Part shown: positions 1 to 36,491 of the stretch, piece by piece | Position numbering within the stretch: the stretch's first letter is position 1 | How the letters are laid out: the number at the start of each line of letters is the position of its first letter | Virus record (IMG/VR): IMGVR_UViG_3300021960_000228 | Coordinates: 1-36,491 of that record | From: a virus | DNA: 36,491 nucleotides | Direction: 5' to 3' (one strand) | Translations under genes and position numbers: made by a program | Notes under the pieces: generated by a model | What the model was told of the DNA's origin: nothing | Databases searched by the model: none | The model's input: only the letters and a program-made list of their open reading frames with translations

Positions 1-939
1 TACAGTGCTAAAAACATAATTAGTAGCTGTAGGCGTGCCTGGACTGCCAGCACTTGGGGTAGTTAAGTATACTAGACCAGTAAGACTCTTTAAACCTTCA
101 TCTCCATCAACTCTTTCAGCATATTTAACAGGAATAGTCCATCCAGGCGACTCTGGACTTACTGCAGTATCTGTGGGTCTACCGGCAAATAAACCTACAG
201 AGGCATAAATAATATCACCATTCCCAGTAACAGAAGGTAACGTAGTGGACCAGTCAGCTAGGGTCAATGAGTTAGTAGTAAAATCCCACGTGCCGTCGTT
301 TACATTTAACGTATTACTACCTTTTCGGTAGATTGTTACTTCCGCAAAGACTTCTCCGTCTGCTTGATAGGGTACTCCCCAGGTCCAATCGGCACTAGGT
401 GGAGTTAAATTACCCCTACTTACCCATAAAATTCCTCCAGTGGCGGGAGGATCATCGGCCCATAGAACTCCAGCGGGGGATAAACCAGTATCGTCTGGAA
501 TGGCTGTAGTACTGATAGGTGCACCGGGGTTACTTGGCCCTCTGTAAAACACTAGGTTTACTGAACCTCCTATAATACCATCTGACCCGTCCCCACCTAG
601 TTGACCATCTTTGGATTTAATTGCTGAGTACTTTAGGTCTATACTTTTACTTCCATATACACCTCTCATTGTAAACTGTTCTTTATCAGAAGCCCAAGCA
701 GAAGAAGGAGATACAGAGCCTGTAATATCCAGTGCTCCTGCAGCTTCGTCTGTGAAGCTAGCCGTGTATGAAGACCCACTAAAACCCGCTATAGAGTAAG
801 TAAAAGGACTAGGCCTGGAAACATTTGGAGTTATACTGCAGTTGGTTGTGGCTCCAGGAGTCACAGTACTACCAGACCCCGCAGTGACTAATATGTCTAT
901 CCTATCTGAAGCTTCTACATTTTTATTTACTGTTGTCAT
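1..939 (-). CDS. Tail-tip/fibre protein downstream of gpJ (3' end outside window)
   Basis: The frame is open from an ATG at 939 to the window edge (313 codons, no stop), so the C-terminus is missing. An AGGA ribosome binding site directly follows the J stop codon, 11 bases upstream, so it should be co-translated with J. The N-terminal ~100 residues are Ser/Thr/Gly-rich and beta-like. A short collagen-like Gly-rich stretch (KDGQLGGDGSDG) lies near residues 111-122. Two loosely similar segments follow, each with a 'Y-x(2)-PS-x-G-PG-x-P' type start (FYRGPSNPGAP and YLTTPSAGSPGTP), a layout common in modular tail-tip and fibre proteins. The Gly-rich stretch resembles one near residue 1315 of the neighbouring J protein. 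A role at the tail tip or in receptor contact is inferred from position and composition. I do not recognise a specific family. Confidence 0.8.
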   Translation of the reverse strand, partial: MTTVNKNVEASDRIDILVTAGSGSTVTPGATTNCSITPNVSRPSPFTYSIAGFSGSSYTASFTDEAAGALDITGSVSPSSAWASDKEQFTMRGVYGSKSIDLKYSAIKSKDGQLGGDGSDGIIGGSVNLVFYRGPSNPGAPISTTAIPDDTGLSPAGVLWADDPPATGGILWVSRGNLTPPSADWTWGVPYQADGEVFAEVTIYRKGSNTLNVNDGTWDFTTNSLTLADWSTTLPSVTGNGDIIYASVGLFAGRPTDTAVSPESPGWTIPVKYAERVDGDEGLKSLTGLVYLTTPSAGSPGTPTATNYVFSTV

Positions 940-950
940 ATTTTTTTCCT

Positions 951-3900
951 TTATGCTGCTACTGTTGAAGTAAACGTTACTACTACATTTACATCGTCTG
1001 TGACAGAGCCTACCTTTCTGATTTTTATTCTAACTTGAAAAGTTTCAAACTCAGGCTCATAGACAGTACCAAGTACTGTGTAAGCCGAAATAGCTCTAGT
1101 AGTGGTTATTGTTGCCCAAGTTGATTCTGACCAATTGGCCGCAGGGTCAACGTCACCACTAACCTTCTCCCACCAGATCTCATAGCCGAGCCCTACATTA
1201 AGTGCTCTATCCCCCACAGGAAGCCAGTCGTCTGAGCCCACATTTGTAGGGGCAGTACACCCACTAAAACCTGTACCCGCATAACACAAGCCTGAGTTTA
1301 AAAAGTTAAGAGTACCCCCTGCAGCTTTCGGGGTAGTCTCTGCAGGAGTGCTCCATAGAAGACTAGTAAAACTTAGTTGGGCGGTGCCGGAAGGCGCCGA
1401 AGTGTCCGCTATTGCTACAGTACCAAAGCCATGTATAGGGGAACCCCCTGTTGAAGCCGCATACACAGCAGGAACAAAACTTTCTCCAGAATCCGCTCCA
1501 TCAGAGACTATATCAATAGTGTAGTCAGCTGAGCCTCCCACTAATGTAACAGCTTGTCTAGCAGAAATTGGCGCTACGGAGCCAACACTAGGGTTTGTGA
1601 AGTCCGCTGTAGTAATTCCTACGGGAGAATCAAAAGATAAGTACATAGTATTAACATTAGTATTATTGGTTTCTAGGTGTATAGTAAGAGTATCGCCCTC
1701 TGCAGGAGTACTGCTACTAATAGTAAAGTTATATGTTTGTCCGGTTACAGTAACTGTAGGGCTAGTAGCTACAACACTTCCTAATGTAGCAGCGTCATAA
1801 ATTTTCACGGAAAAAGTTTCATTAGAACTTTCAAAATCTACTCCTGCCGTATAAGTAGCACTAGTGCCTTGCCCTGATCCATTTAGTACAATTGTTTCTC
1901 TAGAACTGCCATTTGGAGGTGTGGGACTAAAATCAGCATCGTTGGTAGTGACGTGGGACCACTCTAGATATACTGTACCGCTAGTAGGACCACTGACTGC
2001 GAAATTCACTGTATCCCCTTCCTTAATACTAGTAGAAGAAGGAGTCACTGAGTAGGTACTAGAGGCCCCTGCTACAGTGGCTGAAATATTGTGAAGAGTG
2101 GGTTGATTCAACTGAAATAGGTCGTACTCTCCAGTTGACTCGTCTATTTTAAGCGTCAAACCGTTTTGTGTCTTCGTACTTAGGCCACCTGCTGAGGTAC
2201 CCCCAACAACTGAGTAAACCCCTGAATTAGTAACGTCGGCACCACTAAAGAATAATTCCCATTCTCCTGAAGCATTCGGGAAGTTGGTTTCAAAAACTCT
2301 ACCACCAAAGTCAGTATTAATAGTTTGGCCTGGATTTGTTATAATAGCTCCTATATTGCCCGAACCTTGCTTGACTCTAATAATAGACAGAGAGTCTGTT
2401 AAGATGATATTAGTCTCCCCTATATTTCTAACATTCACTTCAACAACATCCCCTCCCTGGCTCCAAGTAGTCGGTACCGGATATAGATAAAAGGGATTAG
2501 TAGTATAGGCAGGAGTAGTCACATCAACTCCATTTAGCTTATAGTTGTACTCCGGAGACAATACAGTACTAGACCGGGTCTCTACTTCTATAGATGAGGA
2601 GTCTGACGAACTGGCTGTGTACTGCGGGCTCAGTCCTTCGCCATTATACACAATAGAATAATCCGTAGCTATGATGCCTACATTTTGTCCTTTGTCTCCA
2701 GCAGGGCCCTTCCCGTTTATATACAGTTGTAAAGTATAAGTCTTAGGAGAGGTACTAGAGGCATTGACTTTTCCTATAATAGCATCTTCTTCAATATCTG
2801 GCTTAAACTCTTGAGAGAAAGCAAATACACCCGTTTGAGTCCTCAAAAAGGCAGTATTGACTTGTAGTTGAGTATCACTTTCAATAGATACAATAGTACG
2901 GTATTCTGAGGTTTGTACTTCAGTGCCTGCACTTGGGTCAGACGAAATTTTTATTAAATCTCCTATTTTAAACTCAGAGGTAAATACGGTGCCAACCCCT
3001 GTAGCTATAAAACTTCCTTCTACAGTAGAAACAGAACCGGAAGTAGCTACTAACCCATTATTCGTGTAGCCTAGAGGGACTATATAGGATCTATTTAATA
3101 ATATATTATTAGTTCCCCTTACAACACTATCAGTATAAATTTGAATAGCTTTCCAAGGGTGAGGAGTAACTTCGTCCGCACCAGATGAGTCAAAATACAA
3201 ATAAGCTTCTTCATCAAGACCCAAACCACTAAAATCTTCTTGGGTAGCTTCCGTTCCGGCAGTGTCTGGGAACGAGAAACTCGTCCCTGCTGGAGTAGAG
3301 AAAGTATAGGCGTTTCCGGCTAGTCTAACTATAGAGTCACCAGGATCTATAGAACTAGTAGAAAAACTATCCCCTGAAAGAACTCCGCCAACGGCTATGG
3401 AATTAATTCTTCTATTGCCCGCGGCGCTTAAGGATACGAATCTTCTTACGATAGTCCAAGGAGATTTTACTCCTATGTCATTTATAGTTCTAGCTCTTAC
3501 AGTATAGATACCTTCCGAAACCCCTGATATCGACAAAGAATTAGAAGCCCCAGAAACTTTTTCTGTTTTAAAGTCGCTAAGTCCTGACGCCTCTTGGAAG
3601 TCGTGTTGGATCTCATACATAGATAAGAACCTATAGGGTATCTGTGTAGTAACCCCGGTGCTGTCCGTAAAACTTTCTATAGGACTAGTCCAAGAAACTT
3701 CTACTTTTTGACCCGTCGCACTTCCAAATTCGGCATTTCTAGCTTCTGGGAACATCTCTATAGATATGTTTGTCGGAGAAGGAACATCGTCTAGTCTTCC
3801 TGAAATAGGAATGTAGTCAGTAGTGTATACAGGAGGGTCTACGTCTATCTCGTCAAATTTTGTAGGATAATAATTAGAAGCTACTATAGAGTACTTATTA

Positions 3901-6656
3901 TCATCTTCTTCGATACTTATTATTCTATACTCTTTAATTTCCTGTGTAGTTGTATCTTGCTTTCTACCTACAGCCCATATAACATCAATATTGGGAACGG
4001 AACTGAAAGCTCCAATTACTGTAACTTGGTTAGAGGCGCTCAGAGGACCATTTATATCTTTTACCTCAACTCTTGTATTTTTGGAGTAAGTTGTTATGAC
4101 TGGGTTACCTGCTCCGTCAACTAAATTTACTGAGTCTTCAAGAGTTGAAATAGGATTACCAGCATTGTCCTCCAACAGAAGCGCCCCTCTAGTGTAAGCC
4201 TGGCTATTTAAAGTAACAGAATCCTGTGCTAGAAAAATACCTGGTTCTGGGTAAATTAAGTATAATATACAGTTCGCGGGGTCACCGCCTGGATAAGATA
4301 TGCTTCGGTCCAAATTAATAACATTAGTTGTTGAACTTGGTGCTGTTCTTCCACTAGACTCAATTCCTATGTCATCTTTATCTTGTATATTAATAATATC
4401 GCCGGGCAGTAAAAAAGCCCCATTGATAGAAGTAGTAAAGCTTACTACTTCAGTTTCGTTTAATAGTGTGGCCATTTGCCACTTTGCAACTCTTCTAGCC
4501 TGTGACTCAGAAGTTGCACCAAAAGCTACAATATCTTTACTAACTATTTTGCCTTGCTTAGCAATCTCTCCTGTTTCTTCTACAGTTAAGATAGTTCTTT
4601 TATAAAATTCTTGAGGGTTATTCCAGCTAACGTTCACCTGATTAACTCTAGACTTGCTACCTGTGTACGTATAGTCAAAAATGCCCTCAGATACATTGGC
4701 AGAACTAAAAGTATATACGGGCTCTTTTGGTCTATCTTGAATAGGTGTAATTTGTCCATCTATCCAATAAGACATGCCCCTAAAAACACTAGCCAAGTCT
4801 TTAAGTACTTTATATGCTTCTGTGCGTTTAGTTAAATAAGTATTACAGGCAAATCTAGGCTCTTGACCTCCTTTTCCATTGTCTACGAGTTCATCACAAT
4901 ATCTGGCTATTTGGTATAGAGCATATTTATCAATTTCATTAGGGCTGATAAAGTCCCCTAAACCGTAATCTCTATTAGTTAGAATGTCGTAATATACCCA
5001 CGCAGGATTATTACAATAAACTTTAGGGAAGTTTATATCATCTCTACTAAGGGTTTCGTCTCCTCTAAAAGAGCCGTCCCATGTTTGATAAACAGCAGCA
5101 TCTAAGCCGGTACCCTTAACACGAGTATATTGAGCGTTAGCACTACCTATCTCATCCCTAGGAAAGTAATTAGAAGGTACAGCAATTTTTTTACCTCTTA
5201 GATGATAGGCTCTGGACGGAGGGCTATCGAAATCTTCAGCAGAAAAACTTACTGCACCATAAGCAGTTAAAGGGTAGTTAAATTTATCATATATGTAAGC
5301 TTGAACATTTTTAACTTTAGCTACAGCAATAAAAGTATTATCATCAGGGCAATACTCCCCCAAAGCTTCAGGACTCAGCCTGCGTATCTGTATATTCCAA
5401 TCAACAAAAGGCTTGTATTTATCTAAGTTTATAGTAAACTCTTTTATAAAAGGACTGTTAGCTCCTTTTTTCTGGACAACTCCCGAAGATCTTCTTGATC
5501 CTCCGTTTCCATACACATTGTTAGCGTAGTTAATTTGAGTGCTATCTGCGGACTTGCTACCACCAGCAGGCCATGCAGGAACAGTTGAAACAAAGTCAGC
5601 ACCGCCATAATCTTTACCATATATAAGAGTTTTTTTAGTCACAGGAGAACCGCCGGTATCAGCAGTATATTCCAAGACTATTTGAAATTCAGCATAAGCA
5701 GTTCTTGCCTCTCCCTCTCTACCATTATGTCTAAGACCTCCAGGGAACTCAACAGCGACTCTAACTGCGTCTATCTCCTCTAAAGTAAACTGTGAGAAAT
5801 TAAGTGAGTTGCCTTGTACAACGACGGGTCCAGCGCTGCCCCCTGCCGCGTTTGACCTAAAAAGTTCTGATCCATTTCCTATAATAACAGAAGCGGAAGG
5901 AGCACCTATACCTCTACCGGAAAAACTACTTATAGGTAGTTGATACCTGGTCCCATTTTTGACAAATCCATATGTCTGATCATAGGTCATTGTAGGGGTA
6001 GAAGAAGAGGCATACTGCACGGCGGCTGAAAGTCTACAAGGGGTTTGATTAGCGTTAGTGGTTACTGGCTCTACAAGAGTACAAGTGTTATCTGTTATGC
6101 TGGTGCTATCGATCTTAACTAGTGCGTCTATTTTAACGGCTGCTCCAGAGCTAATAGCAGTATTAATAGGGGGATATATTACGGCTTGATCTGTTCCTAC
6201 ACGACTTACAAGTATACCTGCATACTCAGAGCCGTCTTGCCCCGCTCCGGCTATTCTAATAATATACTTACACCAGTCTGTAATATCCGTTTCTTCTGTG
6301 CCTGTAAAGTTTAGGAAGTACTTATCGTCAAGAGTAGAGGCAGAGGAAAAAGTTATATAACTAAAACCTGGTTTCATACTATTTGTTAAAGTGTCTGAAG
6401 GCCCAGCATTTAGTATCTGTAGATATCTGTCCCCATCGGAAAAATCTATATTAGCAAATAATCCGTTAGCGTCTGTAACAGAAGTGCCTGAGACAGAGCA
6501 CTTTCCAGAGGATCCTTTGAGCGAGGTGTATTTACTATTGGAGAGTAAAGAAGTTTGATTAAGATATATACCGGATAGTCCACCTACTAAGCCTTCTATC
6601 TCTCCTGCAGAAAGAAGATCCACGATATACCCATATTGTTTTTCTATAATAGTCAT
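951..6656 (-). CDS. J: Tail tip attachment / host specificity protein, lambda gpJ homologue
   Basis: 1901 residues, against 1132 in lambda J. The N-terminus (residues ~7-33, ending 'EIEGLVGGLSGIYLNQ') matches the start of lambda J. The conserved central domain covers roughly residues 540-830, including 'NPAWVYYDILTNRDYGLG', 'LYQIARYCDELV' and 'ESQARRVAKWQM', all with clear lambda J counterparts. A fibronectin-III-like segment lies near 955-1065. A Gly-rich linker (GKGPAGDKGQN) is near 1315. Two Calx-beta-like repeats of about 100 residues lie near 1535-1755, followed by a unique C-terminal ~140 residues. Lambda J forms the trimeric tail tip and its C-terminus binds the receptor, so the divergent C-terminal third here is the likely receptor-binding part. 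ATG start with AAGGA 10 bases upstream; last of the I-J pair. Confidence 0.95.
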   Translation of the reverse strand: MTIIEKQYGYIVDLLSAGEIEGLVGGLSGIYLNQTSLLSNSKYTSLKGSSGKCSVSGTSVTDANGLFANIDFSDGDRYLQILNAGPSDTLTNSMKPGFSYITFSSASTLDDKYFLNFTGTEETDITDWCKYIIRIAGAGQDGSEYAGILVSRVGTDQAVIYPPINTAISSGAAVKIDALVKIDSTSITDNTCTLVEPVTTNANQTPCRLSAAVQYASSSTPTMTYDQTYGFVKNGTRYQLPISSFSGRGIGAPSASVIIGNGSELFRSNAAGGSAGPVVVQGNSLNFSQFTLEEIDAVRVAVEFPGGLRHNGREGEARTAYAEFQIVLEYTADTGGSPVTKKTLIYGKDYGGADFVSTVPAWPAGGSKSADSTQINYANNVYGNGGSRRSSGVVQKKGANSPFIKEFTINLDKYKPFVDWNIQIRRLSPEALGEYCPDDNTFIAVAKVKNVQAYIYDKFNYPLTAYGAVSFSAEDFDSPPSRAYHLRGKKIAVPSNYFPRDEIGSANAQYTRVKGTGLDAAVYQTWDGSFRGDETLSRDDINFPKVYCNNPAWVYYDILTNRDYGLGDFISPNEIDKYALYQIARYCDELVDNGKGGQEPRFACNTYLTKRTEAYKVLKDLASVFRGMSYWIDGQITPIQDRPKEPVYTFSSANVSEGIFDYTYTGSKSRVNQVNVSWNNPQEFYKRTILTVEETGEIAKQGKIVSKDIVAFGATSESQARRVAKWQMATLLNETEVVSFTTSINGAFLLPGDIINIQDKDDIGIESSGRTAPSSTTNVINLDRSISYPGGDPANCILYLIYPEPGIFLAQDSVTLNSQAYTRGALLLEDNAGNPISTLEDSVNLVDGAGNPVITTYSKNTRVEVKDINGPLSASNQVTVIGAFSSVPNIDVIWAVGRKQDTTTQEIKEYRIISIEEDDNKYSIVASNYYPTKFDEIDVDPPVYTTDYIPISGRLDDVPSPTNISIEMFPEARNAEFGSATGQKVEVSWTSPIESFTDSTGVTTQIPYRFLSMYEIQHDFQEASGLSDFKTEKVSGASNSLSISGVSEGIYTVRARTINDIGVKSPWTIVRRFVSLSAAGNRRINSIAVGGVLSGDSFSTSSIDPGDSIVRLAGNAYTFSTPAGTSFSFPDTAGTEATQEDFSGLGLDEEAYLYFDSSGADEVTPHPWKAIQIYTDSVVRGTNNILLNRSYIVPLGYTNNGLVATSGSVSTVEGSFIATGVGTVFTSEFKIGDLIKISSDPSAGTEVQTSEYRTIVSIESDTQLQVNTAFLRTQTGVFAFSQEFKPDIEEDAIIGKVNASSTSPKTYTLQLYINGKGPAGDKGQNVGIIATDYSIVYNGEGLSPQYTASSSDSSSIEVETRSSTVLSPEYNYKLNGVDVTTPAYTTNPFYLYPVPTTWSQGGDVVEVNVRNIGETNIILTDSLSIIRVKQGSGNIGAIITNPGQTINTDFGGRVFETNFPNASGEWELFFSGADVTNSGVYSVVGGTSAGGLSTKTQNGLTLKIDESTGEYDLFQLNQPTLHNISATVAGASSTYSVTPSSTSIKEGDTVNFAVSGPTSGTVYLEWSHVTTNDADFSPTPPNGSSRETIVLNGSGQGTSATYTAGVDFESSNETFSVKIYDAATLGSVVATSPTVTVTGQTYNFTISSSTPAEGDTLTIHLETNNTNVNTMYLSFDSPVGITTADFTNPSVGSVAPISARQAVTLVGGSADYTIDIVSDGADSGESFVPAVYAASTGGSPIHGFGTVAIADTSAPSGTAQLSFTSLLWSTPAETTPKAAGGTLNFLNSGLCYAGTGFSGCTAPTNVGSDDWLPVGDRALNVGLGYEIWWEKVSGDVDPAANWSESTWATITTTRAISAYTVLGTVYEPEFETFQVRIKIRKVGSVTDDVNVVVTFTSTVAA

Positions 6657-6670
6657 TTATTTGTTCCTTG

Positions 6671-7387
6671 TTATGCGTCTAAGACAAATTTACTGAAGTC
6701 TGGAGTAATAAGCTCGTCGGCCAGTCCAAAAGAAAAGCTGGTAGAGGTATTAATAGCAGGACCGCCCCCCTCTCCGCCATTAAAATTAATAGAAGACTGG
6801 CCTGACCCAGAAGTTCCGTTCCCTTCTACTATTCCATTATTAATTCTTACTGGGTAGTTTGAATAGTATGCAGATATAGCGCCTCCTCCTATAATTAGCT
6901 CGCCATACAGTACTGGAACTGCCAGTCCCTGAGCTACGTTATCTACGGGGCCACCAAATAAGTAAGAAGGGTCGTCCGCGTCTTCAGTCTCAGGGCCAGG
7001 AGCTAGTAACTCTACGAGTCCTCCCACAATTAAAGAGGCCCCCGTAGACCAGAGAAAAGGACCAGCCGGGCCAGCAAAGAAACCGGCTACAACAAGAATA
7101 ATCCCTAAAACTATCTTTAAACCGGCTTTAGCGCCATCAGGTACTTCTGTTATGATAATATCCTCATCAGCTACAGTAGACAGGTATAGGTCTTCGGGAT
7201 TCATTAAAATGTCCTTACCTTTTCGTATCTCAAATGCAATATCTGAATCTTTACTATCTAATAAATACTTTCTGAACCCAGGGGTTTGACACCCTATTAA
7301 CTTAAAAATATCCGCTACTGTAGCGCAGTCAGTGTCCCAGACTTTGCCGAATTTAGAAATTTCTCCTATTAAATGAACTTTTTGCAT
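6671..7387 (-). CDS. I: Tail assembly protein, lambda gpI homologue
   Basis: 238 residues. The first ~90 residues form a small ubiquitin-like/beta-grasp region typical of gpI. A strongly hydrophobic Gly/Ala-rich stretch follows (residues ~95-130, 'IVLGIILVVAGFFAGPAG'). After it comes the diagnostic motif 'YLFGGPVDNVAQG', then 'VPVLYGELIIGG', which closely resembles lambda gpI. In lambda, gpI is needed for tail tip assembly and is thought not to remain in the finished virion. The ATG at 7387 has a GAGG site upstream and overlaps the end of the K gene by 19 bases. Only 14 bases separate it from J, which keeps the lambda order K-I-J. Confidence 0.9.
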   Translation of the reverse strand: MQKVHLIGEISKFGKVWDTDCATVADIFKLIGCQTPGFRKYLLDSKDSDIAFEIRKGKDILMNPEDLYLSTVADEDIIITEVPDGAKAGLKIVLGIILVVAGFFAGPAGPFLWSTGASLIVGGLVELLAPGPETEDADDPSYLFGGPVDNVAQGLAVPVLYGELIIGGGAISAYYSNYPVRINNGIVEGNGTSGSGQSSINFNGGEGGGPAINTSTSFSFGLADELITPDFSKFVLDA

Positions 7388-8073
7388 CTCATATACCTCG
7401 TTATGTTCTTATTCCATCCGGAATATAGCGATTCTCTGCATGAGAGTCTATTTTCTGCGTGGTGCATGAAAATACCCTCACCTAAATAAATACCACAATG
7501 GTTAGGTACCTTTGAAAGCACACTAAAAATTATGACATCATGTTCTTTTGGTTCTTCTACCTCTATAAAGCCAAAGGAGTCATATAAATCATCAAAATAA
7601 TTTAACCCTTTTAACCACCAGTTATCCTCAAATTCTATTGCTGGAATTATAGTGTTTAGTTTAATTCTGTAATAGTCTCTAACTAGAGAGTAACAATCGT
7701 TTGTACCAAAATCATACTCTCTTCCTAGTAAGGGAGTATCCTTCTTTTCCGGAGTATGAATGAATTTTGTAAAACCTGGCACTGAATAAGCAATGTAAGG
7801 TATCCCTAAAAAATTACTTACCGCTATATCTTTCTCGCTTAGACCGTTTTCATCGTCTGGGTGACTGTGTACAATTGCATAAATATCTCCCATCATAGAA
7901 GCTTTTATGTATTCTTCTGCGGGTATTTTAAAATAGTTTAAAGGATCCTCAGCGTCGTTTTTGCAAGGTATCCATTTTAACTTACCTCTCTTATTTAATA
8001 TAATCCCACAACCTTCTTCCGGATAGCAACTTACTAAGTGCTCTAAAATTTCTTTATCGCTTTTGTTGTACAC
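7369..8073 (-). CDS. K: Tail tip assembly protein gpK: JAMM peptidase plus NlpC/P60 peptidase
   Basis: A two-domain enzyme as in lambda gpK. Residue numbers below count from the upstream TTG at 8088. The Mov34/JAB domain has Glu25 in 'PEEGCGI' and the full JAMM metal motif His74-x-His76-x7-Ser84-x2-Asp87. The NlpC/P60 cysteine peptidase domain has Cys132 in 'GTNDCYSL', His197 in 'NHCGI' and His209/His210, so both active sites look intact. The family is thought to act in tail tip maturation and local peptidoglycan cleavage during DNA entry. Start choice: the longest frame begins with TTG at 8088 and has no ribosome binding site. A GTG at 8073 (codon 6) has GGAGG at 8082-8086 with an 8-base spacer, so I prefer a 234-residue product. 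The gene overlaps the end of L. Confidence 0.9.
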   Translation of the reverse strand: MYNKSDKEILEHLVSCYPEEGCGIILNKRGKLKWIPCKNDAEDPLNYFKIPAEEYIKASMMGDIYAIVHSHPDDENGLSEKDIAVSNFLGIPYIAYSVPGFTKFIHTPEKKDTPLLGREYDFGTNDCYSLVRDYYRIKLNTIIPAIEFEDNWWLKGLNYFDDLYDSFGFIEVEEPKEHDVIIFSVLSKVPNHCGIYLGEGIFMHHAENRLSCRESLYSGWNKNITRYMRCKKFI

Positions 8074-9247
8074 CAGGAAAGCCTCCAAATCTTAAATATT
8101 GAGTTGCTGCTATAGCCTGAGCAGGGACGGAGGAGTTAGATATTTCCTGAGCCCCGTAACGTAAACTGCAGGATTTAATTTTCTTTCCACAAACATCACC
8201 AGCGGTCCAGTAGGCGCCTTCCTTAACTTCTGTTATAACGCTAGTATCAGTACTAAGAAGTCTGATCTTCCAGAGTACTCCGTCTTTAAGTACATAGTCA
8301 TTGAACTTAGTATTTTTATATCCATAATAAGTTGTGCCGGGAGAAAAGGGAGCCCACGTACGGATTCTTCTCCAATTTACTTTGTCTGTATCAGAAGGAG
8401 GAGAAGAGCTAGAAGTAAGAGCTTGCCAGTAGTTTAAGCTAGAAACAGTACTTACAGTAAGTCCGTCAGTACTATACCTATCTAAATCCTGAGCAGTGGT
8501 ATATAACGAAGCAGCAGTTGAACTTGCCGTCCAAGGCGTAAAGCCTCCTCCATATCCTATACCAATTATATACTCATCAAACTCATTTAAGAAAAGTCTA
8601 GAGCCATAGCCATCTTTCAAGAATCTAGAGTTCCAGTCACAGCCCCCTGATCTTACATTTTCTGGTAGGTCTGTGGTCGCTCCTTTATATTTGAAGGGAC
8701 AAGCACCCCCGACTATAACTCTTCGAGGAAGCCTAACTCCCTGTAAGTCAAAAGGGGCTGCTAACTCGAAAGTTACATTCAGAACATTTTTAGACTTTAT
8801 TCTGTCTACGAAATAAACAGTTCTAGGGTACTCTACGGGAGATAGTCCCGCACCTACATCTCCGGAGTTCCCCACTAAGTACTTTTCTAGAGTAACTCGT
8901 TTAGTAAGTTTTGAGCCTACTAAATCCTGCAGATTTAATCCCCCAATAGAGTCTGAAAGAGCAGTTCCTACATTAGCTATAGATAGTGTCGGTCTAGTAA
9001 TGGCACCGTCTGCTTTAATATCGAATCCTTCCGCTTCTATAGGTATAGCTGTATACTCTATTTCTGCTCCAATTACATATTCCGACCGCCACTCTCTAAA
9101 CCTGACGTTCTCTAGAGTGGACCCGTCGAACTCGGCTTTACCAGCGTAAAAATATGCGAATGATCCTTCTGCATACTCTAATTCATACAATACTATAACT
9201 GAGGATCCTGGGTCTTGTAGCTGCGCTGTTTTTATAATATCTGTCAT
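8054..9247 (-). CDS. L: Minor tail protein gpL, iron-sulfur tail tip protein with large insertion
   Basis: 397 residues, against 232 in lambda. The N-terminal ~180 residues follow the gpL plan ('VRFREWRSEYVIGAEIEY', then 'LTKRVTLEKYLV'). The protein has exactly four cysteines: C183 (GGACPF), C203 (GGCDWNS), C353 (GDVCGKKIK) and C360 (KSCSLRYG), and ends with 'LRFGGFPG'. Lambda gpL binds an iron-sulfur cluster through four C-terminal cysteines, and this pattern matches. Between C203 and C353 lies an insertion of about 130 residues with two Trp/Tyr-rich segments resembling carbohydrate-binding modules of the CBM5/12 type ('TYYGYKNTKFNDYV...LWK...YWTAGD'). That resemblance is inference. The ATG overlaps the stop of the upstream M gene (ATGA) and has GGAG upstream. 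Confidence 0.88.
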   Translation of the reverse strand: MTDIIKTAQLQDPGSSVIVLYELEYAEGSFAYFYAGKAEFDGSTLENVRFREWRSEYVIGAEIEYTAIPIEAEGFDIKADGAITRPTLSIANVGTALSDSIGGLNLQDLVGSKLTKRVTLEKYLVGNSGDVGAGLSPVEYPRTVYFVDRIKSKNVLNVTFELAAPFDLQGVRLPRRVIVGGACPFKYKGATTDLPENVRSGGCDWNSRFLKDGYGSRLFLNEFDEYIIGIGYGGGFTPWTASSTAASLYTTAQDLDRYSTDGLTVSTVSSLNYWQALTSSSSPPSDTDKVNWRRIRTWAPFSPGTTYYGYKNTKFNDYVLKDGVLWKIRLLSTDTSVITEVKEGAYWTAGDVCGKKIKSCSLRYGAQEISNSSVPAQAIAATQYLRFGGFPGVQQKR

Positions 9248-9639
9248 GGTATTACTCCATTAAATGTCGGTACATTTACTTTTCTAAAAGTCGCAGAACA
9301 AGAGTATCCGTACTGTTCTGTAAAGTAAGTTTGAGTGAATTTCTCACAGACTACCTGAATAGTTTCTTCTCCCCCTCCTGAAGAAGGTACAGTAAAGGAG
9401 AAGGCAATAGTGCCTTCTCTTGCTTGGAAAAAAGCAGTTAAAGTGTCAATAGTTTCTTTACTTCTATTCTTAAAATTAACACTAAACATTTCCTTTATAG
9501 GATTAATGCCTGCTCTGGCCCGCTGCTCATAGTTCTGTATTTTTACCTGTCGAGCCATAATATTAGCCTTTCTAGATATGTTTCTATCAGGATTAACATA
9601 AGTTACAGGTGACGTGTCTAAGTGTACTCCTAAAGTCAT
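9244..9639 (-). CDS. M: Minor tail protein gpM, short copy (third M paralogue)
   Basis: 131 residues, close to the 109 of lambda gpM. It keeps the family plan: an N-terminal 'NPDRNISRKANIMARQVKIQNYEQRARAG' type region (positional match to lambda 'FGDGYSQRAPAG'), a 'FFQAREGTIAFSFTVP' segment, and a C-terminal 'VVCEKFTQTYF...ATFRKV' strand pair. In lambda, gpM joins the tail tube to the L-containing tip. This copy sits immediately before L as in lambda, so it is the best candidate for the canonical gpM. Two longer paralogues share its N-terminal region (14105-15835 and 20304-22058). ATG one base after the upstream stop, with AGGAG embedded in the last codons of the preceding gene. Confidence 0.85.
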   Translation of the reverse strand: MTLGVHLDTSPVTYVNPDRNISRKANIMARQVKIQNYEQRARAGINPIKEMFSVNFKNRSKETIDTLTAFFQAREGTIAFSFTVPSSGGGEETIQVVCEKFTQTYFTEQYGYSCSATFRKVNVPTFNGVIP

Positions 9640-9640
9640 A

Positions 9641-12600
9641 TTAACTCCTATAAGCGCAGGGTATAGATACGGTTACAGTTTTTCCTGCATCAGCAGAAGA
9701 GCATCTAATTAGGCCTTGTCTTGGGAACACGGAGACTTCTCCTGCATTAAGCGTCCCATTATCTTCGAGCCCCACTACAGTAGCCTCTACACCATCAATT
9801 TTAATACTAAAACCCTCTCTTACAGAGGTTTGCAAGTATAAGAAGTTGGAGTTAAAAGCCCCGTTGGAAGATCCACTAGTTCCTACCTTTACAAAGAAAT
9901 CCGTTTGCGATTTTTTAAATACTTGTCCGTGCATATGACCCCAATTGCCGTTCCCGTGAGTTGCAGCGCTCGTATTAACAATACTTACCGCGGTTGCAAA
10001 ACTGGTAAATACAGCCGGCATTAGATTCTCGCTGCTACTCGCTAAAGAGGTATATATTAGTTTATCACGAAGATAATACTTAACAGTGGTACCAACTCTT
10101 TCTATATTAAAAGGACAATACCTATCATTTATAACGTCCCTGTTACCCAAGATTGTGTCCGTTGAATTCGTGTTGCTGAGAAGCACGCTGGTTAAGCTCG
10201 TATTAACAAGGGGTAGGTTGTTATTGCTTCGGGGATTAAACAGAGATATTACACTATAGTACCGGTCACCTGCCGGTTGAGTGAATACTACACTTCCAGA
10301 TTCTATTATCTGAATAGTCATGGGGGTAGATTGTGCGCCTTCATTCATCATATCAGAAATATTTGCAGATTGATAAGAGTATGTATTAGTTCCCTCAACA
10401 ACCGCAGATTGCATGTTAATAGTGGTAGAACTAGAATAATTTGTTATTAAACTATCAAAAAGTTTTCCAGGGATCACTTTGAATCCATAAAGTATCTCCG
10501 CTTCCTCTAGCACTCCCTGAGCTGGTGAAGCACCATCAGTGTAACTAGCAGCGTTTACTAACCCGAAAGCGGTTTCTATTTTCCAGTTGTTATTACCATC
10601 GTCTTGATTTCTGTGGTCAAGCAAGCCCCATTCTCTGGCATAAGGAGTACCACTAGAGGACGTCACATATTGCCCTTCAGGATTTAAAAGATGAGTCTCT
10701 AAATTAAAATCACCTGTTGTAGCTTCTGAAGAATTATACCTAGCACTAACATGAACTATTGGTGCACTAGACATCGTGCTGCTCACAGTGAACCCTAGGC
10801 GTGAGCGAAATTCAGGATACTCTCCATGGCTCCAACCTGAATTCATTCTCCTTGAATCAATCTTGCCGCCGGAACCTTGCTTATTATAATAAGCAGTTGT
10901 GGAACGTGTATCTTCAATTACAAATGCGGATCCCCAAGCGGAGGCGCTAACATCACTGTTGTTGATTGGACTAATTCCGGAAGATTCAACATTGTCATAA
11001 TAAGTAACGGGAAGAAGCTCTGAAGGAGTTGAGGAAGCAATAGTACCGTTTGTAACCTCCGTAACTATCTCATTATCCCACATAGAGAGAGTAGGGCTAT
11101 AAGACCTAACAGACGTTGCCGAGTCTGCTACGATTCCATCTACTACATGAGCGGAAATGGCCTCTCCTGAAACAAAAGATTGAGTACTGCCTGCATCATC
11201 AAAAGAAATAGTAGCCCCGCCAATTAAAGCATCCGTCGTGCCATGAGTAGACTTCAAAGTAAGAGGGTCTGCGTCACTAGTTCTAAGTCTCCAGATAGAG
11301 CCGGTCCATACATATCTCTGCCAAACGTCGCCCGCCATCTTAGAAGCAGCAGATACGCCTTCAATAGTCCCATCAGATATGGGAAATACATAAAACTTGT
11401 CACTGCCACAAGTAATTAATAGTCCTCTACCAATATACTGAGTCTGGTGACCGTTTTCCGCAGTCCAGACATTAATAGCCATGTTGTCAAGCCTGTTTGT
11501 AGTGAACGTAAATTTATACACATTGGTTGGTGAACTAAAAGTACCACCACTATCTGAACCAGTTTTTATAATACAGTCATTACCGTCATCATCGACATGC
11601 TCTGTATGTCCCAGCCAATATGAGTAGTTAAATTGAACATTCCACTCCCGAAAACTGTTTCGAAGGCTGCCAGCAGGGGTGAAAATAGCCGGGCCATAAG
11701 GGCCGAAGTATTGAGCGAGGTAGCCGACGCTAAAGTTTTCAGGAAAAGTATCGCCTGTCAATAATTCAGTATAGCCTGCACCTGCGGGCCCAATTTGAGT
11801 CCCATGTGTTAGTAATACAGGAGCATTTCTATTAGTCCCCCCTGAAAGGTAATTACTCTGATTAGTGTTTAAATGAGCAATATACCAATGGCTCTGAGTT
11901 CTGGTACAACCTACCATATTCACCCAGTTTCTTCTAACCCAGGGAATTAGGAAGTCATCCATCGTAACACGTGTAGGTACTTGGTTGCCGTCGGAGAAAG
12001 CATACCCGATTCTATTCGAAGTACCCCCAGAGCTACCTGCCCATAAGATTGGAATAGCTCCTGAGTCCTGCATTAATTGTGTAGTGTCGCTAGTACTGTC
12101 CCACCATACACCGCTCACTGTAGCATAATGATATATGCCAGTGTAGAGCATAATAGAATTAGGGTTAGTTTCGTAAAGCACTAGTAATTTATTATCAGTA
12201 TTTTTATCAGCGACCATAGACAGTACTGCGGCCCATTTTCCTTCAATAGTTGCTTGAGTAAATGTAACCCCTCCAGTACTAGTACTATCATAACCGACCC
12301 AGGTTGCTCCATTATCTGTCGATTTTGCAAGAGCTCCGTTCATCATAGCCCAAGCAGTTCTATGAGTCCCGCCTACAGCGAGACCTAAACAGACTACATA
12401 AGCATTGTTAGCTACCGTAGCCGCTACATCTGATATAGAAGACAAGTCTAAGTTACTAACAGTTGGAGATGCTGAATAAGGACTGGCTATTTTCCATAGT
12501 CCGGTATCCTGACAAGCGAGCCAAAGAGTATCAGAGATTTCATCATACGCGTGGCCCCCTATATTAGTAGCGGTAAAAGCAGGATACTGTAGAATGTTAA

Positions 12601-14101
12601 CAGCACTATTCTCTCCGGTCTCTAAATTATAGAAATGTACATTGTCTTCGATCATATCATAGAGCTTTAGAGGACTACCTGGAACTACCCACCTTCCGTA
12701 GTTTTCCATGGCGCCGCTTCCTTGCTTAAGAATGGCTCGCCCAGAAGTCGCAAGGTCGCCCGTATGGTCTCCCCAGTCAGAATAAGTTTTTACAGTTTGT
12801 ACATTAGCCTCCGCAATGCTATGAAGAACTTGTATTCTTGGTACCAAGGTATTATTTACATACCCAGTTACATATCTTTTTCTCAACGAGTATTCGGCCG
12901 TTCCTACCCCTCCAGTTACTCCACCTATATCTATGGACCATAGTTCAGGAAAAACAGTAGTAGAGTATGGGGTGGTGTCTAAAGTAAGTGTTGCATCCGT
13001 ATTCGGTATTTCTCCAGCACTGAAGAAGGGAACGGTAGCACCAGACACTTTCCCATAATATTGTTGAGTCTTATTAGTATTAGAACCAATCATACGAGTT
13101 ACCCAGGCTGCATCGAACTGACCACTTCCTACGACAGATATAGAGCTAACGAAGTCTCCTACATTAGTATCAGTGGTTTGTACCTCGGCGGAGTTTAGGA
13201 AAACAATACCATCCCAACGGTGCCCAGAAAAATTAGCGTTGGTCTCCAACTGACCCCAGTATTGTATACTTGGGTGGCCACCAGTATTGGGCTTACCCGC
13301 GACATAAGTAGTATTGGGCCTACGACTAGCAAGAGGTACTTTAAAAGGAGAATACTTAGTATCATTTGTATAGATGCTAGTGTTACTCATATTTGCGCTG
13401 CTGCTGCCTGTGTAATAAGCAAGAGATTGTACTGGTGTGGGGTTAGGTACCCCCGACATTAACCAAGTAAGAGCAGACATTTGGTCATATGATAAAGTAG
13501 TTGATGAGGTGGGGAAAGTGAATTCTATTTTATAGACCACAACAAGAATTTCTGTAGTAGATTGCGTGATAGCTGGTGTAAAAGAAGCAGCCGTTCTTGG
13601 TTTTGGTCTACTTGCGATATTGTTCTTGGAGCCGGCTTTATATGTAGGTCTCGATTGTGTCCAACCTATAGTATGAATATCACGAGTTCCTGACACGGGG
13701 GGAAGAAGTTGTTGAGTGAGCTTAAGAGTAGGTGTAGTAGTCTGACCATTTCCTTCCACTACTGCAAAGGGGGTTCCTTGAATTTTCTGAAACTGCCAAA
13801 ACTTACCCGGCTGAGATCTTACAGTACTACTAGGGGCAGCTTCATAGTGATCATTAGCATACATATAATGAGTAAAATAACTGGCTCCAGCAGATTGGTA
13901 ATAAGCTATATAGGGGTCCTGGGTTGATTCAGCTGTTGCGGCCGCGCCAGTGCGAACAGTTTGTATACTGAGAGACATGGCGCTAATAGCGCTAGTGAAG
14001 TTAGCGTCGTAAATTATATTCTCTATCCAGTCAGACTCATACAGTTCTTCGCCCGTATTAGCGTCTTTTTTTGTTACTTTCACAAAGCCTTTCATTTTCA
14101 T
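9641..14101 (-). CDS. Large beta-rich tail fibre-like protein, copy 2 of a tandem pair
   Basis: 1486 residues, Ser/Thr/Gly/Asn-rich with no membrane segment. A paralogue of the 1487-residue product at 15837-20300. The N-terminal ~35 residues ('MKMKGFVKVTKKDANTGEEL') have a form seen at the start of phage fibre proteins. An Asp-box (S-x-D-x-G-x-T-W) in 'KSTDNGATW' near residue 595 suggests a beta-propeller or sialidase-like fold. 'WTGSIWRLRTSDADPLTLK' near 930-950 and the last ~75 residues ('FSIKIDGVEATVV', 'DAGKTVTVSIPCAY') are strongly conserved with the paralogue. A segment near 1330-1370 ('IERVGTTVKYYLRDKLIYTS') looks like a concanavalin/laminin-G type sandwich. It lies between two M-like genes with gaps of 3 bases and 1 base. 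A receptor-binding or decorating role is inferred; no catalytic residues can be assigned. Confidence 0.85.
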   Translation of the reverse strand: MKMKGFVKVTKKDANTGEELYESDWIENIIYDANFTSAISAMSLSIQTVRTGAAATAESTQDPYIAYYQSAGASYFTHYMYANDHYEAAPSSTVRSQPGKFWQFQKIQGTPFAVVEGNGQTTTPTLKLTQQLLPPVSGTRDIHTIGWTQSRPTYKAGSKNNIASRPKPRTAASFTPAITQSTTEILVVVYKIEFTFPTSSTTLSYDQMSALTWLMSGVPNPTPVQSLAYYTGSSSANMSNTSIYTNDTKYSPFKVPLASRRPNTTYVAGKPNTGGHPSIQYWGQLETNANFSGHRWDGIVFLNSAEVQTTDTNVGDFVSSISVVGSGQFDAAWVTRMIGSNTNKTQQYYGKVSGATVPFFSAGEIPNTDATLTLDTTPYSTTVFPELWSIDIGGVTGGVGTAEYSLRKRYVTGYVNNTLVPRIQVLHSIAEANVQTVKTYSDWGDHTGDLATSGRAILKQGSGAMENYGRWVVPGSPLKLYDMIEDNVHFYNLETGENSAVNILQYPAFTATNIGGHAYDEISDTLWLACQDTGLWKIASPYSASPTVSNLDLSSISDVAATVANNAYVVCLGLAVGGTHRTAWAMMNGALAKSTDNGATWVGYDSTSTGGVTFTQATIEGKWAAVLSMVADKNTDNKLLVLYETNPNSIMLYTGIYHYATVSGVWWDSTSDTTQLMQDSGAIPILWAGSSGGTSNRIGYAFSDGNQVPTRVTMDDFLIPWVRRNWVNMVGCTRTQSHWYIAHLNTNQSNYLSGGTNRNAPVLLTHGTQIGPAGAGYTELLTGDTFPENFSVGYLAQYFGPYGPAIFTPAGSLRNSFREWNVQFNYSYWLGHTEHVDDDGNDCIIKTGSDSGGTFSSPTNVYKFTFTTNRLDNMAINVWTAENGHQTQYIGRGLLITCGSDKFYVFPISDGTIEGVSAASKMAGDVWQRYVWTGSIWRLRTSDADPLTLKSTHGTTDALIGGATISFDDAGSTQSFVSGEAISAHVVDGIVADSATSVRSYSPTLSMWDNEIVTEVTNGTIASSTPSELLPVTYYDNVESSGISPINNSDVSASAWGSAFVIEDTRSTTAYYNKQGSGGKIDSRRMNSGWSHGEYPEFRSRLGFTVSSTMSSAPIVHVSARYNSSEATTGDFNLETHLLNPEGQYVTSSSGTPYAREWGLLDHRNQDDGNNNWKIETAFGLVNAASYTDGASPAQGVLEEAEILYGFKVIPGKLFDSLITNYSSSTTINMQSAVVEGTNTYSYQSANISDMMNEGAQSTPMTIQIIESGSVVFTQPAGDRYYSVISLFNPRSNNNLPLVNTSLTSVLLSNTNSTDTILGNRDVINDRYCPFNIERVGTTVKYYLRDKLIYTSLASSSENLMPAVFTSFATAVSIVNTSAATHGNGNWGHMHGQVFKKSQTDFFVKVGTSGSSNGAFNSNFLYLQTSVREGFSIKIDGVEATVVGLEDNGTLNAGEVSVFPRQGLIRCSSADAGKTVTVSIPCAYRS

Positions 14102-14104
14102 AGA

Positions 14105-15835
14105 TTATGTCCTAGTTATATTATTAATTTGCGCGGAAAAGGTAGTTTTACCTTGTAATTGCACTGTTTCTGTTTGAGCTGTAGCGATAGTATCTAATCG
14201 TACAACATTGTTTATTTCTGCTTCTACCAAGTTAGTTCCTGATAGAGTTAAGGATTCGGTCTGTTTAAGGAGCTTGGGCTCGTTTCTTGTAATGTCTGTT
14301 TCAGTTAGAGCCTTTTGATCAACAGTACCAAAAATAATTAGGGACTCGTTAGCTGCAACAGGTACAGATCGAAGACGAATTGCATCATTGATCCTGGCTG
14401 TAAAGTCTGTATCGGCCCTCAGAGTAATGCTTTCTGGTAGTATACTCGGAAGCAGCGTTCCTGATGTCTCTACAACTAAGTCTACCGTGTCTAAAATAGG
14501 CCCCGTATAGCCTGTCGTACGAATGTTTAATACCCAGTATTCAATAGACTCCGGAGAAGGAACAGCTTTTTCAAGTTGAAAGCTTCCTGTAGAGCTAATA
14601 TCATTTCCTACTGGTAAGAAGGTTCCCTGTACAAGTACAAAGTCTACCCCTGCCGTAGCTCCCTCTATAGTCCAATAAATTTGTTCAATAGGAAGAAAAG
14701 TACCCTTAAAGTAAGCAGTAATTATAAATTCTGGGCTACTGTTTGGTCCTATTGAGTAAGAAGCTACTGGTTGATATAGGCTGTTTGTCAGTTGTCCCCC
14801 GGCGGCTAGAAGAACAGTAAGATTCAAAGTATCAACTATAGGGCCAGCTACACTATCTTTTCTTAGTTGTAAAACACGAACTTGATCCGAAAGTATATCA
14901 GCACCATTTACAGAAAAATTACCCGTACTAGACGCGAAATTCCCTGTTAAGTTAATAACTCCAGTAGAAGGAGTGACTACTCCATTTCCGTTTTCTAAAG
15001 ACCAATACAAGTCATTGACGGGCTCATAATTTAATACTTCGACATATATAGTTGTTGAAGTATTTTTTAGAATAAACACGTCGGTCAAATCCGCGCCAAC
15101 ATTATCTACTAAGCTAAACGTCTCTGGACCTCTGGAGGTGTCTTGTACCGTTACTAGTATTTGGTCTAATGTCGGCCCACCAATAGAACCCGATCTAACT
15201 CGTAATGTAAATTGCTCGGTCGCTTCTGTTGTTACGTCAGCCAAAGTACTTATCTGAAAACTGCCTGAGGCCAGAGTTAAGGTTCCCGAAGTAGTAAAAG
15301 ACCCTGACACTTCTACAAAGTCTGCTAAGGACGCTCCGTCATCGAGAGTCCAATACAATATTTCTGGTCCTCTCTCCAAGCTACTTATATTTACTACTTT
15401 CGTCTGGCCCTCATTCATAGAGAAGTTAGGGTTATTTATATTAACTCCGGAAGTTCCCGATACTAACTCAAATACTCTTACGAACTGGGCAGTTACCGAA
15501 CCGACATCTGCGTTGAAATACGTAGTAGTATAGTTATCGCAATATACTACAATAGTTTTCTCACCTGATATTTCATTACTGTCTGGAATAGTGAAATCGA
15601 AAGTTCTATACTTAGACCTATCAGCAAAAAACCCGGTTATCGCAGTAATTTCTTCAATAGGTCTATTATTAAAAGTTAAATTATAAGTTTCCTCTCTACC
15701 ATCTGTTCCTAGAGATAATCTGTTTTCGTAGCCGTCACCAAAAGACATAACAGAATATAAAGGTTTTATATTCTTTTTTATGTTTCTGTCCGGCACCACA
15801 AGGGTCGAAGTTAAGTCTAGAAATCCTACTGTCAT
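14105..15835 (-). CDS. Extended gpM-like minor tail protein, copy 2
   Basis: 576 residues. Residues 1-127 are gpM-like ('VVPDRNIKKNIKPLYSVMSFGDGYENRLS', 'ITGFFADRSKYRTFDFTIPDSNEISG') and closely match the N-terminus of the 584-residue paralogue. Three beta-sandwich repeats of ~100 residues follow, resembling Calx-beta domains ('ILYWTLDDGASLADF', 'LYWSLENGNGVV', 'IYWTIEGATAGVDF'). The last ~110 residues carry three copies of a short motif of type F/V-x-A-x-I-N-[ND]-x-x-R ('FTARINDAIRL', 'VEAEINNVVRL', 'FSAQINNITRT'). The final codons ACT AGG A contain the ribosome binding site of the next gene. Likely a tail ring subunit with outward extensions (inference). The spacing to both neighbours is 1-3 bases, consistent with co-production with the large beta-rich protein after it. 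Confidence 0.85.
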   Translation of the reverse strand: MTVGFLDLTSTLVVPDRNIKKNIKPLYSVMSFGDGYENRLSLGTDGREETYNLTFNNRPIEEITAITGFFADRSKYRTFDFTIPDSNEISGEKTIVVYCDNYTTTYFNADVGSVTAQFVRVFELVSGTSGVNINNPNFSMNEGQTKVVNISSLERGPEILYWTLDDGASLADFVEVSGSFTTSGTLTLASGSFQISTLADVTTEATEQFTLRVRSGSIGGPTLDQILVTVQDTSRGPETFSLVDNVGADLTDVFILKNTSTTIYVEVLNYEPVNDLYWSLENGNGVVTPSTGVINLTGNFASSTGNFSVNGADILSDQVRVLQLRKDSVAGPIVDTLNLTVLLAAGGQLTNSLYQPVASYSIGPNSSPEFIITAYFKGTFLPIEQIYWTIEGATAGVDFVLVQGTFLPVGNDISSTGSFQLEKAVPSPESIEYWVLNIRTTGYTGPILDTVDLVVETSGTLLPSILPESITLRADTDFTARINDAIRLRSVPVAANESLIIFGTVDQKALTETDITRNEPKLLKQTESLTLSGTNLVEAEINNVVRLDTIATAQTETVQLQGKTTFSAQINNITRT

Positions 15836-15836
15836 G

Positions 15837-18800
15837 TTATTGCTCTAAGTACGCGCAGGGAATATTTACAGTAACTGTTTTACCCGCGTCTGCTGCTGCG
15901 CAGCGAATAAGGCCTGATCTAGGGTAAACGGATACTTGTCCCGCGACTAGAGTCTGTGCGTCATCTAATTCTACTACATCCGCCTCTACACCATCGAGTT
16001 TTATTGAGAAAGCTTGTCTATTGGCTACTTGAAGAAAAAGAAAATCAGGGTTAAAAATTCCGTTGCCTGATCCAGAAGTGCCCACTTGTACCCAGTAATC
16101 ATTACCCGCATCTATTTGTATGTCATGTATGGTCGAACTAGAAGAATATCGATCTTTTAATTCACCAATACCACTATAAAACCTTTGAAACCTAAAGTCA
16201 ACAAGCACTAAGGATTCAGTGCTAGAGACGAGAGAAGTATAAACTGTCTGTCCCCTGAACTCGTAAGAAAGAGTGGTACCAACTCTTTTTATTTTGAGAC
16301 CACAAGGAGTTAATAAAGGAAACGTTCTACCAAACTGCATTTGAGTAAGCACACCACTTTTGAACATCGAAGAGCCGACAGTGCCTGTATTAAGTTCATG
16401 ATCTCTAATTGTGCCAAAATTACCGGAAGCCGCTTGTTGTGAGACACTTCCTACAGTCTCTCCCGATATAGTATGTTTAACAACCCCTGCTTCAATAATT
16501 TCTATAACTATAGGGCAACTACTAAGGGAGTAATACAAAGTGTCTCCCGTATCTCCCGTAGTTTGAAAACTGAAGGTAGTAGGTTCTCCAGCTTTACCTA
16601 ATAAAGTCGCGTAGTTATCAGCCATTCTAAACTTAAACCCATAGTTTATATCTGAAAAGCTTGAGCAGTTAGTGTTTGAAGTAGAGGGGCTAAGACCGTC
16701 TGTAAATGTAGTTGCGTCTGCTAAACCATAAGCGTATTCAATATTATATCCTGTAGTAGGGGGAGATACTGAAGGGTTAGTAGTATTAAAAAACAAGAAG
16801 TCCGACGGCTGAACAGTGGTATTTGCAGCCTTTGGCTCAAGAATAGAAGAAGTTAGAAGAAAATCCCCCGAAAAGGCATCAGTAGTTAACATTCTATTTG
16901 AAAGATATCTTCCGGAAACAGGCCCATTATACGATACCCCAGTTTGACTGGTGTTGAGCCTAAATTTAGTGTAGTACGGGTACGATGAAGACTGAAAACC
17001 TCCCTGATTATAAAGGAAGCCAGTATTGATTGGTACTCCCCCCACAGAATCTGAACTGATACCATAAGTACCAAGAAAACGATTATTAAAAAAACTACCT
17101 GTATTAAAGGTGCCTGCAGTGGGTGTGGGGTTATTAACGTTGTGCTGCTCTTCATTATAACTCTCCGCGGGGTAACACCAAGGAACCAACTTTCCAGGAT
17201 TATTTTGAGCTATTACTCCTCCTGTTACTTCTTTAACAAATTCATTTGGGTAAGTACTCTTACCACTGTAGTATGTAGTAAGTCCTACGGCAAGGTCATT
17301 CATAATCCCATCGCATACGACGGCAGATATACTCTCTCCTGAAGTATAAGAGGAGGACCCAAGATCGTCATCAAAAGAAATAGTGGCCCCGTCAATTAGA
17401 GGTTCAGTCCCAGAGTGAGTAGGTTTTAAAGTTAGAGGGTCTGCGTCACTAGTTCTTAGTCTCCAGATTGACCCTGTCCATACGTATCTTTCATAAATCT
17501 CACTGATCATGCTATTGGCTGGATCCCACCCATAATATTGATCCCCTACCTGAGAATACTCGTCGCCATTAAACCTCAACCCTTTTCCAATATACCAATG
17601 GTAGTAGTAGAGTTCTTCAGAGAGTTGAGCAATTAATCCGGTAGAAAATCTAAATAACCAGAACCCTCGGGCTGGTGCAGCCGGGGCCGCACCGGTTACA
17701 GTCTCGTTGTAAGAGGTACCTACTAGTAGTACATCATTATTATCGTCATCTACAGTCTCATAAGGTACCGACCAAGGGTCAGTTTTAAGAGCTGGGCTCT
17801 GTGTAGGAAACCAGTTAAAAGCACTTGTTCTTAACGTTCCATAAGCCGATTGCCCGCCAGATCTGCCCGATGATACATATTTTATTTCTGGATTTGAAAA
17901 CTGACCAAAAACACTTGGGGAAGCTCCGAGCTGTCTTTCAAAAAAAAGTTGCCGAGGCACATAGCCCGCAGGAACCGACTGAGTGCCGTCTTCAGCGTAA
18001 CTTACTATCCACCAAGTAGACTGGGCCTTACCCACTCCGTAAGTAAACCTAAAAAGTCTTCTCATCAGGCTCATATCATGAGTATCTGCGAGTGCATCAT
18101 TAAACGTAGTGTACTCATAACGTATAGCAAAACTATAAAATGTAGAACTAGCGCCGGGGCTTGCTTTCTCATAAAATAAATTAAAACTAGAACTAGTTGG
18201 GGATAAATTAGTACAATCATTAAGACTGCTCCACCAAGTGGCTCCCGTTGTAACTAGCCTAGTCTTGTTCGGAAAATTGATACTATATAAGTTGGCCGCT
18301 GTTCCTGTAGGGTCATCCGCATAAAATATCAATAGTCTACCGTCTGTATTTTTATCTGCTTTTAGACCAATAGTAACGCTCCATTGAGCTTCTATATTGG
18401 TCTGTGTAAAGGACACGCCTCCTGTACTCGTGCTATCGTAAGCTGACCACGTACTCCCATTATCAGTAGACTTAACTAAAGCACCTTCGATCATAGCCCA
18501 AACAGTTCTAAAAGAGCCTAAATTTATTCCCAGATCTAAAGTATACGCTTTATTTTCAGTGGTGGTGGTAACATTCGAAAGACCTGCTACGTTATGGTTA
18601 GTTATACTAGGAGACCCTAAAGGAGTCGATACAGACCAGATTCCCGTGTCTGTGCAAGAAATCCAAAAAGTATCAGATACTTCATCGTAGTCATACCCTG
18701 AAATATTAGAAGGAGAGAACGAGGGGTAGTTAATTACATTAATTCTAATAATTTCCTCATTCAACCAGCTTAACAATACTATTTCTTTTTGGGTTACATT

Positions 18801-20300
18801 ATAAGTATATCTATCATCCCCTGGAAACATTCTTATAGGCATATTACCTTCCCAATTTTTATTTATCAAGAAATCAGTGCTGAGGCCCGATAACCCAATC
18901 TTATTGGAGTTGCTAGTGTCATAATCTTCATAGCCATCCAAACGACTAAGCGGACCTCTCCACTTAAGGATGTTGGTACCGTTGATTGTCACTTCATTAT
19001 GCTGGGTTGCTGCGGATTTTTCAGTACTGCCGTTCGCGCCATTTATGCTTTTTATATTGTGGCTCATTAGCTTAGGGGTGAAGGTATTTCCATCAAAGCT
19101 AGAAATGTAGCGTTTCATAAAAGAGTACTCAGCGGTACCCACTCCGCCAGTAGAGCCCCCAAAGTCTATTTTCCAAAACTCATGGTACTTAGGGTCATAT
19201 AAAGAGGTATCCAAGGTAATAGTCGCCGAAGTAGAGGGCAACTCGGTTACCAGGAAAAAAGGTACAGTAGGGCTATTGACTTTTCCATAATAATTTTGAG
19301 TCTTGTTTTCTCCTACGGATAATAGTCTTGCTGGATTATGTACTATACCTCCTGGACTAGTTTCGCCCGCTACAAAACCAGTTATATGGCCCTCATAACT
19401 AGCTCCTCCATATCCAATTGGAAGTTCGAGTTTATGAAAACCTAGTTGGTCCCACGCTCGGTAGTTCTCGTTATCTTGTCCAGAAAATTCCTGGTCGTTT
19501 TGAAAGGTTACAAATCCAAATGAGTTTGGTTTATTAGCAATGTCAGTACCAGTCCAGGAAAGTATTGGCTGGTTTCTTCTAGGGTAAAAATGACCTCCGG
19601 ACCACGTTTCCCAGTTTCTATAAGCACCTGTTCTGCCGGCCCAAAGTGATACTGGATAGCCACCAGATACTGAAGTACTATAATTGAAGCCTCCAGGGAC
19701 ATTGAGATGGTTATTTCCGGTATTCGTAATAGTCATATTGTATGTTGAGGACGTCTGTATAGCACTCAGCCACTCTGTTGCCCAGTCATTTCTTTGGCCT
19801 AATTGAATTACAACTGTATATTGAATTATAGCGAATTGACTGGAGGACTGTACAACAGGAGTAGGGTTACTGGCTACGGTTATAAACGGTAGAAACGCAG
19901 TAGTAGAGACCGAATCATAGCTAAGACCAACACTATGAATATTCCTAATCGCGGCCTGAGTCGGTGGATCCAGCTTTTTAACAATTCTCATAGTTACGGA
20001 ATTATAGTCTGCGTCTTGAGTAAGGGCAGTCGCACCGACCAAATTCACCGTAAAATACCACCTACCAGGGTAGGCAAAAGAGTTTTTATCAATACTTGAG
20101 ATATAAGAATCACCACATACTATATTATACACGAACTTTTTAGAAGTATATGACAATCCGCCTATGCTACCCCAATAAAAAGGGGACTGCATGAAAAGAT
20201 TTGAGTTCAGCACAGCATTATGCCAAGTTTTTTCCTCGTGCTCTAGCTCGCCAGTTTCTACATTGTAGAGAGAAATATCCACGTAACCTTTTATATTCAT
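15837..20300 (-). CDS. Large beta-rich tail fibre-like protein, copy 1 of a tandem pair
   Basis: 1487 residues, a full-length paralogue of the 1486-residue product at 9641-14101. It shares the N-terminal form ('MNIKGYVDISLYNVETGELE'), the Asp-box 'KSTDNGSTW' near residue 610, the 'WTGSIWRLRTSDADPLTLK' block near 945-960, a 'IKRVGTTLSYEFRGQTVYTS' segment near 1340, and the last ~75 residues ('FSIKLDGVEADVV', 'DAGKTVTVNIPCAY'). Much of the N-terminal half and the middle between blocks is more diverged. No signal peptide, membrane segment or obvious catalytic motif. It starts with ATG 3 bases after the upstream M-like gene, whose last codons supply the AGGA site. Position between the tape measure and gpL places it in the tail tip module. 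Fibre, collar or adhesin function is inference. Confidence 0.85.
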   Translation of the reverse strand: MNIKGYVDISLYNVETGELEHEEKTWHNAVLNSNLFMQSPFYWGSIGGLSYTSKKFVYNIVCGDSYISSIDKNSFAYPGRWYFTVNLVGATALTQDADYNSVTMRIVKKLDPPTQAAIRNIHSVGLSYDSVSTTAFLPFITVASNPTPVVQSSSQFAIIQYTVVIQLGQRNDWATEWLSAIQTSSTYNMTITNTGNNHLNVPGGFNYSTSVSGGYPVSLWAGRTGAYRNWETWSGGHFYPRRNQPILSWTGTDIANKPNSFGFVTFQNDQEFSGQDNENYRAWDQLGFHKLELPIGYGGASYEGHITGFVAGETSPGGIVHNPARLLSVGENKTQNYYGKVNSPTVPFFLVTELPSTSATITLDTSLYDPKYHEFWKIDFGGSTGGVGTAEYSFMKRYISSFDGNTFTPKLMSHNIKSINGANGSTEKSAATQHNEVTINGTNILKWRGPLSRLDGYEDYDTSNSNKIGLSGLSTDFLINKNWEGNMPIRMFPGDDRYTYNVTQKEIVLLSWLNEEIIRINVINYPSFSPSNISGYDYDEVSDTFWISCTDTGIWSVSTPLGSPSITNHNVAGLSNVTTTTENKAYTLDLGINLGSFRTVWAMIEGALVKSTDNGSTWSAYDSTSTGGVSFTQTNIEAQWSVTIGLKADKNTDGRLLIFYADDPTGTAANLYSINFPNKTRLVTTGATWWSSLNDCTNLSPTSSSFNLFYEKASPGASSTFYSFAIRYEYTTFNDALADTHDMSLMRRLFRFTYGVGKAQSTWWIVSYAEDGTQSVPAGYVPRQLFFERQLGASPSVFGQFSNPEIKYVSSGRSGGQSAYGTLRTSAFNWFPTQSPALKTDPWSVPYETVDDDNNDVLLVGTSYNETVTGAAPAAPARGFWLFRFSTGLIAQLSEELYYYHWYIGKGLRFNGDEYSQVGDQYYGWDPANSMISEIYERYVWTGSIWRLRTSDADPLTLKPTHSGTEPLIDGATISFDDDLGSSSYTSGESISAVVCDGIMNDLAVGLTTYYSGKSTYPNEFVKEVTGGVIAQNNPGKLVPWCYPAESYNEEQHNVNNPTPTAGTFNTGSFFNNRFLGTYGISSDSVGGVPINTGFLYNQGGFQSSSYPYYTKFRLNTSQTGVSYNGPVSGRYLSNRMLTTDAFSGDFLLTSSILEPKAANTTVQPSDFLFFNTTNPSVSPPTTGYNIEYAYGLADATTFTDGLSPSTSNTNCSSFSDINYGFKFRMADNYATLLGKAGEPTTFSFQTTGDTGDTLYYSLSSCPIVIEIIEAGVVKHTISGETVGSVSQQAASGNFGTIRDHELNTGTVGSSMFKSGVLTQMQFGRTFPLLTPCGLKIKRVGTTLSYEFRGQTVYTSLVSSTESLVLVDFRFQRFYSGIGELKDRYSSSSTIHDIQIDAGNDYWVQVGTSGSGNGIFNPDFLFLQVANRQAFSIKLDGVEADVVELDDAQTLVAGQVSVYPRSGLIRCAAADAGKTVTVNIPCAYLEQ

Positions 20301-20303
20301 TAA

Positions 20304-22058
20304 TTAATTCCTAGTTATAATTGATACAGATAGCGATTCTTGTATGCCTATTGATTGATTTGTAATATTCTCGTCAGAAAAGGGCCCCGCTATTATAGGA
20401 CGCAACCTTATATAGCCGCTTAGTAGAGAGGTTGACTCAAATTGACTTATTGACTGATTAGTAGTAGTATCCAGCCCTCCACTAAATATAAGTACAGTTT
20501 GTCTTTGTATATCTCCTGATAATAATGACGCAGCCTCGGATATCCCTATTGATTGATTTGTAATATTCTCGTCAGAAAAGGGCCCCGCTATTATAGGACT
20601 CAACCTTGTAGAGCCACTTAGTAGAGAGGTTGACTCAAATTGACTTATTGACTGATTAGTAGTAGTATCACTCTTTGCAAATATGCCAATCTCACTGTTT
20701 GCAATAAAAATAAGAGAGGAGGCTACTATAGGCCCAGAAACACTGTCTGTTCTAATGTTTATAGTAAAAGACTTTGCATCTTCAGTGGCTACTCCTACTA
20801 GTTGGAAAGTCCCTGTATTTATAGAAGAAGTGCCCGTAGGAGTAAAACTTCCGGCTACAAAATCAAAGTCTACTCCTTGACTTGCGCCTTCTATAGTCCA
20901 ATATAAAAGCTCTACAGGTACTCCCACTCCTGTACAATACATATCAAGAACATACTCAGGGCTAGATAAGTCGGACAGCCTAAAAAATAGTTGCTCTATA
21001 CCGTTTGAGTCTACTAACCTTCTTCCTATAAAAGGAAAAGTTAAAATAGTTATAGTATCTAATACTGGCCCTGAAATACTATTTCTTCGTAATGTTATAA
21101 TATCCGTTTTTGGCTCTGTTATAACAGTGGAGGTAAGACTAAGATTTGCCAAACTCTCTGCGAAAGTTCCCACTAGTTTTAGTGATCCTAAGCTAGGAAA
21201 GTAACTACCAGAGGACGTATCAAAGTTCCAATATAAAAGCTCACTATTATCGAAGTTAGTAGTCTTAGCAGCAATCTCAACAGTAGACTGTTTAAGAGTT
21301 GTTACTTCTGTAATAGGAATCCCATTATTATTCGTCCAATTAAACGCGGGAGGAGTTCTAGATGTATCGATTACCTGTACTTGTTTACTTGCTATTACTG
21401 GCCCTCCAGTTGAGCCAGTTCTGATACTAAGTGTGTATGCTTCTCCGCCTTCTGTTGTAGTATCATTTAAAGTTTCTATACTAAAGGAACCTGAAGCAGT
21501 AGATATTGAGCCCCCTGTTGAAAATGAACCACTTACTGCAGTAAAATCTGCGGTTGTAGCCCCGTCTAAAGTCCAATATAAAGTCTCTGCCCCTCTTTGA
21601 GACGTAGAGACATTTATTACTTCAGAAACTCCTTCATCTAAAATGATACTGCTGTTTAATATAGTGGCGGAGGATAAAGCGCTGTCCTCTTCGAAAACTC
21701 TTATAAAGGTGCAGGATAGCGAGCCTATAGTATCTGTTACATATGTTCTAGAGTATCCTTCACAGTATACTATTAAATCTTTTTCGCCTGATATTTCGTT
21801 ACTGTCGGGGACTGTAAAAACAAAGTTTTTATACTTCTCCCTCTCATTAATAAACCCTGTAATTCTTTCTATCTCACCTATAGATCTATTAGTAAAAGTT
21901 AGTTGATAGGTTTCTTTAAAACTATTTGTTCCTACAGAGATCCTACTTTCATACCCCTCTCCATGAGACACTAAAGAGTAAATAGGTTCTACTGACTTTT
22001 TAAAGTTTTTATCGGGTACTACACGAGTACTAAGTAAGTCTAAAAATCCTAGAGCCAT
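20304..22058 (-). CDS. Extended gpM-like minor tail protein, copy 1
   Basis: 584 residues. Residues 1-127 are gpM-like ('VVPDKNFKKSVEPIYSLVSHGEGYESRIS', 'FINEREKYKNFVFTVPDSNEISG'). Three Calx-beta-like repeats follow ('LYWTLDGATTADF', 'LYWNFDTSSGSYF', 'LYWTIEGASQGVDF') up to about residue 445. The C-terminal ~130 residues contain a 66-residue tandem unit ('TTNQSISQFESTSLLSG', then 'IIAGPFSDENITNQSIGI') present twice and encoded by nearly identical DNA. The start ATG overlaps the tape measure stop codon (TAATG), with GGAGGAGG immediately upstream, so translation should be coupled and strong. In lambda the gene after the tape measure is M, so this gene occupies the canonical M position but is more than four times longer. 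Confidence 0.85.
   Translation of the reverse strand: MALGFLDLLSTRVVPDKNFKKSVEPIYSLVSHGEGYESRISVGTNSFKETYQLTFTNRSIGEIERITGFINEREKYKNFVFTVPDSNEISGEKDLIVYCEGYSRTYVTDTIGSLSCTFIRVFEEDSALSSATILNSSIILDEGVSEVINVSTSQRGAETLYWTLDGATTADFTAVSGSFSTGGSISTASGSFSIETLNDTTTEGGEAYTLSIRTGSTGGPVIASKQVQVIDTSRTPPAFNWTNNNGIPITEVTTLKQSTVEIAAKTTNFDNSELLYWNFDTSSGSYFPSLGSLKLVGTFAESLANLSLTSTVITEPKTDIITLRRNSISGPVLDTITILTFPFIGRRLVDSNGIEQLFFRLSDLSSPEYVLDMYCTGVGVPVELLYWTIEGASQGVDFDFVAGSFTPTGTSSINTGTFQLVGVATEDAKSFTINIRTDSVSGPIVASSLIFIANSEIGIFAKSDTTTNQSISQFESTSLLSGSTRLSPIIAGPFSDENITNQSIGISEAASLLSGDIQRQTVLIFSGGLDTTTNQSISQFESTSLLSGYIRLRPIIAGPFSDENITNQSIGIQESLSVSIITRN
20347..20471. repeat. Direct repeat copy A (125 bp) inside extended M-like gene
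   Basis: This copy matches 20545-20669 over 125 bases with four mismatches, at an offset of 198 bases (exactly 66 codons, so the frame is kept). It encodes residues ~530-571 of the 584-residue protein. The high nucleotide identity compared with the diverged remainder of the gene family suggests a recent in-frame duplication. Confidence 0.9.
20545..20669. repeat. Direct repeat copy B (125 bp) inside extended M-like gene
   Basis: Partner of copy A at 20347-20471; it encodes residues ~464-505. The four differences are clustered within a 20-base stretch in the middle of the repeat, and the flanks on both sides are identical. Confidence 0.9.
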
Positions 22059-25000
22059 TACCCTCCTCCGAATGGGCTAAGAATCCCTCCTGGTCTTTTT
22101 TGGTTCTGAAGTTCTGATTGAATTGCAATCGCAATTCGTTTCCCTAAGTCTGAACCTTGCTTGCTATCTTGTTCTGTGCTAGTATTAGATGAGCCGTCAT
22201 TATTAATAGTAACCCCTACTTGAACATTATTAGTATCCCCCATACCTTTACCCATCTCTACAGGTATTGATTTTCCGTTTGGTAAGGGAACTACAGCTTC
22301 TGTTCCGTGAAGCGTAGCTGGATAGCCTGAAGTGGATCCTCTAGCAACCCCGCCCATTGAATATCCTTGAACTACTGACCCATTTGAAAATATGCCGCCA
22401 TTACGTCCAGTTACTGAACTCACTGTTAGTGCCGCGGTATTAGCCACGATAGCTGCAGTATTTGCAGTATCTGTAACAACCTTTTTGACACCAAATGTTT
22501 TGTCCCAAAGAGTCTGTAAAACTGTAGCGAGCTGTAAAGTTTGTGTCACTTTTGCTAAAAATTCTCCTGCTTTTGTATTCTTTAGTACCCCGGACAATAA
22601 ACCAGTAACTGCGGAAGCAGAGGCAAGAGTTGCGGTATCAAGTTTTTTAATAGACTCTACCAAACCGCCTTTTTCTTTTCCGCCTTCCTCTTTAGGAGTA
22701 TCATCTTCTGTTGATCCTCCTGGAAGAGAGTCTGACATCAGATCAAAAGCTGGGGGAGGGGTACTCCCTGCATTTGGATCTCCTAACCCCAATCCAATAC
22801 CGTCGGGGCTTGTAGGATCTCCTGCTGCCACTACTCTAGCTACAGCTTCTGGAAGAGTAGTGATTATTTCTACTATTCCTGCAAGGCTTTCTGCAGATGC
22901 TGCTTTCTGTTCTCCAATAGCTTCTATTACAGAAGCTTTTTGTTCCTCTACTACAGTACTTACTGTTCTAGGTAAGTCGTTCCAGCCTGGCAAATCATTT
23001 AAGTCCGGGAAAACTGTCTCGGATTTTGGTGCTACGTCCATATTAGCACTGGTAGCTCTAGTATTATCGCTCATACCTTGTCGAAGCGCTTCATCACGAG
23101 CACGATCCATTTGGTTTTTACCACCTAACGCCATTGTAGAGTTTTCAACCTGAATATCGGCACTCTTTTGAAGCATATCTTTAACACCGTCTACTAGGGA
23201 ATTCCCAGCTTCTAGGATAAGATCAGCACCAACTCTGATCGCTTGTGGTAGAGACTGTGCGCTAAGTACAATATTTCCAGCGCTTTCACCAATAATAGTA
23301 CCCGCAGCAACTGTTGAGGCCTTCACTTGTGATAATATAACACTAGACTCTACTAGGGAATTCCCAGCTTCTAATACAGATTTGGTAAGACTATTTTCGT
23401 AAGAGAAGTCTACTTCCGGCAAGGTAGTCACTGGGGCGGGAGGTTCTGTAGCTTGTGTTGGAGCACCCCCACCTGTTGCGGCATTTACCGCAGCAGAGGC
23501 TACAGCGGGGAGGTTTGAGCCTCCGTCTTTACAAGTACACCTTGCACAAGCTTCTCTAATTGCCGCAGACATAGTAACAGCACCCTGCTCAAAGGCCTTA
23601 CGAATACTATCGCCTATCATTTCTGAGCCACTTCCAAGAGTAGTTTTGAGCTCAGGAATAAGTTTCTCTAAAGAAGTGAGAATAGCTTTTGATGGTTCCA
23701 CAGTAGCTTTTCCTGCTACTTTTGCTGCTGCTTCTACCCCGTTTTTTATTTCAGTGTTTATTGTTTTAGCTGCATTGTCTATCTGTTCCGGTAAATTAAG
23801 CCCTAGTTTTACCTGTAATGCTTCGGGAAGTACTGCTTTAAGTATCTCAAAAGCCACAATCTTAGTAAAAAAGTCTGCAATAGTCTTAAGAATGCTAGTA
23901 GCAAAATCTCTTAAGCCCTCTTTTAAGCTTTTAGTTCCTTGAAGAACAGATTGAATAGTAGAGCTAAGTTGATTTACTAAAGTGTCCCCTAGTTGTAATC
24001 CAAACTGTTTCATTTCATCCGCAGCTAGTATAGTTTCCTCTACTAAAGCCTTTTGCAATGCTATAGATCTTTCTAGGCCTTCTTGTTCTCTTTTGAATTT
24101 ATCTTTTAATTCATTAGTTAGAGCAGTAGTAGCGACTGTTTGGCTATTTGTTAGGTCTAGCTCGAGTTTTTCTAGTTTCAAAGTTTGAGCTAAAATATTA
24201 TTTTGTGACTTATATCTAGAACCTGCTAGACTAACTAATCTGCTCTCTTTAACTTTGGCAATTGCTAGAGCATTTTGGCTTTTTAAATTGTCTTGAAGTC
24301 TGGAGTCTATGTCATCTAAAGCTTTTTTAAGTGCGTCTAAATCAGTTCCAGGTGCGAAAGCTTCATCTCTTTTAACTTTAAAATCTTCTAGCTGTCCAGC
24401 TAAACCCTTAGTACTATCAGTGGCGTCTAATTGTGCTCTTTGAAGAGCTGCAATTTGAATACTTATTTTATTTGCGTCTTCGGAGCTAGAAACATTACTT
24501 AAGACTTGCGCTGTAGTCTCTAAGGTGTCATTGAATGCTTGATTGTTTGCAATCGCTGCGCCAGCTCTAGTCTCTAGTTTCTGAATATCTGCTACTAAGT
24601 TTTCTAAAGCTTTAGGATCCTTTAAGTCGAAGTTTTGAATTGACGATAAGAATTCGGGGTATATCTTGGCAACCTGTAAAAGTTCAGGCAATAAGCTGGC
24701 AAAAGTACCCTCTAAGTCTTGTACACCCAGAGCTTGAGCTCTTAGTGCTTTTTGAAGAACATCACTAGTATTAACGGTTACTAAGGCATTTGCTCTTTGT
24801 ATTGCGGTGCCTGACTCTAGAACTTTGGCGACAGATCCTATTGCTTTTCCGTAGCTTTCTGTAGCGTCTTTTAAGTCTTCTAAAGCGTCTTTTCTTTTTT
24901 GCTCTTCTCGTGCGGCGGCCTGAACAGAGCCAAGATAGCTTTCCAGGTTACTGCCTGCTAAGGCATCAGAAGCAACAGTAATCTCTATAGGCTCGAGATT

Positions 25001-26710
25001 TCTTAAGTTTTTTATATCTGCTATAATTCCTTCGAAAGGACTAAAGCCTGCTAGCTTAAAAATTTCATTGTAACCTGTAATAACGAAAGCAACAAAGTCT
25101 AAGATTGCATTCGTGAAGTACCGGAACCCATTAGCTATAGCGGAAATTAGTCCGTCTATGCCTCTAGCTACTGACTTTGCAACATCTAGAATATTTAACT
25201 TCAGAGTTTGAAAAGTCTCGATTATAAGTATGATAATACCTACCACACCTGCGAGAGCAAAAGCCTTATTTACAATGCTTCCGGCGAAGGCAGCAGCTCT
25301 ACCAATTTTACCCATAGCAGCAGCGCCTAATGCGCCTATCTGTGCAAACCGTCTTTTTAGTTGGAGAGTAAGTCTATCAAAGTATCCAAGAGTTTTAACC
25401 GTAGTAGTCTTGGTACTAACATTTATCTTTAACATTGCTGCTTGAAAAGAGCGAACAATCTCTATATCCGCACCCCTAAATATGCCCGTTTTAATTACGT
25501 TATGCTCTTTATACTGTTTCTCAGCGCTTTTTAAAGCTCTAGTAAGAGTGCCTTTCTGGGCTGCATTGAGAGCTTTACCTTCTTGCAGACTCTTTAGGAT
25601 AGCGCCCCTACCTTTGCCATCTTCTGGTGCTTGAAATTTAGAGGCCTGTTTCTTTAAGTTGGCATTGGCTTGATCAGTGAGCTTTTTTTGAGCTGCTGCT
25701 GCATCTACTAGCGCCATCTCATATCTTCTGATATTATCTTCGGCTTCGTCTACAGCTGTTTTTTGTTTCATCTGCCACTCACTAAAACTATTAGCCATGT
25801 CATCAAGAGGTAAAGCCGCTCTAGCTATAGAAAGACCCAGTGCGCCAAAGATGATAATAGCAGCTTTTGGGCTTCTGCTAATTAGGTTTGCTATTCCTTC
25901 GAATGCAGGCAATAATTTTTGAGTTATATCTTTGACAAGATCTGAAAAAGTTACTTGAAGCTTTACAAAAGGGTTAGCGGCTGCTTCTGAGTCCCCAAAT
26001 AAGTCATTTAATTGACGCTGGGTTTCTACCAGTACTGCTTGGCTTCTTTCTGCTGCTGTCAACTGCTTTACATTTTTACCGATAGCATCCGCGTAAGTTT
26101 GCGTTGCTTTGGCTAAGCGCAGAGTAATACCTAATTCATCTAAGAGTTCAGGTTCTGCTTTTGACACACCTCGGACGAGACGGTCGAATGAATCTTCAAA
26201 GTTTCTGCCAAGGGCATTAGACGCTTTCTGCGCCCCCACAGCTAATTCGTTTAATTGAGAGGGACTAAATCCTTTTGCCACACCAATAGCGGCAGCTTCA
26301 GATGCTTTTTGGAAGTCGAGCATACCTTGAGAAGCGTCTCTCAAGCCATCAGTTACTCTAGAAAGAGCCTGGCCCGTGGTAGAGGCAAAAGAAGTCTGAG
26401 AATCTTCTAGGAGTCTAATGTCTGCTGCTTTTTTGAAGAAGTTAAATGCTGCTGAAATAGCAAAGACATTGGCCGCTAGAGTGGCATAGGCGGGAACGAG
26501 GCCTCCAGTGATGCCTTGTGCCATTTTTGAAAAATTCTTAGTAGTATTAGAGGAAGCCTGAGCAGCACCTTTTAATCTTCGATCGGTGCTCTGTGCAGAC
26601 TTACCTACTTTGTCAAGTTTAACACCAAGTTTTTCAGCACTAGCTTCTGTAAGTCGCATAGTACCGTTATCATCAATGATAATACTTACTTTTACTTCTT
26701 TATTAGCCAT
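22058..26710 (-). CDS. Tail tape measure protein (lambda gpH-like)
   Basis: 1550 residues. The N-terminal ~100 residues have the typical start ('VSIIIDDNGTMRLTEASAEKLG') and a hydrophobic helix. Long alpha-helical, Ala/Leu/Lys-rich stretches follow, with membrane-like segments near residues 278-295 ('AAIIIFGALGLSI') and 475-497 ('GVVGIIILIIETF'). The C-terminus has the characteristic 'GYPATLHGTEAVVPLPNGKSIPVEMG'. A small Cys cluster 'CARCTCKDG' lies in the second half. Tape measures set tail length at about 0.15 nm per residue, so an unprocessed protein predicts a tail of about 230 nm (inference). Its ATG overlaps the chaperone stop (TAATG). The long antisense frames inside it are shadows. 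Confidence 0.95.
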   Translation of the reverse strand: MANKEVKVSIIIDDNGTMRLTEASAEKLGVKLDKVGKSAQSTDRRLKGAAQASSNTTKNFSKMAQGITGGLVPAYATLAANVFAISAAFNFFKKAADIRLLEDSQTSFASTTGQALSRVTDGLRDASQGMLDFQKASEAAAIGVAKGFSPSQLNELAVGAQKASNALGRNFEDSFDRLVRGVSKAEPELLDELGITLRLAKATQTYADAIGKNVKQLTAAERSQAVLVETQRQLNDLFGDSEAAANPFVKLQVTFSDLVKDITQKLLPAFEGIANLISRSPKAAIIIFGALGLSIARAALPLDDMANSFSEWQMKQKTAVDEAEDNIRRYEMALVDAAAAQKKLTDQANANLKKQASKFQAPEDGKGRGAILKSLQEGKALNAAQKGTLTRALKSAEKQYKEHNVIKTGIFRGADIEIVRSFQAAMLKINVSTKTTTVKTLGYFDRLTLQLKRRFAQIGALGAAAMGKIGRAAAFAGSIVNKAFALAGVVGIIILIIETFQTLKLNILDVAKSVARGIDGLISAIANGFRYFTNAILDFVAFVITGYNEIFKLAGFSPFEGIIADIKNLRNLEPIEITVASDALAGSNLESYLGSVQAAAREEQKRKDALEDLKDATESYGKAIGSVAKVLESGTAIQRANALVTVNTSDVLQKALRAQALGVQDLEGTFASLLPELLQVAKIYPEFLSSIQNFDLKDPKALENLVADIQKLETRAGAAIANNQAFNDTLETTAQVLSNVSSSEDANKISIQIAALQRAQLDATDSTKGLAGQLEDFKVKRDEAFAPGTDLDALKKALDDIDSRLQDNLKSQNALAIAKVKESRLVSLAGSRYKSQNNILAQTLKLEKLELDLTNSQTVATTALTNELKDKFKREQEGLERSIALQKALVEETILAADEMKQFGLQLGDTLVNQLSSTIQSVLQGTKSLKEGLRDFATSILKTIADFFTKIVAFEILKAVLPEALQVKLGLNLPEQIDNAAKTINTEIKNGVEAAAKVAGKATVEPSKAILTSLEKLIPELKTTLGSGSEMIGDSIRKAFEQGAVTMSAAIREACARCTCKDGGSNLPAVASAAVNAATGGGAPTQATEPPAPVTTLPEVDFSYENSLTKSVLEAGNSLVESSVILSQVKASTVAAGTIIGESAGNIVLSAQSLPQAIRVGADLILEAGNSLVDGVKDMLQKSADIQVENSTMALGGKNQMDRARDEALRQGMSDNTRATSANMDVAPKSETVFPDLNDLPGWNDLPRTVSTVVEEQKASVIEAIGEQKAASAESLAGIVEIITTLPEAVARVVAAGDPTSPDGIGLGLGDPNAGSTPPPAFDLMSDSLPGGSTEDDTPKEEGGKEKGGLVESIKKLDTATLASASAVTGLLSGVLKNTKAGEFLAKVTQTLQLATVLQTLWDKTFGVKKVVTDTANTAAIVANTAALTVSSVTGRNGGIFSNGSVVQGYSMGGVARGSTSGYPATLHGTEAVVPLPNGKSIPVEMGKGMGDTNNVQVGVTINNDGSSNTSTEQDSKQGSDLGKRIAIAIQSELQNQKRPGGILSPFGGG
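23190..23214. repeat. 25-bp direct repeat in tape measure gene (copy 1)
   Basis: Exact 25-base match to 23349-23373, 159 bases (53 codons) away and in frame. It encodes LEAGNSLV in both copies, so the surrounding helical segment may be a diverged internal duplication. Confidence 0.8.
23349..23373. repeat. 25-bp direct repeat in tape measure gene (copy 2)
   Basis: Partner of 23190-23214; the same eight residues are encoded. Confidence 0.8.
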
Positions 26711-27536
26711 TATCCCTGCACATTATGGGTGTAATTTTTTCCACCCGCTTTAGATTTTCTTTCCTCTGCCTTGCGTTTTGCTTCCTGTTTGTCGTTTATT
26801 TTTTTAGAGTACCAGGTTTCAATTCTTGAAAGAAAATATACTACCAATTTTTTGTCTTCTATTTCGAACAGATCTAAGAAGAATCCTATACTAGACCAGT
26901 CTTTACCTAGATAAGTTCCAGACATCCCATCCCATCTGTCGGGCATATGATTAAATACTATAAAAGCAAATTGTACTTCATCAGGCAAATCAGCCGTAGA
27001 AGGAGGCATTCTTTTCGGATCTGGCTCAGTACCTAGCTGTTCACACATAGCTAGGTAAGTATCAAGACTTATGTCTCTGTCGAACTCAATGCTAATTTGG
27101 ACAAGCCGGAGACATTCTTCGACTTGTTCTTGGTAAAATTTTCTAAATCAGCCAAGGTATCGGTAATCCAAGTGTCAAAGCTGCTAGAGTTCTTCATAAG
27201 AATCTCCGCTTCATCTTGGGAGAACGGTAGTTCAGTATTAGGGTCAAGGTCGCCAGTATCTACTAATAGAAGCTCTTCTAAATAAGATAACTTCAGGCCT
27301 TTCCATCCTTTAATAACTGCGTTTACATACTCGGTAAGGAACTTGTCTTCGTCCAGGGTCTCTTCTGCTTGGTGGGTAGAACGGTTGAATTTCTTTGATA
27401 GGCATTTTTTACGAAGAGACAGTAGCTCTTCTCGGGCTAGATAACATATATCTAGTTCCCATCCTGGCATTCCCGGAAATTCAATGGAAACGGTCATGCT
27501 GGGCTTCATTAATGTTTTTAGAGAGATTTGACTCAT
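26710..27536 (-). CDS. GT: Tail assembly chaperone, long form by -1 frameshift (lambda gpGT-like)
   Basis: Inferred 275-residue product. The first 134 codons are shared with the short chaperone, followed by a -1 shift on AAATTTT (27135-27141) and 141 codons to the stop at 26710. The -1 frame is open from 27147. Right after the slip site it reads 'YQEQVEECLRLVQISIEF', then 'DRDISLDTYLA', running continuously into 'MCEQLGTEPDP', which looks like real protein. The only ATG within the downstream part (27048) lacks a ribosome binding site. The C-terminal ~40 residues are very rich in Lys/Glu/Arg. In lambda the G and GT proteins coat the tape measure before tail tube polymerisation. The location directly before the tape measure, with a TAATG overlap, fits that role. 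Confidence 0.85.
27069..27536 (-). CDS. G: Tail assembly chaperone, short form (lambda gpG-like)
   Basis: 155 residues, ending at TAA 27069-27071 if no frameshift occurs. Features include an N-terminal beta segment ('MTVSIEFPGMPGWELDICYLAREEL') and helices with 'LTEYVNAVIKGWKGLKLSYLEELL'. The family is weakly conserved in sequence, so the call rests mainly on position between tail tube and tape measure genes, size, and the frameshift arrangement. Translation starts at ATG 27536 with AAGGA about 10 bases upstream. A promoter and a 5' hairpin lie just before it (27571-27629), so it is probably the first gene of a tail transcript. Confidence 0.85.
   Translation of the reverse strand: MSQISLKTLMKPSMTVSIEFPGMPGWELDICYLAREELLSLRKKCLSKKFNRSTHQAEETLDEDKFLTEYVNAVIKGWKGLKLSYLEELLLVDTGDLDPNTELPFSQDEAEILMKNSSSFDTWITDTLADLENFTKNKSKNVSGLSKLALSSTET
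27135..27141 (-). promoter_or_regulatory. Programmed -1 ribosomal frameshift site A AAT TTT
   Basis: In the frame of the short chaperone the heptamer reads A-AAT-TTT, which fits the X-XXY-YYZ rule for -1 slippage (to AAA-TTT). The new frame continues for 141 codons. Downstream, two complementary pairs interleave: GTCGAA (27118-27123) with TTCGAC (27079-27084), and TGTCTC (27109-27114) with GAGACA (27072-27077). The first arm begins 11 bases after the heptamer. This could form a pseudoknot-like stimulator, but folding was not computed. Confidence 0.8.
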
Positions 27537-27570
27537 TTAAATTAGTTCCTTATATTATTATTTAAAATAA

Positions 27571-27589
27571 GGGGGAGCAGAACTCCCCC
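27571..27589 (-). terminator. GC-rich hairpin with T-rich tail (terminator or 5' leader hairpin)
   Basis: A perfect 7-base-pair stem (GGGGGAG/CTCCCCC) with a 5-base loop, followed on the minus strand by TTATTTTAAAT. It lies downstream of the tail tube gene, but also just ~5 bases after the expected start of transcription from the promoter at 27601-27629. It may therefore terminate readthrough, attenuate the new transcript, or protect its 5' end. Confidence 0.65.
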
Positions 27590-27600
27590 AAGATTTTAAA

Positions 27601-27629
27601 ATTATAACTAACTAAGATCGAAAAGTCAA
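27601..27629 (-). promoter_or_regulatory. Sigma70-type promoter for the tail assembly genes
   Basis: On the minus strand, TTGACT (27624-27629), a 17-base spacer and TATAAT (27601-27606): a perfect -10 and five of six at -35. A run of seven A then TA lies just upstream (27635-27641 region), like an UP element. Expected transcription start is near 27594. The same A7-TA-N3-CTTGACTTT layout occurs at 35315-35343. Confidence 0.75.
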
Positions 27630-27645
27630 GTTTTATTTTTTTGTA

Positions 27646-28743
27646 TCACGCGCCTTTATAGATGATAGTCGCTTCATCAGTATTGTCAACGTTTCCAGCA
27701 TTTACTTGACCATGGAAGGCAACATCTAAAGTAAGAAGGTCTTCAACATTGACTACTGGGATCTCTAAATGAGCAGTAGGCAAGTCAAACGTCAGTGACG
27801 GAGCGCCGACGCCTCCAACATTGATTGCCATATCAAACGAGTTACGTACAGTTGTAACATCACCGACAAGGTCTGTGAACAAAGCCCCAGATTTTGTTGC
27901 TCCAGTATCTAAGTAGCAGGTTACGTTACCACTAATAGACCGTGTACCCGTAATATTTGCGATAGGCTGATTTACTCGACCTAGCTCTTCTGGGGTTAAG
28001 TAAGTGATATTGTTTTCGATAGCAATACTACCACCAGTTAATACCACGTTATAAGTAACATCGGGAGACGCATCACTACGAACAAGGTCCATAGTAGAGA
28101 TACGATTACGAATAAAGTTATCCGTAGCTAGTACGTCTAATTCAACTTCACTAGCTGCTACAGTAGTATTTGTATTATCAGAAATAGTTCGTGCAAACCC
28201 TGACCACTGAATAGTGGCGATTCCGTCAATATCAAAGTCAATAGTCGCGCTATTTACAACAACATCATTCAGCTTGTAAACCTGAGCAGTACCACCAGTA
28301 GGCTCAAACTGAAAATATAAATTCCAGCCATTTGTCATACTAGAAATATTACTGCCATTCAGGTTAAATGCATTGGTAGTAGTAGTTGGGGCACTAATAG
28401 CTACGGCTGGCGAAAGTGACCCGTTTGAAAATACTCCCGTTGCTGTAGTAAAAGTGTCAGCCCCAAGTAAAGCAGCCCAGAGGGGCTCTTCGATTGACCG
28501 GCATAAGCTGCCTGTAGCAACGATCTCAGGTCGAACATAAGTACTCATGCTCCACTCTACTGGCGCCAAAGCGTCATTGAAAAGCAATCTAGCCCTACGT
28601 GAGGTGGTTCCTGCTTCATTAACTGTAATTTCGGACGAGTTCACCGCCTGACTAAAAGAGAAGCCATCGAGTACGGGGATTTCCCATCTATCACTTGCTT
28701 TCTCCATGACAACGCGAACGTCTCTTGTAAATTGTAATGCCAT
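27646..28743 (-). CDS. Major tail (tail tube) protein
   Basis: 365 residues, no membrane segments. It starts 'MALQFTRDVRVVMEKASDRWEIPVLDGFSFSQAVNSSEI' and has the beta-rich Thr/Asn/Val composition of tail tube proteins. The N-terminal part has 'SEITVNEAGTTSRRARLLFNDALAPVEWSMSTY', typical of this class, and the C-terminal part ends with a strand-rich region ('LEIPVVNVEDLLTLDVAFHG'). It polymerises into hexameric rings around the tape measure. Position between tail terminator and chaperone genes is the standard one for V-like proteins. Start ATG with a strong AGGAG at 28750-28754, directly next to a hairpin that may tune its high-level expression. Confidence 0.88.
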   Translation of the reverse strand: MALQFTRDVRVVMEKASDRWEIPVLDGFSFSQAVNSSEITVNEAGTTSRRARLLFNDALAPVEWSMSTYVRPEIVATGSLCRSIEEPLWAALLGADTFTTATGVFSNGSLSPAVAISAPTTTTNAFNLNGSNISSMTNGWNLYFQFEPTGGTAQVYKLNDVVVNSATIDFDIDGIATIQWSGFARTISDNTNTTVAASEVELDVLATDNFIRNRISTMDLVRSDASPDVTYNVVLTGGSIAIENNITYLTPEELGRVNQPIANITGTRSISGNVTCYLDTGATKSGALFTDLVGDVTTVRNSFDMAINVGGVGAPSLTFDLPTAHLEIPVVNVEDLLTLDVAFHGQVNAGNVDNTDEATIIYKGA

Positions 28744-28754
28744 TTTATTCTCCT

Positions 28755-28778
28755 ACAAGGCTAGATTTTATGCCTTGT
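28755..28778 (-). promoter_or_regulatory. Hairpin abutting the ribosome binding site of the tail tube gene
   Basis: The inverted repeat ACAAGGC/GCCTTGT forms a 7-base-pair stem with a 10-base loop in the 48-base gap before the tail tube gene. Its 3' arm touches the AGGAG at 28750-28754 without overlapping it. It could stabilise mRNA or stack next to the initiation site. No T-run follows, so it is not a terminator. Confidence 0.55.
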
Positions 28779-28791
28779 CTTAACCTGCTGG

Positions 28792-29244
28792 TTAGTATCT
28801 TACTTCCAGAGTAATCTCTCCAACCGCTAAAGGTTCTAATGCGCCTTCGTCAGTATCTAAACTTACAATAGTAATTTGTTGTACTGCTTGAGCGTTTCCA
28901 TCCTGGTCGGTATAGCCCAACGCAGAATTAGTTTCTATAACAGTTTCTATGTCTTCGAATAATTTTTCCAAAGCTAACATAGCATTTTCATCTTGAACAT
29001 ATACTCTGATAGTAACTGTCATAAACCTATCTTTGTACCCACCACCCTGATACTGTCTAGTCTCAGAGCCAGCACTAATATGTACTGCGGGAAAATCCTC
29101 GACTTCGTCCCAGAACTTTAGTCTGGATAGTACGTTGTTGTAAAGATTTGTTCTATAGGGAGTATTCCCATTAATTTCTCGAATTTTGGCATTGAGAGCG
29201 TCAATGATTGCCATTCGGCGCGATGTGTATACTCTAGTGCTCAT
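28792..29244 (-). CDS. Tail terminator protein (lambda gpU-like)
   Basis: 150 residues with the alpha/beta layout of tail terminators: an N-terminal helix ('AIIDALNAKIREING'), then 'WDEVEDFPAVHISAGSETRQYQ' and 'YKDRFMTVTIRVYVQDENAMLALEKLFEDIE', and a closing strand 'AVGEITLEVRY'. These proteins cap the finished tail tube and join it to the head. Its place just before the tail tube gene is standard. Its ATG overlaps the stop of the upstream basic protein (TAATG), with GGAGAG before the start, so translation is likely coupled. Confidence 0.85.
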   Translation of the reverse strand: MSTRVYTSRRMAIIDALNAKIREINGNTPYRTNLYNNVLSRLKFWDEVEDFPAVHISAGSETRQYQGGGYKDRFMTVTIRVYVQDENAMLALEKLFEDIETVIETNSALGYTDQDGNAQAVQQITIVSLDTDEGALEPLAVGEITLEVRY

Positions 29245-30734
29245 TATACTCTCCGGGTAAAGAATCTACCTATTATAAACTCTCTTGCTATTCCTCTAAT
29301 AGATCCTTCAATTAATATTCTCGGGTCTCTGGCTTTTGAAGCCCAGGGTGCTTTACCCGCACCTGGTTCAAATATTTGATAAGGGTTTTTATCGTATGTA
29401 TATCCTATACTAGGATACCCTTGTGGGGTAGTAAGTATGTCTGTAATTTTAATACTACTTGCGAAAGCCCCGCTTCTATTCTCTAGTGCAGGTGCTCCCA
29501 TATTTTTACGAATCTCTTTAGGAAGCCTAGCATTTAATAAATTCTGTAATTTTAATAAGTTCTGTCTGGGTGGAGACTTCTTTTTAGTTGCTTGATTACT
29601 TTGAGTATTGCTTTTAAGAGTACCTACGGATATAGCTCCTCCGGTTAATCGTTTAGCGTTCTTATTACTTACTATTCCGATATTAGACTTATCGCGTTTT
29701 GCCTTAGGTACTTTTTCTTTCTTTGACTTTACTTTAAAATTTTTGTTTTGAGCTCTTTCAACAGCATCGACAACTTGATTTATCGCAATTCTTTTAAGTT
29801 TCTCTGCAGGAGACATACTGGCAGCTTTATTTGCAAAGTCGTCTACATCTTTGAAAAGAGCTTTTGCTATTTCTTTTTCCATCTGAGCACGAAGATTAAT
29901 CCAGTCATAAGATTCGGATCCGGGCCTATTATCTACTGAGGGCCCTACTGTTCCAAATACCTCTATCTCTTTTCTATAGCTATTTGACTTTTGCTTTTCT
30001 CCACTGTCCCAATTAATAGATAGTCTACGAAGCATATCGACAATAACATTTTTGCCTGCTTCTCGTGCTTGTGAAGTACTGACAGACATAGAAGCCCCAG
30101 AAGCTTTTAAACTTCTTTCAATATTTGATTCTATTGTTTTATCACTTACTTCAGAACTTCTAAGTTTTCTAGGGCCTTTTCCGTCCTCATTAACTTGTCT
30201 TCCTGTAACAGTATTACCTAATAGTCTCAGTCCTTCGGAACCCGAAGTTTCTTTTCCTATGTGCAGAAACTGTGTTCGTCTCGTAAACTGAGAACTCTTC
30301 GAACCAAAAGCAGATTCACTGTTTCCTTTTAAACTATTTTTAAAGCCTCTTCTTATTAGAGGCAGAGCAATATCAAATATAGGAGCCTTTAATTTCTTCT
30401 CCCGTAATCTAGGTTGATAAAGCAGTATATACGTGGGATAAACATTTATGGTTTCCCCTTCGCCCAAGACGTACTTACTAGCATAATTATTAAAAGTTCT
30501 TTCTGATACTTTATTTAAAAAAGATACAACTTTAGGGTTTTCTAAAGGATCTCCGTTTACTATTTTTGACATAATAGCTGCAAAATTCTTAACTATAGTG
30601 TTCCTAAAATCTTCCTTAGTAAGACGAAAAGAGTGAGGGTTATTTGCAGCAGAGTATTTTCTGGCTATTGTATCGAAACGTGCATTTCTATTTAAAGAAC
30701 TTCGAATAATACCATCTACAATAGCTTTGCTCAT
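29244..30734 (-). CDS. Large basic neck-region protein, function unknown
   Basis: 496 residues, rich in Lys/Arg/Ser, especially residues ~340-410 ('KVKSKKEKVPKAKRDKSN' and surrounding). No membrane segment or enzyme motif is visible. The C-terminal ~95 residues ('PKEIRKNMGAPALENRSG', 'YDKNPYQIFEPGAG', 'ARDPRILIEGSIRGIAREF') look like a compact folded domain with a conserved-looking Tyr-Gln-x-Phe-Glu-Pro-Gly motif. The position between the gp6-like connector and the tail terminator is where a head-closure or HK97 gp10-like protein is normally encoded, but those are much shorter (~110-150 residues). The C-terminal domain may do that job while the basic N-terminal two thirds does something extra, such as contacting DNA (inference). 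ATG overlaps the upstream stop (ATGA). Confidence 0.75.
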   Translation of the reverse strand: MSKAIVDGIIRSSLNRNARFDTIARKYSAANNPHSFRLTKEDFRNTIVKNFAAIMSKIVNGDPLENPKVVSFLNKVSERTFNNYASKYVLGEGETINVYPTYILLYQPRLREKKLKAPIFDIALPLIRRGFKNSLKGNSESAFGSKSSQFTRRTQFLHIGKETSGSEGLRLLGNTVTGRQVNEDGKGPRKLRSSEVSDKTIESNIERSLKASGASMSVSTSQAREAGKNVIVDMLRRLSINWDSGEKQKSNSYRKEIEVFGTVGPSVDNRPGSESYDWINLRAQMEKEIAKALFKDVDDFANKAASMSPAEKLKRIAINQVVDAVERAQNKNFKVKSKKEKVPKAKRDKSNIGIVSNKNAKRLTGGAISVGTLKSNTQSNQATKKKSPPRQNLLKLQNLLNARLPKEIRKNMGAPALENRSGAFASSIKITDILTTPQGYPSIGYTYDKNPYQIFEPGAGKAPWASKARDPRILIEGSIRGIAREFIIGRFFTRRV

Positions 30735-31339
30735 GAAACTCTATACATATCCAAGACTCTACGAATGTGATCTGGAAACCCAGGATCATTTCGAATAGCA
30801 GACGCTCCAGCTCCTTCGCGAGTTGCTGAACCAATACTTTGTCTTTCTTTCCACTCATCTTTGTGGTAGTACGTTACTGTGTCGGCAACTGCCAACTTTA
30901 AATCGTCTGGTATTGAAGCATACCCTGCTAAGTAAGTTACTTTAACAGACCCTACTCCGCGAGGCCAACTTCTATAAGCTCCGGTTTCTTGTGTTCTAAA
31001 CACAGAGTCCGATATTGTATCTAAATACCAATCATACCCTACAGGACTAGAGTTAGTAGAAAATAGTTCTGTGTATGGAGAGGACTGGCCACTTCTTTCA
31101 TAAACATTTGTGATACTAATAACAGGGCTATACTTTAACTGAACTGTATAAGTATCCCATTGAATATCAAACTCTTGGGTGTACCCAGGAGCAGTAGCAT
31201 ACGTATCAAACTGGCTGTTGCAATAAGTTCGGACAAGCTGACTTACACTCGTAATTAGCGTCTCTAACTTTTCGTCAAACTGCGTAGAATTAATACCTTC
31301 TAGTAGTTTATAAGTATCTAATGTTATTAAATCTGCCAT
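30731..31339 (-). CDS. Head-tail connector (HK97 gp6-like adaptor)
   Basis: 202 residues. The N-terminal helices 'FDEKLETLITSVSQLVRTYCNS' and the C-terminal helical 'PDDLKLAVADTVTYYHKDEWKERQS' flank a beta region ('YTVQLKYSPVISITNVYER', 'SVKVTYLAGYASIP'). This is the layout of gp6-like adaptors that form a ring under the portal; 'YSPV', 'TYLAGY' and 'P.DL..A' are typical of the family. It follows the capsid gene as in HK97-like phages. ATG with AGGA at 31346-31349. Confidence 0.85.
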   Translation of the reverse strand: MADLITLDTYKLLEGINSTQFDEKLETLITSVSQLVRTYCNSQFDTYATAPGYTQEFDIQWDTYTVQLKYSPVISITNVYERSGQSSPYTELFSTNSSPVGYDWYLDTISDSVFRTQETGAYRSWPRGVGSVKVTYLAGYASIPDDLKLAVADTVTYYHKDEWKERQSIGSATREGAGASAIRNDPGFPDHIRRVLDMYRVS

Positions 31340-31358
31340 ATTTTTCCTAAAAAGGTAT

Positions 31359-31378
31359 GGGGAGCCCGAAGGCTCCCC
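31359..31378 (-). terminator. C(UUCG)G hairpin after the capsid gene
   Basis: An 8-base-pair perfect stem (GGGGAGCC/GGCTCCCC) with a TTCG loop on the minus strand, an exceptionally stable tetraloop. After the stem comes ATACCTTTTTAGG, so the T-run starts 5 bases late. It probably acts as a partial terminator or as a 3' end/processing signal that keeps capsid mRNA more abundant than the connector genes. Confidence 0.75.
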
Positions 31379-31396
31379 GTTCCAATTTCTTATTTA

Positions 31397-32812
31397 TTAA
31401 TAAGACTTACCAACTACCTGACCGGCAGCTGCAAACATCCTATCGAAACCTCGACGCTGTGTAGCAACAATAACACGCTGCTGTTCAGCAACTTGATAGT
31501 CTTGCTCTACCGTGGCACCACGGAGGACAGGAACTACAAAGTTACGAGTGTTCAATGCGATACCCCAAGGAGCGCCATCAGCGGCCGCAGGGAACTCGTC
31601 ACAAACAAGTACGCGTGAACCGTATACTGAACCGACATCACCATTCAATTTAAGGGCGGTATCAGAACCAACTTGGTTAACGTCTGCAAAAGCAGGATCA
31701 TCAATCAACTTGTAGTAAGCATCCAAACCAATGATATAGACAACATCACGAGCCATACGACCGTACTTACCCATATCTTGACGCATCTTTAACAGATCAT
31801 CAGCAGCAATAGCGTAGTCAGCAGGTGAAGGCTGAGTCATTGAAGTATACTTGGAATCGGCATTAGCTAATTGAACCAATCCTGTATAACCACTAGTAAT
31901 CAAGTCATAAGTAGCTAACTTACCTAGCAATAAGGAATGCTCGATTGCACGTGCGTGTGAACGAATCATTGCTTCACGAATGTAAGGAAGTACTGGCATA
32001 ATAGCATCTTCTTCGGTTTCGTTAGCGATGAAAGACTTAGACACCAACTTCTGAACCGTGAGGATTTTATTTCCAAGCTGTACACCAGCTTCGTCACCAA
32101 AGGTCGCTGACCGTTGGTCAAGGTTACCTTTTGGTGCAGTTGCGTCACTAGAACCAGGAGTAGAGCCTGTGGCTAAGAACTCAGCATAGCCAGCATCTGG
32201 CATGAGAGGAACAACCATTGAAGCGGCGTTCATTTGAATTTTGCGGAACAAAGGATCAATAACTAGTTCCAGCTCAATATCACGCTCTAGTGCAGTTGAA
32301 ACCTGAGTTTCAAAGTTCGCTGAAGTTGAAGTAGGAACAGCAATACCTGCAGCGCCATTTACTTTCTCCATAAGCTCGCGACCCATCTTAGTGTCCCAAC
32401 CTTTCTTGGTAATAACACCTAAGAGGTGAGCTTCAACAAGCTCATTTTCAGAAAAGTCAGATTTTGCGTTACGGTCAGCGAATACTCGCTTGCTTTCACG
32501 AATCTTCTCAATTTCTGCAGATTTTTCCTTTAGTTCATTTTGGTATTCGGCAGTAATCGCTGCAAGATCAGCGTCTTTTGCGCTCATTTTTGCTTCGACG
32601 TCAGCCATTAAACGTTCTGTACCACTGGTTACAGCGGTTACAATCCGAGCTTCTTCTTCAGACTTCTGAACTTCGGCTTCTTCGGCAGCTTTTTGTTCTG
32701 CTTCCAATTTCGTTCGCTCTTCTGTCTTGCGCTCAGCTTCTTTCATTGCCATTGCAGTTGCGGTCTTTTCGACAGCAGCAGCCACAATCGCATCGATATC
32801 GATATCACTCAT
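31397..32812 (-). CDS. Major capsid protein precursor from internal in-frame start
   Basis: The ATG at 32810-32812 (Met206 of the fusion, 'MSDIDIDAIVAA') is preceded by AGGAG at 32819-32823 with a 6-base spacer. This would produce 471 residues: delta domain plus capsid. The position is exactly at the boundary between the linker and the coiled-coil delta domain. An assembling head needs over 400 capsid subunits and few protease copies, so a nested start makes functional sense, much as Nu3 is nested in C in lambda. Expression is inferred from the sequence, not shown. Confidence 0.75.
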   Translation of the reverse strand: MSDIDIDAIVAAAVEKTATAMAMKEAERKTEERTKLEAEQKAAEEAEVQKSEEEARIVTAVTSGTERLMADVEAKMSAKDADLAAITAEYQNELKEKSAEIEKIRESKRVFADRNAKSDFSENELVEAHLLGVITKKGWDTKMGRELMEKVNGAAGIAVPTSTSANFETQVSTALERDIELELVIDPLFRKIQMNAASMVVPLMPDAGYAEFLATGSTPGSSDATAPKGNLDQRSATFGDEAGVQLGNKILTVQKLVSKSFIANETEEDAIMPVLPYIREAMIRSHARAIEHSLLLGKLATYDLITSGYTGLVQLANADSKYTSMTQPSPADYAIAADDLLKMRQDMGKYGRMARDVVYIIGLDAYYKLIDDPAFADVNQVGSDTALKLNGDVGSVYGSRVLVCDEFPAAADGAPWGIALNTRNFVVPVLRGATVEQDYQVAEQQRVIVATQRRGFDRMFAAAGQVVGKSY

Positions 32813-33427
32813 AGTTTTCTCCTGTGCTTCGACTCTACTAGAGTCTTTGGGCATTGATTCGTTTACGGAATCTTGATTTGTTTCAGTTTCCTGAAGTTTA
32901 TTAGATTCTGTTAAGGAATCTTGGGGGTTGAAAGATTTCTTGAATTCTTCATACTCAGACTCTGAGTTAAAAGATTTAGCAAGAGAAAAGGTAGCAGCTT
33001 GGTTAGCAGGAACCGAAACTACGGAAACCTCCAATAATTCTGCGTCCTTAATCTTATATCCATCGGTTTCGGTCATATACTCCGCATCCTTGACTCGAAA
33101 CCCGACTGAAAAAGCTCCAAGGACGCCTTCTTTAATTAATTCGCCTACGTGGCCTGCTGATTTAGCAATTTTTGCTTTTAACTGAAGACCATTGTCGTTA
33201 GTTTCTAGGGCAATTGCTCTACCAATCGGCTGATTGTAGTCATGATTAAAAAGAATAACTGGATTGTTTAAATAGTTTTGAAGACCGCCAGCTTTTGTCC
33301 AAGCCTCTGTCTCAATAATATCTCCAACTCGGTCAGTACCATTAGTACTAGCCATACCCGTAATGTGGAGATCATTTCCATCATCATAGGCTTTAAAGGT
33401 GGAGCCAATATGAAAAATTTTATTCAC
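31397..33427 (-). CDS. Fused prohead protease and HK97-type major capsid protein
   Basis: 676 residues. Residues ~1-150 are an HK97-type serine prohead protease: His62 in 'LFNHDYNQPIG', Ser107 in 'LGAFSVGF', and 'LLEVSVVSVPANQAA' at 131-145, so the catalytic pair looks intact. Residues ~150-205 are a polar linker. Residues ~210-312 are a charged coiled-coil delta (scaffold) domain, and ~313-676 the capsid fold ('RVFADRNAKSDFSENEL', 'PLFRKIQMNAASMVVPLMP', 'ERGFDRMF'-like end). In HK97 these are separate genes. A second start inside the frame (32812) would yield the capsid part alone. The start is GTG at 33427 with AGGAG 7 bases upstream, overlapping the preceding gene by 8 bases. Confidence 0.9.
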   Translation of the reverse strand: MNKIFHIGSTFKAYDDGNDLHITGMASTNGTDRVGDIIETEAWTKAGGLQNYLNNPVILFNHDYNQPIGRAIALETNDNGLQLKAKIAKSAGHVGELIKEGVLGAFSVGFRVKDAEYMTETDGYKIKDAELLEVSVVSVPANQAATFSLAKSFNSESEYEEFKKSFNPQDSLTESNKLQETETNQDSVNESMPKDSSRVEAQEKTMSDIDIDAIVAAAVEKTATAMAMKEAERKTEERTKLEAEQKAAEEAEVQKSEEEARIVTAVTSGTERLMADVEAKMSAKDADLAAITAEYQNELKEKSAEIEKIRESKRVFADRNAKSDFSENELVEAHLLGVITKKGWDTKMGRELMEKVNGAAGIAVPTSTSANFETQVSTALERDIELELVIDPLFRKIQMNAASMVVPLMPDAGYAEFLATGSTPGSSDATAPKGNLDQRSATFGDEAGVQLGNKILTVQKLVSKSFIANETEEDAIMPVLPYIREAMIRSHARAIEHSLLLGKLATYDLITSGYTGLVQLANADSKYTSMTQPSPADYAIAADDLLKMRQDMGKYGRMARDVVYIIGLDAYYKLIDDPAFADVNQVGSDTALKLNGDVGSVYGSRVLVCDEFPAAADGAPWGIALNTRNFVVPVLRGATVEQDYQVAEQQRVIVATQRRGFDRMFAAAGQVVGKSY
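32819..32823 (-). promoter_or_regulatory. Internal ribosome binding site for the capsid precursor
   Basis: AGGAG within the coding frame of the protease-capsid fusion, six bases before an ATG. The codons here encode Gln-Glu-Lys, so there is no strong protein-level reason for the motif. Confidence 0.75.
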
Positions 33428-33740
33428 TTGATTCTCCTGTTTTCACTGCTTGCCTCAACCTTTCAAGAGGGCTAAGCTGTTCTTGAGCCTCAACTGGCTC
33501 AACTTGCACAGGAGTTTCCTGTACTTTTTTAGCTGGTAAAGGTTTATCTTTACCAATTAAATTCCATTTAGATTTATTTACTCTACGAGCTGTATAAATA
33601 AAATTTTTATACTCACTACTGCCTACTAATTCTTTGTAGAGAGCTTGATTTCCGGAAGTAGTCCAATCTCTTTTACTATATACCTTCCCTTCTCGAATAA
33701 AAAAATCTACAATCTCTTCCATTTTTTCTTTAAGATTCAT
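33420..33740 (-). CDS. Small protein of unknown function between portal and protease
   Basis: 106 residues, not recognised. The N-terminal ~65 residues are mixed helical and charged ('MNLKEKMEEIVDFFIREGKVYSKRDW', 'YKELVGSSEYKNFIYTARRVNKSKWNLIG'), compatible with a small winged-helix-like or helical fold. The C-terminal ~40 residues are Pro/Glu/Gln-rich and probably disordered ('VQETPVQVEPVEAQEQ'). It overlaps the end of the portal gene by 11 bases and the start of the protease-capsid fusion by 8, so it belongs to the head operon. The AAGGA site is about 10 bases before the ATG. Confidence 0.8.
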   Translation of the reverse strand: MNLKEKMEEIVDFFIREGKVYSKRDWTTSGNQALYKELVGSSEYKNFIYTARRVNKSKWNLIGKDKPLPAKKVQETPVQVEPVEAQEQLSPLERLRQAVKTGESSE

Positions 33741-34932
33741 CTATATCATTTCCTTCTGTTGGTCTTCCACCTTCTGTGGGATTAGCTGCGGAACCCGCGA
33801 TATTTGCTGGTACTCGTATTTCTCCGGCACCGAATATTTCATCATAGTTTAAAGCCTCTCGTGCTTCATTTGGAGTAATAATCCCAGCGTTTACTAATGT
33901 GGAGTAATATGCCGCAGAATCTCTAAGTTCTGGCTGTAGGGCAGGTATGTTACTAATATCGCAGGTAAGTTCATACCCAAAGAAACGCTCTATTGCTTTA
34001 TTAATTTTTTCTGCAATAGGTAGGATTGTCTCTAAGTAGTATAGTCTATGATTGGGTCTAAGATTTGCGTTGTTGCCTGAGTCTAATAAGATGGGAGGTA
34101 CGCCTAGTACCTTAAGAATCTCTTTTTCAGAAGATTCAATAGAGCTTTCAAAGTCTAACTCACGAAAATTAACATTGGATATAGAGTCAAGTTCCATACC
34201 TCCGTCTAGCACCAATGGACGTCTACCGCCTCCGTCTGGTCTATACCGCGTGACCCAAGATTGAATCATTCTCTCTTTATTTTTTTCGCTAATAACTGAA
34301 GGTGATTTGATTACAAGACCAGGTACTGCTCCGTTAGAGAAGAAGTTATCCTGGAATTGGCGCATCTTAGTAAGCTGAGACATAATACGCTGAGCGGCTC
34401 GAAGTCTACTAGTACCTCTGTAAATGCTATGAAAGCTGTTCTCTTTGATGTGAATGATCTCACCAACAGAATAGTCTATATTCTTTTGAAAAGTAAACTT
34501 ATTAATATAAGTTCTAGTATCGGGATCAATATCTGTATAAGTTGCAGGTAAATGGTATAGGTGTATCCCGTCAAAGTAGATGAAGATGTTTCCATCTAAA
34601 ATATAATCGATTATGAGGTTTCGCTTAAAAGTAGAAATATCTTGAAAAGGATTAGGCTCCCGGTTAAGCAAAAGATTAACTCTAGATCGTCTAACTCCTT
34701 TAGCAACCGAATTCAGTCCTTGAATCGGTTCACCTACTCGTAACGGAATTTCGGCTGTGTCGTCTACAATCATATTTACGGCACGGTTTACAACTTCTAG
34801 ATACTCATAATAAGCCGTATAATTAGTAATAATCTCACGGGAAGATATAGGTCCTGCGCCTTCAAGACTTACTACAATCTCTTCTTGCGCGGGATTTAGT
34901 TTCTCCTGTTTCCAGAAATCATACCAAGCCAT
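33730..34932 (-). CDS. Portal protein (HK97 family)
   Basis: 400 residues. It has the family hallmarks: an N-terminal 'YEYLEVVNRAVNMIVDDTAEIPLRV' helix; 'LLLNREPNPFQDISTFKRNLIIDYILDGNIFIYF'; 'GEIIHIKENS' followed by 'YRGTSRLRAAQRIMSQLTKM'; 'NFFSNGAVPGLVI'; and 'EILKVLGVPPILLD', typical of the crown/stem region. A disordered C-terminal tail ends 'PTEGGRPTEGNDIDES'. The portal forms the dodecameric DNA entry ring at one head vertex and docks terminase. Slightly shorter than HK97 portal (424). Start ATG overlaps the HNH gene by 14 bases. Confidence 0.93.
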   Translation of the reverse strand: MAWYDFWKQEKLNPAQEEIVVSLEGAGPISSREIITNYTAYYEYLEVVNRAVNMIVDDTAEIPLRVGEPIQGLNSVAKGVRRSRVNLLLNREPNPFQDISTFKRNLIIDYILDGNIFIYFDGIHLYHLPATYTDIDPDTRTYINKFTFQKNIDYSVGEIIHIKENSFHSIYRGTSRLRAAQRIMSQLTKMRQFQDNFFSNGAVPGLVIKSPSVISEKNKERMIQSWVTRYRPDGGGRRPLVLDGGMELDSISNVNFRELDFESSIESSEKEILKVLGVPPILLDSGNNANLRPNHRLYYLETILPIAEKINKAIERFFGYELTCDISNIPALQPELRDSAAYYSTLVNAGIITPNEAREALNYDEIFGAGEIRVPANIAGSAANPTEGGRPTEGNDIDES

Positions 34933-35302
34933 ATTTTTCTCGTTGTATCTCTACCCAGCGCTTCTGCTTTTCTGCAGTATGCAGCGGAGGATTTCTACCG
35001 TAAATTGAATGTAGTTTTAAATGGTGGTCGTGACAAAGAGTAACTGTTTCATCGTATAGTTCAGCCCAGTTATCCTCTATAAATTCGTCTCTCCAGATTA
35101 TTAAGTACTCGTCTGTATAATGCTCTGGACGAAGCTTTTGCTTCTCCCCTAACCATTTACGTAATAAAGGGGCTAGGGTGTGAAAATGGTGAAAGTCTAA
35201 CTTTATCTTGACGCCGCATATGCGACACTCAGAACCCTTCTCGTATTTCGATTTTGCCCTATCTCGTATGTACTTTACAGGGTCTCTTTTTAAATCTACC
35301 AT
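34919..35302 (-). CDS. HNH-family nuclease associated with the terminase
   Basis: 127 residues. Zinc-binding pairs Cys26-x2-Cys29 and Cys90 with His93/His94 ('LCHDHHLKLH') flank a catalytic-type 'LDFHHF' (Asp36, His38, His39), the order of an HNH beta-beta-alpha-metal fold. In many HK97-like phages an HNH protein encoded next to terminase and portal is needed for terminase-dependent DNA cutting, and the location here fits. No free-standing homing features are seen. The only in-frame ATG is at 35302, with no ribosome binding site. The promoter -10 box lies just 12 bases upstream, so the mRNA would be nearly leaderless. Confidence 0.8.
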   Translation of the reverse strand: MVDLKRDPVKYIRDRAKSKYEKGSECRICGVKIKLDFHHFHTLAPLLRKWLGEKQKLRPEHYTDEYLIIWRDEFIEDNWAELYDETVTLCHDHHLKLHSIYGRNPPLHTAEKQKRWVEIQREKYGLV

Positions 35303-35314
35303 TTATTTTTAATC

Positions 35315-35343
35315 ATTATACTTTCGGGTTAGATGAAAGTCAA
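35315..35343 (-). promoter_or_regulatory. Sigma70-type promoter for the head genes
   Basis: Minus-strand TTGACT (35338-35343), a 17-base spacer and TATAAT (35315-35320), preceded by an A7-TA tract. Same hexamers, spacing and upstream tract as the promoter at 27601-27629. The expected start near 35308 would leave only ~5 bases before the HNH ATG. Confidence 0.72.
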
Positions 35344-35360
35344 GAAGTATTTTTTTCTTG
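35341..35360 (-). promoter_or_regulatory. Small inverted repeat over the -35 region
   Basis: CAAGAA and TTCTTG form a 6-base inverted repeat separated by 8 bases that include part of the A-tract. It sits just after the terminase stop and its inner end overlaps the -35 hexamer. It could be a weak terminator or a binding site; evidence is limited to the symmetry. Confidence 0.35.
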
Positions 35361-35363
35361 CCT

Positions 35364-36491
35364 TTAAAATGTTGGAGCACTCTCTTCAAAACTATAAAGT
35401 GCGTACCTTAACGCGTCTGCCATATGGGAGGAAGAATCGTGAACTGGCTTTTCCCGAATTAAGTTAGGGTTCGGGTCCCATCTATACATATCTAGTGAAC
35501 GTAATACTTCAGTGCACTTATGGTCTACGATAAGACGATCATTATCAATAAGACTTGCCACATGACCAATCCCGTCAACCACCGATTTCTTGGCGTTGAT
35601 AGTAGAAATGTCATACTGCTGTGCAAGATCGAATCTTGTTTGAGCGGCGGCTGCGTCGATAAAACAATAGTCGACCTCTCTTCTTTCAATAATTTCACCA
35701 AGGAAGCCAGCATGTTCCTCTGTCGTGCGTTCTGCCGCATAGTACTCTTCCATTAAATAATATTTGTGTCCGTCATATGCGATACAACAAAATGCTGTGG
35801 GGTCTTTAAAACCTACGTCAAGCCCCGAGATAATATCGCAGCCTGTAAAATCCATTTCTGATAAGTCTTGTACGCACTTATCATAATTAAGTGTCCAAAT
35901 CTGTCCTTCAAACACATTAAAGTCTGCTTCGTATTCCTGAGCAAATTCTGCGGTTGACATAGAACGTCGTGCTTCCGCAATATCAGTTTCTGAAGCTCTG
36001 GGGTTATCGTGCCAAGTTGCTTTAATACTCACCCACTCTGAAAAATCATCGGTGAACCCACGATTAAAAAAACGGCTAAACCAATTATTCCTTCCACGAG
36101 GAGTACTAATAAAGAGAGCTTTAGATCCCGGCTTATCGAGTGTTGGCCGGATAGCAACATTAAACGCTGTCTCTCCATCTGCCAATGCGGCCTCATCAAA
36201 GAGAACAAAGTCATAGCTCCTCCCTACAACAGAATCAATCTGATTTACAGATCCTAGTCTAATAGTAGACCCATTTGTTAATTCAATTACACGATCTTTT
36301 GCGTTATCTCGCGCTACTTCTAAGTCAAAGTGTTTTATCAGATTGCGTTGTAAATCGAATGAAATGTTAGAAAGATTGTAGTTAGGACTAACAATAAGTA
36401 CATGACATCCAGGAACGAGGGCGACGCATTGGGCGATAATATTTCCAATATAGGTCTTCCCTTGACGACGACTAAGAGCGCCAACAATGAA
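35364..36491 (-). CDS. Terminase large subunit (5' end outside window)
   Basis: 375 residues are visible, with the N-terminus beyond position 36491. The ATPase domain shows a Walker A motif 'SRRQGKTY' (36470-36447), Walker B 'FVLFDEAA' with Asp-Glu at about 36192-36197, and motif C 'ISTP'. The nuclease domain shows acidic residues in 'SGLDVGFKDPTAF', 'VDYCFIDAAAA' and 'SHMADALRYALYS', the three expected positions of the RNase H-like fold. The enzyme packages DNA through the portal and cuts concatemers. A TTG at 36185 is not the start, as the frame runs through it with the Walker A motif upstream. Confidence 0.95.
   Translation of the reverse strand, partial: FIVGALSRRQGKTYIGNIIAQCVALVPGCHVLIVSPNYNLSNISFDLQRNLIKHFDLEVARDNAKDRVIELTNGSTIRLGSVNQIDSVVGRSYDFVLFDEAALADGETAFNVAIRPTLDKPGSKALFISTPRGRNNWFSRFFNRGFTDDFSEWVSIKATWHDNPRASETDIAEARRSMSTAEFAQEYEADFNVFEGQIWTLNYDKCVQDLSEMDFTGCDIISGLDVGFKDPTAFCCIAYDGHKYYLMEEYYAAERTTEEHAGFLGEIIERREVDYCFIDAAAAQTRFDLAQQYDISTINAKKSVVDGIGHVASLIDNDRLIVDHKCTEVLRSLDMYRWDPNPNLIREKPVHDSSSHMADALRYALYSFEESAPTF

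Follow-up and report, generated by a model that had tools for sequence, protein, structure and literature searches.

A single gene of a marine T5-like phage, on the minus strand of a 36.5-kb virus record, joins a prohead protease to a major capsid protein in one reading frame. (The window, below, is the whole stretch of 36,491 nucleotides that was analysed.) Heads require hundreds of copies of capsid protein, and the question raised by this locus is whether such a gene makes only the fusion or also a free capsid precursor, and in what proportion. A preliminary description of the window had proposed two products from one gene, a little fusion and much free capsid precursor, the latter initiated at a nested start where the scaffolding (delta) domain begins. 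The parts of the gene are as follows.

31397..33427, minus strand: fused prohead protease / delta scaffold / major capsid gene, a single ORF of 676 aa with GTG start at 33427 and stop at 31397
32978..33364, minus strand: S78 (HK97-type) prohead protease domain, residues 22-150 (Peptidase_S78, PF04586, E=6e-17)
32813..32968, minus strand: disordered, fast-evolving linker, residues 154-205, always in frame (low pLDDT at 167-212)
32363..32812, minus strand: delta (scaffold) domain, residues 206 to ~355, mostly helical (matched to the T5-type precursor 8ho3 and mature pb8 5tjt)
31400..32362, minus strand: mature major capsid protein, HK97 fold of T5 pb8 type, residues ~356 to 676 (Foldseek 8ho3, E=1e-22)

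From N to C terminus the 676-aa frame thus reads S78 prohead protease, disordered linker, delta scaffold and T5-type capsid, and its PHROG matches are to both head maturation protease and major head protein. The PF04586 match spans the catalytic domain at 62.7 bits against a cut-off of 21, which places it in S78, and H62 and S107 of the protease are invariant in 77 sequences. A structure model built from 77 sequences (pLDDT 71), replacing a poor one built from 13 (pLDDT 46), has poor order across most of residues 141-212 and predicts helix for residues 211-311. Residues 234-668 of the fusion align with residues 26-448 of a T5-type head-protein precursor (8ho3, E=1e-67), and the alignment to the mature T5 chain 5tjt begins only at residue ~356; the N-terminal helical delta region is probably removed in the mature protein. 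With a VIA-align Z of 20.9 to the T5 pb8 fold (rmsd 4.2, 240 residues), the capsid part is a T5-type HK97-fold major capsid protein by both sequence and fold match.

The gene sits in a minus-strand T5-like head and tail module, in the order terminase, 127-aa ORF, portal, 106-aa ORF, fused gene, head completion, T5 p143-like protein, tail terminator and tail tube. T5-like phages have the same module order, but with protease and capsid as two genes. The tail module also encodes a 1,901-aa central tail fibre J-like protein (951-6656, minus strand). In addition, a tail gene pair encoding a ~580-aa minor tail protein and a ~1,487-aa protein, the latter with no PHROG match, occurs twice in tandem (9641-15835 and 15837-22058, minus strand); the copies are 45% and 30% identical, and the duplication is therefore old.

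About 250 metagenomic relatives were found, and the fused frame is open in every one that can be judged (one truncated sequence, L291, and two cut before the protease, L264 and L289, stand outside the fusion and start counts). From three scans of viral contigs, 202 fused sequences (counting the window) were aligned, of which 117 serve as representatives at below 95% nucleotide identity. Across these representatives the linker has changed length at least 38 times, giving 22 different lengths, and is free of stops in every case; its +1 frame has stops in 84 of 117 and its +2 frame in all 117. It is also the least conserved part of the protein, with dN/dS of 0.57 against 0.07 for the protease, the latter value indicating strong purifying selection on the protease domain. 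One uninterrupted frame conserved among relatives marks this as a protease-capsid fusion, in place of the separate protease and capsid genes of a Demerecviridae head module. The lack of a separate protease gene, part of the preliminary description, holds up: neither the window nor any of eight large related records (56-109 kb, all possibly incomplete) has an S78 match outside the fusion. As no stop divides the protease from the capsid part, any protease that is made must be fusion.

A fourth scan, centred on T5 capsids, collected 24 split and 50 fused loci. On the capsid tree, fused and split loci fall on opposite sides of one branch with 100/100 support (the direction is not rooted); the smaller protease tree does not resolve the two. 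One fused group (L250-L255) borders the fused/split division on the capsid tree, and its protease is nearest that of the T5-like split phages. A scan of a genome collection returned one distant partial match only. Isolated phages offered relatives of less than 60% identity, the best-covering being T5-like phages with two genes, so no cultured host for this fusion family was found.

Within the fused frame lies a second candidate start.

32819..32823, minus strand: internal Shine-Dalgarno (SD) AGGAG with spacer AAAACT, conserved against amino-acid change
32810..32812, minus strand: internal start codon ATG, codon 206, in frame, which would open a 471-aa free capsid precursor

The arrangement AGGAG-AAAACT-ATG (AGGAG at 32823-32819, spacer of 6, ATG at 32812-32810) is exactly the AGGAG-N6-ATG that had been claimed. 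Its placement at the beginning of the delta domain is likewise borne out by the alignments to the T5-type precursor and the mature T5 chain, and codon 206 corresponds to the position at which T5-like split phages begin their separate capsid gene. The single gene alone is weak evidence for a nested site, since random codons for the same peptide, drawn from the gene's own usage, put AGGAG-N5..7 at this ATG in 16% of cases.

The relatives are far more informative. The internal ATG is present in 202 of 202 aligned fused sequences, and a clear SD precedes it in all but two, which have a weak GGGGA. An SD-like motif occurs at the junction ATG in 114 of 117 representatives, compared with 12 of the 1,753 remaining in-frame ATGs of these genes. 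The two codons directly before the ATG vary freely while the ATG itself is constant, and 48 different tetrapeptides precede it. In each case an SD core lies 4-10 nt before the ATG; among the most remote fused relatives it is sometimes found in a different codon phase (TCAAGGAAATTAAAA-ATG in L265, for example). Conservation of the site as a by-product of the peptide QEKTM is ruled out by these 48 tetrapeptides and by the changes of phase.

Individual codons tell the same way. Codon 202 has undergone at least 21 amino-acid changes (among Q, M, T, K, R, E, L and others) and one third-base change, the fewest of the 447 columns with at least five amino-acid changes; the median over all columns is 26. 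The Glu codon 203 is GAG in 87% of sequences, with one third-base change, whereas 16 other conserved Glu columns mostly prefer GAA and show 3-61% GAG and 3-33 third-base changes. The preliminary description had named one outcome as counting against it, a site not conserved at synonymous positions among relatives; this was looked for, and the nested site clearly survived. Judged by these comparisons, nucleotides and not peptide are conserved at the nested site, indicating RNA-level selection for initiation; on that ground, use of the nested capsid start is almost certain.

The proportion of the two products is a separate matter, depending on the start of the fusion and its surroundings.

33434..33438, minus strand: Shine-Dalgarno AGGAG of the fusion start, 6 nt before GTG 33427; AGGAGAATCAA is kept
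31359..31378, minus strand: strong intrinsic-terminator-like hairpin, GGGGAGCC-TTCG-GGCTCCCC then a T run, directly after the fused gene and before the head-completion gene

The sequence AGGAGAATCAA is kept before the GTG or TTG fusion starts of close relatives. The upstream 106-aa gene, which has no assigned function, ends in an overlap with the fusion GTG (33420-33434, minus strand), an arrangement that suggests translational coupling. In the window the two starts have equal SD energy (-7.4) and differ only in being GTG for the fusion and ATG for the internal start. The fusion start codons of 115 relatives are divided among ATG (96), GTG (13) and TTG (6), and only 69 of the 115 have an internal SD that equals or exceeds the fusion SD in strength. 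Local mRNA folding gives the internal start no overall advantage either: its mean folding is the stronger of the two, and the site is not unusually free of structure. SD energies, start codons and local folding together revealed no consistent bias of dosage; the fusion start is not systematically weaker than the internal one. Because fusion SDs are often as strong and 96 of 115 fusion starts are ATG, the short product need not be the majority. A search for a promoter-like site that could give a separate short message found nothing above chance. The idea of one gene with two products thus keeps its nested, selected capsid start and loses the backing of start strength for little fusion and much capsid, a ratio that is still plausible.

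The explanation that best fits the whole, and that we hold with high though not complete confidence, is one message with two in-frame, co-terminal products, which co-assemble to bring in a tethered protease and are then cleaved. Initiation at GTG 33427 would yield protease-linker-delta-capsid; initiation at the internal AGGAG-ATG at 32812 would yield delta-capsid, an ordinary capsid precursor of 471 aa. The two would co-assemble through their common delta and capsid domains, so that each procapsid would hold a fraction of subunits with protease tethered inside, a share set by the two starts. After assembly the protease would cut linker and delta, leaving mature capsid from about residue 356. 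In HK97 and T5 biology the scaffolding domain is fused to the capsid N terminus and projects inside (PMC10275583). We infer the making of both products, co-assembly, tethered delivery and the order of cleavage, for co-assembly and cleavage from the domain identities together with HK97 and T5 biology. The sequence data supporting this account are the fused frame and its conservation, the nested SD-ATG, its selection at the level of RNA, the domain identities and the lack of a second S78 gene.

Other readings of the locus fare less well. The most serious accepts both products, made in similar amounts or with fusion in excess, and takes the nested start as a control of size or timing instead of an answer to a need for scarce protease. 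The start-site strengths without consistent preference and the stronger mean folding at the internal start agree with it, while the GTG fusion start in the window beside an ATG internal start of equal SD, the GTG or TTG fusion starts of 19 of 115 representatives, and the demand for capsid protein in hundreds of copies all point the other way; we regard it as possible but unlikely. That the internal SD-like sequence serves to slow elongating ribosomes between protease and delta for the sake of folding, with no initiation, is improbable. Its position at a domain border within a flexible linker would suit a pause, but a pause needs no ATG 5-10 nt downstream, and here it is the ATG that stays constant in 202 relatives as its two preceding codons drift; the coincidence with the capsid gene start of split relatives is a further point against pausing.

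A still weaker case can be made that all capsid subunits are full-length fusions and that the internal site is left over from the ribosome-binding site that the capsid gene had before the fusion. Inheritance is conceivable, as this junction carries an SD-ATG in the T5-like split relatives too. The linker around it, however, has fully turned over (dN/dS 0.57, 22 lengths) and the site remained, and independent actinophage fusions have a junction start too, so that a relic is very improbable. Least credible of all, and given practically no weight, is a fusion created by assembly or annotation. Known T5-like phages do have two genes, but the open fused frame in all judgeable sequences of some 250 relatives was found independently in other metagenomes; with about 250 independent contigs in agreement, an assembly artefact is rejected. 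Production of fusion and free precursor from nested starts, followed by co-assembly, is the reading that we retain.

We lean, with some reserve, toward a broader view, in which the nested capsid start would be a general and repeatedly evolved trait of phage protease-capsid fusions, and mixed heads would be widespread and hidden by single-protein annotation. If so, each fusion of a protease gene to a capsid gene leaves the capsid with a ribosome-binding site of its own, whether retained or reacquired. The arrangement suggests how a phage with such a fusion may avoid carrying protease on all its subunits, and it provides a genetically encoded route for loading a share of enzyme inside HK97-type heads. 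Database entries list a single protein for what are probably two products, and the short precursor is worth seeking in mass-spectrometry and cryo-EM studies of such phages. Protease dosage in head assembly becomes directly testable by changing one start codon.

Among known systems, T5-like phages (Demerecviridae) resemble the window in gene order, in a homologous S78 protease and in a capsid with an N-terminal delta; their protease and capsid are two genes, the stop lying 7-17 nt ahead of the capsid ATG, where the window has one frame with the capsid start nested in it. HK97 likewise has an S78 protease and a delta fused to the capsid N terminus, but its gp4 protease and gp5 capsid are separate genes. 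Genes annotated as "major capsid and protease fusion protein" are known from actinophages, namely RRH1, GMA5, Schiebs and the Arthrobacter phages of AM/AN/AU/AW (PMC5513430, PMC12760985). These join protease and capsid as the window does, though as fusions they are not detectably related to it, and the papers (PMC5513430, PMC12760985) do not mention a nested start. A junction SD-ATG is nevertheless present in 9 of 11 sampled (the exceptions are EpicDab and Idaho), and in 8 of those 9 it is the gene's best SD-bearing ATG. The strict motif occurs at 6 of 9 actinophage junctions against 3 of 115 other ATGs, a count that includes Gifsy-2; the junctions were chosen after the SD scan, which makes this result suggestive and not a clean test. 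The evidence for junction starts in these unrelated fusions is also sparser than in the main family. In RRH1 (L148, 4439-6424), GMA5 (L149, 568-2529), Coeur (L150, 421-2472) and Jeanie (L151, 571-2544) the junction SD-ATG is kept and the preceding peptide differs.

Gifsy-2 has a tripartite capsid gene, reportedly described by Effantin and colleagues in 2010. Protease, central domain and capsid share one gene there as in the window, but the protease is of ClpP type, the junction start is absent, and the best internal SD-ATG (codon 186) lies within the protease domain. Protease-capsid fusions are thus already published, and nested starts are known for protease-scaffold genes; a search of the open-access literature found no published nested capsid start in a protease-capsid fusion. 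In lambda C/Nu3 and herpesvirus UL26/UL26.5, a protease-scaffold fusion contains a nested, 3'-coterminal start that supplies excess scaffold. The window shares with lambda C/Nu3 an in-frame internal SD-ATG able to make a C-terminal product. It differs from both in what is nested, scaffold alone in those systems and delta with the full capsid domain here, and from UL26.5, which has its own transcript, in relying on a translational start.
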